A DNA stretch of 64,000 bases. Origin: Bordetella genomosp. 1. Its GTDB lineage: Bacteria > Pseudomonadota > Gammaproteobacteria > Burkholderiales > Burkholderiaceae_B. This document shows positions 1 to 64,000 of this stretch, piece by piece. The translations under genes and the position numbers were made by a program. The notes under the pieces are model-generated. The model did not search any database and was not told the origin of the DNA. It was given only the letters and a program-made list of their open reading frames with translations. The stretch spans positions 372,001 through 436,000 of the forward strand of contig NZ_NEVL01000004.1 in assembly GCF_002261335.1 (NCBI RefSeq), written 5' to 3'. Position 1 is the first letter of the stretch. Each line of letters opens with the position of its first letter.

Positions 1-1757
1 GCTACTGGTTCGGCCAGTTGATGGTGCGGCTGACCGCCACGCGCGTGCCGCCGGGCCGCTTGCGCCGCTCCTTTCTCGCGGTGGCGATCGTGCTGCTGTC
101 GGTGGCCACGCCCGGGCTGATTGCCGAGCTGTTCAAGATCGGCCTGGTGTGGCGCGCCGACATCGGCGAGGACACCTCGGCGCTGCTCGACGGCCTGGTG
201 GCGATGGTCTGCTTCGGCGGCTACGTGACGGGCCTGGGCTACGCGCTGCTGTCGCCCGACCGGCCCTCGTGGCGGCTGCCGGCCATCCCCGACGAGGTGG
301 CGAGCGGCCTGCGCTGGGCGCCCGCCGTCCTGGGCACCGCCATCGTCGCGGTCTGGCTGGCCGAGCGCCTGCCCGTGCTGCTCAACGCCAGCCTGACCTC
401 GACCATTGCGGTCAACAGCCTGGCGGTCCTGCTGCTCGGCGTGGCCTTGCTCTGGATTCTGTTGCGCGGCGAGCGCCTGCGCCGCAAGGCCCAGTTCATC
501 GAAGAGGAGAACCGGCCAGCGCCGCGCCCCTTCTGGATCGCCGCCATCAACACGGTGACCTGGGCGCTGCTGCTGTTCAGCCTGCTCGCGATGCTGATCG
601 GTTTTGCCGCGCTGGGCGGCTTCGTGATCCGGCAGGTGTTCTGGACGCTGGTGGTACTCACCACCGCCTATCTGGCATCGGTGCTGATCGAAGACGGCTT
701 CTCCACGCTGCTGGGCTCGGGCGCGCAGCCCAAGGACGGCGAGGCCGCGCAATCCAAGGTGCGCGTGCAGGCGGCCGTGTTGCTGTCCGGCGTGGGCCGG
801 GTACTGGTGATCCTGACGGCGGCCATCCTGCTGCTGGCGCCGTTCGGCGAAGGTCCGGCGGATCTCGCGCATCGTTTCGACCAGCTGCACCGCGGCCTGC
901 AGATCGGCGAGGTGCAACTGCGCCCGGGCGCGCTGGTGCAGGCACTATTGGTGCTGGCGCTGAGCCTGGTGGCCGTGCGCCTGCTCAAGCGCTGGCTGAC
1001 CAATCGCTATCTGCCCAGCACCGAGCTGGACCCCGGCATGCAGATCTCGGCGGCCACCCTGTTCGGCTACGCCGGCGTGGTGATCGCCGTGGCGCTGGCG
1101 CTCTCCGCGCTGGGCATCGGGCTGGAACGGGTGGCGTGGATCGCGAGTGCGCTGTCGGTCGGTATCGGTTTCGGCTTGCAGGCGGTGGTGCAGAACTTCG
1201 TCTCGGGCCTGATCCTGCTGGCCGAACGGCCGGTCAAGGTCGGCGACTGGGTATCGCTCGGCGGCGTGGAGGGCGACATCCTGCGCATCAACGTGCGGGC
1301 CACCGAGATCCAGATGGGCGACCGCTCCACGGTGATCGTGCCGAATTCGGAGTTCATCACCAAGACCGTGCGCAACGTCACGCACGCCAATCCGCTGGGC
1401 CTGGTGCAGATCAAGCTGCCGATGCCGCTGTCGAGCAACGCGGCCGAGGTACGCCAGCTGCTGCTCGATGCCTTCACCGCGCACGCAGACATCCTCGCCA
1501 CGCCCGAACCGAATGTGTTCCTCGACGGCTTCGACGCGGGCCATCTGGTGTTCAACGCCAAGGGCTATGTGAGTTCGCCGCGCCTGGCCTATGGCGTGCG
1601 CAGCGCGATCCTGTTCGACGTGCTGCAACGCCTCGCCGATGCGGGCCTGGACATGGCGCCGCCCTCGACCTTCCTGCTGCGCGACGCGGAGCCCTCGATT
1701 GCGCCCGCTCCGATCAGCCAGGCGGCCGCCGACCCGCGCGAACCCGAGCCGCGCTGA
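1..1757 (+). CDS. MscS-family mechanosensitive channel, 5' end outside window
   Basis: The reading frame is open to the left edge of the window (frame 3), so the gene begins upstream; the first in-frame starts seen are TTG at 18 and ATG at 21. About 580 residues are visible. Several hydrophobic segments fill the first 380 residues, followed by the MscS core: the TM3-like glycine/alanine-rich stretch (SVGIGFGLQAVVQNFVSGL), then the beta domain beginning ERPVKVGDWV and GDILRINVRATEI, then VPNSEFI. These are standard MscS signatures. Large MscS-like proteins of proteobacteria often carry an N-terminal domain (DUF3772 type), which would be the missing part. It should act in the inner membrane as an osmotic release channel. 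Family assignment is firm; exact subclass is inference. Confidence 0.88.
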   Translation, partial: YWFGQLMVRLTATRVPPGRLRRSFLAVAIVLLSVATPGLIAELFKIGLVWRADIGEDTSALLDGLVAMVCFGGYVTGLGYALLSPDRPSWRLPAIPDEVASGLRWAPAVLGTAIVAVWLAERLPVLLNASLTSTIAVNSLAVLLLGVALLWILLRGERLRRKAQFIEEENRPAPRPFWIAAINTVTWALLLFSLLAMLIGFAALGGFVIRQVFWTLVVLTTAYLASVLIEDGFSTLLGSGAQPKDGEAAQSKVRVQAAVLLSGVGRVLVILTAAILLLAPFGEGPADLAHRFDQLHRGLQIGEVQLRPGALVQALLVLALSLVAVRLLKRWLTNRYLPSTELDPGMQISAATLFGYAGVVIAVALALSALGIGLERVAWIASALSVGIGFGLQAVVQNFVSGLILLAERPVKVGDWVSLGGVEGDILRINVRATEIQMGDRSTVIVPNSEFITKTVRNVTHANPLGLVQIKLPMPLSSNAAEVRQLLLDAFTAHADILATPEPNVFLDGFDAGHLVFNAKGYVSSPRLAYGVRSAILFDVLQRLADAGLDMAPPSTFLLRDAEPSIAPAPISQAAADPREPEPR

Positions 1758-1896
1758 GCCCGGCCCGCTCGGCCTATCGCCCGGTCGGGCCCGAACGTGG
1801 CAAAGCGTTCGCCGCGATGGCAAACGCTCTGTCGTCTCCACCCCTCGTGTCCGGATCACGGTCGGGCCCGCCCGTCGATGCCGGCACGCCTTGCCA

Positions 1897-2535
1897 TCAA
1901 CCCGGCGTGTACAGATCGTCGATCCGCGAGCGCGCCACATCGGGGAGCCTGCGCGGCGACTGCGGCGGCAGCACGGGCTGCGCGCTGGCCAGCGGCGGCG
2001 TCGGCACCGTGTTGGCGGCCGTGGGCGGAGGCGGCGGCGCTGCTGCCGCCGCGGCGGCGACCGCTTCCAGGTTGGTACACAGGCCCTGCGCGGACAGCGC
2101 GGCGCGCGTGGCCTTGTCGGTCTGGCACAGCATATCGACCGCCGCGGTCTCGAGCCTGCGCGACTTGTCGGTGTCCCGGGTGGTCGCCGCCGCCTGCATG
2201 GTGCGTTCGAAGTTGCGCCGCAGGCTGCAATTGCTGTCTTCCACCGGTACCGCCAGGTTCATGCCGAAGCCCATGACCGAACCGCCGCCCCCGCCCGACA
2301 CCATGCAGCTGTCGGATGAGAACGAGCCGTAGAAGGCCTGGCCGGCCACCGGCGGCACGGTCCGCAGGGAGTCCGACGTGGTGCTGCGGCTGTTGAACGT
2401 CACACCCTGCTGGTTGCCGGCGGCGTTGATGCCGGCCGAGGCGTTCGTGGTCGACGATGCGTTGCTGGTGCTGGTCTGGGCCACGGCACCGCCGGACAGC
2501 ATCGCGAGGGATAGCGTGAGAATCATGGTCTTCAT
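1897..2535 (-). CDS. hypothetical secreted protein, paired with the Gly-rich gene upstream
   Basis: I do not recognise a family. The start chosen is the ATG at 2535, preceded by GGAGATCATC and followed by a clear signal peptide (MKTMILTLSLAMLSGGAVAQ, cleavage after AVAQ). The mature part begins with a Ser/Thr/Asn-rich stretch, then a glycine run (GGGGGS), a central charged region with cysteines (CMV, CSLRRNFERTM, MLCQTDKATR, LCTNL), and ends with an Ala/Pro-rich low-complexity tail. It lies 51 bp downstream of the glycine-rich secreted protein gene and is probably in the same transcript, with a perfect hairpin between them. An exported structural or matrix-associated role is possible but is inference. 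Confidence 0.7.
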   Translation of the reverse strand: MKTMILTLSLAMLSGGAVAQTSTSNASSTTNASAGINAAGNQQGVTFNSRSTTSDSLRTVPPVAGQAFYGSFSSDSCMVSGGGGGSVMGFGMNLAVPVEDSNCSLRRNFERTMQAAATTRDTDKSRRLETAAVDMLCQTDKATRAALSAQGLCTNLEAVAAAAAAAPPPPPTAANTVPTPPLASAQPVLPPQSPRRLPDVARSRIDDLYTPG

Positions 2536-2549
2536 GATGATCTCCTCGC

Positions 2550-2573
2550 TCCGGACGGCCGAGGCCGTCCGGA
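2550..2573 (-). promoter_or_regulatory. intercistronic hairpin, 11-bp perfect stem
   Basis: TCCGGACGGCC (2550-2560) pairs perfectly with GGCCGTCCGGA (2563-2573) around a two-base GA spacer. It lies between the two small secreted-protein genes and has no T-run after it on the minus strand, so it is more likely an mRNA processing or stability element than a classical terminator. Confidence 0.55.
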
Positions 2574-2586
2574 ACACTGGGTTGGC

Positions 2587-3039
2587 TTAGTGGTGGCCGA
2601 AGCCGCCGAAGCTGCCGAAGCCGCCGATCACACCCATCTGGAACGCGCCCTGCGCAGCCGCGGCCGTATCGGTGTTGCCGTAGGCGCCGGCACCGTTGGC
2701 AATCGAACCGTTCACCATTCCCGGCGCATTGCCCCACGTCATGCCCGAGGTCTTGGTCGTCGAATACTGGGTCGTCGACGTGGACACGCTGGCGCCGCTC
2801 GGCATGATCGAGCCGGACATGCTGGCGGTGCCCCCCGTGCCGGCCTGGGCATGTTGATAGGAGCCGCCCGTGCCGATGGTCTGGCTGGAAGCCACGGTGT
2901 TGCCTTGCGAGATCGAGCCGACGGAGCCGGTGACGGCGCCCTGGTAGGCGCCCATCGAGCCACCGAAGCCTCCTCCGGCGAATGCGGCGGGCGCCGCGAC
3001 GGCCAACGACAGCACTGCGAAAGTTGCGAGCTTTTTCAT
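2587..3039 (-). CDS. glycine/serine/threonine-rich secreted protein
   Basis: Start ATG at 3039 is preceded by GGGAGGCAGTGA, a good ribosome binding site. Residues 1-21 form a Sec signal peptide (MKKLATFAVLSLAVAAPAAFA). The 129-residue mature chain is low complexity: GGGFGGS at the start, many Gly/Ser/Thr/Ala with short repeats (SQTIGTGGSYQHAQAG, STSTTQYSTTKTSG) and a Gly/Phe/His C-terminus (GGFGSFGGFGHH). No cysteine is visible. Such composition is seen in surface or matrix polypeptides, but I know no family for it. It is probably the first gene of a two-gene unit with the gene ending at 1897. Confidence 0.7.
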   Translation of the reverse strand: MKKLATFAVLSLAVAAPAAFAGGGFGGSMGAYQGAVTGSVGSISQGNTVASSQTIGTGGSYQHAQAGTGGTASMSGSIMPSGASVSTSTTQYSTTKTSGMTWGNAPGMVNGSIANGAGAYGNTDTAAAAQGAFQMGVIGGFGSFGGFGHH

Positions 3040-3347
3040 TTCACTGCCTCCCTGTGTCCGTGACGCGACGGACCACGCTTGCCGGAATGCCGGTCCGGAC
3101 CGGTCCGGACCCGGAGAGCGGGCCTTGTTCGCCTCTTCTCTCCGGTGCCGGTGAGGCATAGATTGCGCGGCGCGCCGCGCCTGAAAAATCCGCTAAACGG
3201 TGGACCGGGTCAAACGGCGTAGGGTCGGCCGGCAGGGGGTCGCACCGAAGGACGAGGTGCGTGCGGCACGGGCCCGACGCGGCCGGGCGTAAGCATGAAC
3301 GCCGGCGCGCGCGGATTACATCGTTGGTGGGGCGACGCGGACTGCGT
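3040..3347. other. 308-base non-coding stretch with two GC-rich palindromes
   Basis: No gene is seen here. It must hold the promoter of the leftward secreted-protein pair and the 3' end of the leftward TSUP gene. It contains a perfect 20-bp palindrome at 3092-3111, made of two tandem copies of CGGTCCGGAC plus flank, and a perfect 16-bp palindrome GCGCGGCGCGCCGCGC at 3165-3180. A TTGACC on the minus strand near 3208 could be a -35 element but no convincing -10 is seen. Confidence 0.45.
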
Positions 3348-4133
3348 CTATTGGCTCAGGGGCGTGCCGTACATCGCCCAAAGGTGCAGGGAGGCCGGCA
3401 CCAGCAGCCCGCAGCCGGCCGCGATGAGCAGCACGAACACCATGCGCTTGACCGCGCGCATCGAGTCGGCGGTCGCGTAGCGGCGCACCACCCAGGTCAG
3501 GCCGACCACGATCGGCAGGGCCTCGAGACTCAGCCACAAGGTGGAGGCGTTGAGCGAGCCCTGCCACGTCACGAGCGACAGTCGCAGGACGGCGTTGAAG
3601 CAGAACAGCACCAGCAGGCTGTTGCGGATCACCGCGAGCGGCAGCGGTTGGCGGTAGAGGTGATAGACCATCGGCGGGCCGGCGCTGGAAAACAGCCCGC
3701 CGAGCACGCCCGAGATCACGCCGAAGAACACGAAGGAACCGCGGCCGGACACCCGTTCCAGCGGGCGGCTGCGCATCACCAGCAGGGTGGCGCAGGCCAG
3801 GATGGTGAGGCCGAGCAGCCACTGCAGCACGATGGCCATGCTGCCGCTGATCCATTCCAGCGCGTACACGCCGGCGGTGACGCCGACCAGGCTGCTCAGC
3901 AGCGCGGGACGCAGCATTGCCCAGTCGACCTGGGGCCGGCCCCGGCCCATGGCCACGAGCGCGTTGATCAGGGTCAGGATGCTGACCGTGTTGGAGACGT
4001 CGGGCAGCGGCGCGAGCGAGAACAGGCCCGCCAGGCCGAGCAGCACGAGGCCGAACGCGAAGCCCGTCATGGTCTGCGCATAGGTGGCCAACGCGACGAA
4101 GGCCAGGAACAGCACGTGTTGCCAGACGGTCAT
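3348..4133 (-). CDS. TSUP-family (TauE/SafE-like) membrane permease
   Basis: 261 residues with about eight hydrophobic segments. The two half-repeats typical of the sulfite exporter TauE/SafE (TSUP) family are visible: a glycine-rich TGFAFGLVLL in the first membrane helix, and GVISGVLGGLFSSAGPPMVYH in the second half. The family moves sulfur-containing or other small organic anions across the inner membrane; the substrate here is not known. ATG at 4133 overlaps the stop of the upstream EamA gene by four bases, so the two are translationally coupled and probably form an exporter pair. Confidence 0.85.
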   Translation of the reverse strand: MTVWQHVLFLAFVALATYAQTMTGFAFGLVLLGLAGLFSLAPLPDVSNTVSILTLINALVAMGRGRPQVDWAMLRPALLSSLVGVTAGVYALEWISGSMAIVLQWLLGLTILACATLLVMRSRPLERVSGRGSFVFFGVISGVLGGLFSSAGPPMVYHLYRQPLPLAVIRNSLLVLFCFNAVLRLSLVTWQGSLNASTLWLSLEALPIVVGLTWVVRRYATADSMRAVKRMVFVLLIAAGCGLLVPASLHLWAMYGTPLSQ

Positions 4134-5023
4134 GCCCGGCCCGCCATCAGCGCGCGCAGACGACCGGCATAGAGATTGAGCGCGAGCCCGCCCAGCACCA
4201 GCGCAGCCGCCGTCAGCTTCCAGGGCTGCAGCGCCTCCGAGAGCAGCCAGGCCGAGGACACCATGCCGAACACCGGCACCAGCAGCGCGGTGGGCGCCAC
4301 GGTGGCGGCCGGGTGCCGCGCGAGCAGCCAGTTCCACGCGCCGAAGCCGAACACGGTGTTGCCCAGCGCCTGCCACAGCACGGTGGACCAGCCGAGCCAG
4401 CTGGCATGGGTGAGGGCCTGCGCGATCCGTGCGGGCCCCTCGACGAACAGGCTGATGAGGCTGGTGGGCACCACCGCGTAGAGGCTGGCCCAGACCATGA
4501 AGGCGGCGGCGTTCACCCGCCCGGCGTAGCGCACCACCGTGTTGGCGCAGGCCCAGCAGAAGGCGGCCGCCAGCACCAGGGCCAGTCCGGCGAGCGTGAC
4601 GGCCGCGGCGGGGTCGGCGCCCGTATGCCAGGCGACCACACCGTAGCCGCTCACCGCGAGCAGCAACGCCAGCACCTGCAGCGTGCCGACGCGTTCGCCG
4701 TTGAGCATCATCGCCATCAGGATGGTGAAGAACACCTGCGACTGCACCACCAGCGAGGCGAGGCCCGGCGTGATGTCGTGCTGCATGGCCCAATAGAGCA
4801 GGCCGAACTGCCCGGCGCCCAACAGCGTGCCCACGGCGGCCAGCGAGGTCCAGCGCACCGCGGGCCGGCGGAACAGGAAGATCCAGGGCAAGGCGGAGAA
4901 GAGAAAGCGCAGCGCGGCGTAGAGGAACGGCGGAAACTCGGCCAGCCCCCACTTGATGACCACGAAGTTGGTGCCCCAGATGAAGACGACGGACAGGGCC
5001 AATAGCAGATGAGTCAACGGCAT
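4130..5023 (-). CDS. EamA/DMT-family transporter
   Basis: 297 residues with ten predicted membrane helices and the two EamA repeats. The N-terminus (LALSVVFIWGTNFVVIKWGL) is the classical first helix of drug/metabolite transporters, and QVFFTILMAMMLNGERV and LLVPVFGMVSSAWLLSEAL are the conserved ends of the two repeats. Family members such as EamA export O-acetylserine/cysteine; others move other metabolites, so the substrate is open. Start ATG at 5023 is chosen because it begins the first helix; upstream in-frame residues are Arg-rich and unlike a leader. It overlaps the downstream TSUP gene by 4 bp. Confidence 0.88.
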   Translation of the reverse strand: MPLTHLLLALSVVFIWGTNFVVIKWGLAEFPPFLYAALRFLFSALPWIFLFRRPAVRWTSLAAVGTLLGAGQFGLLYWAMQHDITPGLASLVVQSQVFFTILMAMMLNGERVGTLQVLALLLAVSGYGVVAWHTGADPAAAVTLAGLALVLAAAFCWACANTVVRYAGRVNAAAFMVWASLYAVVPTSLISLFVEGPARIAQALTHASWLGWSTVLWQALGNTVFGFGAWNWLLARHPAATVAPTALLVPVFGMVSSAWLLSEALQPWKLTAAALVLGGLALNLYAGRLRALMAGRA

Positions 5024-5155
5024 GATGGCTGCACGCGGCGCGCGGCGGTATCGGCGAGGAAGTTGTGGGCGCAACGAAATGCGAGACCCGGAGGACGCGA
5101 GTGTAGCGACTCGCCCGGGTCCGTGCAGGCGCGCGTTTAAGCGCGCGGTAAGGCG

Positions 5156-5452
5156 TCAGGTGACGGGGGTGCTGGCGGCGGGGCCGACGACGGTGGTCCA
5201 GCGCCGCACCTGCCATTGCGTGACCAGCCCGTGGCGGACATAGGGATCGGCGCGCGCGAAGGCCTCGGCGGCCTCGGGGCCCTCGCCCTGGAACAGCAGC
5301 ACCGCGCCGTCGACGGGGTCGGCCAGCGCGCCGCCAAGGACCAGCTCGCCGCGCTGCACCGCCTGCTGCGCAAGCGCGAGGTGTTCGGCGCGATACTCGG
5401 CGCGGCGCGTGACGTAATCAGGCCGGACCTGATAGATCAACAGAAAATGCAT
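5156..5452 (-). CDS. YciI-like protein
   Basis: 98 residues, the usual size of the YciI family, which has a dimeric ferredoxin-like fold with a conserved His/Asp pair. MHFLLIYQ opens the first strand, His24 lies in RAEHLALA, and the Asp lies in ARADPYVRHGLV. ATG at 5452 follows AAGGGGTAGGCCCT. The in-cell role of stand-alone YciI proteins is poorly defined; muconolactone-isomerase-like chemistry has been suggested for relatives. Confidence 0.8.
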   Translation of the reverse strand: MHFLLIYQVRPDYVTRRAEYRAEHLALAQQAVQRGELVLGGALADPVDGAVLLFQGEGPEAAEAFARADPYVRHGLVTQWQVRRWTTVVGPAASTPVT

Positions 5453-5524
5453 AGGGCCTACCCCTTGGTGTGACTGCCCGCGCATGCCTGTGCGCGGATC
5501 GTGGTCCACACCATAGCATGGGCG

Positions 5525-5875
5525 TCAGGCATCTGCGTCGTACTTGCGGGCGCTGCCGTGGAACGCGTCGGCGGGATACTTCAGCGCGTTCTTCTCCATC
5601 TTGCGCGCCACGGCCTGGGCGATGTCGAGGTCGAGCTGATCGGCCAGCGCCACGAGATACAGCTGCACGTCGGCGATCTCGTCGGCGACCGCCTCGCGTT
5701 GCGCATCGCTCAACTGGCGCGACTGGTCTTCGGTGAGCCACTGGAACTCGGCCACCAGCTCGCCCGCCTCGCCGGCCAGGGCCATGGCGAGATTCTTGGG
5801 GCTGTGGAACGGCTCCCACGCGCGTTCGGCGGTGAAGCGGCGCACGGCCGCCCTGATGCGCTGCAGATCGGACAT
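5525..5875 (-). CDS. MazG-like nucleotide pyrophosphohydrolase
   Basis: 116 residues with the all-alpha NTP pyrophosphatase signature: E36-x-x-E39 in GEAGELVAEFQW and E66-x-x-D69 in DEIADVQLYLVALAD, which bind Mg2+. The single-domain size and the WxxFHxPKNLAMAL start resemble the dCTP pyrophosphatase (DCTPP1/RS21-C6) group, which hydrolyses (modified) dCTP or other NTPs and keeps the nucleotide pool clean. ATG at 5875 has GGAGAAACCGCC before it; an in-frame GTG at 5893 is less likely. It follows the exonuclease gene by 21 bp on the same strand, consistent with a nucleic-acid housekeeping pair. Confidence 0.82.
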   Translation of the reverse strand: MSDLQRIRAAVRRFTAERAWEPFHSPKNLAMALAGEAGELVAEFQWLTEDQSRQLSDAQREAVADEIADVQLYLVALADQLDLDIAQAVARKMEKNALKYPADAFHGSARKYDADA

Positions 5876-5896
5876 GGCGGTTTCTCCGGACACGGC

Positions 5897-6505
5897 TCAG
5901 GCCGCCAGGCGCTGGCGCGCAGCCAGCGCCACGGCCACCGTGGTGCGCACGTCGGCCAGGGCCCGGTGGGTCGGCTCGCTCGCACCGATGTGGCTCGCGA
6001 GCAGGCCCAGCTTGTGCGAGGGCAGCTCGGGCCAGGCGCGGCGCGCCAGCTGCAGCGTGCAATGGATCGGCGTCTCGAACACGCGGCCCAGCCGTTCGGC
6101 GGTGGCGCGCAGGAAGCGCGTGTCGAACGAGGCGTTGTGGAAGAACACCGGGCCGCCCTCGATAAAGCCCAGGAACTCGTCGAAGGCCTGCATGACGGGC
6201 AGGCCGTCGCGGTCGACCTCGCGCTGCGAGATGCCGGTGAGCCGCGAAATGAAGGATGGCACCGGCGCGCCCACGCGCACCACGCGCGAGAACTCGCGCT
6301 CGATCTGGCCGGCGGCCGACACGGAGACCGCGGCAAACTCGAGGATCTCGCAGCTCGCGGCGGACAGGCCGGTGGTTTCCAGGTCGGCGACCCAGAACGG
6401 GCCTTCGAGCGCGGCCAGCGCCGCCGTCAGCGGGGCGGCGGCGCGCGCCGACGGACGCGGGGTTGCGGAGGAGGCGGGCGAGCGCGAGCGGCGGAAGTAA
6501 GTCAT
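5897..6505 (-). CDS. DEDDh 3'-5' exonuclease domain protein
   Basis: 202 residues. After a basic, disordered-looking N-terminus (residues 1-35) comes an RNase T / DNA polymerase III epsilon-type exonuclease fold. The acidic residues are visible: D41 and E43 in VADLETTGLS, the Asp in FFHNASFDTRF, and the final H-x4-D in HRALADVRTT. It resembles stand-alone 3'-5' exonucleases of the PolC/epsilon superfamily; whether it acts in repair or RNA trimming cannot be told. ATG at 6505 was chosen; the frame extends upstream but reads as low-complexity Arg/Gly/Ala. Confidence 0.82.
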   Translation of the reverse strand: MTYFRRSRSPASSATPRPSARAAAPLTAALAALEGPFWVADLETTGLSAASCEILEFAAVSVSAAGQIEREFSRVVRVGAPVPSFISRLTGISQREVDRDGLPVMQAFDEFLGFIEGGPVFFHNASFDTRFLRATAERLGRVFETPIHCTLQLARRAWPELPSHKLGLLASHIGASEPTHRALADVRTTVAVALAARQRLAA

Positions 6506-6629
6506 GCGGCGGCGGTGAATTTTGGCCGCGCCCAGGCGGGGCGCGGACAGGCCTGCGCATTGTACGGGCGGGCCTGCCGCCGCGCCGCGATCCGTCCCCA
6601 ATGTAGCGCCGCCACCACGCTCGCTTGCC

Positions 6630-6652
6630 AAGTCTTATATAAGATATAAGAC
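6630..6652 (+). promoter_or_regulatory. operator-like inverted repeat upstream of acnB, shared with acnA
   Basis: GTCTTATA-N5-TATAAGAC (6632-6652) is a perfect 8-bp-arm inverted repeat, and inside it TCTTATATAAGA (6633-6644) is a 12-bp perfect palindrome. The same 23-bp element, with one base changed, precedes acnA at 14691-14713. It stands out as AT-rich in a GC-rich genome. The regulator is not identified; none is encoded next to it. Confidence 0.7.
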
Positions 6653-6654
6653 AT

Positions 6655-6684
6655 TTGCTAGCCGGGGGCCCTTGCCTCTACAAT
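6655..6684 (+). promoter_or_regulatory. probable sigma-70 promoter of acnB
   Basis: TTGCTA (6655-6660) and TACAAT (6679-6684) are 18 bp apart and lie just downstream of the shared inverted repeat, so a protein bound there would touch the -35 region. The same TACAAT occurs at nearly the same distance from the element in front of acnA. Confidence 0.5.
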
Positions 6685-6730
6685 CGCTGCCACGAACCCT
6701 TCTTCCAACCCGACTTTACGCAGGCTCCTC

Positions 6731-9322
6731 ATGCTGGAAACGTATCGCAAACACGTGGCCGAACGCGCGGCGCTGGGTATCCCCCCGCTGCCCCTCTCGG
6801 CCCAACAAACCGCCGATCTGATCGAATTGCTGAAGAGCCCGCCGGCCGGGGAAGAGCAATTCCTGCTGGACCTGCTGACCCACCGCGTGCCCGCCGGCGT
6901 GGACGACGCCGCCAAGGTCAAGGCCTCCTACCTGGCCGCCGTGGCCCTGGGCAAGGAATCGTGTGCACTGATCAGCCGCGCCAAGGCGACCGAACTGCTG
7001 GGCACCATGCTCGGCGGCTACAACATTGGCCCGCTGATCGAACTGCTCGATGACGCTGAAGTCGGCACCGTCGCTGCCGAAGCCCTGAAGAAAACCCTGT
7101 TGATGTTCGACGCCTTCCACGACGTGAAGGAAAAGGCCGACAAGGGCAACGCCAACGCGCGCGCCGTGCTGCAGAGCTGGGCCGATGCCGAGTGGTTCAC
7201 CAGCCGTCCGGAAGTGCCCGAAAGCATGACCATCACGGTCTTCAAGGTGCCCGGCGAAACCAACACCGACGACCTGTCGCCCGCCCCCGACGCCACCACG
7301 CGCCCCGACATTCCGATGCACGCCCTGGCGATGCTGAAGAACAAGCGCGACGGCGCCGCGTTCGAGCCGGAGGAAGACGGCAAGCGCGGTCCGATCAAGT
7401 TCATCGAATCGCTCAAGGAAAAGGGCCATCTGGTCGCCTACGTGGGCGACGTGGTGGGCACCGGCTCCTCGCGCAAGTCGGCCACCAACTCGGTGCTGTG
7501 GTTCACCGGCGAAGACATCCCCTTCGTGCCGAACAAGCGTTTCGGCGGCGTGTGCCTGGGCAGCAAGATCGCCCCGATCTTCTACAACACCATGGAAGAC
7601 GCCGGCGCCCTGCCGATCGAACTCGACGTTTCCAAGATGGAAATGGGCGACGTGGTCGAGCTGCGCCCCTATGAGGGCAAGGCCCTGAAGAACGGCGAAG
7701 TCATCTCCGAATTCGAAGTGAAGTCGGACGTGCTGTTCGACGAAGTGCGCGCCGGTGGCCGCATTCCGCTGATCATCGGCCGCGGCCTCACCGCCAAGGC
7801 CCGCGAGGCCCTCGGCCTGGCGCCCTCGACCCTGTTCCGCCTGCCGAAGAACCCGGCCGACAGCGGCCGCGGCTTCTCGCTGGCCCAGAAGATGGTCGGC
7901 CGCGCCTGCGGCCTGCCGGAAGGCCAGGGCATCCGCCCGGGCACCTACTGCGAACCGAAGATGACCTCGGTCGGCAGCCAGGACACCACCGGCCCGATGA
8001 CCCGCGACGAGCTGAAGGACCTGGCGTGCCTGGGCTTCTCGGCCGACCTCGTGATGCAGTCGTTCTGCCACACGGCCGCCTACCCCAAGCCCGTGGACGT
8101 GAAGACGCACCACACGCTGCCCCAGTTCATCAGCACCCGCGGCGGCATTTCGCTGCGTCCGGGCGACGGCGTGATCCACTCGTGGCTCAACCGCATGCTG
8201 CTGCCCGACACGGTCGGCACCGGCGGCGACTCGCACACCCGCTTCCCGATCGGCATTTCGTTCCCGGCCGGTTCGGGCCTGGTCGCCTTCGCCGCCGCCA
8301 CCGGCGTGATGCCGCTGGACATGCCGGAATCGGTGCTGGTGCGCTTCAAGGGCAAGATGCAGCCCGGCGTCACGCTGCGTGACCTGGTCAACGCGATCCC
8401 GCTCTATGCCATCCAGCAGGGCATGCTGACCGTGGCCAAGCAGGGCAAGAAGAACATCTTCTCCGGCCGCATCCTCGAAATCGAAGGTCTGCCCGACCTG
8501 AAGGTCGAACAGGCATTCGAGCTGTCCGACGCCTCGGCCGAACGCTCGGCCGCCGGCTGCACGGTGCACCTGAACAAAGAACCGATCATCGAATACATCA
8601 ACAGCAACATCGTGATGCTGAAGTGGATGATCGCCAACGGCTACGAAGACGAGCGTTCGATCGCCCGCCGCATCAAGGCCATGGAAGCCTGGCTGGCCGA
8701 TCCCCAGCTGCTGCAGCCCGATGCCGACGCCGAGTACGCCGCCGTCATCGAGATCGACCTGGCCGACATCCACGAGCCCATCGTGGCGTGCCCGAACGAC
8801 CCCGACGACGTGAAGACGCTGTCGGACGTGGCCGGCGCCAAGATCGACGAAGTGTTCATCGGCAGCTGCATGACCAACATCGGTCACTTCCGCGCGGCCT
8901 CCAAGCTGCTCGAAGGCAAGCGCGACATCCCGGTCAAGCTGTGGGTTGCCCCGCCGACCAAGATGGACGCGGCCCAGCTCACCGAGGAAGGCCACTACGG
9001 CGTGTTCGGCACGGCCGGTGCCCGCACCGAAATGCCGGGCTGCTCGCTGTGCATGGGCAACCAGGCCCAGGTCCGCGAAGGCGCCACGGTGATGTCGACC
9101 AGCACCCGCAACTTCCCCAACCGTCTGGGCAAGAACACCAACGTGTATCTGGGCTCGGCCGAACTGGCCGCCATCTGCTCGCGCCTGGGTCGCATCCCGA
9201 CCAAGGACGAGTACATGGCCGACATGGGCGTCATCAACAAGAGCGGCGACCAGATCTACCAATACCTGAACTTCGACAAGATCGCCGACTACAAGGATGT
9301 GGCCGACGTGATCGAGGTGTAA
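6731..9322 (+). CDS. acnB: aconitate hydratase B
   Basis: 863 residues, the usual AcnB length. It interconverts citrate and isocitrate through cis-aconitate in the TCA cycle, in the cytoplasm, using a [4Fe-4S] cluster. AcnB order is seen: HEAT-like N-terminus (about 1-160), then the swivel domain ([35 protein letters not shown]), then the catalytic domains with HTHxxF-type motifs. Cluster ligands are Cys713 ([13 protein letters not shown]), Cys771 and Cys774 (GCSLCMGNQ). Related AcnB proteins can bind mRNA when the cluster is lost and may also act on 2-methylcitrate-derived 2-methylaconitate; this is family knowledge. It is transcribed alone, from a promoter next to the repeat shared with acnA, and ends in a strong terminator. 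Confidence 0.98.
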
Positions 9323-9363
9323 GGTCCGGCTGGATCCCGGCCCGCGCAAGCGGGCCTGCCAGA

Positions 9364-9396
9364 CCCCCCGCGATGCGAGTCGCGGGGGTTTTTGTT
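9364..9396 (+). terminator. rho-independent terminator of acnB
   Basis: CCCCCGCGA (9365-9373) pairs with TCGCGGGGG (9380-9388) around a six-base loop and is followed by TTTTTGTTT. Confidence 0.9.
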
Positions 9397-9434
9397 TGCG
9401 GGTCCGGCGCGCATGGCAACGGGCACGCGGGCGT

Positions 9435-9467
9435 AAAAAAACCCGCGCGAAATCGCGCGGGTTTTTT
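9435..9467 (-). terminator. bidirectional terminator for the TonB receptor gene
   Basis: CCCGCGCG (9442-9449) and CGCGCGGG (9454-9461) flank an AAAT loop, with seven A on the left and six T on the right. It serves the leftward receptor gene and backs up the acnB terminator. Confidence 0.88.
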
Positions 9468-9482
9468 CCTGGCGGGAAGGAA

Positions 9483-11675
9483 TCAGAATTCCATCGAGGC
9501 CGACAGGGAGAAGGTGCGGGGACCGCCGAGCACGAGATAGCCCTGCCCCGGGTAACCGCCGACCGAAGCCCAGTAATTGCGATTGGCGATGTTGTCGACA
9601 CGCGCACGCAGCGTTACCAAGTGGCCCTGGACATCCATCATGTAGCGCAGGCCGGCATCGAAGCGAGTCCAGCCCGGCACTTTGAGCGTGTTGGTGTCGT
9701 TGGCGTAAGTCGACCCGGTGTAGACGACTCGACCATCCACCGTCAGACCGTCCACACCCGGGATGTCCCATTCCACCCCCATATTGGCTTGAAATCGCGG
9801 CACGCCGATCACGCGATTGCCGTCGATTGCGGAATTGCCAGTCGAGCGTTGCGTGGCATCGAGCCAGGTCAAACCGCCGAGCACGCGAACGGTGCGCGTC
9901 GCTTCGCCATATACCGTCAACTCGGCTCCTTGATGGCGATCCTTTCCACCCTTCTGGAACACGAGATTCTCGTCAACGAATGCGCGTGGGCGATCCGTCG
10001 AGAACAATGCCAGTCCGGCACCGACTCCGCCGCCCTCATACTTGATGCCGATTTCCTTCTGTTTCGACACATACGGCGCGAGCGACTGACCCGCGTTAAC
10101 GACGTCCTGGTTGTTGAACAGCGCCGGGGCCGTTTCACCCGCCACCAGAGCCTCGATGTAATTGCCGTAGAGCGACACGTTCGGCGTCAGCTTGAACACG
10201 ATGCCCGCTGCCGGCGTGTTCTTGCTTGCGTCGTAGGCACTGGTTTCTTTGCCCGAGTTGTACGCGTAATTGCGGCTCGTCAGCTGTTGATGCCGGATGC
10301 CGGCCGTCACCAGCAACGTATCGTCGAAGAACCCCAGCGTGTCACCCACGGCGACGCTCGTCGTGCGGATTCTGCCCTGCAACGCAGGATCGTTCAGATC
10401 GTTGAACGACCCGCCCAGCGCCGGCGCGTCATAGTAAGTGACGGGGTTGTAAAGATTGGTGGGCCGGGCTGCGGCGGTCGCGTACGCATTGTCCTTCTTG
10501 AGCTGAAAATAGGCCGCCGAGACAACGAATTGATGGCTGACCGGGCCAGTCTGGAGTTTGGCGCGGGCGCCCACTTCGCCCGTATTGACACTGTCCTCAC
10601 GGGCATTGTCGAACCTGCTGAAGGTGCCCGCACCGGTCTGCGTGTTGGTCAACGTCAAGTTTGCCAGCGAGTTGCGCTCGTCGCTGCGACGGAACCCATA
10701 CGCGGCCCACGTCGTGATGCTGTCGTTGAGATCGTATTCGGCGCGCAACGTACCGAATACGTCGCGCTCATTCGAATATGACCAAGGCTGAGCCCAGTTC
10801 GAACTGGCGTCGGGTGCATCCGGGACGTGAGTAGCGGTGCGCGGCACGGTCACGTTGGTGCGCGTGCGTTTCAGTTTGTTTTCTTGCCAGCCAATATCGG
10901 CCGACAAGCGCACATCGGCGGATCGCCAATCAAGGCCCACAGAACCCACGCTGGTACGAGCGTGTTCGTCATCGATGCCAGTGCCGCCGCTTCGATTGGC
11001 CAGGTTAATACGAATGCCAGTGCTATCGTCGGGACCGAACCGGCGAGCGATGTCCGCGGCCACACCGACCTGACCGCCACTGCCCACGCTCGTCGTAAAG
11101 CGAGTGAGCGGCTCATTCGGCGCCCGCTTGGGCACGAGGTTGATGATGCCGCCGATTCCGCCACCGTTAGGGGTCGCGCCATTCAAAAACGCGGACGCGC
11201 CTCGGGTCACTTCAACACGTTCAAACAGCTCGGTGGCGATGTACTGACGCGGCAACAGGCTATAGAGGCCGTTGTATGCAATGTCGTCCGAGTTCGTCAG
11301 GAAGCCGCGGATGAAGTACGACTCCTGGAAGTTGCCGAAGCCGCGCGCGACGCGCACGCCGGGGTCGTTCTGCAGCACGTCGCCGACGCCGTGGGCCTGC
11401 TTGTCCTGGATCAGTTCGTTGGTGTAGGCGGTGGTGGAGAACGGGGTCTCGAGGTTGCTGCGGGTGCCGAGGATGCCGATGCGCGAGCCGGTGGCCACCT
11501 GGCCCCCGGCGAAGGGCGCGGCCAGGCCGCTGGCCGAGGCGTCGGCGCTGGCCTCGACCTTGACGGCGTTGAGCGTGACGGAGTCGTCCGTGGCCGGGGC
11601 GGCGGTCTGCGCCTGCGCCGCGATCACGTACCAGGGCAGCACTGCGGCCAGCCATGCGAGATTCTGTTTTTTCAT
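9483..11675 (-). CDS. TonB-dependent siderophore receptor
   Basis: 730 residues. A signal peptide (MKKQNLAWLAAVLPWYVIAAQAQ) is followed by the plug domain (about 60-200: ETPFSTTAYTNELIQDKQ, VARGFGNFQESYFIRGF, ERVEVTRGASAFLNG, GGIGGIINLVPKR) and a 22-strand beta-barrel ending in aromatic Phe (LSASMEF). The plug motifs are those of ferric-siderophore receptors of the FhuA/FpvA/FoxA kind. There is no N-terminal signalling extension, so it is not a FecA-type transducer. The ATG at 11675 starts the signal peptide; the in-frame region upstream is Arg-rich and not protein-like. A Fur-box-like sequence lies about 190 bp upstream, so iron repression is likely. No siderophore genes are adjacent; a xenosiderophore is possible. 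Confidence 0.93.
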   Translation of the reverse strand: MKKQNLAWLAAVLPWYVIAAQAQTAAPATDDSVTLNAVKVEASADASASGLAAPFAGGQVATGSRIGILGTRSNLETPFSTTAYTNELIQDKQAHGVGDVLQNDPGVRVARGFGNFQESYFIRGFLTNSDDIAYNGLYSLLPRQYIATELFERVEVTRGASAFLNGATPNGGGIGGIINLVPKRAPNEPLTRFTTSVGSGGQVGVAADIARRFGPDDSTGIRINLANRSGGTGIDDEHARTSVGSVGLDWRSADVRLSADIGWQENKLKRTRTNVTVPRTATHVPDAPDASSNWAQPWSYSNERDVFGTLRAEYDLNDSITTWAAYGFRRSDERNSLANLTLTNTQTGAGTFSRFDNAREDSVNTGEVGARAKLQTGPVSHQFVVSAAYFQLKKDNAYATAAARPTNLYNPVTYYDAPALGGSFNDLNDPALQGRIRTTSVAVGDTLGFFDDTLLVTAGIRHQQLTSRNYAYNSGKETSAYDASKNTPAAGIVFKLTPNVSLYGNYIEALVAGETAPALFNNQDVVNAGQSLAPYVSKQKEIGIKYEGGGVGAGLALFSTDRPRAFVDENLVFQKGGKDRHQGAELTVYGEATRTVRVLGGLTWLDATQRSTGNSAIDGNRVIGVPRFQANMGVEWDIPGVDGLTVDGRVVYTGSTYANDTNTLKVPGWTRFDAGLRYMMDVQGHLVTLRARVDNIANRNYWASVGGYPGQGYLVLGGPRTFSLSASMEF

Positions 11676-11865
11676 GCGTGGAGGATTCCCGTGGACGCGG
11701 CGACCAGGACGAGGCCGCGCCATTTTTTCGATAGATGCCGCGCGGCGGGCGCGTGGCGGATGCGCTGTGGGAAAGGGGGCGATGGCCGCGTGCGGCGCGA
11801 CGCCCGGGCGCCACCGGCGCACCCTGCTTTCCGGACCATTGCGCAACGATCCAAGCGCATTTTAG

Positions 11866-11888
11866 CTATCAGGAATCATTATCATTCT
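11866..11888 (-). promoter_or_regulatory. Fur-box-like sequence, in the 415-base gap 11676-12090
   Basis: On the minus strand AATGATAATGATT (11886-11874) gives repeated NATWAT hexamers as in the Fur consensus. It lies upstream of the siderophore receptor, as expected for iron regulation. The remainder of the gap 11676-12090 holds a long GC-rich leader on the receptor side and an AT-rich stretch (11860-12000); I see no gene in it. Confidence 0.55.
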
Positions 11889-12090
11889 TGTAACAACCGC
11901 AAATCAGTCGTAGTCGTTGCAACAAAACCACGACTTACGCCATGCTGAAAGCAATATTTCCCTCTTAATCCGCGATAACCGCAATAAGTTACCGACCCTG
12001 AGGTCAGCGTAACCAGTCGTTTCGCGGACGTATAGAATGAGGACCGGGCGCAGCATGCGTCCCCGAGCCCTAGTCGACCCGAGGAAAGCC

Positions 12091-12693
12091 ATGCGAGCCG
12101 CCCTGCCGACGCTGGTGGCCGCGCTTGCCCTGACGGGTTGTGCCTCCACCGCGCCGCCCGCGAACCCCGAGAACATCTGCGCGATCTTCCGCGAGAAGCC
12201 CGACTGGCACGACGCCGCGCTGCGGGTGCAGAAGAAATGGGGCGCGCCGGTGAATGTGCCGATCGCGATGATGTACCAGGAGTCGAGCTTCCGGCACGAC
12301 GCCCTGCCCCCGCGCTACTACTTTTTGGGCTTCATTCCCTGGGGCCGCGTGAGCTCGGCCTACGGCTATGCGCAGGCCAAGGACGAGACCTGGGCCGACT
12401 ACAAGCGCGAGGCGGGCGGCTGGTTCTCGAGCCGCGACAACTTCGGCGACGCGCTCGACTTCATGGGCTGGTACATGAGCAAGACCCAGCGCATCAACGG
12501 CATCTCCAAGTGGGATGCGTATGGCCAGTACCTGAACTACCACGAGGGCTGGACGGGCTACAAGAACCGCAGCTACGACCGCAAGGCCTGGCTCAAGCGC
12601 GTGTCGCAGCAGGTGCAGGCGCGCGCCGAACGCTTCGGCGCGCAATACAAGCAGTGCGAACGCGAGCTGACCCGGGGCGGCTGGTTCTTCTGA
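12091..12693 (+). CDS. transglycosylase SLT-like lipoprotein
   Basis: 200 residues. ATG at 12091 follows GAGGAAAGCC. A lipoprotein signal peptide ends in the lipobox LTGC (Cys17). The mature part resembles the lytic transglycosylase SLT fold: the ES-type catalytic Glu64 in MMYQESSFRHDA, then a GYAQA motif in SAYGYAQAKDETWADYKREAG, then conserved aromatic-rich stretches (NFGDALDFMGWYM, YLNYHEGWTGY). Members cleave the glycan backbone of peptidoglycan in the periplasm; catalytic activity here is inferred from the Glu. It stands alone with its own terminator. Confidence 0.82.
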   Translation: MRAALPTLVAALALTGCASTAPPANPENICAIFREKPDWHDAALRVQKKWGAPVNVPIAMMYQESSFRHDALPPRYYFLGFIPWGRVSSAYGYAQAKDETWADYKREAGGWFSSRDNFGDALDFMGWYMSKTQRINGISKWDAYGQYLNYHEGWTGYKNRSYDRKAWLKRVSQQVQARAERFGAQYKQCERELTRGGWFF

Positions 12694-12702
12694 AGACGCG
12701 GC

Positions 12703-12722
12703 GCCCGCTCGCGCGGGCTTTT
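12703..12722 (+). terminator. short terminator after the SLT lipoprotein gene
   Basis: GCCCGC (12703-12708) and GCGGGC (12713-12718) around a TCGC loop, followed by TTTT. Confidence 0.7.
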
Positions 12723-12796
12723 CCCCATGGCCGCGCGTCGCGGCGCTCCCTATACTGCCAGCCGGAGACCTGAAGGCAGCCCGCAACGGAGCGCCC

Positions 12797-13699
12797 ATGA
12801 AAATAGATATCGCGGCGCTGCAGATGCTGGTGGCCGCCATCGAAGAACGCAGCCTGGCGCGCGCCGCCGAACGCGAGAACCTGGTGGCCTCGGCCGCGAG
12901 CAAGCGCATCGTCGAGCTCGAACGCCAGGTCGGCACCACCCTGCTGGCGCGGCACAACCGCGGCGTGGAGCCCACGGCGGCCGGCGCCGCCCTGTATCAC
13001 AAGGCGCGCGCCATCCTGCAGAGCGTGCGGTCGCTCGAAGACCTCTGCGTCGACTACGCCCCCGACGGCATCCCGAAGCTGCGGCTGGCCGCCAATCGTT
13101 CCGCCATCGTGCAGTTCCTGCCCGCCGACCTGCGCGACTACGGCCGGATCGAGCCGCGTGCGCGCGTCGATCTGGTCGAGGCCTACAGCGGCGACATCCC
13201 GCGCCTGGTGTCCGACCAGGAGGTGGACATCGGCATCTATCACGCCAGCGGGGCCGCCCCCGGTGTGACCTCGCACCCCTATCGCACCGACCGGGTGGTG
13301 CTGGTCACGCCGATCGACCATCCGCTGGCGGGCCGCGGGCCGGTGTTCCTCGAGGAGGCGCGCAGCTACGATTTCCTGGGCTATTTCCCGCGCCACTCCT
13401 TCGAAGCCTTTCTCGAACTGGTGGGCGCCAGTCTGTCCGGGCCGCTCAACGTCAAGGTGCAGGTGGCCAACTACGAGGCACGCTGCCGCATGATCCGCGA
13501 AGGGCTGGGCATCGGCGTCTTGCCGGAGCTGATCGCCGACACCTATCTGGGCCTGCTGGGCCTGGCGAAGGTGGCGCTGCGCGACGCGTGGGCCGAGCGC
13601 CAGTTCTTCGTCTGTGTGCGCGATCCCGCGCATCTGCGGCCGTCGGCGCAGGCCCTGCTGCAGTGCCTGCGCCACCAGGCGCCCGGTCAGGTGCGATAG
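12797..13699 (+). CDS. LysR-family transcriptional regulator
   Basis: 300 residues. The N-terminal winged helix-turn-helix (about 1-60: LQMLVAAIEERSLARAAE, ASAASKRIVELERQVG, LLARHNRGVEPTAAG) is followed by the periplasmic-binding-like effector domain (about 92-295, with DIGIYH and REGLGIGVLPE). It lies tail to tail with the class II aldolase gene, overlapping it by 13 bp at the 3' ends, so it is not divergent from its likely neighbour target. A TATACT-like -10 is present near 12751. Its effector and targets are unknown. Confidence 0.9.
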   Translation: MKIDIAALQMLVAAIEERSLARAAERENLVASAASKRIVELERQVGTTLLARHNRGVEPTAAGAALYHKARAILQSVRSLEDLCVDYAPDGIPKLRLAANRSAIVQFLPADLRDYGRIEPRARVDLVEAYSGDIPRLVSDQEVDIGIYHASGAAPGVTSHPYRTDRVVLVTPIDHPLAGRGPVFLEEARSYDFLGYFPRHSFEAFLELVGASLSGPLNVKVQVANYEARCRMIREGLGIGVLPELIADTYLGLLGLAKVALRDAWAERQFFVCVRDPAHLRPSAQALLQCLRHQAPGQVR

Positions 13700-14481
13700 G
13701 AAGGATCGAGGCGGTCGCACAGGCGCAGCAGCGCGGGCCATTCCATCTGGCCATACGGGCGGCGCGTGCCGGGCTGGTATTGATTCCAGGTGGCCTCCTG
13801 GATCTCGGGCGACAGCGCGGACAGCGGCATGTTGCACGCCATGGCCGCCAGCTGCGCGCGGCACGACACCTCGAGCCGATGCATCCAGTTGAAGGCCTCG
13901 CCGATCGTGCGGCCCACGGTGAGCAGGCCATGGTTGCGCAGGATCAGCGCCTCGCCGGCGCCCAGGTCGGCCACCAGCGAGGCCTGTTCGCGCGTGTCGA
14001 GCACCACGCCCTCGTAGTCGTGATAGCCGATGCGCAGGAAGCGCAGCGAGGTCTGATTCAGCGGTAGCAGGCCGCAGGCCAGCGACGACACCGCCATGCC
14101 GGCCCAGGTGTGCGTGTGGATCACGCAATCGACCTCCGGCCGGGCCTCGTGCACGGCCGAATGGATCACGAAGCCGGCCTTGTTCACGCCGTACTTCAGC
14201 GCGCCGAAATCGGGCGCCGCCAGCACGTTGCCGTCGTGGTCGATCTTGATGAGGCTGGAGGCGGTGATCTCTTCGTAGAGCAGGCCGTAGGCGTTGATCA
14301 GGAACGCGCCTTGCTCGCCCGGCACCCTCAACGAAATGTGATTGGCGATCATGTCCGACATGCCGTAGTGCGCCACCAGGCGATAGCAGGCGGCCAGATC
14401 GATGCGCGCCTGCCACTCGGCCTCGGAACATTGTCCCTGCATGGAAGGAATGCGCAGCTGGTGCGGAAGGGGTTGCGTCAT
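13687..14481 (-). CDS. class II aldolase/adducin-family protein
   Basis: 264 residues with the full class II aldolase fold: a start region MIANHISLRVP, the acidic YEEITASSLIKID, zinc ligands His122 and His124 in VIHTHTWAGMAV, and His184 in LRNHGLLTVG. Bacterial relatives cleave or decarboxylate sugar phosphates or hydroxy acids with a divalent metal, while many family members of this length are of unknown substrate. ATG at 14479-14481 was chosen. A dyad (GTGTCA-N6-TGACAC) lies 19 bp upstream of the start. Confidence 0.85.
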   Translation of the reverse strand: MTQPLPHQLRIPSMQGQCSEAEWQARIDLAACYRLVAHYGMSDMIANHISLRVPGEQGAFLINAYGLLYEEITASSLIKIDHDGNVLAAPDFGALKYGVNKAGFVIHSAVHEARPEVDCVIHTHTWAGMAVSSLACGLLPLNQTSLRFLRIGYHDYEGVVLDTREQASLVADLGAGEALILRNHGLLTVGRTIGEAFNWMHRLEVSCRAQLAAMACNMPLSALSPEIQEATWNQYQPGTRRPYGQMEWPALLRLCDRLDPSYRT

Positions 14482-14499
14482 GAGCCGTTGAACCTCGTT

Positions 14500-14517
14500 G
14501 TGTCAGGGGTATGACAC
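14500..14517 (-). promoter_or_regulatory. operator-like dyad upstream of the class II aldolase
   Basis: GTGTCA (14500-14505) and TGACAC (14512-14517) form a perfect 6-bp inverted repeat with a six-base spacer close to the aldolase start. It could bind the LysR regulator or a GntR-type protein. Confidence 0.35.
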
Positions 14518-14690
14518 GATGCTAGCGAGCCGCGCGCGGGCCGGGCATGACGGATTTCGAACGCCGCGTTTCCAGCCATCGCAGCCTCGCGCGCATCCAT
14601 GACGCCCGACAAGCCGGATGTCAGAGATTCTTGGTACAACGGAGGGCGAAGCAGGAGGCGTCGCGCGGGCGGAACTTTGACGTGTCGTTC

Positions 14691-14743
14691 AAGTCTTATA
14701 TAAGATACAAGACACCCACGGCACTGCCCTCGAAGCCTACAAT
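14691..14743 (+). promoter_or_regulatory. shared operator and promoter region of acnA
   Basis: GTCTTATA-N5-TACAAGAC (14693-14713) repeats the acnB element with one base different and keeps the palindrome TCTTATATAAGA (14694-14705). TACAAT (14738-14743) stands 32 bp after the palindrome, as at acnB (34 bp). A second possible promoter, TTGACG (14677-14682) with TATAAG (14699-14704) 16 bp on, would have its -10 inside the palindrome. The remainder of 14482-14806 holds only the aldolase dyad and no gene. Confidence 0.65.
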
Positions 14744-14806
14744 GACAAACGCGCGGAAACGCCACAAAATGGCGGTTTTACGCGGTCAACACCCATGGAG
14801 TCCATC

Positions 14807-17512
<2,706 letters not shown>

Positions 17513-17543
17513 GCGCCCGCTGCCGGCGGGTTCGCCCGCCCGT

Positions 17544-17582
17544 GAAAAAAGCCCGCGAAGCATTGCGCTTCGCGGGCTTTTT
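17544..17582. terminator. bidirectional terminator between acnA and ygiD
   Basis: GCCCGCGAAGC (17551-17561) pairs with GCTTCGCGGGC (17567-17577) around ATTGC, with an A-run before and TTTTT after, serving both convergent genes. Confidence 0.92.
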
Positions 17583-17603
17583 GTTGCGCGCGGCCGGCGG
17601 CCG

Positions 17604-18410
17604 TCAGGCCGCGTGCGCGTCGCCGAACTGATAGGCGTCCATCGCCAGCGCGGCGTAGCTGACCTCGTCGGTGAGCCGGCGCGGCGCACAGGCCCGGTCG
17701 GCCGCCGTGTCGCCCGCGCCCAACGCCACGTAGAGCGGCATCAGGTGGTCGTCGTGCGGGTGGGCCTGGTGCGCGCCGGGGGCTTGCGCGGCCCAGTCGA
17801 ACAGCGCGGGCAGGTCGTGCTGCGCCAGATGCTCGGCATACCAGGCCTGGAATGCCGGCACGTAGGGATGCGCGGGCGCCTGCTGCGGCATGCGCACGTC
17901 GCGCAGATTGTGCGTGAGCGAGCCCGAGCCGATGATGAGGACGCCCTCCGCCCGCAGCGGCGCGAGCGCCTGGCCGAGCGCATATTGCTGCTGCGCATCG
18001 CGCGACATGTCGAGCGAGAGCTGCACCACCGGCACGTCGGCGTCCGGATAGAGATAGCGCAGCGGCACCCAGGCGCCGTGGTCGAGCGGGCGGCGCGGGT
18101 CGTTGTCGGCGGCGATGCCGGCGTCGGCCAGCAGCGCGCGCACGCGCTCGGCCAGCTCGGGCGAGCCGGGGGCGCCGTATTGCAGGTGGTAGAGCTCGGG
18201 CGGAAAGCCGCCGAAGTCGTGCCAGGCGATCTGGCGGTCGCGCGTGGAGACGGCGAGCCCGTGCCCCGCCCAGTGGGGCGAGACGACGAGGATGGCGCGC
18301 GGCCGGGCGGGCAGCGCGGCGCTCCAGGCCGCCAGCGCGGCGCCGGTCTGGCCGGGCTCGACGGCGAGCATGGGAGAGCCGTGCGATACGAACAAGGTGG
18401 GCCAAAGCAT
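17604..18410 (-). CDS. ygiD: 4,5-DOPA dioxygenase extradiol-like enzyme (YgiD type)
   Basis: 268 residues, class III extradiol dioxygenase (LigB) fold. Recognisable are LFVSHGSPMLAV at the start (metal His10), VVSPHWAGHG, DFGGFPPELYHLQY, DHGAWVPLRYLYPDADVPV and IIGSGSLTHNLRD, which together are typical of the YgiD/DODA group that opens catechol rings such as L-DOPA using a metal centre. The natural substrate in bacteria is uncertain. ATG at 18410 follows GAAGGAAGATCGTC. It is divergent from the DUF2863-type gene across a gap carrying a 16-bp perfect inverted repeat. Confidence 0.88.
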   Translation of the reverse strand: MLWPTLFVSHGSPMLAVEPGQTGAALAAWSAALPARPRAILVVSPHWAGHGLAVSTRDRQIAWHDFGGFPPELYHLQYGAPGSPELAERVRALLADAGIAADNDPRRPLDHGAWVPLRYLYPDADVPVVQLSLDMSRDAQQQYALGQALAPLRAEGVLIIGSGSLTHNLRDVRMPQQAPAHPYVPAFQAWYAEHLAQHDLPALFDWAAQAPGAHQAHPHDDHLMPLYVALGAGDTAADRACAPRRLTDEVSYAALAMDAYQFGDAHAA

Positions 18411-18478
18411 GACGATCTTCCTTCAAAGCGGATGATGTCATTCTGCCCATATTCAAATCGGCAATAAACCACCGAATC

Positions 18479-18517
18479 CGGCATAGGCTGTTGCGCATCG
18501 AGCAACAGCCTATGCCG
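18479..18517. repeat. perfect 16-bp inverted repeat between ygiD and the DUF2863-type gene
   Basis: CGGCATAGGCTGTTGC (18479-18494) and its exact reverse complement (18502-18517) surround a seven-base spacer. It lies 61 bp before the DUF2863-type start and 68 bp before the ygiD start. There is no T-run, so it is a hairpin or a large operator, not a standard terminator. Confidence 0.75.
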
Positions 18518-18577
18518 CACGTCCCCGATCGGGCGTTAAACTACGCTGTTACGCATCCCGACAACGATCCTATATCA

Positions 18578-19789
18578 ATGGCCCGTACCCGCAGCCAAAC
18601 CCCGCCCCGTCTGAACCGTGATGCCGTGCGCCTGGTCGCCCTGGCGCAGGCCCTGAACCGCTCCGGCAGCCGCGTGGAAGACACGTATTGGGAAACGCAG
18701 TTGGGCATTGCGGTGCCCAAGCTGCTGCGCGCCGGCAACGACGCGCCGCTGGAGGCCGCGCTCGACCATCTCGCGCAGCACGACATCGGCGCCTACGAGG
18801 TGTTGATCGAACAGGCCGAAACGCTGTCCGAGTCGACCCGGATCGAGAAAAACGGCACGCGCTACGACGTGCTGTTGCTGGTGGCGCCGGTCGCCGCCTG
18901 GACGCGCTACACCATCCCGACCGGCCCGATTTCGGCGTCGGCCCAGGAAGCGTTGCTCGCGCAACTGCATGGCCACGTGCTGGCCAGCAACACGCGCGTG
19001 GCGCTGCTGCCGCACCTGGTCAGCATCGACCAGATGCCGCGCACCTTCTCCGAAACCTGGCAGTGGCTGCAACGCCTGGGCTCGCACGCGCTCGGCGCCG
19101 AGACGGCCAAGCCGGCCGTGAACACCGCCATCGAGACCGCCAACATGCTGGCCGACACGCGCTACATGGTGGCCGCGGTGGCCGTGGCCGAAGGCGGCGC
19201 GTTTTTCCGCTGGCAGGAGCTGTTCGAGGAACCGGGCAACAGCCGCGAGGAATGCCTGGCGCAATGGGTCGAGCAGGCCCAGCCCACCTTCGCGTCGCTG
19301 CTGCCGGGCTGCGGCCTCGACCTGCTGCTGCCGGATGCCTATTACGTGAGCAACCGCGAGGCGGACCGCCGCGTGCGTCCGCTGTCGCTGCGCGCCGCGG
19401 TGAGCTGGCTCGAGGGCGCGGTCAACCTGCAGCCCGCGCAGCTGCGCGCCGTGATCGCCGGCTGCGGCGAGGCCCAGGTCGACGAATACCGCATCGGCTT
19501 CACCGCCCGCAACAGCAACGACGTGTTCTATGGCTGCGTCTGGCCCGTCTACGGCCGGGAAGACGAACCGGCGCCCGGCGAGGAAGACGAGGGCGAACCC
19601 GACGCCATGGACCAGATCGCCGCGCTGCTCAAGGAATACGGCGTGAACGACGTGCGCCGCATTCCCGGCATCCTGCCGCCGGAATACTGCGAAGACTGCG
19701 GCGCGCCGCACTTCCCCAATCCGCTGGGCGAGCTGGTGCACGCCGAGCTGCCCGAAGACGCCGAGACGGCGCCCGCCCAGTTCCACTGA
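18578..19789 (+). CDS. DUF2863-type protein of unknown function
   Basis: 403 residues. It looks like the DUF2863 family known from betaproteobacteria; I assign it from overall look and its place, not from a single motif. Visible features are a start rich in Arg/Pro, WETQLGIAVPKLL, a long mixed alpha/beta body with no membrane segment, an acidic linker (EDEPAPGEEDEGEPDAMDQ), and a C-terminal zinc-like pair PPEYCEDCGAPHFPNPLGE. The C-terminal CxxC plus acidic end may bind metal. ATG 18578 has no clear ribosome site. It is 10 bp before earP, so probably in an operand with earP and efp. Role unknown. Confidence 0.65.
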   Translation: MARTRSQTPPRLNRDAVRLVALAQALNRSGSRVEDTYWETQLGIAVPKLLRAGNDAPLEAALDHLAQHDIGAYEVLIEQAETLSESTRIEKNGTRYDVLLLVAPVAAWTRYTIPTGPISASAQEALLAQLHGHVLASNTRVALLPHLVSIDQMPRTFSETWQWLQRLGSHALGAETAKPAVNTAIETANMLADTRYMVAAVAVAEGGAFFRWQELFEEPGNSREECLAQWVEQAQPTFASLLPGCGLDLLLPDAYYVSNREADRRVRPLSLRAAVSWLEGAVNLQPAQLRAVIAGCGEAQVDEYRIGFTARNSNDVFYGCVWPVYGREDEPAPGEEDEGEPDAMDQIAALLKEYGVNDVRRIPGILPPEYCEDCGAPHFPNPLGELVHAELPEDAETAPAQFH

Positions 19790-19799
19790 GGCAGGGCCG

Positions 19800-20906
19800 A
19801 TGCGTGCCGATGTGTTCTGCCGCGTCGTCGACAACTACGGCGACATCGGCGTGTGCTGGCGGCTGGCGCGCCGTCTCGCGCACGGCCGCGGCTGGCAGGT
19901 GCGGCTGTGGGTCGACGACCTGGACGCCTTCGCGCGCATCGAACCCGAGGTGGCGCCCGCTGCCGCGCAGCAGACGGTGCAGCGGATCGAGATCGTGCAC
20001 TGGCGCGATCCCGCCCCGGCGCTCGAGCCGGGCGACGTGGTGATCGAGGCATTCGCCTGCGACCCGCCGCCCGCGTTCATCGCGGCGATGCGCGCCTCCC
20101 ACCCCGCCTGGATCAATCTCGAATACCTGAGCGCCGAAGCCTGGGTCGAGAGCTGCCACGGCCTGCCCTCGCAGCGCGCCGACGGCCTGGTCAAGCACTT
20201 CTTCTTTCCCGGCTTCACCGCCGCCACGGGCGGCCTGATCCGCGAACCCGGCCTGAGCGCCGAGCGCGATGCCTGGCAGGCCGACGCCGGCGCGCAGGAC
20301 GCGTTCCTGACGCGGCTCGGCGTGCCGGGCGCCGCGCTTTCGCGCTGGCGCAACCAGGGCGCGCGCCTGGCCACCCTGTTCTGCTATCCGCAGGCGCCGG
20401 CCGCCGACATGGCGCAGGCGCTGGCGGCGCTGCCGGGCGGGGCCGTGCTGCTGGTGCCGCAGGGCGTGGCGCCGGCGCTCGATGCGGTGGCGCTCGCGGG
20501 CCTGGACATCGTCAGGATCCCGTTCGTGCCGCAGCCCGATTTCGACCGGCTGCTGTGGCTGGCCGACTTCAACATGGTGCGCGGCGAGGACTCGTTCGTG
20601 CGCGCCGCCTGGGCCGGGCGGCCGTTCCTGTGGCAGATCTACGCCCAGGACGACGCGGTGCACCTCACCAAGCTCGATGCGTGGCTGGCGCGCTACGATC
20701 TGCCCGCCCCGGCGCGCGCGCTGATGCGCGCCTGGAACGACGCCGACTTCGCGCAGGGGCCCGCGCTGGCCGCGGCCGCCCTCGGCGCACCGGTCTGGCA
20801 GGCCTGGCAGGCGGCCGCGCGCGCGTGGGAAGAACGGCAGGCGCAGCTCCCCGATTTGGGGGACACACTTGCCGATTTCTGTACGGAATTGAGCAAGACG
20901 CGCTAG
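19800..20906 (+). CDS. earP: EF-P arginine rhamnosyltransferase EarP
   Basis: 368 residues. EarP adds rhamnose from dTDP-L-rhamnose to Arg32 of elongation factor P, inverting the anomeric centre, in the cytoplasm. The two GT-B halves are seen. The N-terminal active-site loop VVDNYGDIGVCWRLAR has Asp11 and Asp15, the spacing of the catalytic aspartates known in EarP. The C-terminal nucleotide-sugar site includes FNMVRGEDSFVRAAWAGRPFLWQIY (Glu263). The target gene efp follows 180 bp downstream and encodes Arg32, so enzyme and substrate match. ATG 19800 follows the DUF2863-type stop by 10 bp. Confidence 0.95.
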   Translation: MRADVFCRVVDNYGDIGVCWRLARRLAHGRGWQVRLWVDDLDAFARIEPEVAPAAAQQTVQRIEIVHWRDPAPALEPGDVVIEAFACDPPPAFIAAMRASHPAWINLEYLSAEAWVESCHGLPSQRADGLVKHFFFPGFTAATGGLIREPGLSAERDAWQADAGAQDAFLTRLGVPGAALSRWRNQGARLATLFCYPQAPAADMAQALAALPGGAVLLVPQGVAPALDAVALAGLDIVRIPFVPQPDFDRLLWLADFNMVRGEDSFVRAAWAGRPFLWQIYAQDDAVHLTKLDAWLARYDLPAPARALMRAWNDADFAQGPALAAAALGAPVWQAWQAAARAWEERQAQLPDLGDTLADFCTELSKTR

Positions 20907-21085
20907 AATAGCGAGTTATCTGTTGCGTCCATGACGGGGTTTTTCGCCCGGCATCGCCGGTGCAGCAGACTCACTGACAGCCTCCCGGGGCACGCAACGG
21001 TGTACGGACAGCCCCCCCCCGGGCGGCCGAACCGACTGCGCGCTAGCACGGCGAGTGCGCCATATCACCCCCGGAGTTTTAATCG

Positions 21086-21643
21086 ATGAAAACCGCTCAG
21101 GAATTGCGAGTCGGCAACGTGGTCATGGTCGGCAAGGATCCGCTCGTGGTCCAGAAGACCGAATACAACAAGTCCGGCCGTAACGCCGCCGTCGTCAAGC
21201 TGAAGTTCAAGAACCTGCTGACGGGTTCGGCCAGCGAAGCCGTGTACAAGGCCGACGAAAAGTTCGACGTGGTCCTGCTCGAGCGCAAGGAATGCACCTA
21301 CTCGTACTTCGGCGATCCGATGTACGTGTTCATGGACGATGAGTACAACCAGTACGAAATCGAAGCCGAGAGCATGGGCGACGCCCTGAACTACCTCGAG
21401 GAAGCGATGCCGGTTGAAGTGGTGTTCTACGACGGCCGCGCCATCTCGGTCGAACTGCCCACCATCCTGGTCCGCGAAATCACCTACACCGAGCCGGCCG
21501 TCCGTGGCGACACCTCGGGCAAGGTGCTCAAGCCCGCCAAGATCAACACCGGCTACGAGCTCAACGTGCCGCTGTTCTGCGCCATCGGCGACAAGATCGA
21601 AATCGACACCCGCACCAACGAATACCGCAGCCGCGTCAACTGA
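21086..21643 (+). CDS. efp: translation elongation factor P
   Basis: 185 residues, three-domain EF-P (KOW-like, OB, C-terminal OB). It enters the ribosomal E site and relieves stalling at polyproline stretches. The modification loop reads [11 protein letters not shown] with Arg at position 32 rather than Lys34-type, which marks the EarP/rhamnose branch and fits the neighbouring earP. Start ATG 21086 is preceded by CCCCGGAGTTTTAATCG. The 179-bp gap before it likely has its own promoter (TAGAAT at 20904-20909 is a possible -10). A strong terminator follows. Confidence 0.98.
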
Positions 21644-21671
21644 CCGGCCGCCGCATTCGCGGGCATCGAAA

Positions 21672-21704
21672 GCCCGCCCTGCCTCACGGCAGGGCGGGCT
21701 TTTT
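21672..21704 (+). terminator. rho-independent terminator of efp
   Basis: GCCCGCCCTGCC (21672-21683) pairs perfectly with GGCAGGGCGGGC (21688-21699) around a TCAC loop, followed by TTTTTCTTT. Confidence 0.94.
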
Positions 21705-21757
21705 CTTTGGGGTTGCGGTGCGGGAGGCGGCCGAAACGAAGCTGCGCCGGCGCAGGC

Positions 21758-22204
21758 TTACTGCAACTGCTCGTCGTCGAGAAAGGCCGGCACGCTCATG
21801 ACGGCGATGCCGTCTTCGGCCAGCTCGGCACGCTCTTCGGGCGTGGCGGTGCCGCGGATCGGACGGTCATCGGCGTCGCCCTCGTGGATGCGGCGCGCCT
21901 CGGCCGCGAATCGCGTGCCCACGTTTTCGGTGTTGCGCACCAGCTCGCGCACCTGGCGCAGCACCTCGGCCTGCAGGCGTGCGAGATCGGGCGGGGTGCC
22001 GGCCGGCGCCGGCTGCGCGGGCGCGCGCAGGTGCGCCACGTTGAGCCGCGGCGCCGAGAGGCGCTTGACGACCGTGTGCGAGCCGCACACGGGGCACTCG
22101 ACGAGGCCGCGCGCCCGCTGGCTGTCGTAATCGTCATGCGAGCCGAACCAGCCTTCGAACAGATGGCCGTGGTCGCATTCGAGGTCAAAAACTTTCAGAG
22201 CCAT
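21758..22204 (-). CDS. DUF1178-family protein
   Basis: 148 residues. The start MALKVFDLECDHGHLFEGWF and the CxxC in GLVECPVCGSHTVVKRLSAP are the standard DUF1178 look: a small zinc-ribbon-like N-terminus and a helical, charged C-terminus (RQVRELVRNTENVGTRFAAE, ARRIHEGDADDRPIRGTATPEE). Function is unknown; the cysteine/histidine set suggests metal binding. ATG at 22204 follows a purine-rich CTGAAAG-type region and is the only start fitting the family. Confidence 0.85.
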   Translation of the reverse strand: MALKVFDLECDHGHLFEGWFGSHDDYDSQRARGLVECPVCGSHTVVKRLSAPRLNVAHLRAPAQPAPAGTPPDLARLQAEVLRQVRELVRNTENVGTRFAAEARRIHEGDADDRPIRGTATPEERAELAEDGIAVMSVPAFLDDEQLQ

Positions 22205-22319
22205 GATGGATGGGCGCCGTGCCTGGGCGCCGGCTTGCGCGCAGGCCGGTGGCCGCGCTGCCCGCCGGGAGGCGGGCCGGGAAGGAACGGCGGCGCCGGA
22301 TGCACCGCCTGCCCCGATA

Positions 22320-23024
22320 TTACTTCGCGCGGCGGCTCTGCGTGCCGGACAGACGCGACTGTTCGGCCTGGAGCGCATCGATCTGGCGCTGCAAGGCGCG
22401 CAGTTGCTCACGCACGTCCTTGTTCTGGTCGGTCAGCGCCTGGGCTTCCTGGCGTGCCTGGGCCTGGCGTTCGGCCACGACCTGTTCCTGCTGCTGGCGC
22501 AGTTGGCGGTCGGCCTGCAGCGCGGCCAGCTCGGCATTGCGGGCGGCGAGCTGTGCCTCGGCCTGGTTGTAGTCGGCCTGCATGCGGATGCGGCGGATGT
22601 CGACCTCGGCCAGGTCGGCCGAGCGGGCGACGAAGCTGCGATAGACGGCCTCGGCCTGTTGCGACGACTTGGTCTTGTAGACCTGCCAGAAGTCCTTCTG
22701 CTGGAACAGGGCGACGTAATAGGTGAGCTCGTCGGGGCGGAACAGCAGGCTGGCGCCGTAGTTGCCGTTGTAGCTGGTGCGCAGCTCGGACACCTGGCGG
22801 CTCTGGATCAGGCCCTGCAGCTCGGTCGAGGTGGACGAGGCGCGCGGCGCGGGGGCCGGCGCGGGAGCGGCCGCGGGCGCCGGTGGCGTGACCGGCGCAT
22901 CGGCGGCGGCCTTGTTTTCCACCTGCTGTACCGCCGGGCGGTCAGCCTGCGTCTGGGTGCTCGCGCAACCCGCCAGTCCGGTCAGGGCCAAACCCGCGAG
23001 AAACAGGCGCATGCCAGCACCCAT
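22320..23024 (-). CDS. DUF2968-type lipoprotein with a long coiled coil
   Basis: About 234 residues. A lipoprotein signal (MRLFLAGLALTGLAGC) is followed by a Pro/Ala linker, a short folded segment (STELQGLIQSRQVSELRTSYNGNYGASLLFRPDELTYYVALFQQKDFWQVYKT), and a long Gln/Glu/Arg-rich coiled coil to the end. This matches DUF2968 proteins of Burkholderiales; function unknown, probably periplasmic. Start is uncertain: ATG 23012 begins the signal directly, ATG 23024 has GTGGAAATCC upstream, and GTG 23039 has a good AGGGGTAGGGGAT site. The mature protein is the same in all cases. Confidence 0.72.
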   Translation of the reverse strand: MGAGMRLFLAGLALTGLAGCASTQTQADRPAVQQVENKAAADAPVTPPAPAAAPAPAPAPRASSTSTELQGLIQSRQVSELRTSYNGNYGASLLFRPDELTYYVALFQQKDFWQVYKTKSSQQAEAVYRSFVARSADLAEVDIRRIRMQADYNQAEAQLAARNAELAALQADRQLRQQQEQVVAERQAQARQEAQALTDQNKDVREQLRALQRQIDALQAEQSRLSGTQSRRAK

Positions 23025-23157
23025 GTGATGGATTTCCACGTTTATATCCCCTACCCCTAGGCAGCAAGTTTTGAACTATAGCAACAGATTGCGAATTATC
23101 GCATCCCTTGGACACGGCTACGCCCGGGTTATTCCGGATTCTCATTTTGCCCATGCG

Positions 23158-24558
23158 TCAAAAATCCGCGATACCGTCCGCGGGCTCGGTCTGGGCCTCG
23201 CCCAGGCGCAGTTTGCGCATTTTCTCCCACAGCACCTTGCGGCTGATGCCGAGTGCATGCGCCGTATCCTGGCGACGCCAGCCATTGGCCTCGAGCGCGG
23301 CCAGCACGCGCTCGCGCTCGGCGCGTTCGGCCGGGCTGAAGGCGACCGGCGCCGGGCTGGGCTCGACCGGCGAAGGCGGCGCGGCGGGCGGCATCTGGCG
23401 CGCGTGCCGTTCGATCACCTGCTCCAGGCGCGCCGGATCCCAGCGGCCCAGCTGGCGCCGGATGATGGCGACGCGTTCGGCCAGGTTGGAGAGCTCGCGC
23501 ACATTGCCGGCGAACTGCATCTGCTCGACGCGCTGGAGCAGCCACAGCGGGATCTCGTCGTGCTCGGACACGCCCTGGCGCAGCAGCAGCGCCTGGAAGA
23601 TGGCGCGCTTCTCCGCCGCGCCGCGCTCCTCCAGGCTCGGGATGCGCAGCTCGATCACCGCGAGCCGGTAATACAGATCGGCGCGGAAGTCGCCCTCGGC
23701 CACCAGCGCACGCAGGTCCTTGTTGGTGGCGGCCACCAGCCGGAAGGTCACCGGAATCTCGGTCGAGGAGCCGAGCCGCGTCACGCTGCTCTGCTCTAGC
23801 ACGCGCAGCAGCTTGACCTGCTGATAGAGCGGCAGGTCGCCGATTTCGTCGAGGAACAGCGTGCCGCCGTGGGCCTGCTCGAAATAGCCTTTGTGCGCGC
23901 CGACCGCGCCGGTGAACGCGCCCTTGGCGTGGCCGAAGAAATGCGCTTCGAACAGGCCCTCCGGAATCGCGCCGCAATTGACGGCGACGAACGGGCCGCC
24001 GGCCCACGCGGCCGCGTCGTGCAGCAGGCGCGCCACGCGCTCCTTGCCCACGCCGGTCTCGCCGTGCACCAGCACGTTGGCGCGGCAATCGGCAAACATG
24101 CGCGCCTCTTCCAGCAGGTCGCGCATCACCGGCGACACGGCCACCAGCGTGGGCGGCGGCGGCGTCTCCGGCTCGGTGGGCTTCTGCGCTACGCCGGCCA
24201 CACGGAACAGCAGGCGCCGCAGTTCGGCGCCGGTGAAGGCCAGCGGCAGGGTGTAGGAATACTCGGGCGCGTAGAAACGCGGATCGTGGTTGCGCTCCTC
24301 GCCCGCCACCCAGATCACGGGGATGCCCTGCGAGGTGAGCCAGTCGAAGCCGCCGAAGCGCGCGTCGCCCATCAGCGTGACCGACACCAGCGCGACGGCC
24401 GGCCGCGCGCGGTCGCGGTCTTCAAAGCCGACGCCGGCCTCGGCCCGCACCACGGTCGCGTCGTAGCCCGCCAGCGCGCGCTCGGCGCGCGCGGCGATGT
24501 CGGCCGTTCCCTCCCAGACATAGAGGTCCAGGCCATCGTTGAGCAGGGCTTCGCTCAT
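23158..24558 (-). CDS. sigma-54-dependent activator, last gene of the Tad cluster
   Basis: 466 residues. The AAA+ domain (about 140-370) has Walker A GETGVGKE, the sigma-54 contact loop GAFTGA, Walker [14 protein letters not shown] and the R-finger region [10 protein letters not shown]; the C-terminus is a Fis-type HTH ([29 protein letters not shown]). The first 125 residues look like a response-regulator receiver (strand [10 protein letters not shown], later VIWVAGEE), but the phosphate-accepting Asp is not seen, so this is a pseudo-receiver. It lies 15 bp after tadG on the same strand, so it is probably co-transcribed and may control the pilus operon. I could not find a convincing -24/-12 promoter upstream of flp. 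Confidence 0.9.
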
Positions 24559-24573
24559 GGGCGGCTCCGGGCT

Positions 24574-26805
24574 TCAATAGACAAGCTGTACTCCTGTTCC
24601 ATCGCAATCCATCGACATCAGATGCACGTCGGTCTGGCCGATGCGCAGTCCGATCACGTTTTCGATCAGCGGCTTGAGCAGGGCCGTGCCGATCTGGTCG
24701 AACAACGGCTTGATCAGATCCAGCAGGAATCCCACCAGCCCGAGCACGACATTGGGCGGCCCGCCTGCCGTCGGCGTGGCCGCGAGCGTGTTGGTGATCT
24801 GCGAGACGCAGCCCGCCACCGAACCGCCGATCGGGATGCCGAGCAGGCGGCTGGTGCACTGGTTGGTGGGCAGCAGCGCGCCCACGATATCGCCCAGCGT
24901 GGTGACCACGCTGCTGACGAGGTTCGACACCAGGTTGACCACGTTGCCGAGCAGGCTGCTCACGTTCAGCGACACCAGGCTCGTCAGCAGGTTGGAGGTC
25001 GCGGTCGGCAGGCCGGTGAGGAAGCCGCCCAGGTTGGTGGGCGCGTTCTTGATCTGGTTCAGCGCGGCCTGCGTGCGGTTGCTGCGGCAGGCGAAGCCCG
25101 CGGCGGTCTGCGCCGCCGAGGCGGTATCGGTACAGATCGACGAGGTGTTGTTCCAGAGCTCCTGCGCCATGTTCTGGATCACCTGGTTGCGCGTGCCGCT
25201 GGGCAGCGCCGCCCCCGCCTGCAGCGTGTTGCCGAGCAAGGCCCCGAGCAGCGCATCGGTGAGGTTCTTGATGGTGGTGCCCAGCAGCAGCGGGTTGTCG
25301 GTGGCCGGCACCGACTGGGTCTGGCCCACGTAGAAATCCGCGGCGCCGTTGGCCGGCAGCGCATTGATCACCAGCGGCGGGTCGGGCGTGAGCGATGCCA
25401 GCTCCGCGCCCAGCAGCGCCACGCTCAGCAGCTTTTTGGGCTGGAGGCCCTGCTCGCAGCTGGTGCTGGTGGAGAACGGCCAGTTGGCGGAGGCGCCCGC
25501 GGGCGGCCCGCCGACGCACAGCTTCAGGATCGAGGAGGTCACCGCGATGTTGGCGAGATCGCGGTTCGAGGCGTCGCGCCGCTGGCACAGCTGCGTGAGC
25601 GTGCCGTGCCCGTCGACCACGTCGATCGTGATCGGCAGGTCGATCGACAGCTTGAGCAGGGAGCTCAGCGGCGCCGGCAACGAGGCGGTGGAGACCTGGA
25701 TCGGCGCGTACACCCGCACCTGCGAGGTGTAGGCCGTGGCGCCCACGCCGCCGATCGCGATGGACGGCGGCTCGACCACGCTGAAGCGCGGCGTGACGCT
25801 GACCAGACCGCCCAGGCTGACGTTGGTGCCACCCTGCACCGCATGGCCGCCGGTGCCCACGCCGATCGCCGTCGACAGGACCTGCAGCGCATCGAGCTCC
25901 AGGTTGAGCGCCGAGTTGGCGTCGCCGGACGTGATGTTGGCAAACAGCGAGCCGCTGCGGCCCGGCGTGGTGGAACCCAGCTTGACCTGCAGGTTCGACA
26001 CGCCCAGCTTGGTCTGGATCGCCTGCAACAGGCTGACGTTCGCGGCGACCAGCTCGTTGCGGCCGGCCACCACCACGATGGCGTTGAGCACGTCGCCCAG
26101 CGCGCGCGTGTTGGCGGCCAGCAGCTGGTTGAAGTCGCCGAGCGAAATATTGGCGGGCACGGGTATGCCGAGCGCCTGCAGCAGCCCCGCCGGCGTGATC
26201 TTCACGTTGGCCAGCCCGCTGTCGTAGCCCACCAGCGAGGTGCCGCCCAGGTCGAGCCCGACCTGGCTCAACAGATTGGTGAGCACGCCCGGACGGGCCG
26301 CGATCAGCTTGGTGCCCACCGAGAACGCCGCGACCGGATCGCCGGGGCGCGCGCCGATGGCCTCGACGTTGAGCGTGAGGCCGCTCAGGTAAGGCACGAT
26401 GCCGCCGAAGGGCTTGGACAGGCCGACCCGCACCGCGTTGTAGCGCTCGCCCGAGTTGACGGGCCGCACGTAGCGCGGCGCCAGCGCCGCGTTGGTGTTG
26501 TCCCAGCGGTAGCAATCGGTGGTGACGGTGAGCTGGGTGGCGTTGTTGCCGAGGTTGCTGTTGACGTTGGCGCGCGCGGCCGCCATGGCGGCCGTGCAGT
26601 TCGCCTGCTGGCCCGCGCCCAGCAGTTGCGCCGCCGTGAGCGCGCTCAGGTCGGCGGCCTTCTGCAGCTCGCGCTTCATGTAGAAGAAATAGCCCAGCTG
26701 CGCGCCGCCGAGCAGCACCAGCCCGATCACGATGACGAGCGCGGCCGGCAGCAGGATCGAGCCCTGCTGGCGCCGCGAAGCCTGGCGGAACAGACGTGCG
26801 CGCAT
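24574..26805 (-). CDS. tadG: TadG-like minor pilus component
   Basis: 743 residues. The N-terminus (RRQQGSILLPAALVIVIGLVLLGGAQLGYFFYMKRELQKAADLSAL) is the Tad-locus TadG type: one membrane helix, then the AADxxAL sequence shared with TadE/G pseudopilins. The large periplasmic part is Leu/Asn/Ser-rich with many LLGNVV- and LGGLV-like stretches and a few cysteines. TadG proteins are thought to anchor or modulate the fimbrial machine. It follows the DUF3613 gene by 14 bp and precedes the sigma-54 regulator. Confidence 0.85.
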   Translation of the reverse strand: MRARLFRQASRRQQGSILLPAALVIVIGLVLLGGAQLGYFFYMKRELQKAADLSALTAAQLLGAGQQANCTAAMAAARANVNSNLGNNATQLTVTTDCYRWDNTNAALAPRYVRPVNSGERYNAVRVGLSKPFGGIVPYLSGLTLNVEAIGARPGDPVAAFSVGTKLIAARPGVLTNLLSQVGLDLGGTSLVGYDSGLANVKITPAGLLQALGIPVPANISLGDFNQLLAANTRALGDVLNAIVVVAGRNELVAANVSLLQAIQTKLGVSNLQVKLGSTTPGRSGSLFANITSGDANSALNLELDALQVLSTAIGVGTGGHAVQGGTNVSLGGLVSVTPRFSVVEPPSIAIGGVGATAYTSQVRVYAPIQVSTASLPAPLSSLLKLSIDLPITIDVVDGHGTLTQLCQRRDASNRDLANIAVTSSILKLCVGGPPAGASANWPFSTSTSCEQGLQPKKLLSVALLGAELASLTPDPPLVINALPANGAADFYVGQTQSVPATDNPLLLGTTIKNLTDALLGALLGNTLQAGAALPSGTRNQVIQNMAQELWNNTSSICTDTASAAQTAAGFACRSNRTQAALNQIKNAPTNLGGFLTGLPTATSNLLTSLVSLNVSSLLGNVVNLVSNLVSSVVTTLGDIVGALLPTNQCTSRLLGIPIGGSVAGCVSQITNTLAATPTAGGPPNVVLGLVGFLLDLIKPLFDQIGTALLKPLIENVIGLRIGQTDVHLMSMDCDGTGVQLVY

Positions 26806-26819
26806 GAGCGGCGGGCGGC

Positions 26820-27338
26820 TCAGCCGCCCCCTCCGAGGCCGCCGCCACCGCCGCCGCCCTTGTTGCCGACGCGGTCACCGAACCACTCCGGCAGGGGATG
26901 CTCGAAGCTCTGGATGTAGCGGCGCCATGCGGCGCTGGCCACCGGCCCCTGCAGCGGCTGGCCGGGCCCGGCGCGGCGGCCGTCGGCCTGCGCGGCCATC
27001 AGGGCGCGTGTGGTTTCGCCCCGCGCGTATTCGGGCTCGGCCGCCGCGGCCGCGGCGGCGGGCGGGGGCGGCACGGGTTCGGACGCCACCTGGCGCACCG
27101 CGGGCTGGGCCGACGGCGTGACCGCGGCCGCGGGGGCTGCCGCGGATCCCGCGGCGGGGGGCGGCGGCACCGGCACGGCCTGCGCGGTCTGCGCGGTCTG
27201 CGCGGGCGCCGGCGTGCCGGCCGCGGGCGCGACCTGCGTCAGCGGCACGCGCAACTGCGCCTGCGCGCCCAGCGCCGTGACGGCGCCGGCCAGGCCCAGG
27301 CCGAGCTGGATGGCGATACGTGGGGCATGTGCTTTCAT
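26820..27338 (-). CDS. DUF3613-type secreted protein of the Tad locus
   Basis: 172 residues. Signal peptide MKAHAPRIAIQLGLGLAGAVTALGAQAQ; then a long Ala/Pro-rich linker; then the conserved DUF3613 piece (ARGETTRALMAAQADGRRAG, SAAWRRYIQSFEHPLPEWF); ending in a glycine run. The conserved block is short (about 55 residues). Family proteins lie in Tad clusters of Burkholderiales and their exact role is not known; a periplasmic partner of TadD/TadG is likely. It lies 18 bp after tadD. Confidence 0.82.
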   Translation of the reverse strand: MKAHAPRIAIQLGLGLAGAVTALGAQAQLRVPLTQVAPAAGTPAPAQTAQTAQAVPVPPPPAAGSAAAPAAAVTPSAQPAVRQVASEPVPPPPAAAAAAAEPEYARGETTRALMAAQADGRRAGPGQPLQGPVASAAWRRYIQSFEHPLPEWFGDRVGNKGGGGGGGLGGGG

Positions 27339-27356
27339 CGTGTCCTCCGGCGCCGG

Positions 27357-28316
27357 TCAGGGCTGCACGGGCGTATTGCCCATTCTGTCGAGCAGGGGCC
27401 GCTGCAACACGGGCAGCGGCATCGGGGTGGCGGGGGCCGTGGCGGCGGGCGCGGCGGCGGGCCTGCGGCCGTCCTCGCCGACCTGGCGTACCGCGGGCCG
27501 GCTCGTCGTGGCCGCGTCCTGCGGCGCGATCGACACCGCGGCGAGCGTCTGCGCCGGGCGGGCGGACTGCTGGGTCCGCTGGCGCTCGCGGATCTCGCTG
27601 GCCAGCTCGCTCACGCGTTGCCGGGCCGGCTCGGGCAACTGGGCCTGGTCCATCACGTGGCGCGCCGAGGCCTCGTCGCCGGTCACGAGCAGCAGCAGGG
27701 CCAGGTTGCCGATGATGCGCACATTGGTGGGATCGAGCTCGGCGGCCTGCCCCATGGGCACGCGCGCGGCAGCGGGGTCGCCCGCGCGCAGCAGCGCGTA
27801 GCCGAGGTCGCCGAGATACTGCGCGTCGGTGGGGCGCAGCTGGGCGGCACGCGCGATGCGGTCGGCGGCCGCCGGGAAGTCGCCCTGCGCGCCGGCCAGC
27901 AGCCCGAGGCCATGCCAGCCGCGCGCGGCCTGATCGCCGTTGAGCAGCGCGCGATAGACCTGTTCCGCGGCCTGCGGCTGGCCGGTCATGCGCAAGGCAT
28001 CGGCGCGCAGCGCGGCGAGCTCGGTGGACTCGCCATACGACTGCCGGTAGGCGTCGATGTAGGCGAGCGACGCGAAGTAGCGGCCGTCGCGCTGCGCCTC
28101 GCGGATCATCGACAGCGCCATCTCCGGCGGCGTGGCCGCATTCTTGCGCATGTCCCGGTCGGCCTTGTCCTGCGCCAGCGCCTGTTCGCGCTGCTGCTCG
28201 CGCATCAGCTGCTGGGCCGTTTCCACGCGCGAGGCCTGGCAGCCCGCCAGCACCGCGACAGCGGCGGCGGCGGCCAGCAGGCGCCCGGCTCGGTGATCGA
28301 TCGAAGTGCGCACCAT
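27357..28316 (-). CDS. tadD: TadD, TPR lipoprotein
   Basis: 319 residues. Lipoprotein signal with lipobox LAGC; then a central tetratricopeptide solenoid (about 70-250: EMALSMIREAQRDGRY, RADALRMTGQPQAAEQVYRAL, LGLLAGAQGDFPAAADRIARAA, LGDLGYALLRAGDPAAARVP), ending in a Pro/Ala-rich tail. TadD is the pilotin-like partner that helps the secretin RcpA reach and multimerise in the outer membrane. Start ATG 28316 overlaps the tadC stop by one base (TGATG). Confidence 0.88.
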   Translation of the reverse strand: MVRTSIDHRAGRLLAAAAAVAVLAGCQASRVETAQQLMREQQREQALAQDKADRDMRKNAATPPEMALSMIREAQRDGRYFASLAYIDAYRQSYGESTELAALRADALRMTGQPQAAEQVYRALLNGDQAARGWHGLGLLAGAQGDFPAAADRIARAAQLRPTDAQYLGDLGYALLRAGDPAAARVPMGQAAELDPTNVRIIGNLALLLLVTGDEASARHVMDQAQLPEPARQRVSELASEIRERQRTQQSARPAQTLAAVSIAPQDAATTSRPAVRQVGEDGRRPAAAPAATAPATPMPLPVLQRPLLDRMGNTPVQP

Positions 28317-29317
28317 CAACTTCCTCCCGCCACCTGCGACAGACCGCGCACGATGGCTATGAATCCGGACCCGCCCGTCACGATGAGCAGCGCGGGCAAC
28401 AAGGTCATCACCATCACGCCGGTCATCTTGACCGTGAGCTTGGCGACCTTGGCCTTGAGTTCGAGCTTGCGCTTCTCGCGCACGCGTTCGCTGAAGCGGC
28501 CGAGCGGCTCCTGCACCGCGCCGCCATGCTTGTCGACCTGCACCATGAGCCGGCAGATGGCGGTCAGGTCCTCGTTGTCGTAGCCCTCCGCCAGCCGCGC
28601 CAGCGACTGCTCGCGCGTGCGGCCCCGGGTGTGCGCATCGGCCGCGGCACGCAGCTCCTGGCTGATGACCGGCATCGCCGCGCGGAAGTCGTTCACCAGC
28701 ACATGGATGCTCTGGTCGAGCGAGAGGCCCACGCCCTGCAGCAGGCGCAGCAGGTCGATCAGCAGCGGCAACTCCTCGCCGGCCTTGCGGCGGCGTTGCG
28801 ACCAGCGCCGCATCAGCCACCACTTGGGCGCCATCCAGCCGATCGCCAGCCCGAAGAACAGGACGGCCGCCACGCCCAGCAGATTGAGCGCGGGCCAGCG
28901 CGCGTCGGCAAACATCCAGCCGGCCAGCGGCAGGGCCAGGGCCAGGAACGCGCGGGCGGCTATGAACAGGCCGCGTGCGCGCGGCACGTCGGCAAAGCCG
29001 CAGGCGTCGAGCAGGCGCCGGTCTTCGTCGGCCAGCAGCGACTCGCCCAGCTTGCCCGCGCCGATGCGCAGGCCGGCATCGCTGGCCGCGTGCGCGACCG
29101 CCTCGATGCGCTCGCGCGACGAGCGCGGCGCGGTCTCGACCTCGATCGCGCGACCCTCGCGCGCGGCAATGGCGCGTTCGACGGTGCGCAGGCTGCGGCC
29201 CTGCCGGCCTGCGCGCATCAGCAGCGCGCCGCCCACGATCAGGCAGCCCACCATGAGGGCGCAGAGGGCGCCGATGAGCAGCCAGCGCGACAGCGGATCG
29301 GAGAGCATGAGCGCCAT
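28316..29317 (-). CDS. tadC: TadC, inner-membrane platform protein
   Basis: 333 residues of the type II secretion F (GspF/TadC) family. Membrane segments near 12-35, about 110-160 and at the C-terminus (VMVMTLLPALLIVTGGSGFIAIV); cytoplasmic T2SSF domain with GVGLSLDQSIHVLVNDFRAAMP and EPLGRFSERVREKRKLELKAK. With TadB it forms the inner-membrane base that couples the ATPase TadA/CpaF to pilus assembly. It lies 6 bp after tadB. Confidence 0.92.
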   Translation of the reverse strand: MALMLSDPLSRWLLIGALCALMVGCLIVGGALLMRAGRQGRSLRTVERAIAAREGRAIEVETAPRSSRERIEAVAHAASDAGLRIGAGKLGESLLADEDRRLLDACGFADVPRARGLFIAARAFLALALPLAGWMFADARWPALNLLGVAAVLFFGLAIGWMAPKWWLMRRWSQRRRKAGEELPLLIDLLRLLQGVGLSLDQSIHVLVNDFRAAMPVISQELRAAADAHTRGRTREQSLARLAEGYDNEDLTAICRLMVQVDKHGGAVQEPLGRFSERVREKRKLELKAKVAKLTVKMTGVMVMTLLPALLIVTGGSGFIAIVRGLSQVAGGS

Positions 29318-29323
29318 GGCCGC

Positions 29324-30246
29324 CTACACTCCGCGCGCCATGCGGTAGAGCCAGTAGGAGCCGCCCACCTGCAGGCCCGCCGCCAGCATCAGCATCTTGA
29401 AGCCGAGCTCGTCGTTCCACATGCCCATGAAGAGCGCGTTGTTGGTCATGATGATGAAGAGCGCCACGCCGATGGGCAGCAGCGCGAGCACCCAGGCCGA
29501 CAGCCGCACCTCCGCCGACAATGCGGTCAGCTCGTTGCGCGCCTGTTCGAGGTCGCGCATGAAGCCCGCCATGCGCTCGAGCACCTGGTCGCTGCGGCCG
29601 CCGAAGCGCAGCGCCAGCGAGATCACGGCCGACACGAGCAGCAGTTCCTGCAGGCCATACTGGCGCGCGACCTGGGACAGCGCCACGTCGAGCTCCTTGC
29701 CCGAGCGCGCCAGCGCGTCGGCGCGCTGCACCACCTCGAGCAGCGGCTGTTCCACCGAGCGCGTGGCCGACTGGAACGCCGAGCTCACGCTGTTGCCGAT
29801 CATGATGAGCCGCACCGCCGCGTCGAGAAACTCGGGCAGTTGCGCGATCATGCGGCGCTTGCGCTTGTCGGCCTTGTACCAGATGCGGAAATAGCCGCCG
29901 AGCAGGAGCAGCACGGCGCCGGCCGCGGCGGCCGCCGGGCCCGCCGCCAGCCACAGCACGGCGCCGACCAGCAGCGGCGGCAGGAACAGGATGAAGTAGA
30001 TGCGCTGGTTGGAGGGCTCGCCCGCCAGCAGCAGCAGGCGCGACCAGGCGTTGCCGCCGCGGCGGATCGGCTGCATGAAGGTCTGGGCGGTCACCGACGC
30101 CGCGTTCGCCCGGCCCTGGTCCAGGCGCGTGTCGAGATAGGCCGAGGTGGCGCTGCGGCGCGCGACCGACGTGGCGCGCAGCACCAGCACGAAGGCGGCC
30201 GCGAGCAGCAGCAGTGCGACCGCGGCCAGCAGCAGCGCCGTCGACA

Positions 30247-30250
<4 letters not shown>
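29324..30250 (-). CDS. tadB: TadB, inner-membrane platform protein
   Basis: 308 residues. Same T2SSF family as TadC: N-terminal helix (STALLLAAVALLLLAAAFVLVL), a cytoplasmic domain with LPEFLDAAVRLIMIGNSVSSAF and GLQELLLVSAVISLALRFGGR, and two C-terminal helices (LPIGVALFIIMTN, LMLAAGLQVGGSYWLYRMA). It partners TadC. ATG 30250 overlaps the cpaF stop by four bases. Confidence 0.92.
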
Positions 30251-31620
<1,370 letters not shown>

Positions 31621-31638
31621 GTTGATTCCCGCCCTTCA

Positions 31639-32970
31639 TCAAACCATGTTGACACGCCGGTGCACGCCGGGCAGCCAGGTGGCGAGCCAGCCCTGGCGCG
31701 AGCTCGGCGCCATGCTGTCCGACATCACCCGATCGACCAGCGACTGCACCGCGCGCACGTACACGTCGCGCTCGGCCTGCTCATGCAGCAGGCGGCCTTG
31801 GTTGGTGCAGGTCATCAGCGGCAGGGTGCGGTCGGGCAAGGTGCCGGCCAGCGCGATGCCGAAGCGCTCCGCGATCTGCGCGGCGGTCATGCCGTAGCGC
31901 TCGTCGTAGCGATTGACCACCAGCTTGACCGAACCGCGCTCGACGTGGTGCTGGTCGAGCTCCTGCAGCACGTTGGCCAGCGAAACCAGCGCGCTCACGC
32001 TCTGGTCGGTGACGAGCCAGGTTTCCTGCGACGAACGCACCAGCTTGGCCACGAACTCCGGATTGGAGAAGCCGCCGGCGTCGGTCACCAGCATGCCGTA
32101 GTGCTGGCGCAGCCGCTCGAACAGCATCAGCGAATCCGAAGGCGACAGCGCGCGCATCTGCGCCACGTCGCGCGGCAGCGCCATGGCGCTCACGCCCGCG
32201 GCGGTGTGCGCCATGGCCGAACTGAGCAGCGTGCCGTCGAGCCGGCGCAGGTTGCGCACCGCCTCGGCGAAGTCGAACTCGCTGCTGATGTTGAGATAGA
32301 GCAGGCAGTCGCCCACCGGCCAGCCCAGGTCGAGCACGCCGACCCGGTCGGACAGCGGCAGCTGCGTGGCCATCAGGTCGCCGCTCCTGGCGCCCTTGCC
32401 TGCGCCCTGCTGGCGCCCGGCGGCCGCCTGCGCCAGCATGTGCTGCGACAGGCCGGCGGCGTGCACGGCCAGCGTGCTCGCGCCCACGCCCGGCCGCGCG
32501 CCCAGCACCAGCACGCTGCGATGCGCGGCATCGGTGCCGCCGCCTTCGCCGCGGCGATTGGAGATCAGGCGCTGCACCACGCCGCGCACTTCCTCGGGCG
32601 AGACCGACGGGTCGACGAAATCGCTCACGCCCGCGCGCAGCGCGGCGATCGCGCCGTCCGGCTGCGCCAGGTAGCCGACCGCAACGCGCGGCACGGCGGG
32701 CGCGACGCGCGCGAGGATGCGCGCCAGGTCGGCCGCCATCAGCAGCTTGCCCGGCTCGTTGGCATCGGGCGTGAAGTCCAGAAACACCACCTGCGGATTG
32801 ATGTCCGCGATGCGGCGTGCCAAGGTATCCAGCGGCGGCAGCTCTTGCGTCAACAGGCCGAGATCACCGATGGCCTGACCCAACTGCTGCGCCACGCCGT
32901 TGTTGTTGGAGCAGAAAAGAAAGCAGGTGCTCTTGTCGAGAGCAACCCATTCGCGGGCGTGTGTCTTCAT
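31639..32970 (-). CDS. cpaE: CpaE/TadZ localisation protein
   Basis: 443 residues. N-terminal receiver-like region (FLFCSNNNGVAQQLGQAIG ... VVFLDFTPDANEPG), then a MinD/ParA-like ATPase. The P-loop reads VLVLGARPGVGASTLAVHAA, lacking the usual deviant-Walker lysines (KGGxGKS/T), which is common in the TadZ group. DLGWPVGDCLLYLNI and LVTDAGGF follow. Members mark the pole or site of Tad machinery. ATG 32970 was chosen; GTG 32979 would overlap the secretin stop as GTGA and is possible. Confidence 0.88.
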   Translation of the reverse strand: MKTHAREWVALDKSTCFLFCSNNNGVAQQLGQAIGDLGLLTQELPPLDTLARRIADINPQVVFLDFTPDANEPGKLLMAADLARILARVAPAVPRVAVGYLAQPDGAIAALRAGVSDFVDPSVSPEEVRGVVQRLISNRRGEGGGTDAAHRSVLVLGARPGVGASTLAVHAAGLSQHMLAQAAAGRQQGAGKGARSGDLMATQLPLSDRVGVLDLGWPVGDCLLYLNISSEFDFAEAVRNLRRLDGTLLSSAMAHTAAGVSAMALPRDVAQMRALSPSDSLMLFERLRQHYGMLVTDAGGFSNPEFVAKLVRSSQETWLVTDQSVSALVSLANVLQELDQHHVERGSVKLVVNRYDERYGMTAAQIAERFGIALAGTLPDRTLPLMTCTNQGRLLHEQAERDVYVRAVQSLVDRVMSDSMAPSSRQGWLATWLPGVHRRVNMV

Positions 32971-32975
32971 GTTCG

Positions 32976-34322
32976 TCACCGTGAGAAACCCGGCATCTGC
33001 TGTCCCCCCATCGGGCCCAGCAGGTAGTAGCCCCAGGCGGTGCTTGCACGATCGGTCACCTCCTGCCGCTCCCCCGGCATGGGCAGCGTCACCCCGCGGG
33101 CGATCGGACGGACCAATCGTGGCGTCACCACGATTACCAGCTCGTTGTCTTCTTGCGAGTACTGCACGCTGCGGAAGAAGGCGCCGATGATCGGCAGGTC
33201 TCCCAACAGCGGAATCTTGTTGACGTTCGCCTTGGTCTGGCGCGACACCAGGCCGCCGATCAGATAGCTCTCGCCGTCGCCCAACTCCACCATCGTGTCG
33301 GCCTTGCGCGTGCGCAGCGCGGGGATCGTGGTGATCTGGTTGGTATCACCGGTCACGATGCTGATGCCGTTGGCGTAATCCAGCTCGCTCGCCTCCGGCG
33401 CCACCTTCAGCGCGATGCGGTCGCGCGAGATCACCGTGGGCGATACGGTCAGGCCGATGCCGAACGGCTTGAACTCGATCGTCTGCGTGCCAAGCCCCGC
33501 CGACACCGGAATCGGAATCTCGCCGCCGGCCAGGAAACTCGCGCTCTGCCCCGACATCGCCAGCAGCGTCGGCTCGGCCAGGATGCGCGCCATGCCATTG
33601 CTTTGCAGCAGTTGCAGCGTGGCGTTGAAGTTGCGGCTGTTGTAGGCGATCCCGCCCAGGAACCCGCTCAACTCCGGCAGCAGCGACACGCCGCCCGTCA
33701 CCCGGCCACCGCCCGCGTTGAAGGCCACCCCGATGTCTTTCATCACCGAGCGCGACACCTCCACCACCTTCACCTCGACCTGCACCACGCCGCTGGTCGC
33801 GATCTGCGACACGTCGACCTGGGTCTTGGGATCGCCCGCGGCCTCGGACGCCGCGCGATGCGCATCTGCCGACGGCGCCAGTCCGGTCAGCACGCCGCGG
33901 CCATCCGCGGTGGTGTCGACCTGAACGCCGGGCTGCACGCCGCGCCGCGCCAGGGCCGCCTGCGCATCCGAGAGCACCCGCACCACCCACACCTGCGGAT
34001 CGCGGCTGTTGCGCGTCCACACCCGCAACTCGGTGGTGCCCGCCTTGCGGCCCACCACCAGCACTTCTCCCGCACTTCCCGTACCCGAGAGCACCTTCAC
34101 ATCGGCCACGGCCGGGTCGGCGACGGCGATGCGGGTGGGCGGCGCGCCCAACCCGAGGGGCTGCTGGCCGTTCACGCTCACCAGCAATTCGCCCATGCGC
34201 GGCTGCGCGGCCGCGCCCTGCGCAGCCGCCGCGGGCGTCTGCGCATGGGCGGCACCCACCGGCAGCAGCGCCGCCAGCCAGAGGCCCATCCAAATCTTCC
34301 TGCCTATCCCCGATGCATTCAT
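32976..34322 (-). CDS. cpaC: RcpA/CpaC outer-membrane secretin
   Basis: 448 residues. Signal peptide ends in LPVGAAHAQ. N-terminal N0/BON-type region (ELLVSVNGQQPLGLGAPPTRIAVADPAVADVKVL ... GTTELRVWTRN), then the secretin core with VQVEVKVVEVSRSVMKDIGV, PVSAGLGTQTIEFKPFGIGL and the C-terminal KIPLLGDLPIIGAFFRS, typical of type II/IV secretins. It forms the outer-membrane ring through which the Flp pilus passes. The C-terminal extension (ASTAWGYYLLGPMGGQQM) is low complexity. It follows cpaB by 79 bp. Confidence 0.93.
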   Translation of the reverse strand: MNASGIGRKIWMGLWLAALLPVGAAHAQTPAAAAQGAAAQPRMGELLVSVNGQQPLGLGAPPTRIAVADPAVADVKVLSGTGSAGEVLVVGRKAGTTELRVWTRNSRDPQVWVVRVLSDAQAALARRGVQPGVQVDTTADGRGVLTGLAPSADAHRAASEAAGDPKTQVDVSQIATSGVVQVEVKVVEVSRSVMKDIGVAFNAGGGRVTGGVSLLPELSGFLGGIAYNSRNFNATLQLLQSNGMARILAEPTLLAMSGQSASFLAGGEIPIPVSAGLGTQTIEFKPFGIGLTVSPTVISRDRIALKVAPEASELDYANGISIVTGDTNQITTIPALRTRKADTMVELGDGESYLIGGLVSRQTKANVNKIPLLGDLPIIGAFFRSVQYSQEDNELVIVVTPRLVRPIARGVTLPMPGERQEVTDRASTAWGYYLLGPMGGQQMPGFSR

Positions 34323-34401
34323 GCGTTCTGTTTCCGGTTGCTGGTTGCTCGCGCCGTTACGGCGGGCGCGGGTCGCGATTCGGTGCCGACGCTTGGGTCC
34401 T

Positions 34402-35361
34402 CTAGTAATTGACGGTGGAGATCTCCCCGCCACGAATGATTTCGACGCTGCGGCCGCCACCCTGTCGCGGCGCGCGCGGCGGCGCCTCGGGCGTCGGCTG
34501 GGGCCCGGCCAGCTGCGGCAGGGCATCGCCGGCGAAGGCCGCATTGATGCCGTCGCGCGCGCTCGCCTGCTGCGCGGGCGTCAGGCCGCTGCGCGCCGTC
34601 AGCACGGGCGCGCGGCGCGGGAACAGCGACGGATCGGGCATGGACTCGTCTTCCGGCGAGCGCAGCACGAGTTGCAGCTTGCCCGCGCGCGCGGCCAGCA
34701 GCAGCTCGTTGACCCGCTCGACCGGCACGGCCAGGATGGCGTTGCGGACGGCCACCGGCGCGTTGTTGCTCGTGTTCTGGGCCTGTGCCTCGGCCGGTCC
34801 GGCGAGCGAATCGGGACCATAGGCCAGGACGCGCACGCGCGATTGCAGCAAACGGGTCTGCGTGCCGGGCACCTCCTGGCTGCGATCCATCATCAGGAAC
34901 ACGTCGATCATGTCGCCCGGGCGGATGCGGTTCTGCGCGCCCGTGAGTTCGTCGACAGGGATGGTCACGGCGCGCTCGCCCTGGCCCAGGAAGGTCGACA
35001 GGCCACGCACCACGTCGGCGCTCATGACCGGCTCGTTGGCGGCCAGCGCCTTGCGCAGCACGCGGCCCTCCACGGCCTTGGGATCGGTCTCCACGCCGCC
35101 CGGCTGCACCGGCCATTGCGCGACGCTGAGCTTGTCGGCGGTCAGCACCGCCCCGGCCTCGACCGGCGCGCTCACGACCAGCACGGGATAGGTCGGCGCC
35201 GGCGGCCGGGCCGGCGCGGCATCGGGCGCGGGCGCCTGGGTCTGCGCCATCGGCGCGGGCGGCGGCGGCGCGGGCCGCAGCGCGAGCTGGATGGCGAACG
35301 CGCCCAGCAGCAGGGCCACGAGCACGAACAGGCCGGCGATGATCTTGGTGGTGAGGCTCAT
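34402..35361 (-). CDS. cpaB: CpaB/RcpC, Flp pilus assembly protein
   Basis: 319 residues. One N-terminal helix (MSLTTKIIAGLFVLVALLLGAFAI), a Pro-rich linker, then the SAF domain (VLVVSAPVEAGAVLTADKLSVAQWP) and the RcpC core (GERAVTIPVDELTGAQNRIRPGDMIDVFLMM, AILAVPVERVNELLLAARAGKLQLVLR). CpaB/RcpC is needed for secretin stability. ATG 35361 overlaps the upstream gene's stop by four bases. Confidence 0.93.
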   Translation of the reverse strand: MSLTTKIIAGLFVLVALLLGAFAIQLALRPAPPPPAPMAQTQAPAPDAAPARPPAPTYPVLVVSAPVEAGAVLTADKLSVAQWPVQPGGVETDPKAVEGRVLRKALAANEPVMSADVVRGLSTFLGQGERAVTIPVDELTGAQNRIRPGDMIDVFLMMDRSQEVPGTQTRLLQSRVRVLAYGPDSLAGPAEAQAQNTSNNAPVAVRNAILAVPVERVNELLLAARAGKLQLVLRSPEDESMPDPSLFPRRAPVLTARSGLTPAQQASARDGINAAFAGDALPQLAGPQPTPEAPPRAPRQGGGRSVEIIRGGEISTVNY

Positions 35362-35831
35362 GGAGTGGACCCGGAAGGAATCTGCACGCTGGCCAGCGCC
35401 GACAGCGTCGACGGCAGCCACTGATTGCCGCCAGGCAGCGTGCCCGCGAGCGTGCGCATCATGCCCAGCAAAGGCCAGTCGGCCGCGTTATAGGAAAGCG
35501 ACACGCGGGCGCAGCGCTGCACCACGCCGTTGGCATCGGCCCAGGGGCAATTGGCCACCGTGACGGCGCAGGAGACGGCGAGCCAGTCGGCCTCCTGGCG
35601 CGCCGCATTGCAGGCGGCCGTGCCGTTGAAGGTGCCGGCCAGGCCGGTCTGCAGGGCGACCTGGGCGCCCTCGCCCACCGCCTTGGTGATTTTCTGTTGC
35701 GCCCAGAACAGCGACCCGAGACCGACGATGCCGCACAACACCAGCAGCAACAGCGTGATCGAGAGCGCGAACTCGATGGCGGCCACGCCGCGTTGGCGCT
35801 GCAGGCGCGAGGCAGGAAGGCGCGGCCGCAT
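35358..35831 (-). CDS. tadF: TadE/TadF-type pseudopilin (second copy)
   Basis: 157 residues. The N-terminus RLQRQRGVAAIEFALSITLLLLVLCGIVGLGSLF has the pseudopilin cleavage pattern: Gly followed by VAAIEF with Glu at +5, then a membrane helix; a prepilin peptidase would cut there. The periplasmic part has several cysteines (AACNAARQE, VSCAVTVANCPW, QRCARVS). I place it as TadF by position; TadE and TadF are hard to separate by sequence. ATG 35831 overlaps the tadE stop by one base (TGATG). Confidence 0.85.
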   Translation of the reverse strand: MRPRLPASRLQRQRGVAAIEFALSITLLLLVLCGIVGLGSLFWAQQKITKAVGEGAQVALQTGLAGTFNGTAACNAARQEADWLAVSCAVTVANCPWADANGVVQRCARVSLSYNAADWPLLGMMRTLAGTLPGGNQWLPSTLSALASVQIPSGSTP

Positions 35832-36313
35832 CACAGCCCCGCCGCGGCCGGCGCCGCCAGGGAGAGCTGCCCGCCCAGGCGCACGGAGGCGCGGGCGCGC
35901 AGCTCGGTCGGCACCACCAGGCCCATGCCCGGCAGCGTCGGCAGCAGCGGCGCGGACGCGTACGGATAGCGCACCAGCACTTCGATCTGGTCGGCGGCCA
36001 GCGTGAGTCCGCTGCACGCGCCGGTGCCGCCGATGCGGCCGGTCGGGCCGCACACGGCGATGGTGGACGGCGTGCCGCCCATCGAAGAGACCCATTCGAT
36101 CTGGTAGGCCGCGGCCGTCTGTGCACTGGTGGCGCGCGGCCCCCAGGCGCCCACCGCCTGCCAGCGCTGCGCGGCGCGCGCGCCCTCTTCGGCGGCGAAG
36201 TTGAGCGACTGCTGCGCGGCGAAGATGATGCCCCAGGTCAAAAGACCGTAAGCAACCAGGAAGAACACCACGAACACCAGGGAGAACTCGACGGCATAAC
36301 TGCCGCGCTGCAG
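35831..36313 (-). CDS. tadE: TadE pseudopilin, no canonical start at the expected place
   Basis: 160 residues if it starts at CTG 36313 (MQRGSYAVEFSLVFVVFFLVAYG), which gives the classical short pseudopilin leader: Gly then SYAVEF, Glu at +5, then a membrane helix. The rest carries NFAAEEGARAAQRW, a cysteine pair (VCGPTG, GACSGLTLAAD) and a hydrophobic C-terminus. In its frame there is no ATG near; the nearest GTG/TTG are at 36394 and 36388, which would add an Arg/Ala-rich 25-27 residue leader and overlap cpaA by about 150 bp. So the start is a CTG, an early GTG/TTG, or a sequencing slip at the cpaA end. Confidence 0.7.
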   Translation of the reverse strand: MQRGSYAVEFSLVFVVFFLVAYGLLTWGIIFAAQQSLNFAAEEGARAAQRWQAVGAWGPRATSAQTAAAYQIEWVSSMGGTPSTIAVCGPTGRIGGTGACSGLTLAADQIEVLVRYPYASAPLLPTLPGMGLVVPTELRARASVRLGGQLSLAAPAAAGL

Positions 36314-36738
36314 GCGACCACGCCGGCCGCCGCGCCGAACGGCAGCAGCCGCACGCCCTTGAGTGCGGTGCCCAGGCCGGCCGACCAATGCCACAGCGCC
36401 AGCGCGCCGCAGATGAGGGTGCCGAACAGCACCACCGCGGCCCACGGCCAGACGCCCACCCACAGGCCGAGCGCGGCCAGATACTTCACGTCGCCCGCGC
36501 CCATCCAGCGCATGGCCCACGCGATCACGAATACGAAGCTCGCGCCAAACGCGATCAAGGCGTCGGCCCAGCTCTGCGCACCGTAGTCCGGCCACGGCGC
36601 GGCGCCAAAGCTGGCGAGCGACAGCCATCCGAGCTGCACCAGCGCCGCGCCCACCGTCAACCAGTTGGGTACGCGCCGCATGCGCAGGTCGAAGTAGACG
36701 ACCAGGGCGTTGAAGGCCAGGAACGACAGCCACCACAT
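36238..36738 (-). CDS. cpaA: CpaA/TadV prepilin peptidase (A24 family)
   Basis: 166 residues with about five membrane helices. The aspartyl-protease signatures are seen: an Asp in VVYFDLRMRRVPNWL and the GAGDVKYLAAL motif (GxGD), both needed for prepilin cleavage. It should process Flp and the TadE/F pseudopilins. ATG 36738 has AAGGAGAAC just before it, while the earlier in-frame ATG 36762 has none. Its last 25 codons (CSAAVMPSSSPWCSWCSSWLL...) read unlike the family end and overlap tadE in another frame, so the true end may be shorter if the sequence has a frameshift. Confidence 0.85.
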   Translation of the reverse strand: MWWLSFLAFNALVVYFDLRMRRVPNWLTVGAALVQLGWLSLASFGAAPWPDYGAQSWADALIAFGASFVFVIAWAMRWMGAGDVKYLAALGLWVGVWPWAAVVLFGTLICGALALWHWSAGLGTALKGVRLLPFGAAAGVVACSAAVMPSSSPWCSWCSSWLLTVF

Positions 36739-36851
36739 GTTCTCCTTCAACAATCGTGGCACTCCAGCTTATAGGGGTGTAACCCGATCCGGCAGCGCAT
36801 CGCCCCCGCGTTGCGCAGCGAATCGACACGGGGCCGGGCCCCGACGCCGGC

Positions 36852-36891
36852 CCGGGCGCGCGGCGACGTCGCGAAGACGCCGCGCGCCCGG
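36852..36891 (-). promoter_or_regulatory. very stable hairpin between flp and cpaA
   Basis: A 14-bp perfect GC-rich stem: 36852-36865 (core GGGCGCGCGGCG) against 36878-36891, with a 12-base loop. No T-run follows on the minus strand. In Tad loci flp is made in large excess over the rest; a hairpin here could protect the flp transcript or act as a partial terminator. Confidence 0.65.
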
Positions 36892-36910
36892 CCCGGCGGC
36901 CGGCGGGCCA

Positions 36911-37093
36911 TCAGGTCGCCGGGGCAGTGCCGGACAAGCGGTTGCTGATACGGGTGAACAACCCGGTGAGGTCGGTTCCGAGGAGCGTGAGCGCGCCGAT
37001 GATGGCGACCGCGATCAGCCCCGCGATCAAGCCGTACTCGATCGCGGTGGCACCCTCTTCGTCTTTCCAGAAAGATTTGACGTGCGCAAGCAT
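36911..37093 (-). CDS. flp: Flp major pilin
   Basis: 60 residues, ATG 37093 with a perfect AGGAGG site. MLAHVKSFWKDEEG is the leader, cut after Gly14; the mature chain starts ATAIEYGLIAGLIAVAIIGAL with the Glu at +5 and Tyr at +6 that define Flp pilins, then a hydrophobic helix and the short C-terminus (LFTRISNRLSGTAPAT). It is the major subunit of the Tad pilus and the first gene of the operon. Only one copy is seen. Confidence 0.96.
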   Translation of the reverse strand: MLAHVKSFWKDEEGATAIEYGLIAGLIAVAIIGALTLLGTDLTGLFTRISNRLSGTAPAT

Positions 37094-37246
37094 GTGGCAC
37101 CTCCTAAAACAAGAAAACAAACGACAGTTGAAAAAAACGCCTCATACACTGCGGCGCTACAAAGCCATGACCAACCCCTCGCCGGCCAGGCCCATTCCTG
37201 CAGTCTTGCTTTACAGCTTGTTTATCTCTTTCCTGCGACGTCCGGC

Positions 37247-38053
37247 TCAGCGGACGGGCGCACCGGGGACCCGGCCGTCGTGCAGCAACGCGTCCATGCG
37301 TTGCGCCAGCCGCGCCTGGTAGCGCTTGTAGCTGCGATGCAGTTGCCAACGCATCGCGATCAGAATCAGGATGGCGCCTGCGAATGCCACGTAGGGCAAC
37401 GAGACACCTCCCACGTGCAGGCCGTCGTCGGCACTGCCCGTCGTGCACACCACCGTGGCCGCGACCACGCCGGTGTAATGCATGCCGCAGACCGCCACCG
37501 CCATCAGCACGGCCGCCACGATGCGCTGCCATTCGCGCTGCACATTGAACGCCAGCCACACGGCCGCGGTCGCCGCCGCGATGGCGATCACCACCGAGGC
37601 CACCACCAGCGGCGCGTCCCAGCGGAAAAACGCCGGCATGCGCATCGCACTCACGCCGATGTAATGCATCGCCGCCACCGCCAGCCCGGCCAGCACGCCT
37701 GCCACGGCACAGCGGAACAGCGAAAACGGCCGCCCGCCCACATACCAGAAGGCCGCGCCGGAAAACACGACGGCGACCAGCGCGCTGAAGAAGGTCGGCA
37801 CCAGCGCGTAATCAACCTCAAACGGCAAATTCTGTGCCTGCATACCGATGAAGTGCATGCCCCAGATCGCGATTCCCCCCATCGCCAGCGCGCCGATCAC
37901 GGCATATCCACGCCACGATTCACCGTCGCGCACGCTGTCGCGTATACGTGCGGCCGCGCTCAAGGCCACGTAGGAGCCGAGCAGGGCAATCACGAACGAC
38001 AGCAGGAACAGGCCGCTGTGAAACGAGAGAGGGACGATGTCTCCGGGGTTCAT
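37247..38053 (-). CDS. stand-alone MHYT-domain membrane sensor
   Basis: 268 residues with seven hydrophobic segments. Three motifs in successive helices define the MHYT domain: GMHFIGMQ, AMHYIGVSAM and GMHYTGVVAA, proposed to bind a metal and sense O2, CO or NO. No GGDEF, EAL or other output domain follows; the chain ends in a short basic cytoplasmic tail (MRWQLHRSYKRYQARLAQRM). It lies upstream of flp on the same strand (153 bp gap). ATG 38053 follows CCGGAGCACCC. Confidence 0.9.
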   Translation of the reverse strand: MNPGDIVPLSFHSGLFLLSFVIALLGSYVALSAAARIRDSVRDGESWRGYAVIGALAMGGIAIWGMHFIGMQAQNLPFEVDYALVPTFFSALVAVVFSGAAFWYVGGRPFSLFRCAVAGVLAGLAVAAMHYIGVSAMRMPAFFRWDAPLVVASVVIAIAAATAAVWLAFNVQREWQRIVAAVLMAVAVCGMHYTGVVAATVVCTTGSADDGLHVGGVSLPYVAFAGAILILIAMRWQLHRSYKRYQARLAQRMDALLHDGRVPGAPVR

Positions 38054-38524
38054 GGGTGCTCCGGATTAAACGAGAAACTCGCCTACATCACGCACTTTCA
38101 TTTATGTTTACTCCCGATGAATACCCGCGAAAAGCCTACTTGCGGGATATTGCGCAAACATTGTTCTTAATTGTTTTCCTAGTCTTATCTATTAACATTT
38201 GTTTGGCATTGGGGTTTACCCTAGCGTTCGTAATATTGCGACAGGAATTGTGCAACCGATATTCGGCAGTTTGGAAATAAATGGAATTTATCCGAAATTC
38301 ACGGGCAGAATAGCGCGGATTCTGTCGCGTTTACGAATATCGCACCCTGCGCTGTATTGACCCTATTTCAGGGATGTTGCGCATTGTGATGCAACCGGAT
38401 TGCTGGCAAGATGCAAGAAAGAATTAACCAAGATACGCCTTGAAATAAATAAGCCGCAGAAATCCCGTTTTTTGCCATCGCTCCCTCTGGGAGAGCCGTT
38501 TACTTTCTGTTTCCGGTCGTGCCG
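38054..38524. other. 471-base AT-rich gap between MHYT gene and tpsB-like gene
   Basis: Markedly AT-rich compared with its surroundings: 38161-38220 has 19 G/C of 60. It must hold the divergent promoters of the MHYT gene and the transporter gene. A hairpin CTCCC-TCT-GGGAG lies at 38481-38493. One short possible gene (38104-38280) is listed separately. Confidence 0.5.
38104..38280 (+). CDS. possible small membrane protein (58 aa)
   Basis: ATG at 38104 opens a 58-residue frame: a charged start (MFTPDEYPRKAYLRDIAQ), one long hydrophobic segment (LFLIVFLVLSINICLALGFT) and a short basic end. A single helix of this kind in an AT-rich gap can arise by chance, and no ribosome binding site is seen, so the case is weak. 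Confidence 0.22.
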   Translation: MFTPDEYPRKAYLRDIAQTLFLIVFLVLSINICLALGFTLAFVILRQELCNRYSAVWK

Positions 38525-40240
38525 ATGAAGCCTGTACAGCGTGGTGTTGGTGTTCTCCATTACTCTCTGGCGGCCGCATTGGCAGGCTGCGCGATTAATA
38601 GCTGGGCAGACGCGCCGTTGCGCGGAAACCCGGTGGATTCGCTGCCGCAGATAGAAAGACCGGGGCCTTCCGCTCCCCCTCCCGTGGTGGCGCCGCCCAC
38701 GCCCGAGCAACAGGCCGTCCAGGCGCGCCTCGCCCAGCGCATCGTGCCGCGCAATTTCGACGTGGCAGGCGTGCATGCGATCGACTTCACGGAAGTCTCG
38801 GATTTGCTGACGCCGCTGGTGGGCAAGGAAATAACTGTTGCACAGCTCGTGCAGCAGGTGGAGAAGATTACCGAGCTCTATCGGGAGCGCGGCTATCCCC
38901 TTTCCTTCGCCCTGGTGCAGAACCAGAATTTCGCCAATGGCCTGGTCGTGGTGACCGTGGTCGAGGGCTATATCCATAATGTGCGCATCGAGGGCGATGC
39001 CGGTAATGCCAAGGACCGGCTGGAATATCTCGCCGAGCCCCTGACCGCCGAAAAGCCGCTGACGCGCGCCACGCTCGAGCGCGTGCTCAACCTGATGCGC
39101 ATCGTGCCGGGCGTCTCGATCAATCCCGCGATGGACCTGCCGCGCCGCGCCGACGGCGCGACCGAGCTGGTGGTGAATGCCTCGCTCAAGCGCGTCACCC
39201 TCAACGGCAACGTGGCCGACCTCGGCACCGGCATGCAGCCGCTGGTGAACGTGGGCACCAACAGCCTCACGCCGCTGGGCGAACAGGTCAAGCTCACGGG
39301 CGCCCTGCCGATCGGCCACAACGCGGTGACCTATCTGTCGGGCGAAGTGCGCGTGCCGATCGGCAACGACGGCCTGTCGTTCAAGCTCGACGGCTATCAC
39401 TATCAGGCCAAGCCGGAAGACGACGCCATCGAGATGCTGGGCTTCAACCGCAAGGTCACGAACGACCGGATAGGGGCGGCGCTGTCGTATCCGCTGATCC
39501 TGAACAACCGCCGCTCGCTGACCGCCACGCTCGGGGCCTATGCCGCCAACTCGAAGGATCGCTACGACCAGAAGAACAGCGACAACTGGCTGCAGCAGGA
39601 CACCCGCGTGCGCGCCGGCACCGCCGAGCTGCGCTACATCGACGTGCTGCCCGAACGTACCACCGACGTGAGCGCGTCGGTCTCGCACGGCTTCTCCGCG
39701 CTGGGGGCGAAGAAATCGATCAAGTCGAACTATGGTTATTCCGCCGACCCGGACATCGATCTCTCCTTCACCCGCTATAACGTGAATGCGCGCCAGTCAT
39801 TCGAGTTGCCGGCGCAGTTCGGCCTGGTTTTCAACGCGGCCGGCCAATACAGCAGCAGCGTGCTGCCGAGCTCCGAACAGGTCTCTTTCGGCAGCTGGCG
39901 CTTTGGCCTGGGTTATCCGCAAGGCGAAATCAGCGGCGACAAAGGATTTGGCGCGTCGGCCGAAATCAACCGCAGATTCGGCACCGGCTGGCAGTATCTC
40001 AGTGCGGTACAGCCCTATATCGCGGTCGACTATTCGCGCAGCTGGTACAACCGCGCAGACCTCAAGTCGCTCGACAACAAACATCTGTCGTCGGTCGCCC
40101 TGGGCCTGAGATTCACCGACGACCGGTATTACCTGTTCGATTTCAATGTCGCGAAACCCGTGGGCGCGGCCACGCTCAACAATAACGACCGCGACCTGCG
40201 CTTCAACGCGAACTATTCGCTTTTCTACGACGCCTTCTGA
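38525..40240 (+). CDS. TpsB/FhaC-like outer-membrane transporter, atypical
   Basis: 571 residues. Signal region ending in SWADA; a Pro-rich linker; a POTRA-type module (about 75-150: VHAIDFTEVSDLLTPLVGKEITVAQLVQQVEKITELYRERGYPLSFALV then VVTVVEGYIHNVRIEGDAG); then a 16-strand barrel ending in Phe. This is the ShlB/FhaC/HecB architecture that secretes partner exoproteins. It is odd because the invariant L6 motif VRG(Y/F), clear in the CdiB of this window, is missing: the matching place reads GLGYPQGEISGDKGF (Tyr464-Glu468). No TpsA-type exoprotein follows; instead a Gly-rich lipoprotein and a MarR regulator do. ATG 38525 was chosen over GTG 38519. Confidence 0.85.
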   Translation: MKPVQRGVGVLHYSLAAALAGCAINSWADAPLRGNPVDSLPQIERPGPSAPPPVVAPPTPEQQAVQARLAQRIVPRNFDVAGVHAIDFTEVSDLLTPLVGKEITVAQLVQQVEKITELYRERGYPLSFALVQNQNFANGLVVVTVVEGYIHNVRIEGDAGNAKDRLEYLAEPLTAEKPLTRATLERVLNLMRIVPGVSINPAMDLPRRADGATELVVNASLKRVTLNGNVADLGTGMQPLVNVGTNSLTPLGEQVKLTGALPIGHNAVTYLSGEVRVPIGNDGLSFKLDGYHYQAKPEDDAIEMLGFNRKVTNDRIGAALSYPLILNNRRSLTATLGAYAANSKDRYDQKNSDNWLQQDTRVRAGTAELRYIDVLPERTTDVSASVSHGFSALGAKKSIKSNYGYSADPDIDLSFTRYNVNARQSFELPAQFGLVFNAAGQYSSSVLPSSEQVSFGSWRFGLGYPQGEISGDKGFGASAEINRRFGTGWQYLSAVQPYIAVDYSRSWYNRADLKSLDNKHLSSVALGLRFTDDRYYLFDFNVAKPVGAATLNNNDRDLRFNANYSLFYDAF

Positions 40241-40241
40241 G

Positions 40242-40373
40242 CGTTACACACGTCCGGCGTTACGTAACGCCGGACGTAACGTACCCCGTAACACGTAACG
40301 AAATTCGCGGAAAAACAACATTCGCGCAGGCCGTCATTTCGTCTTTTTGCGAATACTTTTCTTTAACCGTTAC
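40242..40373. promoter_or_regulatory. cluster of CGTAAC/GTTACG motifs
   Basis: GTTACG or CGTAAC recurs in the 298-base gap after the transporter gene: near 40243 (GTTACA), at 40259-40268 (GTTACGTAAC), 40275-40280, 40287-40292, 40294-40299 and about 40367. Most cluster in and right after the 28-bp palindrome. It may be a multi-site operator upstream of the lipoprotein gene. The gap holds no other gene. Confidence 0.45.
40250..40277. repeat. perfect 28-bp palindrome after the transporter gene
   Basis: ACGTCCGGCGTTAC (40250-40263) is followed directly by its reverse complement (40264-40277), ten bases after the transporter stop. With no T-run it is not a standard terminator, but it could act as a transcript end or as an operator. 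Confidence 0.75.
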
Positions 40374-40538
40374 GTGGCAAATGCTTCGCAAGCCATTGAT
40401 TCACAAGGAATTCTTAAAACCGGAAATCGGCGATGGTCGGCGTTTAAGCAATATTCGAAAAAACTGGCATGAATTGTGCATAAGGAAAGGTATCGGGCGG
40501 TTTCCAGGCCTGAATACACCAAACCCTAGGAGTGCATC

Positions 40539-42095
40539 ATGCAAGTCAAAAACGTAAGCAGCCGCCCGACCCGTTTTGCGGCAACCCTGATGACCGTCGC
40601 CCTGATGGCTGCCCTGACCGCTTGCGGCGGTGGCGGCGGCAGCAAGCGCTCCGCCGGTGGTATTGGCGGCGGCGGTGGCGGCGGCGGCGGCGGTGGTACC
40701 GATCCCACCAATCCGACCGTGACGGCCGGCCTTTTGGAAACCACGCTGGGCGGCACCGGCGGCGCCGTCGATAATGCCCTGCCGCTCGGCACCAGCACCG
40801 CGCTGGCCGGCGTCGGCAAATCGCTCGACCCGACCGTCAAGCCGGTTATCGATACCGTGGAAAACCTGACCCAGACCATCGGTTCGCAAACCGGCCTGGG
40901 CACGCCCGTGGCCGGGACGCTGACGCAAGTCGGCGGCGCGGTCAGCAATCTGGGTGAAACCGTTTCCGGCAGCGGCCTGCCCGGCGGCCTCGGCACCGGC
41001 GTCGGCGGCCTGGTCGACGGCCTCGGCAATACCGTGGCCGCCGCCGGTGGCCTGCTGGTGGCCGATCCCAAGAATCCCGATCCGCTGACCAACGTGGCCA
41101 AGGAAGCCACCAAGGCCGTGGCCTCGCTGACCGGCGCGCTGGGCGGCGAAGGTGGCCTGCTGCAACCGGTCAACAGCCTGGTGGGCGGCCTGGCCGGCGG
41201 TGCGCTCGGCACCCCGGGCCAGCCCATCCTGCAACCGGCCCTGAGCAACACGGGTTCGGCGGTCGACAACGTGCTGCCGCTGGGCCTGCAAGGCGCCCTG
41301 GGCGGCGTGGGCCAGGCCCTGGATCCCGCCGTCGCTCCCGTGGCCGGCGCGGTGACCAACCTGACCACCCGCATCGGTGACCAGACCGGCCTGGGCGCGC
41401 CCGTCGCCGGCCTGCTGACCAGCGTCGGCGGCACCCTCGCCGGCGCCGGCTCCAACGTGCCGGGCGGCCTGCCGATCGGCGGCCTCGACGGCGTGCTCGG
41501 CGGCCTGGGCAACGCGGTCAGCGCCGCGGGCGGCCTGCTGCACACCGACGCCAGCAACCCGAATCCGCTGGGAAAAGTGCTGCAGGAAGCGACAGGCGCG
41601 GTGGCCTCGCTGACCGGCGGGCTCGGACTGGGCGGCGACGGCGGTCTGCTGAGCCCGATCACCGGCAACCTGGGCCTGGGCGGCCTGACGGGCGGCGCCG
41701 CCAACGGCGGATTGCTGGCCCCTGTGACCGGCCTGCTGGGTGGTGTGACGGGGAATACCGGCGGCAGCGCCAATGCCGGCTTGCTGGCTGGCCTGCTGGG
41801 TGGCGCGACCGGCGGTTCGGGTCAGAACAACGGCGGCCTGCTCGGCGGTCTGCTCGGCGGCGCAACGGGTGGCACGACCGGCGGCACGAATAACGGCGGT
41901 CTGTTGGGCGGCCTGCTCGGCGGCACGACCGGCGGCGCCACGAGCGGCAACACCGGCGGCGCCAACGGCGGCCTGCTCGGCGGTCTGCTCGGTGGCGTGA
42001 CCACGACGACCTCGGGCTCGACCGGCACCAGCGGCACCCCGAACGGCGGCCTGCTCGGCGGCCTGCTCGGCGGCGTCACCGGCGCCCTGAAATAA
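40539..42095 (+). CDS. glycine/leucine-repeat lipoprotein, partner of the atypical TpsB
   Basis: 518 residues. Lipobox LTAC (Cys29), then a polyglycine stretch. Residues about 60-205 and 225-375 are two copies of one module: AVDNALPLG.../AVDNVLPLG..., ...GVGKSLDP/GVGQALDP..., SQTGLGTPVAG/DQTGLGAPVAG, AAAGGLL/SAAGGLL, AVASLTG/AVASLTG. The C-terminal third carries about five copies of NGGLLGGLLGG separated by Thr/Gly/Ser runs. No TPS, FHA or other exoprotein domain. Such proteins are often auto-named collagen-like, but Gly is not at every third place, so I do not support a collagen helix. As a lipoprotein next to a TpsB-like barrel it might be displayed on the cell surface. Function unknown. 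Confidence 0.85.
   Translation: MQVKNVSSRPTRFAATLMTVALMAALTACGGGGGSKRSAGGIGGGGGGGGGGGTDPTNPTVTAGLLETTLGGTGGAVDNALPLGTSTALAGVGKSLDPTVKPVIDTVENLTQTIGSQTGLGTPVAGTLTQVGGAVSNLGETVSGSGLPGGLGTGVGGLVDGLGNTVAAAGGLLVADPKNPDPLTNVAKEATKAVASLTGALGGEGGLLQPVNSLVGGLAGGALGTPGQPILQPALSNTGSAVDNVLPLGLQGALGGVGQALDPAVAPVAGAVTNLTTRIGDQTGLGAPVAGLLTSVGGTLAGAGSNVPGGLPIGGLDGVLGGLGNAVSAAGGLLHTDASNPNPLGKVLQEATGAVASLTGGLGLGGDGGLLSPITGNLGLGGLTGGAANGGLLAPVTGLLGGVTGNTGGSANAGLLAGLLGGATGGSGQNNGGLLGGLLGGATGGTTGGTNNGGLLGGLLGGTTGGATSGNTGGANGGLLGGLLGGVTTTTSGSTGTSGTPNGGLLGGLLGGVTGALK
41818..42085 (+). repeat. tandem Gly-Gly-Leu-Leu-Gly coding repeat
   Basis: Several near-copies of a roughly 30-base unit (GGCGGCCTGCTCGGCGG-type) code for GGLLGGLLGG. 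The copies are close at DNA level, so copy number could change by slippage or recombination between strains. Confidence 0.7.
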
Positions 42096-42136
42096 TCGCC
42101 ACACGGTCCACGCACACGCCCATCCGGAGCCGCGTC

Positions 42137-42694
42137 ATGTACGAGTCCGAACGAATCGCGCCGCAAGACCACCGTCACGGCGACACCAGCGACCACTACG
42201 GCCCGTCGGCATCGCCCGACAGCGCCGCGGAGATCGCCCTGATCCTGAGCCGCCAGCTGTCAGTGTACATGGCCTCGAGCCAGGCAGCGCTGGCCGAAAA
42301 GCTGGGCATCTCGCTGACCGAGCTGAAGGCGCTCGATCTGGTCCAGGAGTTCGATGCCCTGCCCACCGGCCAGCTGGGTCAGTTGCTGGGCATCAGCTGG
42401 GGCGGCGCCACGGCGCTGATCAACCGGCTGGAGGCGGCGGGATTCGTGCAGCGCGGCCGCCATCCCCTGGACCGGCGCGTGATCGTGATCCGCCCGGTGG
42501 TCGAGCGCCTGCGCGAGCTGGACCGCGCACGGCGCGCGGCCACCGAGGAGGTGCAGTTCCTGAGCCGGCAGTACGACGCGCAGCAACTGCACATCGTGCA
42601 GGCCTTCCTGGCGCAATACGCCCGCACCCTGCGCCACGACACGCTGATGTGGTTGCAGAGCCGGCACAACGCCATGTCGGATGACCAAAGCTGA
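42137..42694 (+). CDS. MarR-family transcriptional regulator
   Basis: 185 residues. The winged-helix core (about 45-150) shows KLGISLTELKALDLVQEFDALPTGQLGQLLGISWGGATALINRLEAAGFVQRGRHPLDRRVIVIRP, the usual MarR DNA-binding helices and wing. The N-terminal 35 residues are polar and disordered-looking. ATG 42137 follows CCGGAGCCGCGTC, 42 bp after the lipoprotein gene on the same strand, so co-transcription is likely; its targets may include the palindrome/CGTAAC region upstream. A strong terminator follows. Confidence 0.88.
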   Translation: MYESERIAPQDHRHGDTSDHYGPSASPDSAAEIALILSRQLSVYMASSQAALAEKLGISLTELKALDLVQEFDALPTGQLGQLLGISWGGATALINRLEAAGFVQRGRHPLDRRVIVIRPVVERLRELDRARRAATEEVQFLSRQYDAQQLHIVQAFLAQYARTLRHDTLMWLQSRHNAMSDDQS

Positions 42695-42756
42695 ACGCAT
42701 TGCTGGGTAACACCCCGGGCGTCCTACTCTCCTCGCCCGGCGCAATCCTCACCCGC

Positions 42757-42798
42757 CCTGTCCCTGCGCGCCAAGACGCCCGGGACAGGTTTTTTTTT
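42757..42798 (+). terminator. terminator after the MarR gene
   Basis: CCTGTCCC (42757-42764) pairs with GGGACAGG (42782-42789), followed by nine T. Confidence 0.9.
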
Positions 42799-42870
42799 GC
42801 CTGCCGCCGGACGGCTCTCGGCCCGCGGCTGCGGGGCAATGCGAAGCCGCCCCGCCCCGCCGCGCGGCGC

Positions 42871-44553
42871 TCAGGCCGGCGGCGCGCCGAAGGACAGGCG
42901 CGGCACGGCGTCGAGCAGGCGGCGCGTCAGGTCGTGCTTGGGCGCATGCAGCACCGTCTCGGCCGGCCCGATCTCCGCGATGCGGCCCTCCGCCATGACG
43001 GCGATGCGGTCGGCCAGGTACTCGACGACGCCGAAGTTGTGCGTGATGAACAGGTAGGCGATGCCGAGCTCCTGCTGCAGCTCGCGCAGCAGGTCGAGGA
43101 TCTGCGCCTGCACCGAGACGTCGAGCGCGGAGGTCGGCTCGTCGCAGATCAGCACGCGCGGCTCCACGGCCAGCGCGCGCGCGATGGCGATGCGCTGGCG
43201 CTGGCCGCCCGAAAATTCGTGCGGGTAGCGCGTCAGCGTGTCGTCGGGCAGGCCCACGCGGCCGATCAGGCGGCGCGCGCGCTCGTGGCGCTCGGCCACG
43301 CTCATGTTGGGCCGCAGCGACGCGATGCCCTCGTCGAGGATGTCGCCCACGCGCATGCGCGGATCGAGCGAGGCGTAGGGATCCTGGAACACGATCTGGA
43401 TGTCGCGCCGCATCTCCTGCAGGGCGCGCCGGTCGGCGCGCAACAGGTCGCGGCCGCCCAGCATGGCGCGGCCTTCGATGTGGGCGCCGTCGATCAGGCG
43501 CAGCAGGGCACGGCCGGTGGTGGTCTTGCCGCAGCCGGACTCGCCCAGCAGCGCCAGCGTCTCGCCCGCGCGCAGCGTGAAGGTCACGCCGTCGACCGCG
43601 CGCACCCACTTGCCGACCCGCCGCAGCAGACCCTTGCGCACCGGATAGTGGACCTTGAGGTCCTGCACGTCGAGCACCACGCCCGGGTCGGCGGGACGCG
43701 GCGGGGCGCTGCGCGGCGCGATGCCGGGCGGGGGCGGCGCCAGCGGCCGGCCGCGCTTCTCGAAGGTCGGGATGGCCTCGAACAGCTGGCGCGCGTAGGG
43801 GTGGCGCGGCGCTTCGAAGAAGTCGGCCGCGCTGGCGCTTTCGACGATCTCGCCGTGGCGCATGAGCGCCACGTGCCGGGCCACATTGCGCACCACCGCC
43901 AGGTCGTGGGTGATCAGCAGCACCGCCATGCCCATCTCGCGCTGGATGTCGGCCAGCAGCTGCAGGATCTGCGCCTGCACGGTCACGTCGAGCGCGGTGG
44001 TGGGCTCGTCGGCGATCAGCAGGCGCGGCTCGGCGGCGAGCGCGATGGCGATCATCACGCGCTGCTTCTGCCCGCCGGAAAACTGGAAGGGATAGTCGTC
44101 GATGCGGCGCTCGGGCTCGGGAATCCCGACCCGGCGCAGCCAATGCACCGCGCGCTCGCGGGCGGCCGCGCCGCGCAGCGGCGTGTGCGCGGTGAGGGTT
44201 TCGACGATCTGGTCGCCCACCCGCATCACCGGATTCAGGCTGGTCGACGGCTCCTGGAAGATGATGCCGATCTGGCCGCCGCGCACGCCGCGCATGCCCG
44301 CCTCGGAGAGGCCGTTGAGATCGGTGCCGTTGAGATCGACCTGGCCCGCCACCACCTGGCCCGCGTCGGGCAGGAGCCGCAGCAGCGCCAGCGCGGTCAT
44401 GCTCTTGCCGCTGCCGGACTCGCCCACGAGCGCGAAGGTCTCGCCCTGTGCGATCGCGAGCGACAGGCGCCTGACCACGTGCGAGAGCTGGGTCTCGCCG
44501 GCCACCACCACGTCGAGGTCGCGCACCTCGAGCACATTCGCGGCGCGGCTCAT
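42871..44553 (-). CDS. dual-domain ABC transporter ATPase (YejF-like)
   Basis: 560 residues with two ATP-binding domains in one chain. First: Walker A GESGSGKS, signature FSGGQKQR, Walker [13 protein letters not shown]. Second: [28 protein letters not shown]. Both carry the oligopeptide-type extra region. This matches YejF/GsiA-type ATPases for peptides and related solutes. It overlaps the permease gene by four bases and is the last gene of a four-gene transporter operon in yejABEF order. Confidence 0.93.
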
Positions 44554-45989
44554 GGCAGGGTCCTTTGCAGGGCGGCGCGGGCCGGCTTGTAGCGGCGGCT
44601 GCGCGGATCGAACGCGTCGCGCACGGCGTCGGCGAACAGGTTGGCCGACAGCACCAGCGCCAGCATGAAGAGGAAGGCGGTCATGAGATTCCACCAGATC
44701 ATGGGTTCGCGCGACATCTCCAGGCGCGCGCTGTCGATCATCGAGCCGAACGAGTTCATGCCCGGGTCCACGCCGATGCCGAGGTAAGACAGCACCGCCT
44801 CGTAGAGCACCAGGCCGGAGAACTCGAGCACGACCGTGATGAGGACGATGTGCATGACGTTGGGCAGCAGGTGGCGCAGCATGATGCGCCAGTGCGAGAC
44901 GCCGAAGGCGCGCGCGGCCTGCACGTATTCCAGCTCGCGCAGCTTGAGCGTCTCGGCGCGCAACAGCCGGCACAGCGCCGACCAGCCGGTCAGGCCCAGG
45001 ATCATGCACAGCAGGAAGAGCCGCAGGTCGGCGCGCGCGGCCGAGGTGTCGAACAGCTCGGAATGGTTGTCGATGTAGACCTGCATCATCAAGGCGCAGG
45101 CGGCCACCAGCAGCACCCCGGGAATCGAGGTCAGCGTGGTGTAGATGTACTGGATCACATCATCGACGCGGCCCTTGAAGTAGCCCGCGGCCAGGCCGAA
45201 CAGGATGGCCGGCGGCAGCATCGCGATGGTGGTGAGGCTGCCGATCACCAGCGCGGTGCGGATGCTCTTGAGCGACTGCCACAGCACGTCGTTGCCGATG
45301 CGGTCGGTGCCGAACACGTGATAGGCGCTCGCCAGCGCGGCGATCACGCCGCCGACCACGCACAGCGCGGTGAAGGTGATGCCCATGGCGCGCCACGGCA
45401 CGTCGGTGCGCGCCCGCAGCACGTCGGCCGCCCGCACGCCGCGCCGGCGCAACAGCGCGAGCGCCAGCAGCCAGCCCGCCAGCGCCACCGCCAGGCCCGC
45501 GCCCAGGCCGGCGAGCGCGCGCCGCTGCACGTCAGGCCAGCGCTCGGCGGCCGGGTCCTTCAGGTGCGCCCCGCCCGCGCGCAGGCGCGGATAGTCGCGC
45601 ACCGGCAGCCCGTCGACCAGCATGCTTTCCTTGAGGAACTGATGGGTGGCGAGCGGCACGGAATAGTTGCGCTCGGGCTTCATCAGCGCGGTGTTTTCGA
45701 GCAGCCCGTCGAGCAGCGACTTCACCGCGGGCGCATAGGCGGGCGGCGCGTCGGCCGCGGCATTGGGCGCCGGCGGCAGCAGCGGCCGGTAGTGCATCGA
45801 ATCGAGCAGCCCCACCACCACGAAGCAGGCCAGGATCAGGGCCGAGCACATGGCCGGCGCATCGTGCAGCACGCGGCGCCAGGTGGCGCGCAGGGCCGGG
45901 CTGCGCTTGACCCGCCAGGCGTAGCCGAGCACGGCCAGCACCAGCAGGAACAGGGCGACGTCGGTCCAGAGAAATACGAGACGTGGCAT
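44550..45989 (-). CDS. peptide ABC transporter permease (YejE/DppC-like), enlarged
   Basis: 479 residues, longer than usual for this group (often 300-350). The C-terminal half is a BPD_transp_1 permease: KSIRTALVIGSLTTIAMLPPAILFGLAAGYF, then the EAA loop YVQAARAFGVSHWRIMLRHLLPN and GLVLYEAVLSYLGIGVDPG. The N-terminal 220 residues carry extra helices and a periplasmic segment of roughly 90 residues. It lies 6 bp after the YejB-like permease gene. Confidence 0.9.
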   Translation of the reverse strand: MPRLVFLWTDVALFLLVLAVLGYAWRVKRSPALRATWRRVLHDAPAMCSALILACFVVVGLLDSMHYRPLLPPAPNAAADAPPAYAPAVKSLLDGLLENTALMKPERNYSVPLATHQFLKESMLVDGLPVRDYPRLRAGGAHLKDPAAERWPDVQRRALAGLGAGLAVALAGWLLALALLRRRGVRAADVLRARTDVPWRAMGITFTALCVVGGVIAALASAYHVFGTDRIGNDVLWQSLKSIRTALVIGSLTTIAMLPPAILFGLAAGYFKGRVDDVIQYIYTTLTSIPGVLLVAACALMMQVYIDNHSELFDTSAARADLRLFLLCMILGLTGWSALCRLLRAETLKLRELEYVQAARAFGVSHWRIMLRHLLPNVMHIVLITVVLEFSGLVLYEAVLSYLGIGVDPGMNSFGSMIDSARLEMSREPMIWWNLMTAFLFMLALVLSANLFADAVRDAFDPRSRRYKPARAALQRTLP

Positions 45990-45995
45990 GGTGCG

Positions 45996-46973
45996 TTACT
46001 CGAAACGGACACGCGGGTCGGCCAGCGTGTAGGAGATGTCGGCCAGGATCAGACCCACGATGTAGAGGGTCGAACCGAGAAACACCATGGCGCGCACGAT
46101 GGAGAAGTCCTGCGCGTTGATGGCGTCGATGGTGTAGCTGCCCAGCCCCGGGATGCCGAAGAACGACTCGGCGATCAGGCTGCCCATGAACAGCAGCGGA
46201 ATGGCCGAGACGGTGCCGGTGAGGATGGGCAGCATGGCGTTGCGCAACACATGACGAAACAGCACCACCCGCTCCGACAGGCCCTTGGACCGCGCGGTGC
46301 GCACGTAATCCTTGCCGATCTCTTCGAGGAACAGCGTGCGGTAGAAGCGCGCCTCCGGCCCCAGCCGCGAGATGATGGCCACCAGCACCGGCAGCGCCAG
46401 GAACTTCACCATGTCGAGCCCGCCCGCGAAGCCGGAATATGGCACCAGCCGCCACAGCTTGGAAAACAGCCACTGGCCCGCGATGATGTAGAACAGGCTC
46501 GATATCGACAGCATCACCACGCACAGCACCACGCCCCAGAAATCGAGCCGGGTGGCGCGGAAGTACACCAGCACGAGCGAGAACACGATGCTGGCGAACA
46601 GGCCCAGCACGAAGGTCGGGATCGCCAGCGCCAGGCTCGGGCCCATGCGGTCGCGGATCTCGCGGCCGATGTCGCGGCCGCCATCCGAGGCGCCGAAGTC
46701 CATCACCAGCAGCGGCACGGAGCGCTGGTAGAACACCGTGTCGGTGTAGCGCGCGAGCCCTTCGGCCTGGCCGTTGTACATGAGCGGCTTGTCGTAGCCG
46801 CGCTCCGACTTCCAGCGGTCGATGGCCTCCTGGCTGGTGCGCTGGCCGCCGATGGCCAGCCGCGCCATGTCGTCGGGCGTGTTGACCGCGAAGAACAGCA
46901 GGAAGGTGAAGAGGTTGACCCCGATCAGGATCAGCACGCCGTACATCAGGCGGCGCAGCACGTAGGCGGTCAT
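45996..46973 (-). CDS. peptide ABC transporter permease (YejB/DppB-like)
   Basis: 325 residues with six helices. The N-terminal motif RRLMYGVLILIGVNLFTFLLFF and the periplasmic insert (AIGGQRTSQEAIDRWKSERG) fit the DppB/OppB/YejB group. The EAA loop is DYVRTARSKGLSERVVLFRHVLRNAMLP and the end has GSLIAESFFGIPGLGSYTIDAI. ATG 46973 overlaps the binding-protein stop by 4 bp. Confidence 0.92.
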   Translation of the reverse strand: MTAYVLRRLMYGVLILIGVNLFTFLLFFAVNTPDDMARLAIGGQRTSQEAIDRWKSERGYDKPLMYNGQAEGLARYTDTVFYQRSVPLLVMDFGASDGGRDIGREIRDRMGPSLALAIPTFVLGLFASIVFSLVLVYFRATRLDFWGVVLCVVMLSISSLFYIIAGQWLFSKLWRLVPYSGFAGGLDMVKFLALPVLVAIISRLGPEARFYRTLFLEEIGKDYVRTARSKGLSERVVLFRHVLRNAMLPILTGTVSAIPLLFMGSLIAESFFGIPGLGSYTIDAINAQDFSIVRAMVFLGSTLYIVGLILADISYTLADPRVRFE

Positions 46974-49219
46974 GGTTGCTCCTTGGCCTTGCGCGCCGAC
47001 TGGTCAGCCGTGCCGAAGGCGGTCTGCCGCTCGCGGCGCTTGAGCGCCACGTAGGCGGGCACGATCGCCAGCAGCACCAGGGCCACGAGCACGATCAGCC
47101 AGCGCCACACGGGGCGGTTCCATTCATCGATCTTCTCGACCCGCAGCGCCGGATCGACCTTCATGTACTGGAGCGTGTTGCGCACCATCTGGGTGGGCTT
47201 GGCATTGCCGACCCACTGCTGGTAGGCGCCGCCCGACTTCGGGAAAAAGCCGAACATCCAGACCGCGTCGCGCCGCACCAGCTCGACCATCTTCGCGATG
47301 ATGGCCGCCTTCTCGGGACCGTCGTCCTGGAACTTCATCTGCTCGAACAGGCGGTCGAACTCGGGGTTGTCGTAGTTGGCCGCGTTCTCGCCGCCCTTGC
47401 CGGCCTTCGCATTCGGGCCGTAGAGCAGGAAGAGGAAGTTCTCGGCGTCGGGATAGTCGGCGTTCCAGCCCCACAGGAACAGCTGGGCCGTGCCGCGCCG
47501 CATCTTGTCCTGGAAGCGGTTGTAGTCGGTCGAACGCACATCCATCTGGATGCCGATGCGCGCGAGCTGGCGCCGCAGCCAGTCGAACTGCGGGTTGCTG
47601 CCGCCGCCCGTCATGGCGTCGTAGTAGATGACCAGCGGCGCCCCCGTGGCGGCGTTGCGGCCATCGGGATAGCCGGCCTCGGCCAGCAACTTGCGCGCGG
47701 TGTCGAGCGACTTGCGCTGCGGCTTGCCGTCGACCAGGTCGTAGACCACGGGGTTGTAGCCCTCGGGCGGCGCCACGTAGCCCAGCACGCCCGGCGGCAC
47801 CGGCCCGTTGGCGACCTCGGCCTGGCTGTTCTCGAACACGGCGACGTATTCTTCCCAGTCGACCGCGATGCTGATGGCCTGGCGCAGCTTGCGATTCTTC
47901 TCCTGCTGCTCGGGCGTGTCGCCGCGGCCCACCACCGGGTCGAGCCAGTTGAAGCCCATGTACCAGTTGGAGGTTTCGACGGTGGTGGGCAGCTGGATGC
48001 CGTGTTCGCGATACAGGGCGGCCTTCTCGGGCGAGTCGCCCGCGGCCACCAGCATGGCCACGCCGTACTCGCCGCGCTCGACCTGCGGCACGTCGTAGTA
48101 GCCCTGCTGGAACTTGCCCGTGAGCGGCACCGCCTCCTTCTCGATCGAGAACACCACCTTGTCGAGGAAGGGCGTGGGCTTGCCGCAATCGGCGAGCAGC
48201 CCGGCCTCGCGGTCGCCCGGCTCGCCCTCGCAGGGGTAGGCCTCGCCGTGATAGTTGGGATTGCGCACCAGCACGTGGCGCCAGTTCTGGATCGACTCGC
48301 CCAGCATGAACGGCCCGGTGCCGACCGGCCAGGTATTGAGCGAGAGATCGTGCGCGGCCATGCCCGGCTGGCTGTAGAAGCGGTCGGCCTCCCACGGCAC
48401 CGGCGCGGTGAAGGTCATCGCGAGCCAGTACTTGAACTGCGGGTACTTGCCCTTGACGCGGATGCGCAGCGTGTGCGGGTCGAGCGCGCTGACGCCGTCG
48501 AAGCCATCGGCCTCGCGCAGGTCCAGCCACGGCAGGTCGCGCGCGCCGGGCGCCAGGCCCTTGCGCAGCGCCGCGTCACGCTCGCGCAGCGACTTGCCGT
48601 AGTCATCCAGGCCGATCACGTAATCGGCCATCAGCGAGTAGATGGGCGAGGCCACGCGCGGGCTGGCGAGGCGGCGGAAGGCGTAGACGTAGTCGGCGGC
48701 GGTGAGCTCGCGCGTGCCGGTTTCGGGGAAGTCGGGGATGTAGAACTTGTCGTCGAGCTCGCCGGCGGCCAGCGGGAAGTATTGGTAGCTGCCGTCGGCG
48801 CGGCGGGCGAACGCGGGATGGGGCTGGAAGCGGATGCCGGGCCGGATCTTGATGTCGTAGACACTCTCGGCGATCTTCTCGCCCGGCGCGTCGTCGGGCA
48901 GCGGCTGGCCCTGGGCATCGAGGTAGGTGGGATGCGAGATCTCGCTGGCGGCGCGCGGGATGAGCTCGTAGGGCCGCTTGAGATAGTGATAGCCGTAGAG
49001 CGGCTCGTAGATGTTGTAGGTGTAGGCGGTTTCGTCGGTGGAGTACGACTGCGCCGGATCGAGATACTTGGGCGAGCGCTTCACGAAGGCCGTGTACAGC
49101 GCATTCTCGGCCATGGCGCCGGCCGCGTACGGACTGTTGATGGGGTTTTCTCGCGAGCATCCCGCCAACAGCCCGGCAAGGACCATGAGCGTCGCGCCCA
49201 GCCGCCACTTCAGATTCAT
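46970..49219 (-). CDS. peptide ABC binding lipoprotein with extra C-terminal membrane helix
   Basis: 749 residues. Lipobox LAGC; the body is a cluster-C (family 5) extracellular solute-binding protein: KSPKYLDPAQSYSTDET-like start, RPGIRFQPHPAFAR, NTWPVGTGPFML, YMGFNWLDPVVG, RKLLAEAGYPDG, QLFLWGWNADYPDAENF. It is larger than typical DppA/YejA (about 535-600). The C-terminus has a membrane helix WRWLIVLVALVLLAIVPAYVAL with a basic tail, so the protein may be anchored at both ends. First gene of the four-gene transporter operon. ATG 49219 follows AGGAACGCATCG. Confidence 0.9.
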   Translation of the reverse strand: MNLKWRLGATLMVLAGLLAGCSRENPINSPYAAGAMAENALYTAFVKRSPKYLDPAQSYSTDETAYTYNIYEPLYGYHYLKRPYELIPRAASEISHPTYLDAQGQPLPDDAPGEKIAESVYDIKIRPGIRFQPHPAFARRADGSYQYFPLAAGELDDKFYIPDFPETGTRELTAADYVYAFRRLASPRVASPIYSLMADYVIGLDDYGKSLRERDAALRKGLAPGARDLPWLDLREADGFDGVSALDPHTLRIRVKGKYPQFKYWLAMTFTAPVPWEADRFYSQPGMAAHDLSLNTWPVGTGPFMLGESIQNWRHVLVRNPNYHGEAYPCEGEPGDREAGLLADCGKPTPFLDKVVFSIEKEAVPLTGKFQQGYYDVPQVERGEYGVAMLVAAGDSPEKAALYREHGIQLPTTVETSNWYMGFNWLDPVVGRGDTPEQQEKNRKLRQAISIAVDWEEYVAVFENSQAEVANGPVPPGVLGYVAPPEGYNPVVYDLVDGKPQRKSLDTARKLLAEAGYPDGRNAATGAPLVIYYDAMTGGGSNPQFDWLRRQLARIGIQMDVRSTDYNRFQDKMRRGTAQLFLWGWNADYPDAENFLFLLYGPNAKAGKGGENAANYDNPEFDRLFEQMKFQDDGPEKAAIIAKMVELVRRDAVWMFGFFPKSGGAYQQWVGNAKPTQMVRNTLQYMKVDPALRVEKIDEWNRPVWRWLIVLVALVLLAIVPAYVALKRRERQTAFGTADQSARKAKEQP

Positions 49220-49301
49220 CGATGCGTTCCTGGTAAATGCTGGCGCAAAGCATAGCAAAGCCGGACGTCCGTCCGAATCGGGGCTAGCCCGCCCGTGGCG
49301 C

Positions 49302-49973
49302 TCAGCACTGGCGCTGTTTCCAGCAGTCGTAGCGCCACTTCCAGGGCTCGGTGGGCTGCTTACCCTGCCACAGGCCCCGTCCGGCGTCGCGCGCCTGCCG
49401 CTGCAGGGCCGGCAGCGCCTGGTCGCGCAGGTAGTCGCCGCGCCGGGCCGTGTAGGCCCAGGCGTAGCCGGCCGCGACCATGGCGCGGTTGGCCGAATTG
49501 CCGTCGGGCAGCATCAGCGCGCAGAGCTCGCGTTCGTATTGGTCGCGTTCGTAGCACTGCGCCGTGATCTCGCGCCCGGCCACGAGCTCCGCCAGGTGCT
49601 TGCGCGCGGCCTCCGCGTAGGGCTGGCCGGGCTGGTCGGCGCCGTGGCCGGTCTCGGGGGCGTCGATGCTGTCGAGGCGCACGCGCCGCTGGCCCTGGGC
49701 CGTGCGCAGCGTGACCGTGTCGCCGTCGGCCACGTTCACCACGGTGCCCGTGAGCGTGTAGCGGCCGGCGGGCACGGCCTGCCCGGGCACCGCGCCGCCG
49801 CCTCCGGGCGCGGCCGGCCCGCGCTGCGAGGGGGCCGGCGCATCGGCTTGGCCGCGCTCCGCGCCGCGGTAAACCAGATTGCCGACGAACGCGATCAGCA
49901 GCGCGGCCAGCGCCGGCGCGAAACGGCGGACGAGGCGGTTCGGGAGGGGCGCGGGGCCGCGGCGACGGGCCAT
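49302..49973 (-). CDS. thermonuclease (SNase)-like protein
   Basis: 223 residues. N-terminal membrane anchor or signal (RFAPALAALLIAFVGNLVY), a Pro/Gly linker, then the SNase OB-fold: VVNVADGDTVTL, RRVRLDSIDAPE, then ERELCALML and NRAMVAAGYAW; the Arg/Glu/Arg catalytic set of staphylococcal nuclease is consistent. Ends in a Trp/Cys-rich piece (KWRYDCWKQRQC). It may degrade nucleic acids in the periplasm. ATG 49973 chosen. Confidence 0.85.
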   Translation of the reverse strand: MARRRGPAPLPNRLVRRFAPALAALLIAFVGNLVYRGAERGQADAPAPSQRGPAAPGGGGAVPGQAVPAGRYTLTGTVVNVADGDTVTLRTAQGQRRVRLDSIDAPETGHGADQPGQPYAEAARKHLAELVAGREITAQCYERDQYERELCALMLPDGNSANRAMVAAGYAWAYTARRGDYLRDQALPALQRQARDAGRGLWQGKQPTEPWKWRYDCWKQRQC

Positions 49974-50050
49974 GGACGGACTCGGAGATGGAAACGTCCG
50001 AAGTGTGCCACGGCTGGCCGCCGCCGGGGAGGCGGCGGCGCGCGGATGCC

Positions 50051-51082
50051 CTACAGCCAGCCGGAGCGGCGGAAACGCCAGTACAGCACGCCGCAGAGCG
50101 CGGCGATGGTGGCGAGCGTGACCGGGTAGCCCCAGTGGGTCTTGAGCTCGGGCATGTATTCGAAGTTCATGCCGTAGATGCCGGCCACCGCCGTGGGCAC
50201 GGCCAGGATGGCGGCCCAGGAGGCCAGCTTGCGCGTGGTGTCGTTCTGCTGGCCCTGGCCGATCATGAGGCTGGCCTCGAAGGCGAAGGCCAGCGCCTCG
50301 CGCAGCGCGCTGATCAGCTCGTCGACGCGCAGCACCCGGTCGGCCACCTCGCCGAAATAGGGCCGCGCGTGTTCGTCGACGGCCGACATCTCGACGCGCG
50401 AGAGACGGCGGCAGATCTCGGCCAGCGGTGCGATGGCGTTGTGGATGCGCAGCAGGTCGCGCCGCTGGCGGTAGAGGCGGCGGATATCCGAATCCTTGGC
50501 GCCGCGGATCAGGAGCTTCTGCTCGGCGTTCTCGACCACGTGTTCGAGCTTGTTGACCGCCACCACGTAGCGGTCGACCAGCCAGTCGAGCAGTTCGGAG
50601 ACGACGTAGTCGCTGCCGCGCTTGAGGATCTCGGGCGCGGCCTCCAGGCGCTCGCGCAGCGCGGTGTGGGCCGACAGCGCGCCGCGGCGCACCGTGACCA
50701 GGAAGCCTTCGCCGATGAGGTATTGGGTTTCGCCGAACACGGGACGGTCGGCCTCGACCTCGACCGTGATCGCGACCACCAGCACCATGTTGCCGTAGTC
50801 GATGATCTTGGGCCGGCGGTGCGGCTCCAGCATCTCTTCGCGGTTTTTGTCGCAGGCGCCGAGCGTGTCGGCGACGTAGGCGAGCGTTTGCGGGCTGGGA
50901 TCGCGCAGGCCGATCCAGAGCATGTCGTGATCGCCGTGCGCATACTCGCCGATGTCGGCCAGCGCCACGTCACGCGCGCGGCGGCCGTTGGCATAGGCCA
51001 CCGAGGCCACGACCTCGGTGGGCACCGGTGGCGCGGCGGCGGGGACCTGCGGCGTATCGGCCACCGGATTCTCTGTTGGCAT
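50051..51082 (-). CDS. corA: CorA-family Mg2+/Co2+ transporter
   Basis: 343 residues. Long cytoplasmic N-terminus and helical stalk (DYVVSELLDWLVDRYVVAVNKLEHVVENAEQKLL), then two helices with the family hallmark YGMNFEYMPE (GMN). Ends basic (YWRFRRSGWL). It forms pentameric channels for divalent cations in the inner membrane. ATG 51082 has AAGGAGGGCGT just upstream. Confidence 0.93.
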   Translation of the reverse strand: MPTENPVADTPQVPAAAPPVPTEVVASVAYANGRRARDVALADIGEYAHGDHDMLWIGLRDPSPQTLAYVADTLGACDKNREEMLEPHRRPKIIDYGNMVLVVAITVEVEADRPVFGETQYLIGEGFLVTVRRGALSAHTALRERLEAAPEILKRGSDYVVSELLDWLVDRYVVAVNKLEHVVENAEQKLLIRGAKDSDIRRLYRQRRDLLRIHNAIAPLAEICRRLSRVEMSAVDEHARPYFGEVADRVLRVDELISALREALAFAFEASLMIGQGQQNDTTRKLASWAAILAVPTAVAGIYGMNFEYMPELKTHWGYPVTLATIAALCGVLYWRFRRSGWL

Positions 51083-51148
51083 ACGCCCTCCTTTGACTGG
51101 GCGGGCCGGGCGCGTCTTTGTCTGCGCCGGCCTCCGGCCCATGATAGC

Positions 51149-53362
51149 TCAGGAGAACAGCTTGCGTAGGCGCTGCCCCACGTCGATCGCGGGCGCCCCC
51201 GCCGCGCCCAGGCCGCGGCCGCGATCGAACGGCAGGTCGGGCGGTTTGGGCAGGTGTTCGAACATCGGCAGCATCGCGTCGGTGATGAAGCGCGTGCGGG
51301 CGCCGTACACGTGCTTGTCGCCCATGCCGGTCTGGTTGTGCACGTAGAAGCGCTGCGGCACGACGATCTGCAGCCGCTCGCGGGCCCGCGTCATCGCCAC
51401 GTACAGCAGGCGGCGCTCTTCCTCGATCTCCTCGGCCGTGTCGGTGGACATGTCCGAGGGGATGCAACCGTCGACCGCGTTGAGCAGGTAGACGGCCTTC
51501 CACTCCTGCCCCTTGGCCGAATGGATGGTGGAGAGAATCATGTAGTCCTCGTCGAGCAGCGGCGTGCCGGATTCGTCGCTGGTGGCCGAGGGCGGGTCGA
51601 GCGTGAGCTCGGTGAGAAAGCGTTCGCGCGTGGGATAGCCGCCCGCCAGCCGCTGCAGCTGTTCCAGGTCGGCACGGCGCACGCGCGCATCGTCGAACAG
51701 GCGCTCGAGCAGCTCGCCATACCAGCCCAAAGCCACCTCCACGTCGGCCGGCCAGCCCAGTTGCGGCGAGCGCAGGCGCGCGTAGGCCTGCACCAGCGCC
51801 TGCCAGTCTTCGCTGGCGGCGGCCGGCACCTTGAAGGCGCTCAGCGTGGCGAGCGGATCGGCCGACTCGGCCAGCGCGTCCATCAGCTTGCCGGCGGTCG
51901 CCGGCCCCACGCCCGGCACCAGCTGCGTGACGCGGAAGCCGGCCATGCGCGAGCGCGGGTTCTCGGCCCAGCGCAGCAGCGAGAGCAGGTCCTTGATGTG
52001 CGCTGCCTCGAGAAAGCGCAGGCCGCCGAACTTGACGAAGGGAATGTTGCGGCGCGTGAGCTCGAGCTCGAGCGCGGCGCTGTGGCTGGCGGTGCGGAAC
52101 AGCACGGCCTGCGACTTGAGCGTCTGCCCTTCCTCGCGCCGCGCCAGCACCTGGTCGGCCACCCAGCGCGCCTGGCCGGCCTCGTCGCTCACGCTCACGA
52201 GCTCGGGCCGCTGGCTCGACGCGCGGTCGGTCCAGAGCTCCTTGGCGTAGCGCTCGGGCGCCAGCGCGATCACGGCGTTGGAGGCGTCCAGGATGGGCTG
52301 GGTCGAACGATAGTTGCGTTCGAGCGTGATGACGTGCGCACCCGCCCCCACCTGTTGCGGGAAGTCCAGGATGTTGCGCACCGTGGCGGCACGAAAGCCA
52401 TAGATGGACTGCGCGTCGTCGCCCACCACCGTGAGGCCGCGGCCGTCGGGCTTCATCGCCAGCAGGATGGACGACTGCAGCCGGTTGGTGTCCTGGTATT
52501 CGTCGACCAGCACGTGATCGAAGCGACCGCCGATGTCGGCGGCCAGCGCGGGCTCCTGCATCATCTCCGCCCAATACAGCAGCAGGTCGTCGTAATCGAG
52601 GATCTGCTGGTCCTGCTTGGCCAGCATGTAGGCCTGGAACAGGCGCTTGAGCTCGGCCTCCCACTGGGCGCACCAGGGAAACGCCTGCGCCAGCACCTCG
52701 CCCAGCGGCAGCTGGCTGTTGATGACGCGCGAATAGATCGACAGGCAGGTGCCCTTGAGCGGAAAGCGATTCTGCGTGGCGGACAGCCCGAGCTCGTGGC
52801 GCACCATGCCCATCAGATCTTCGGCGTCGGCGCGGTCGTGCACCGTGAAGGCCTCGGCCAGGCCGATGCGATGGGCGCAGTCGCGCAGCAGGCGCGCGCC
52901 CACGCTGTGGAAGGTGCCGGCCCACGGCAGCGACGGCGCGTGCTGGCTCGCGCCCAGGCGCATGAGCTTGCGCAGCACGCCACCCACGCGCCGCTCCATT
53001 TCCTGCGCCGCGCGGCGCGAGAAAGTCAGCAGCAGCAGGCGCTGCGGGTCGGCGCCGTTGCGGATCAGGTGCGCCACGCGATGCGCGAGCGTGTTGGTCT
53101 TGCCCGAGCCCGCGCCGGCGATCACCAGCAGCGCCTGGCCGGGCGCGGCCCCGGGCGCCACGCCGAACTCGGCGGCCGCGCGCTGCTCGGCATTCAGGTC
53201 GCCGAGCGGGTCGGTGGCGGCGGCGTCGGCCGGCGCGCGGTCGGCGCCGCCCGCGGTGGCATCAGGGGCGGCGCGCTCGCGGTGGGCGGCTGCGCCCGTG
53301 TCCGCGGCATGCGGGGCGGGCGGCGTAAGGTCGGGCGGGGCCGGCTGATCGGGATGGGACAT
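51149..53362 (-). CDS. UvrD/Rep-type superfamily 1 helicase, probably SOS-controlled
   Basis: 737 residues. After an acidic/Ala-Pro N-terminus (1-55) come the SF1A motifs: LNAEQRAAAEF (Q-motif), AGAGSGKTNTLAHRV (Walker A), LTFSRRAAQEM (Ia), VLVDEYQDTNRLQ (II), VVGDDAQSIYGFRAA (III), ITLERNYRST (IV), ILSTIHSAKGQEWKAV (V), VAMTRARERLQI (VI). It unwinds DNA 3'-5', probably in repair or replication restart; it is not clearly UvrD, Rep or PcrA. A LexA-type box 34 bp upstream of ATG 53362 suggests damage induction. The start has only a weak ribosome site. Confidence 0.9.
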   Translation of the reverse strand: MSHPDQPAPPDLTPPAPHAADTGAAAHRERAAPDATAGGADRAPADAAATDPLGDLNAEQRAAAEFGVAPGAAPGQALLVIAGAGSGKTNTLAHRVAHLIRNGADPQRLLLLTFSRRAAQEMERRVGGVLRKLMRLGASQHAPSLPWAGTFHSVGARLLRDCAHRIGLAEAFTVHDRADAEDLMGMVRHELGLSATQNRFPLKGTCLSIYSRVINSQLPLGEVLAQAFPWCAQWEAELKRLFQAYMLAKQDQQILDYDDLLLYWAEMMQEPALAADIGGRFDHVLVDEYQDTNRLQSSILLAMKPDGRGLTVVGDDAQSIYGFRAATVRNILDFPQQVGAGAHVITLERNYRSTQPILDASNAVIALAPERYAKELWTDRASSQRPELVSVSDEAGQARWVADQVLARREEGQTLKSQAVLFRTASHSAALELELTRRNIPFVKFGGLRFLEAAHIKDLLSLLRWAENPRSRMAGFRVTQLVPGVGPATAGKLMDALAESADPLATLSAFKVPAAASEDWQALVQAYARLRSPQLGWPADVEVALGWYGELLERLFDDARVRRADLEQLQRLAGGYPTRERFLTELTLDPPSATSDESGTPLLDEDYMILSTIHSAKGQEWKAVYLLNAVDGCIPSDMSTDTAEEIEEERRLLYVAMTRARERLQIVVPQRFYVHNQTGMGDKHVYGARTRFITDAMLPMFEHLPKPPDLPFDRGRGLGAAGAPAIDVGQRLRKLFS

Positions 53363-53395
53363 GAAGCGAAGGAATTCGGAACGACGGGCGGATAA

Positions 53396-53411
53396 CTGTA
53401 TATTTATACAG
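53396..53411. promoter_or_regulatory. LexA box between helicase and DUF72 gene
   Basis: CTGTATATTTATACAG keeps both CTGT/ACAG arms with eight AT bases between, a near-consensus enterobacterial SOS box. It lies between two divergent starts (53362 and 53441), so it can control either or both. Confidence 0.8.
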
Positions 53412-53440
53412 ATTAATTTAACCCAGATTTGCCCCCGGCC

Positions 53441-54352
53441 ATGTCCGCCCGCATTCTCACCGGCACCGCCTCCTGGACCGACCCCACCCTGCTGGCCTGC
53501 GGCCGCTTCTACCCGCCCGAGGCACGCGACGCCGCCAGCCGGCTGCGTTTCTACGCCTCGCGCTTCGGTCTGGTCGAGGCAGACGCCAGCTTCTACGCCC
53601 TCGCCGACCCGGCCGTCTCGCACACCTGGACCCAGCGCACGCCGCCCGGCTTCGTGTTCAACATGAAGGCGTTCCGGCTGTTCACCGGCCACGCCACGCC
53701 GGCCGCCGCGCTGCCGCGCGACATGCGGCGCGACCTGGGCCTGGACGACGCGCCCGACTCCGCCGTGCTCTACGACAACCAGGTGCCGCCCGAATGGCTC
53801 GCGGAGATCTGGAACCGGCAGCTGATGGCGCTCGAGCCGCTGCGCCAGGCCGACCGCCTCGGCGCGCTGCATCTGCAGTTCGCGCCCTGGGTGCGGCGCG
53901 ACGCGCGCGGCATGGCGCGCGTGCGGGCGGCGATCCGCCATGCGCGCGAGGTGCCGACCACGGTGGAGTTTCGCCATCGCAGCTGGTTCGACGGCGCCCA
54001 CGCCACGCGCGAGACGCTGGCGTTCGAGCGCGACCTGGGCGTGGTGCACACGGTGGTCGATGCGCCGCAGGGCTTCGACAACACCGTGCCCGCCGTGTGG
54101 GAAACCACCTCCGATGCGCTGGCGCTGGTGCGGCTGCACGGCCGCAACGCGGCAAGCTGGAACACCCGCGCGGGCGCATCCTCGTCGCGCTTCCAATACG
54201 AGTACACGCCCGAAGAAATCGCCGACCTCGCGCGCCGCATCGCCGCGCTGGCCGAGCGCAGCGGCCAGACCCACGTGGTGCTCAACACCAACTACCAGGA
54301 CCAGGGCGTGACCAACGCCGCCAACCTGAACCGTGCGCTGGGGTTGGTCTGA
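53441..54352 (+). CDS. DUF72-family protein (YecE-like)
   Basis: 303 residues. TIM-barrel-like DUF72 proteins begin with a GTASWTDP-type motif, as here (ILTGTASWTDPTLL), with FVEADASFY-like residues (GLVEADASFYALAD), then FNMKAFRLFTGH, LHLQFAPWVRR, VEFRHRSWFDG, LVRLHGRNAASWN and VLNTNYQDQGVTNA. Biochemical role is unknown. Divergent from the helicase and sharing the LexA box. ATG 53441 is preferred over TTG 53429. Confidence 0.88.
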   Translation: MSARILTGTASWTDPTLLACGRFYPPEARDAASRLRFYASRFGLVEADASFYALADPAVSHTWTQRTPPGFVFNMKAFRLFTGHATPAAALPRDMRRDLGLDDAPDSAVLYDNQVPPEWLAEIWNRQLMALEPLRQADRLGALHLQFAPWVRRDARGMARVRAAIRHAREVPTTVEFRHRSWFDGAHATRETLAFERDLGVVHTVVDAPQGFDNTVPAVWETTSDALALVRLHGRNAASWNTRAGASSSRFQYEYTPEEIADLARRIAALAERSGQTHVVLNTNYQDQGVTNAANLNRALGLV

Positions 54353-54470
54353 ACACCGATCCCGCGCGCGCGGAACGTCGCTCAGGCTGAATTCTGCCCC
54401 GGCTTGAGAATCTGAGAGGGGACGTACGACACAAACAGCGGAGAAAGGCGATGTGATCCCCCTCCCGCGA

Positions 54471-54487
54471 CGGCCGCAAGGCGGCCG
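54471..54487 (+). promoter_or_regulatory. hairpin just upstream of cdiB
   Basis: CGGCCGC (54471-54477) and GCGGCCG (54481-54487) around AAG, ending eight bases before the cdiB ATG and so covering the place of the ribosome binding site, which is otherwise weak. Confidence 0.4.
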
Positions 54488-54495
54488 GTGTCGAC

Positions 54496-56250
54496 ATGAA
54501 TCAAGCGCCTATCCTCGTGCCGCGACGCCGCCTTCGGCCGAAGCCACTTTCGTGCGCGGCGCTGTGCGTGTCGGCAATCTCGCCCCTGACATGCCTGTCT
54601 CCCCTGGCCGCGCAACCCCTGGCCGCGGATGCCGCGGCGCGCACCACTGACATCGAACGCCGCCAGGCGCAAGAGCTCGATGCCCAGCGCGCCCGCGCCG
54701 CCGCGCGGCCTGACGTGCTGTCCACGCCCGCCGCGGGCGAAGAGGCGCTGGTGTTGCCGGTGGAGTCTCCGTGCTTCACGCTGGACCAGGTGGTCTGGGA
54801 CGGCGCTCCACCCCCCGCCGCCCTGCGCCGCGACAGCGCGGCGGCGCAGGGCCGGTGCGTGGGCGGCCAAGGCCTGCGCGTGCTGCAGGAACACCTGATG
54901 GCGCGCCTGATCGATCGAGGCCTGATCACCGCGCGGGTGCTGGTGCCCGAACAGTCGCTGGCCACCGGCACGCTGGCGCTGCGCTACGTGCCCGGCCGCA
55001 TCTCCGCGGTCAGGAGCGAGGGCGCGCCCGGCTGGTGGCGCACCGCCCTGCCCGCCTGGCCCGGTGGCGAAGTCAACCAGCGCGACCTCGATCAGGCGCT
55101 GGAGAACATCCGCCGGCTGGCCGGCCAGGGCGACGCCCGCATCGACGTGGCCCCCGGCCCCGAGCTGGGCGACTCCGACATCATCATCAAGCCCGGCACC
55201 GGCAGGCGCTGGCATGCCTACCTGGGCGCTGACAACGCCGGCATGGCATCCACCGGCAAAAACCAGGTCAACGCCGGCGTCACCCTCGATTCCCCGCTGT
55301 TCCTGTACGACCAGTTGGCTGTTTCCTCGACAGCCAACGCCAACCTGCGCAACCACGAGGCGGGCTCGCGCGCAGCCTCGGTCAACTACAGCATCCCATT
55401 CGGTTACCTGGCCCTGTTCGCCGGTGCCAGCATGTCGCGCTATCGCCAGACCGTGGCGGGTTTCGACGAACCCATCGTCTACGGCGGCACCAGCGAGCAG
55501 TGGGAGATGGGCGTGTCGTGGGTGCCCTACCGCGGCGCCAGCTACAAGGGCACGACCACGCTGAAGTTCCTGCGCAAACACACCAACAGCACCCTCAACG
55601 ACGTCGACATCGACGTGCAGCGGCGGGACGTGGTCGGCTACGAGTTCAGCTACAGCCATCGCCAATACATCGACCGGATGGTGCTGGACATCGGCGGCGG
55701 CGTGCGCGGCATCCTGCCGCAGCTGTCCGACCAGCCCGGTTACGTCTACGGCGACGCCGACTGGAACGGCCGCAGCACCATCCTCACAGCCAACGCCGGC
55801 CTCTACCTGCCCTTCACGCTGGCCGGCCAGGCATTGGCCTACCAGGCCAACTGGCAGATCCAGCACGCCATGACGCCGGTCGTGCCGGCCGACTTCTTCA
55901 CCATCGGCAACCGCTACGCGGTGCGCGGCTTCGATGGCCAGATGACGCTCGCCGCGGAAGACGGCTGGACGCTGCGAAACGACCTCTCGCTGAATCTGGC
56001 GCGCCTGCCGGGCCAGCAGCTGTACATCGGCCTTGACGTCGGCCACGTCGGCGGCCCGAGCGCGCAAACCCTGGCCAGTCGCACCTTGGTCGGCGCGGTG
56101 GCGGGGCTACGCGGCCGCGTCGCCTTGCCCGGTGTCGCAAGCGCGGTCAGCGCCAGCTACGACCTCTCGCTCGGCTGGCCCCTGAAGAAGCCTGACAACC
56201 TCAAGGCCCAGAGCACGGTCCTTGCCGCCACGCTGATGTTCGAGTTCTGA
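54496..56250 (+). CDS. cdiB: CdiB, TpsB-type transporter of the CDI system
   Basis: 584 residues. Long N-terminus with a hydrophobic stretch (LSCAALCVSAISPLTCLSPLAAQ), an H1-like helix (TDIERRQAQELDAQRARAAAR), two POTRA domains (about 95-250: CFTLDQVVWDG, CVGGQGLRVLQEHLMARLIDRGLITARVLVPEQ) and a 16-strand barrel. The loop-6 signature is intact: NRYAVRGFDGQMTLAAEDGW. The final strand ends LMFEF. It exports CdiA across the outer membrane. CdiA follows within 70 bp, in the E. coli-like order B-A-I. Confidence 0.94.
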   Translation: MNQAPILVPRRRLRPKPLSCAALCVSAISPLTCLSPLAAQPLAADAAARTTDIERRQAQELDAQRARAAARPDVLSTPAAGEEALVLPVESPCFTLDQVVWDGAPPPAALRRDSAAAQGRCVGGQGLRVLQEHLMARLIDRGLITARVLVPEQSLATGTLALRYVPGRISAVRSEGAPGWWRTALPAWPGGEVNQRDLDQALENIRRLAGQGDARIDVAPGPELGDSDIIIKPGTGRRWHAYLGADNAGMASTGKNQVNAGVTLDSPLFLYDQLAVSSTANANLRNHEAGSRAASVNYSIPFGYLALFAGASMSRYRQTVAGFDEPIVYGGTSEQWEMGVSWVPYRGASYKGTTTLKFLRKHTNSTLNDVDIDVQRRDVVGYEFSYSHRQYIDRMVLDIGGGVRGILPQLSDQPGYVYGDADWNGRSTILTANAGLYLPFTLAGQALAYQANWQIQHAMTPVVPADFFTIGNRYAVRGFDGQMTLAAEDGWTLRNDLSLNLARLPGQQLYIGLDVGHVGGPSAQTLASRTLVGAVAGLRGRVALPGVASAVSASYDLSLGWPLKKPDNLKAQSTVLAATLMFEF

Positions 56251-56319
56251 ATGGGGCTTGTCCAGCGCGCGCTGCCCGCGCCGGACACGTTGTTTCACGT
56301 TATCGGGGGCCGTCTCATC

Positions 56320-59300
56320 ATGTCCAGATTTCGCTCCGCAGTCGTTGGGTCCGTGCTGATCACGCAGATATGGGCCCCCGTCCTGGCCCAGACGCTGCCC
56401 ATCACCGTGGACAAGCGCGTGTCAGGCCAGAAGCCTGTCGTCGGGATCAGCAACGGCGTGCCGGTGATCAACGTCGCGCCGCCTACGGCCGGAGGCGTCT
56501 CGAACAACCGGTTCGTCCGGTTCAACGTCGGCCCCTCGGGCGTGGTGCTGAACAACAGCGGCGCGGCCAGCCAGACGCAAGTGGCCGGACAGGTGGCGGG
56601 CAATCCGATGCTGGGCAACCAGCGTGCCACCACCATCCTGAACCAGGTGACGGCGCCCAACCCGTCGCAGCTGATGGGGATGCTGGAAGTGGCGGGCAAC
56701 CGCGCCAACGTCATCGTTGCCAATCCCGCGGGCATCACGTGCAACGGTTGCGGCTTCATGAACGCCAACCGCGCCACGCTCACCACCGGCAAGCCGGTCA
56801 GCGGCCCGGATGGCACGCTGGCTTTCGAGATTGCCGGTGGGCGCCTGGCCATCGAAGGCGCGGGCCTGTACGGCGCCAATCTCAGCCAGCTGGATCTGCT
56901 GGCCCGCACGCTGGAAATAAACGCCCAGGTCTGGGCGGATCGCCTGAACGTGGTGGCAGGAGCGGCGCGCGTCGGCCATGACGGTATCGACGTCTCGGCC
57001 CTGACCAGCGCCGGGGCGGGCGAAGCCGTGGCGCTGGACGTCGCTGCGCTGGGAGGCATGTACGCCAACAGCATCCGCCTCATCGGCACGGAGGCCGGGG
57101 TTGGCGTGAACATCGGCGGCAACCTGGCGGCGCTGACCGGCAGGCTGACGGTCAGCGCCAACGGCGACGTCAGGATCCTGCCATCGGGCCGCGTGCAGGC
57201 CGCCACCGACCTGTCGGTACGAAGCGCTCGCGACGTCGTCAACGGCGGCACCGTCGCGGCAGCGGGCACGCTGGCGCTCACTGCCGGCGGCAAGCTCGTC
57301 AACGACAACGCCATGTCCTCGGCCGCCGACACCCGCATCGAGGCGCACCAGTTTGAAAACCGTGGCGCACTCACGGCGGGCCTGCAAGCGGACGGCGCCA
57401 TCCGTGCGCGTGGCGCGCTGAGCGCGCAGGTTGAGCAGTTGCTCAACCCCGGCACCCTGGTGGCCGGCGGCGATGCCACCGTCTCCGCGAACGCGCTCGA
57501 CCTGTCGGGCGGCAAGTTCGTCGCCGGTGGCGCATTGACCCTGGACGCCAGGGGCGCCATCACCCATCGCGCCGGCTCGGCCTATGGCGGCTCGGTGGCC
57601 TTGCGCGCGGCCAGCCTGAACAACACGGGCGGCAAGATCGCCAGCGTTGGCGCACTGGACCTGCGGACCGTCGGCGCGATCGACAACACCGGCGGCACCA
57701 TCGGCGCGCGACAGGACCTGGCGCTGACCACCGGAACGCTCGATAACGACGGCAAGATCCACGCGGGCCGGGACCTGAAGATAGCGGCGGATACGCTCAC
57801 CAACCGTGCCGGCGGTGAACTGATTGCGGTGCGCAACAATGCACTGCTCATCGGCGGCCCGCTGGCCACCGCCGGCCTGATGGACGGCGGCTACACCCGA
57901 ATCACCGCTGGCAACCTGGTCAATACCGGGCGCATTTATGGCGACCGCGTCGGCATCCGGACGCCGCTGCTGCAGAACGAGCCCAACGCCGTCATCGCCT
58001 CTCGTGGCGACGCGGACCTGGGCGTGGGCACGCTGACCAACCGCGAACATGCGCTGGTCCATGCGGCGGGCGACCTGCGGATCGGCGGCGCACTGGACGG
58101 CACCGGCAAGGCGACCGGGCAGGCGACGCTGCTGGCCAACGAATCGGCCACCCTCGAGGCCGCGCGCAACGCGGACATCGCCGCCGCCAGCATCCGGAAT
58201 CGCAACCTGCACTTCGCCAGCGAAACTGCCGAGGTCAGCCGCGAAACCAAGTGGTTCTATCGCCTGGACGGCACCACCGACATCGTCGATGGCACGGGCA
58301 TGTGGTTCTGCAATACCGTCAAGTCCATCTGCGGCCGCGATCCGAGCTGGATGGGGCCGTACGACGAACGGCGCCTGCTGATGCCGTCGGCGCGTTATCC
58401 GGAAAGCCGGTACGGGCCGCCGTTTGATTACAGCAACATCCAACGAGACCAGCAGGGGCGCGCGGGCGTCAGCGCGCCGATCGGCCTGGCGTACGTTCCC
58501 GAGACTTATCACTGCGGCGGCGGCGATGCCGGCGATTGCCATACCCGCCCCGCCCAGTTCCGCTACGAACCAGACGCCAAGATCTGGGCCGTATTCGACG
58601 TGGAACGCCCCAGCGGCATACGGCGGCCGCCGTCGCCCGACGCCTGCGGCCGGCGTTGCCCCGCGGACCTGGCCCAGCAACAGGCCCGGTACGACCACGA
58701 CCTGGTTCTCTACGACACGCTGAACCAGAAGATCAAGGCCTTCAACGCCGACTTCCGCAACAGCCGCATGATCAAGGACTTCACCTTCTATCAGGTGACC
58801 GAGATCGCGCGCGAGACCCGCATCACGCAGAGCGATCCGGGCAAGATCATCGTGGGCGCCAACGCCCGCCTGTCGGGCAACATCATCAACGACAGGAGCC
58901 GCATCCTCGCCGGCGGCACCTTGAAGACCGAGGGCGGCACGCTGAGCAACGTCGGCGCCGAGGGGCTGCGCACGGTCGATCGTGTCGGCACCATGGCCTA
59001 CACCTACGAGAAGAACGACTCCCGCAAGTACAACCGTTCCGACTACAACGCCACCGTCCAGGCCGAACGCATCGAGACCGGCCTGGGCGCGGCGCGCGGC
59101 GGCGCCGCGGTCGCACCGTCCGGCCAACCCGACGGCAGCACCGTCGACCAGACGCTGCCGCCTGCGACGCTGACGCGTATCACGCTGCCCGGCAGGCAGA
59201 CCATCGCCATCGTGGTGCTGCCGCCGACTCTTCCCAGCAGCAAGCGGTACCAGGTCATCACGGCGCCCGACGCGCCCTACCTTATCGCCACCGACAGCCG

Positions 59301-62300
59301 GTTCATTGGTGCGCGCACCGTGGTGTCCAGCGATTTCCTGCTGGAGAAACTGAAGCAGGATCCCGGCCACATTCTCAAGCGCCTGGGCGATGGCTTCTAC
59401 GAGCAGAAGCGGGTCGCCGAGCAGGTCATGCTGGCCACCGGCCAGCGTTTCGTCGGCGACTACACCGACAACGAAACCCAGTACAAGGCGCTGCTGTCGG
59501 CGGGCGCCGACTTCGCCAACGCGTTCAGCCTGTCGGTGGGCACCGCCCTGACCGTGGAGCAACTGCGGCGCCTGACCCGCGACATCGTCTGGATGGTGGC
59601 GCAGACCGTGACGCTGCCCGACGGCACGCAGCAACAGGTGCTGGCCCCGCAGGTCTACCTGGCCGTCAAGCCGGGCGACCTGCGCGGCGACGGCACGCTG
59701 ATGGCCGGCCGCGACACGCAGATCAGCACGACGGGCGGCGTGGACAACAGCGGCGCCATCATCGCGCGCAATGCCTTGGTGGTCGATGCGCAGAACGTGC
59801 GCAACACCGTGGGTACGATCCAGGGCAAGACGGTCAACCTGCATGCGCGCAACGACATCGACAATCTGGCGGGGCTGCTCAAGGGAGACGCGATCGCGCT
59901 GACGGCGGGCCGCGACATCACGCTCACCTCCAGCACGCAATCGAATGTTCGCGGCGGCATCAGCAACACCCTCATTGACGGGGTGGCGCGCATCGATGCC
60001 GGTACGTTGAACGTGCAGGCGGGCCGTGACGTCAACGCCCAGGCCGCGGCCATCGCCGCCACCCGCGACGCCAGCATCCGCGCGGGCGTGGCCATCAACC
60101 TGACCGCCGCCGGCACGAACTACGCGGAGTCGTTCAACTTCGGCAAAAAGAACCGGTCGGAGATGCGCACGACGGAAGACGTCGGCACCCGCATTGCCGC
60201 GGCCGGAAACCTGACGCTGATGGCCGCGCAGGACATCAAGGCGATTGCCGCGCAAGTGTCTTCCGACAAGCAGCTGGCGATGGGTGCGGGACGCAACATC
60301 GATGTGCTGGCGGGGGATTCCAGCGGGTATACGTACAACGAGATCTACTACAAGACGAGGGGGTTCTGGTCCAGCAAGACGACGCATCGCATCAAGGAAG
60401 CGTCGTGGACCGCGGGCGTGGCTTCAACCTTCACCGGCGACACCACGATGGCGATGGCCGGCCGGGATGTCAACGTCGTTGGCTCGAATGTCGGCGCGCA
60501 ACGCGACCTGGTGATGTCTGGCGGGCGCGACGTCGATATCGTTGCAGGCGAAAACTCTTCGGCCAACTACGACTACGAGCACATCAAGAAGTCCGGGTTC
60601 GGTGCGATGGGCGGGTTGAGCTACGGCACCCGCAAGCAGACCGACATTCTCGACGGCACCAGGGTGTTCCACACCGCAAGCACCGTCGGCAGCGTTCAAG
60701 GCGATACGCTGATCAACGCCGGTCGTTCCCTGAACATCGTTGGCAGCAATGTGCTGGCGCGGCAGGGCGACGTCGCCATGATCGGGCGAGACGTGCGTAT
60801 CGGGGCGGTCGCCGATACTGCCAGCGATAAGGCGTATCACGAGGTCAAGCAGAGCGGGTTCAGCATCAACGCAAGCACGCCTATCGTGAGTGCGATGCAG
60901 ACCGCCGGCAAGATGGGCGACGCGGCGGGCAGGACCGACAACAAGGTCATGCAGGGGCTGGCCCTGGCCACGACAGGGTGGGCTGGCGTCAACGCCCATG
61001 ACGCGATCCAGGCAGACCCCCGCGCGGCGGGCGGCCTGAACATCAGCATCGACCTGGGATCGAGCAAGAGCCAAAGCACCACGAAGCGGGAATCCTCGTC
61101 GGTTCGCGGGTCCACCGCGGCCGCCGAAGGCGACCTGACCGTTCTCGCAAAAGGCGGCGGCCAGGCCTCCAACGTGACGGTGACGGGATCGAGCCTGTCG
61201 GCCGGCAACAACGTCGCCATCAAGGCGGACGGTGACATTGTCCTGCGGGCCGCCCGGAACACCTCCGTGCAGCACAGCACGAACAAGCGCACCAACGCCA
61301 GTATCGGCGTCGGTGTGACGGCGGGCTCACGGGGGCTGGGCTTCACGCTGAACGTCGCGGCCGGTGGCGCGCGCGGCAAGGCAGATGGCAAGGACATCCA
61401 TTGGAGCAGCAGCACCGTCACGGCGGGCAAGGTGCTTGGCCTGCAGTCCGGTCGCGACACGTCGCTGATCGGCGCCGTCGGCCAGGCAGATCGGATCGTG
61501 GCGTCGGTAGGCAACAACCTGCGCATCGAGACCTTGCAGGACATCAGCACCTACGCGTCCAAACAGCAAAGCGCCGGCATCGCAGGCAGTCTTTGCTATG
61601 GCTATTGCACCAGCAGCATCTCCGGCAACGTGTCGCAAGGCCAGATGAAGAGCAACTTCAAGTCAGCCTCGGAGCAGGCGGGCCTGAAGGCAGGTGATGG
61701 CGGCTTCAACGTCGGTGTCAGGAACAACACGACGCTGATCGGCGGGCTCATCGCCAGCAGCGGCCAGGCCGTGGCCGACGGGCGAAACACGCTGGCGACG
61801 GGCACGCTGTTGACCGAGAACGTGAAGAACAGCGCCCGCTACAAGGCGAGCCAGGTCGGGATCAGTGGCGGGTACGGGTGGGGCGGCTCGGGCGGCAAGA
61901 ATGCTGGCCTGGGTACGGACGCCAAGGGCAACGTGGCCAGCGGCTCCAAGGCGCAGCCGGGCACGAGCGTGCCCCAGACATCGGGCGGGCCGGGGATGGG
62001 AACCCCGGCGGCGAGCGCCGCCCGTGGCCGAGACCGCTCGACCACGTACAGCGCGATCAGCGGCGGTACGGAGCTCATCCGCGATGCCGTCGCTCAGCAG
62101 GATCTCTCCGGAATGACGGCAACCGAGACGCTCGCCTCGCTCAACCACGACACGTCGTCCGATACCTTGAACGCACTCAAGCCGATCTTTGACAAGGAGA
62201 AGATCGAGGCGGGGTTCGAGATTGTGTCGGAGTCTCAGCGGCAGGTGGGGCAGTTCCTGACGAATCGGGCCAAGGAAGCCAAAGCCATCAAGGAGGCGCT

Positions 62301-63657
62301 AGATACCGCTCCTGAAGGGCCAGGTAGGGACCAATTGCGAGCTCAGTACGAGCAGGTCAAGCAGTGGGCACCTGGTGGCACGTATCGGGAAGCGCTGGCT
62401 GCCGTGACGCTAGCTGTGAGTGGAAACGTGACGGGCGGCGCGGGAGAATTATTGCAAGCTGCGGCCGTGAATTACCTGCAGAGCTTGGGGGCAGCCAAAA
62501 TCAAGGAAATTGCACCGCTACTCGGCGGCGACGGATCCCCCGGACAAGTGGCGTTCCATGCGCTGGTGGCATGCGCGGGCGCTGCGGCGAGAAGCACCAA
62601 TTGCGGCGCTGGCGCTGCGGGTGCGTCGACTGGCATTTTTGTCAGCCAACTCATAGATCAGGCTTTTGGTGAACCTGCGGGCAAGCTCGCTCCGGTGGAA
62701 CGCGAAGCGCGCATTAATTTGGTGACTAGCCTACTGGCCGGAATGACTGCGGTGTTGGATTCCAACGCCGTGGCAGCGGTGAACAATTCGGCACGGTTAG
62801 AGTTGGAGAACAATCAATTTGCGCTGCCGTTGCCAGGGATGGCAGGTTCGGGTGGCGCGCTTGGCGGAGTGGGCAAGCGCGGAACCGGGGCGGGAGACAC
62901 CAATCGTCAGCGGCTGGGCTCAGATTCGGGAGACGAGCTCAGTGCAGACGACAACATTGCGCTTCGACTGACTCGGGCGTGGAACGCGCTATTTGGAACG
63001 GATTCCGGGCCGGAGGGGGCGGCTGGGCCGCTGGAGACTCCTGCAGTGCCGCCGGGTGGAGATACGCGGGTACCAGGCTATCCAGGAGACTCGCGGCAAT
63101 CGGAGCAGACACCGGGGTATGAATCCGATCAGGGCAACCTTGGCACGCCGGGGCTTCAGGCTGACTCAAACAAGCATCAAGGTGGCAGCGTCACGCCTTT
63201 GCCTGAGCAGCAAGGGCCTCAGCTCATACCGAGCGAGGGTGCAAACAAGGGCTCGCTTTCGGGGCTACCAACACGCATTCCTCCATTATCCGATGAGGTA
63301 ACCACCCGGTCGCTTGAATTGGAAAACCAGAGCGCAATTGCTCTGGCAAAGAATGGCTTCGAAGTTATACAAAACCCTGTTGTTCCTGGCCCTAAAAATC
63401 CCGATTATTTGGTCAATGGTCAAATTTTCGACAATTATGCTCCGTCAACTGGAAATGTTAGAAATATTGCGTACAACATTTCCGATAAGGTAGCCAAAGG
63501 GCAGGCTGATAATATAGTTGTTAATTTGACCGATAGCTCGGCAACGCCCGATGCGCTACAAACTCAACTCACCAACTATCCAATCCCAGGATTGAAGCAG
63601 GTGATTGCAATAGACAAGACGGGTGCTGTTGTTAGGCTAAGTATTAAAAGGAATTAA
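56320..63657 (+). CDS. cdiA: CdiA, contact-dependent inhibition toxin
   Basis: 2445 residues. Signal peptide (SRFRSAVVGSVLITQIWAPVLAQ), TPS domain with NPAGITCNGCGF (135-146), FHA-type beta-helix repeats (GRDxxI, GRxLxIVGSNV), a central non-repeat region about 640-860 with cysteine pairs Cys664/671, 732/740 and 776/780, further FHA repeats, then a pretoxin region with LENN at 2162-2165. The C-terminus from about 2325 resembles the CdiA tRNase toxins: SLELENQSAIALAKNGFEV, NPDYLVNGQIFDNY, KGQADNIVVNL, PIPGLKQVI. ATG 56320 is preferred (GGGGGCCGTCTC upstream); ATG 56251 would add 23 residues. The toxin end is AT-rich and unlike the gene body. tRNase assignment is inference from sequence likeness. 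Confidence 0.92.
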   Translation: MSRFRSAVVGSVLITQIWAPVLAQTLPITVDKRVSGQKPVVGISNGVPVINVAPPTAGGVSNNRFVRFNVGPSGVVLNNSGAASQTQVAGQVAGNPMLGNQRATTILNQVTAPNPSQLMGMLEVAGNRANVIVANPAGITCNGCGFMNANRATLTTGKPVSGPDGTLAFEIAGGRLAIEGAGLYGANLSQLDLLARTLEINAQVWADRLNVVAGAARVGHDGIDVSALTSAGAGEAVALDVAALGGMYANSIRLIGTEAGVGVNIGGNLAALTGRLTVSANGDVRILPSGRVQAATDLSVRSARDVVNGGTVAAAGTLALTAGGKLVNDNAMSSAADTRIEAHQFENRGALTAGLQADGAIRARGALSAQVEQLLNPGTLVAGGDATVSANALDLSGGKFVAGGALTLDARGAITHRAGSAYGGSVALRAASLNNTGGKIASVGALDLRTVGAIDNTGGTIGARQDLALTTGTLDNDGKIHAGRDLKIAADTLTNRAGGELIAVRNNALLIGGPLATAGLMDGGYTRITAGNLVNTGRIYGDRVGIRTPLLQNEPNAVIASRGDADLGVGTLTNREHALVHAAGDLRIGGALDGTGKATGQATLLANESATLEAARNADIAAASIRNRNLHFASETAEVSRETKWFYRLDGTTDIVDGTGMWFCNTVKSICGRDPSWMGPYDERRLLMPSARYPESRYGPPFDYSNIQRDQQGRAGVSAPIGLAYVPETYHCGGGDAGDCHTRPAQFRYEPDAKIWAVFDVERPSGIRRPPSPDACGRRCPADLAQQQARYDHDLVLYDTLNQKIKAFNADFRNSRMIKDFTFYQVTEIARETRITQSDPGKIIVGANARLSGNIINDRSRILAGGTLKTEGGTLSNVGAEGLRTVDRVGTMAYTYEKNDSRKYNRSDYNATVQAERIETGLGAARGGAAVAPSGQPDGSTVDQTLPPATLTRITLPGRQTIAIVVLPPTLPSSKRYQVITAPDAPYLIATDSRFIGARTVVSSDFLLEKLKQDPGHILKRLGDGFYEQKRVAEQVMLATGQRFVGDYTDNETQYKALLSAGADFANAFSLSVGTALTVEQLRRLTRDIVWMVAQTVTLPDGTQQQVLAPQVYLAVKPGDLRGDGTLMAGRDTQISTTGGVDNSGAIIARNALVVDAQNVRNTVGTIQGKTVNLHARNDIDNLAGLLKGDAIALTAGRDITLTSSTQSNVRGGISNTLIDGVARIDAGTLNVQAGRDVNAQAAAIAATRDASIRAGVAINLTAAGTNYAESFNFGKKNRSEMRTTEDVGTRIAAAGNLTLMAAQDIKAIAAQVSSDKQLAMGAGRNIDVLAGDSSGYTYNEIYYKTRGFWSSKTTHRIKEASWTAGVASTFTGDTTMAMAGRDVNVVGSNVGAQRDLVMSGGRDVDIVAGENSSANYDYEHIKKSGFGAMGGLSYGTRKQTDILDGTRVFHTASTVGSVQGDTLINAGRSLNIVGSNVLARQGDVAMIGRDVRIGAVADTASDKAYHEVKQSGFSINASTPIVSAMQTAGKMGDAAGRTDNKVMQGLALATTGWAGVNAHDAIQADPRAAGGLNISIDLGSSKSQSTTKRESSSVRGSTAAAEGDLTVLAKGGGQASNVTVTGSSLSAGNNVAIKADGDIVLRAARNTSVQHSTNKRTNASIGVGVTAGSRGLGFTLNVAAGGARGKADGKDIHWSSSTVTAGKVLGLQSGRDTSLIGAVGQADRIVASVGNNLRIETLQDISTYASKQQSAGIAGSLCYGYCTSSISGNVSQGQMKSNFKSASEQAGLKAGDGGFNVGVRNNTTLIGGLIASSGQAVADGRNTLATGTLLTENVKNSARYKASQVGISGGYGWGGSGGKNAGLGTDAKGNVASGSKAQPGTSVPQTSGGPGMGTPAASAARGRDRSTTYSAISGGTELIRDAVAQQDLSGMTATETLASLNHDTSSDTLNALKPIFDKEKIEAGFEIVSESQRQVGQFLTNRAKEAKAIKEALDTAPEGPGRDQLRAQYEQVKQWAPGGTYREALAAVTLAVSGNVTGGAGELLQAAAVNYLQSLGAAKIKEIAPLLGGDGSPGQVAFHALVACAGAAARSTNCGAGAAGASTGIFVSQLIDQAFGEPAGKLAPVEREARINLVTSLLAGMTAVLDSNAVAAVNNSARLELENNQFALPLPGMAGSGGALGGVGKRGTGAGDTNRQRLGSDSGDELSADDNIALRLTRAWNALFGTDSGPEGAAGPLETPAVPPGGDTRVPGYPGDSRQSEQTPGYESDQGNLGTPGLQADSNKHQGGSVTPLPEQQGPQLIPSEGANKGSLSGLPTRIPPLSDEVTTRSLELENQSAIALAKNGFEVIQNPVVPGPKNPDYLVNGQIFDNYAPSTGNVRNIAYNISDKVAKGQADNIVVNLTDSSATPDALQTQLTNYPIPGLKQVIAIDKTGAVVRLSIKRN

Positions 63658-63658
63658 G

Positions 63659-63964
63659 ATGGCGATTGACTTGTTTTGTTATTCCTCAGCCTCGCCTCGT
63701 GAGTCCGAGGTCATACTCGGTTCCTTGGCTAAAGTCCATTGGAAGCTCTTTGATAGAAAATTTTTACTTTCTAAGGTGTCTGAGGCTAATGAATTCCATA
63801 AGGAAATTTCTCTCGGATATGGTATGCATGCTCGGTCGTTCTTCATGGTTAGGCTCAATGAAAAGGCCGCTGCGGATCAGATCCCTAAAGTCGTTGAATT
63901 GATGAAGAATTCATTTAATAAAACAAAATTTTTAGTTCTACATGAAAATGAGAAACCAATGTAA
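63659..63964 (+). CDS. cdiI: CdiI, immunity protein for this CdiA toxin
   Basis: 101 residues, ATG one base after the cdiA stop (TAAGATG), with AAGGAATTAAG as the ribosome binding site. Sequence such as YSSASPRESEVILGSLAKVHW, KEISLGYGMHARSFFMV and VVELMKNSFNKTKF is not one I recognise beyond its position. Immunity proteins bind and block the cognate CdiA-CT and are encoded just after cdiA; this fits. Its AT content matches the toxin end and not the rest of the window, so the toxin-immunity pair probably arrived as a unit. Confidence 0.85.
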   Translation: MAIDLFCYSSASPRESEVILGSLAKVHWKLFDRKFLLSKVSEANEFHKEISLGYGMHARSFFMVRLNEKAAADQIPKVVELMKNSFNKTKFLVLHENEKPM

Positions 63965-64000
63965 CTATGCCGTATTTGGTGGTGGAATAAGAATTTTCTG

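Follow-up and report, generated by a model that had tools for sequence, protein, structure and literature searches.

A predicted TpsB-like outer-membrane barrel gene without the lid arginine is paired with a collagen-like (PF15984) lipoprotein gene and linked to a Tad pilus locus in Bordetella genomosp. 1 and its relatives

In two-partner secretion (type Vb; FhaC/FhaB and CdiB/CdiA), the outer-membrane barrels are thought to export beta-helical TPS-domain proteins, which are pulled across by folding outside the cell. In the current study, we analyzed a window of 64,000 nucleotides from Bordetella genomosp. 1 that encodes a barrel of the same type (PF08479 plus PF03865, with two predicted POTRA domains and 16 predicted strands). 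Like FhaC and CdiB, this barrel has a loop 6 that aligns in register, an Asp in strand 13, and a neighboring gene for a candidate surface protein. Unlike FhaB and CdiA, however, that neighbor is a predicted helical protein with a lipobox and without a TPS match, and, unlike FhaC and CdiB, most barrels of this clade have lost the lid Arg and the locus combines Tad pilus genes with sigma-54 features (Table 1). Sequence comparison shows that a TpsB-type barrel gene without the lid Arg is paired with a PF15984 lipoprotein gene and has no TPS partner nearby. It also shows linkage with the Tad locus, which itself encodes a sigma-54 activator, and a conserved promoter of the sigma-54 type preceded by a palindrome. 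We lean toward the view that these genes form a divergent system of the two-partner type, tied to the Tad pilus, and that they give pilus-bearing cells a two-partner-like route for a lipidated adhesin.

Table 1. Features of the barrel-lipoprotein region and the adjoining Tad locus, in window coordinates
Feature	Position	Strand	Basis or remark
Sigma-54 enhancer-binding activator, Fis-type HTH	23158..24558	-	Beside TadG-like gene
TadG-like protein	24574..26805	-	PF13400, PF09977
TPR protein, TadD-like	27357..28313	-	Profile match
Two T2SSF proteins, TadB/TadC type	28316..30625	-	Profile match
Pilus ATPase (T2SSE), TadA/CpaF type	30247..31620	-	5e-63
CpaC/RcpA-type secretin	32976..34544	-	Secretin models to 2e-34, below cut-offs
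CpaB/RcpC pilus protein	34402..35421	-	TIGR03177 2.6e-50, over cut-off
Putative prepilin peptidase	36238..36762	-	Named by reading the sequence; no NCBIfam match
Flp pilin	36911..37096	-	PF04964 1.6e-20
MHYT-domain membrane protein	37247..38053	-	6e-43; between flp and barrel, divergent
TpsB-like outer-membrane barrel	38525..40240	+	Pfam matches, alignment, structure model; ATG start at 38525, stop at 40240, GTG also at 38519
Barrel parts: signal region, two POTRA domains, 16-strand barrel, loop 6 GLGYPQGEISGDKGF			
28-bp perfect palindrome, core GTTACGTAAC	40250..40277	.	Candidate enhancer (upstream activator site) of lipoprotein gene
Predicted sigma-54 type -24/-12 promoter TGGCATGAATTGTGCA	40465..40480	+	Begins 74 bp before lipoprotein start
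Collagen-like (PF15984) lipoprotein	40539..42095	+	Lipobox, Pfam, predictions
MarR-family regulator	42137..42694	+	E 8.8e-10; set member in Alcaligenaceae-type loci only
Intrinsic terminator after MarR	42757..42798	+	Hairpin plus T run

The features by which we recognized a TpsB, a POTRA_2 domain and a ShlB-type 16-strand barrel, were both found in this protein (POTRA_2, PF08479, 1.8e-18; ShlB, PF03865, 1.2e-17), and the structure model has the FhaC/CdiB fold. A first-pass annotation of this DNA had proposed a FhaC/ShlB-like barrel with one POTRA domain; the fold holds, but the model gives two such domains. DUF560, the Slam family, was absent from the Pfam matches up to an E value of 1. The same annotation had set the barrel apart from ordinary TpsBs, and in our tree its clade indeed forms a separate branch among TpsB-like proteins with 100/100 support; 17 core and four distant members make up a single 100/100 branch, the core/distant split being unsure.

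Residues 463 to 466 of the barrel read GLGY and align in register with the VRGY or VRAY of other TpsBs, with Leu464 at the position where 37 of the 39 alignable control TpsBs (40 given) have Arg. VRG(Y/F) is therefore missing from loop 6, as first claimed. The VRGY motif is described as essential in a passage of PMC5422565. By alignment, the lid Arg has been lost from 75 of 81 clade members and kept in six (relatives being the best 80 of 246, and L135, whose barrel is cut or broken, being left out). Only 8 of the 40 control TpsBs pass a literal VRG[YF] test, 23 of them having VRAY, and we rejected literal absence of the motif as a mark of the clade because the other 32 fail as well; judged from the alignment, the mark is the missing Arg, and the literal test is too strict. 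Because Pigmentiphaga and its near kin keep the Arg with the same genes alongside, Arg loss is neither required for the pairing of barrel and lipoprotein nor tied to function. Three distant barrels also retain the Arg. Asp504 in strand 13 is kept, as it is in 81/81 clade members and 38/39 alignable controls, with the rest of the (F/G)xDxG motif differing (VDYSR).

Given its POTRA_2 and ShlB family matches, the barrel might be an ordinary TpsB with a TPS-domain partner encoded elsewhere, and TPS proteins are indeed encoded in its own genome and in six of the 10 other clade genomes searched. However, the TPS genes of its own genome have TpsBs of their own, and no TPS match was found anywhere in the other four (99 to 100% complete), three of which are core (G121, G207 and G237) and one distant (G191). 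On these grounds we rejected a distant TPS partner. Across its own genome and these 10, no PF05860 (TPS) match lies closer than 8 kb to the barrel, and we find the ordinary-TpsB explanation scarcely credible. (Our TPS count of 30/40 was made by hand from match coordinates.)

The lipoprotein consists of 518 residues, with the lipobox LTAC, a Gly-rich stretch, two predicted helical middle domains (about 65 to 218 and 231 to 362) and a disordered tail of GGLLGG repeats (eight, overlapping) whose final residue is Lys. The first-pass annotation had presented it as a 518-residue lipoprotein without TPS or FHA domains; this was borne out by the absence of either match among the Pfam matches up to an E value of 1, but the protein belongs to a named family, PF15984 (Collagen_mid; bacterial collagen, middle region), with an E value of 1.3e-18 and 68 bits against a cut-off of 31.1. 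It holds two Collagen_mid copies, each matching the second half of the profile. Among the relatives, a lipobox was found in 107/131 by a strict start rule and, the window's lipoprotein included, in 125/132 by a looser one. The residue after the Cys is Gly, Ala or Ser in 119 of these 125 (Val in 4, Asp in 1, Leu in 1). Asp, which in this position is an inner-membrane signal in E. coli, follows the Cys in the distant lipoproteins L040 and L041. We rejected a true triple-helical collagen, since the protein has no long Gly-X-Y run (the longest strict run is three triplets) and its middle domains are predicted to be helical; runs of at least 10 triplets occur in 10 of the 125 lipoproteins. An adhesin role has been proposed for PF15984 proteins (PMC10224339), which have also been tested as candidate vaccine antigens (PMC10303873).

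As had been proposed, the barrel has the lipoprotein, rather than a TPS protein, as its constant neighbor: of 94 loci, 88 have a PF15984-type gene next to the barrel, whereas none of 40 other TpsBs has one (39 from the match list of 250 genomes and one from the search of the barrel's own genome). Close kin are overrepresented among the 94 loci (relatives being the best 80 of 246, with two identical pairs), and the HMM was trained on clade loci themselves, which biases the count upward; control flanks of up to 8 kb, some ended by a contig, against clade flanks of up to 10 kb also slightly favor the clade. The Pfam search serves as an independent check, and among 250 genomes of one order it placed PF15984 matches over the cut-off in the same seven that have a close (core) barrel. 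The loci are related by descent, and locus counts are those of non-independent events. Comparisons of this kind indicate that the barrel and lipoprotein genes stay linked in many related bacteria, Cupriavidus metallidurans CH34 (locus L044) among them. It could be argued that they are neighbors without joint function, held together by Tad-island inheritance and shared regulation, given that all 250 genomes come from one order and that in Alcaligenaceae the lipoprotein has a promoter of its own. Against this, the pair persists in different families despite changes in gene order (in Burkholderiaceae the lipoprotein gene comes first), the two occur in the same seven genomes, and three distant barrels retain a repeat lipoprotein with no Tad gene found alongside; we regard mere neighborhood as very unlikely. 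Many loci have several lipoproteins per barrel. Because PF15984 proteins also occur with no barrel nearby (G007 C1:2198397 and G158 C173:19529 in the Pfam search, and three of the five in B. cenocepacia J2315 according to Table 1 of PMC10224339), the barrel either is not needed by all of them or serves in trans.

A MarR gene and a terminator had been reported after the lipoprotein gene, and both are present. The terminator hairpin (about 42757 to 42789; -20.2 kcal/mol, z -3.2) is followed by nine T and was missed by a simple scan because its loop is longer than the scan allows. Among Alcaligenaceae-type loci whose downstream DNA exceeds 2 kb, all 36 have a MarR gene following on the same strand. 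By contrast, a MarR-like match was found in just 7 of the 33 loci L094 to L126, where it lies on the opposite strand 3.9 to 8.9 kb away. The three-gene set of the first-pass annotation is thus conserved in its Alcaligenaceae form but not elsewhere, the order being flipped in Burkholderiaceae, and we rejected MarR as a core member.

Of the 94 barrel loci (relatives being the best 80 of 246), 85 include Tad pilus genes, compared with none of the 40 controls. In the window, genes for Flp pilin, CpaB, secretin, ATPase and the T2SSF pair are adjacent, and an MHYT match was found in 40/94 loci (same relatives). The Tad locus, the sigma-54 features and the PF15984 family are observations beyond those of the first-pass annotation. 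The Tad linkage, together with the presence, in all seven core genomes, of an Flp gene no more than about 4 kb from the barrel and the sigma-54 activator in the same locus, would also suit a barrel that is an accessory outer-membrane Tad part (for secretin assembly or pilus stability), with the lipoprotein a co-regulated, pilus-linked adhesin using another route. However, Tad pili can dispense with the barrel, since the core barrel is present in only 7 of the 45 genomes with an Flp match and absent from 38. Moreover, core barrel and PF15984 share the same 7 of 250 genomes, and three distant barrels keep a repeat lipoprotein, and no Tad gene was found in the 4 to 6 kb flanking each of the four distant barrels on either side. 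We consider an accessory Tad role unlikely.

The strict sigma-54 promoter form was found upstream of 95 of 124 lipoprotein genes, compared with 0.3% of shuffles (which preserve non-overlapping dinucleotides only), and the palindrome core upstream of 75. This survey took in 124 of 132 lipoprotein ORFs, the rest having a short upstream region or no lipobox found. Where both elements were found (71 genes), the core precedes the promoter by 113 to 269 bp; neither was found in 25 genes, among them that of L047, from the closest relative, in which the core is altered. Within the window, the sigma-54 pattern was not enriched (12 matches against 11.8 expected, one mismatch allowed), and the core, again with one mismatch, turns up in 25 of 100 window shuffles; it is conservation alone that supports the putative promoter and palindrome. 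We rejected the palindrome as a terminator of the barrel gene, as no T run follows it and in the 71 genes the core lies ahead of the promoter at the distances just given. Counting exact matches only, CGTTACGTAACG occurs once in the whole genome, and on this basis a wider regulon of the palindrome was also rejected. The activator gene is present in the locus in 7/7 core genomes (the G158 copy has an in-frame stop), and its product is a candidate activator of the lipoprotein promoter.

How might the parts work together? Sec and the lipobox would place the acylated N-terminus of the lipoprotein at the outer membrane, where the POTRA domains of the barrel may take the unfolded Gly/Leu-rich chain, perhaps via its conserved basic C-terminus. 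The chain could then pass through the barrel pore or seam, leaving the stretch after the Cys to span the wall and the helical middle domains and repeat tail outside as an adhesin or aggregation factor. The regulatory prediction is concrete: the Tad-encoded sigma-54 activator would bind the GTTACGTAAC palindrome and switch on the lipoprotein promoter together with the pilus program. Export or flipping by the barrel is what we infer from this arrangement; co-occurrence may instead reflect joint function without transport. RcsF forms a fixed complex with outer-membrane proteins, and the barrel could similarly be a holder rather than a translocator, threaded or plugged by the stretch after the Cys. 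In 125 lipoproteins (by a search pattern requiring Gly, Ser or Ala after the Cys), 35 to 263 residues (median, 102) separate the Cys from the first middle domain, which would allow this, and loss of the lid Arg could free the lumen. A POTRA_2 domain and TpsB architecture fit client handling, however, and many loci have more than one lipoprotein to a barrel; a holder seems to us decidedly unlikely.

Returning to the transport reading, a more specific and tentative possibility, which we hold with less than even confidence, is a new branch of type V secretion, in which a TpsB-fold barrel, having dispensed with both the Arg-Asp lid lock and the TPS signal, displays an N-terminally acylated, helical, collagen-like adhesin. 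This adhesin would be recognized by its basic C-terminus and produced along with Tad pili under the control of a GtrR-like sigma-54 activator. If so, pilus and surface glue would be one switchable program. A mostly Arg-less clade with a lipidated, predicted helical partner would probe the purpose of the lid lock and the means by which a chain that forms no beta-helix is pulled to the outside, and PF15984 proteins would be offered a route to the surface.

With respect to known systems, the set sits in a Tad/Flp locus among flp, cpaB, secretin, T2SSE, two T2SSF, TPR, TadG-like and sigma-54 activator genes, and to our knowledge neither barrel nor lipoprotein is a standard Tad part. Unlike Slam, which as far as we know lacks the POTRA_2/ShlB architecture, the barrel here is TpsB-like. 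As with the Slam (DUF560) translocons outlined in part of PMC9090332, it would provide a one-barrel, ATP-free outer-membrane route for a lipidated client. By position, the activator resembles GtrR (BCAL1536) as it appears in passages of PMC5295037 and PMC12838280. In B. cenocepacia, the barrel gene of locus L126 (9920 to 11605 with our chosen start) and bcal1522 (from the Table 1 coordinates of PMC10224339) have the same length, 1686 bp including the stop. That paper annotates bcal1522 as a heme utilization-related protein; in the literature on the operon, we found no description of it as a TpsB or as coupled to the lipoproteins. The Alcaligenaceae form differs from the BCAL1524-BCAL1520 operon, which encodes Bcc collagen-like proteins, in its reverse order and its MarR gene, but the two share the same PF15984 lipoproteins and the same neighboring Flp locus (PMC10224339, PMC2753556, PMC7970998).

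The TpsB-like barrel (P0001) and the collagen-like lipoprotein encoded beside it (P0002) recur together, as comparison across genomes shows. With P0001 as query, a TpsB match of some kind was found in 99 of 250 genomes of the order, with a sharp step in the scores: seven genomes had E < 1e-110, four lay at 1e-85 to 1e-70, and the remainder at 1.8e-31 or weaker. A Pfam search of the 250 genomes for PF15984, the family of the lipoprotein, returned eight at E 0.001 and seven over the cut-off, and these seven, which span four families, are the same seven that carry a close barrel (G000, the genome studied here, and G007, G119, G121, G158, G207 and G237). Named barrel relatives fall in Bordetella, Achromobacter, Schauerella, Allopusillimonas, Alcaligenes, Pigmentiphaga, Cupriavidus, Burkholderia, Ralstonia and Collimonas. 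Using an HMM built within this analysis, we found a PF15984-type ORF adjoining the barrel in 88 of 94 clade loci, a set that leans to close kin because the best 80 of 246 relatives were kept, versus none of 40 control TpsB loci (85 of 91 once the window and identical loci were removed). The exceptions are two loci (L070 and L071) in which the contig ends <500 bp 3′ of the barrel and four distant barrels (L040 to L043), three of which have a lipobox protein with Gly/Leu or true Gly-X-Y repeats immediately upstream; in L042, an extra ORF separates such a protein from the barrel. The barrel gene precedes the lipoprotein gene in Alcaligenaceae and follows it in Burkholderiaceae and Collimonas, and the pair has, judging from these gene orders, survived rearrangement. 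The first-pass annotation had proposed a three-gene set that included a MarR regulator. The pair stands, but the MarR gene joins it only in Alcaligenaceae-type loci, where it is present in all 36 with sufficient flank, and is a local addition.

Some loci are more elaborate. A second PF15984-type lipoprotein lies past the first, on the opposite strand, in L037, L044, L094, L096 to L104 and other Cupriavidus-type loci, and L080 to L083 (Allopusillimonas and Alcaligenes) carry up to three copies with MarR genes interspersed. Contigs stop inside the lipoprotein gene, 1.5 to 1.9 kb beyond the barrel, in L048, L052, L054, L057, L058, L059, L061, L067 and L086; the repeats may break assemblies, in which case draft genomes may show too few copies of it.

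The barrel had also been reported to lack the VRG(Y/F) motif of loop 6, termed essential in the accessible text of PMC5422565. Alignment with 40 other TpsBs bears this out, with Leu464 of P0001 standing where 37 of the 39 alignable controls have Arg. Among 81 sequences (the window and the best 80 of 246 relatives), this position is Leu in 36, Met in 35, Arg in 6, Tyr in 3 and Gln in 1, and the strand-13 Asp is kept in all 81. The Arg-Asp pair R450-D492 is described as the lid lock of FhaC (PMC4490367, in part), so most clade members have lost one half of this lock. All six Arg cases are Pigmentiphaga and near kin (L084, L085 and L088 to L091), and three of the four distant barrels likewise retain Arg; loss of the Arg is not linked to possession of the gene set. 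In an adjoining group of the tree, the TpsB-like barrels of L132, L133 and L134 (genomes G136, G051 and G001) have ARGF or GRGF in loop 6. Neither G136 (79% complete) nor G051 (94% complete) has a TPS match, and G001 has one on a different contig from the barrel; these barrels are possibly another TPS-free branch.

The annotation's view that the barrel's neighbor is not a TPS protein was upheld. No TPS domain was found near the barrel in any of ten further clade genomes, and four of these (G121, G191, G207 and G237) had no TPS match anywhere; among control barrels, 30 of 40 had a TPS domain within 8 kb. An ordinary TPS partner encoded elsewhere was considered and rejected, given those four genomes and the fact that the two TPS-domain proteins of G000 each adjoin their own canonical TpsB. 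It is this comparison that shows the TPS partner to be missing.

A lipobox was present in 125 of 132 lipoprotein ORFs; the residue after its Cys is Gly, Ala or Ser in 119 of these, and the stretch from the Cys to the first middle domain spans 35 to 263 residues (median, 102; 38 in P0002). Lys, Arg or His occurs among the final three residues of 113 of 125 PF15984-type lipoproteins, such residues making up 2% overall; this basic C terminus is a possible export or assembly signal. In the P0002 model (pLDDT 66.3), two domains are helical and the GGLLGG tail is disordered, and the protein is predicted not to be a beta-helix nor, in its own genome, a triple helix. In E. coli, Asp after the lipoprotein Cys leads to inner-membrane retention. 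Asp follows the Cys in the distant lipoproteins of L040 and L041, which by the E. coli rule would be held at the inner membrane.

Coordinates of features in the window and, where a contig is named, elsewhere in G000
Feature	Position	Strand	Remark
Sigma-54 activator	23158..24558	-	PF00158 7.7e-65; Fis HTH; adjoins TadG-like gene
Flp pilin		divergent from barrel	PF04964 1.6e-20; upstream of barrel
CpaB		divergent from barrel	TIGR03177 2.6e-50; upstream of barrel
MHYT-domain membrane protein	37247-38053		between flp and barrel; match in 40 of 94 loci
Barrel (P0001)	38525..40240	+	
Perfect palindrome, 28 bp	40250..40277		between barrel and lipoprotein genes
Predicted sigma-54 promoter	40465..40480	+	
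Lipoprotein (P0002)	40539..42095	+	
C-terminal codons of P0002	42084-42092		
MarR gene	42137..42694	+	
Canonical CdiB-like TpsB, then 2468-aa TPS/filamentous-haemagglutinin protein	54496-63657		PF03865 6.4e-77 (TpsB)
Second TPS pair	C2:154837-156900		
Additional Flp pilin match	C4:1143786-1143926		outside window

The divergent genes upstream of the barrel encode, besides the MHYT protein, Flp pilin and CpaB, a secretin, T2SSE, two T2SSF proteins, a TPR protein and a TadG-like protein. This Tad linkage is shown by comparison, with Tad genes in 85 of 94 clade loci versus none of 40 controls; of the nine loci without a match, five (L037, L087, L088, L098 and L111) have <4 kb of sequence 5′ of the barrel and four are the distant barrels. 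Of the 250 genomes, 45 have an Flp pilin match and 7 have the core barrel, each of the 7 with Flp nearby; the pair is thus an accessory of some Tad loci.

A sigma-54 promoter pattern likewise emerges from comparison: a strict promoter lies upstream of 95 of 124 lipoprotein genes versus 0.3% of shuffles, and the palindrome core upstream of 75 versus 0.03%, with neither upstream of 25. The palindrome's CGTTACGTAACG occurs once genome-wide, and TGGCATGAATTGTGCA, 3′ of it, is the sole exact sigma-54 pattern match within the window, where matches with one mismatch allowed were not enriched over chance. A near full-length orthologue of the activator (53 to 71%) lies 12 to 15 kb from the barrel in six other core genomes; in the four distant genomes, activator matches were partial and generic only. 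If contig C1 is taken as the record of locus L126, the orthologue (57%) in a B. cenocepacia genome lies ca. 15 kb from the barrel, and on that assumption its position would be that of BCAL1536. The sections available identify BCAL1536 as GtrR, linked to RpfR (PMC12838280), and place it among predicted RpoN-type enhancer-binding proteins (PMC5295037).

Parts of this locus have been described in the B. cepacia complex, here cited from partial texts. PF15984 proteins are considered likely adhesins, with bcal1524 and bcal1523 listed as lipoproteins, bcal1522 as outer membrane and heme utilization-related, and a Flp pilus gene adjoining all three (PMC10224339); by the coordinates given there bcal1522 has a length of 1686 bp, equal to that of the L126 barrel gene with its stop. 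BCAL1524-1520 form a putative operon within the flp cluster (PMC2753556), and host-membrane vesicle contact induces BCAL1520, 1523 and 1524 together with flp genes (PMC7970998). BCAL1524 is present in outer-membrane vesicles, and autoaggregation is reduced without it (PMC10303873). In searches of the open-access literature, outside which most subscription journals lie, we found no paper that terms the barrel a TpsB, couples it to the lipoproteins or names the sigma-54 site.

On balance we favor, with moderate confidence, a reading in which a lipidated, collagen-like adhesin takes an outer-membrane route of the two-partner type that is linked to the Tad pilus and under sigma-54 control; in this reading we infer transport, lipidation, surface display and activator binding. 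The system probably works like a two-partner system without being assigned as one. We liken it to two-partner secretion, rather than equating the two, because the fold is common to both, whereas two tested features, the lid Arg and the TPS partner, are missing from the barrel-lipoprotein pair.
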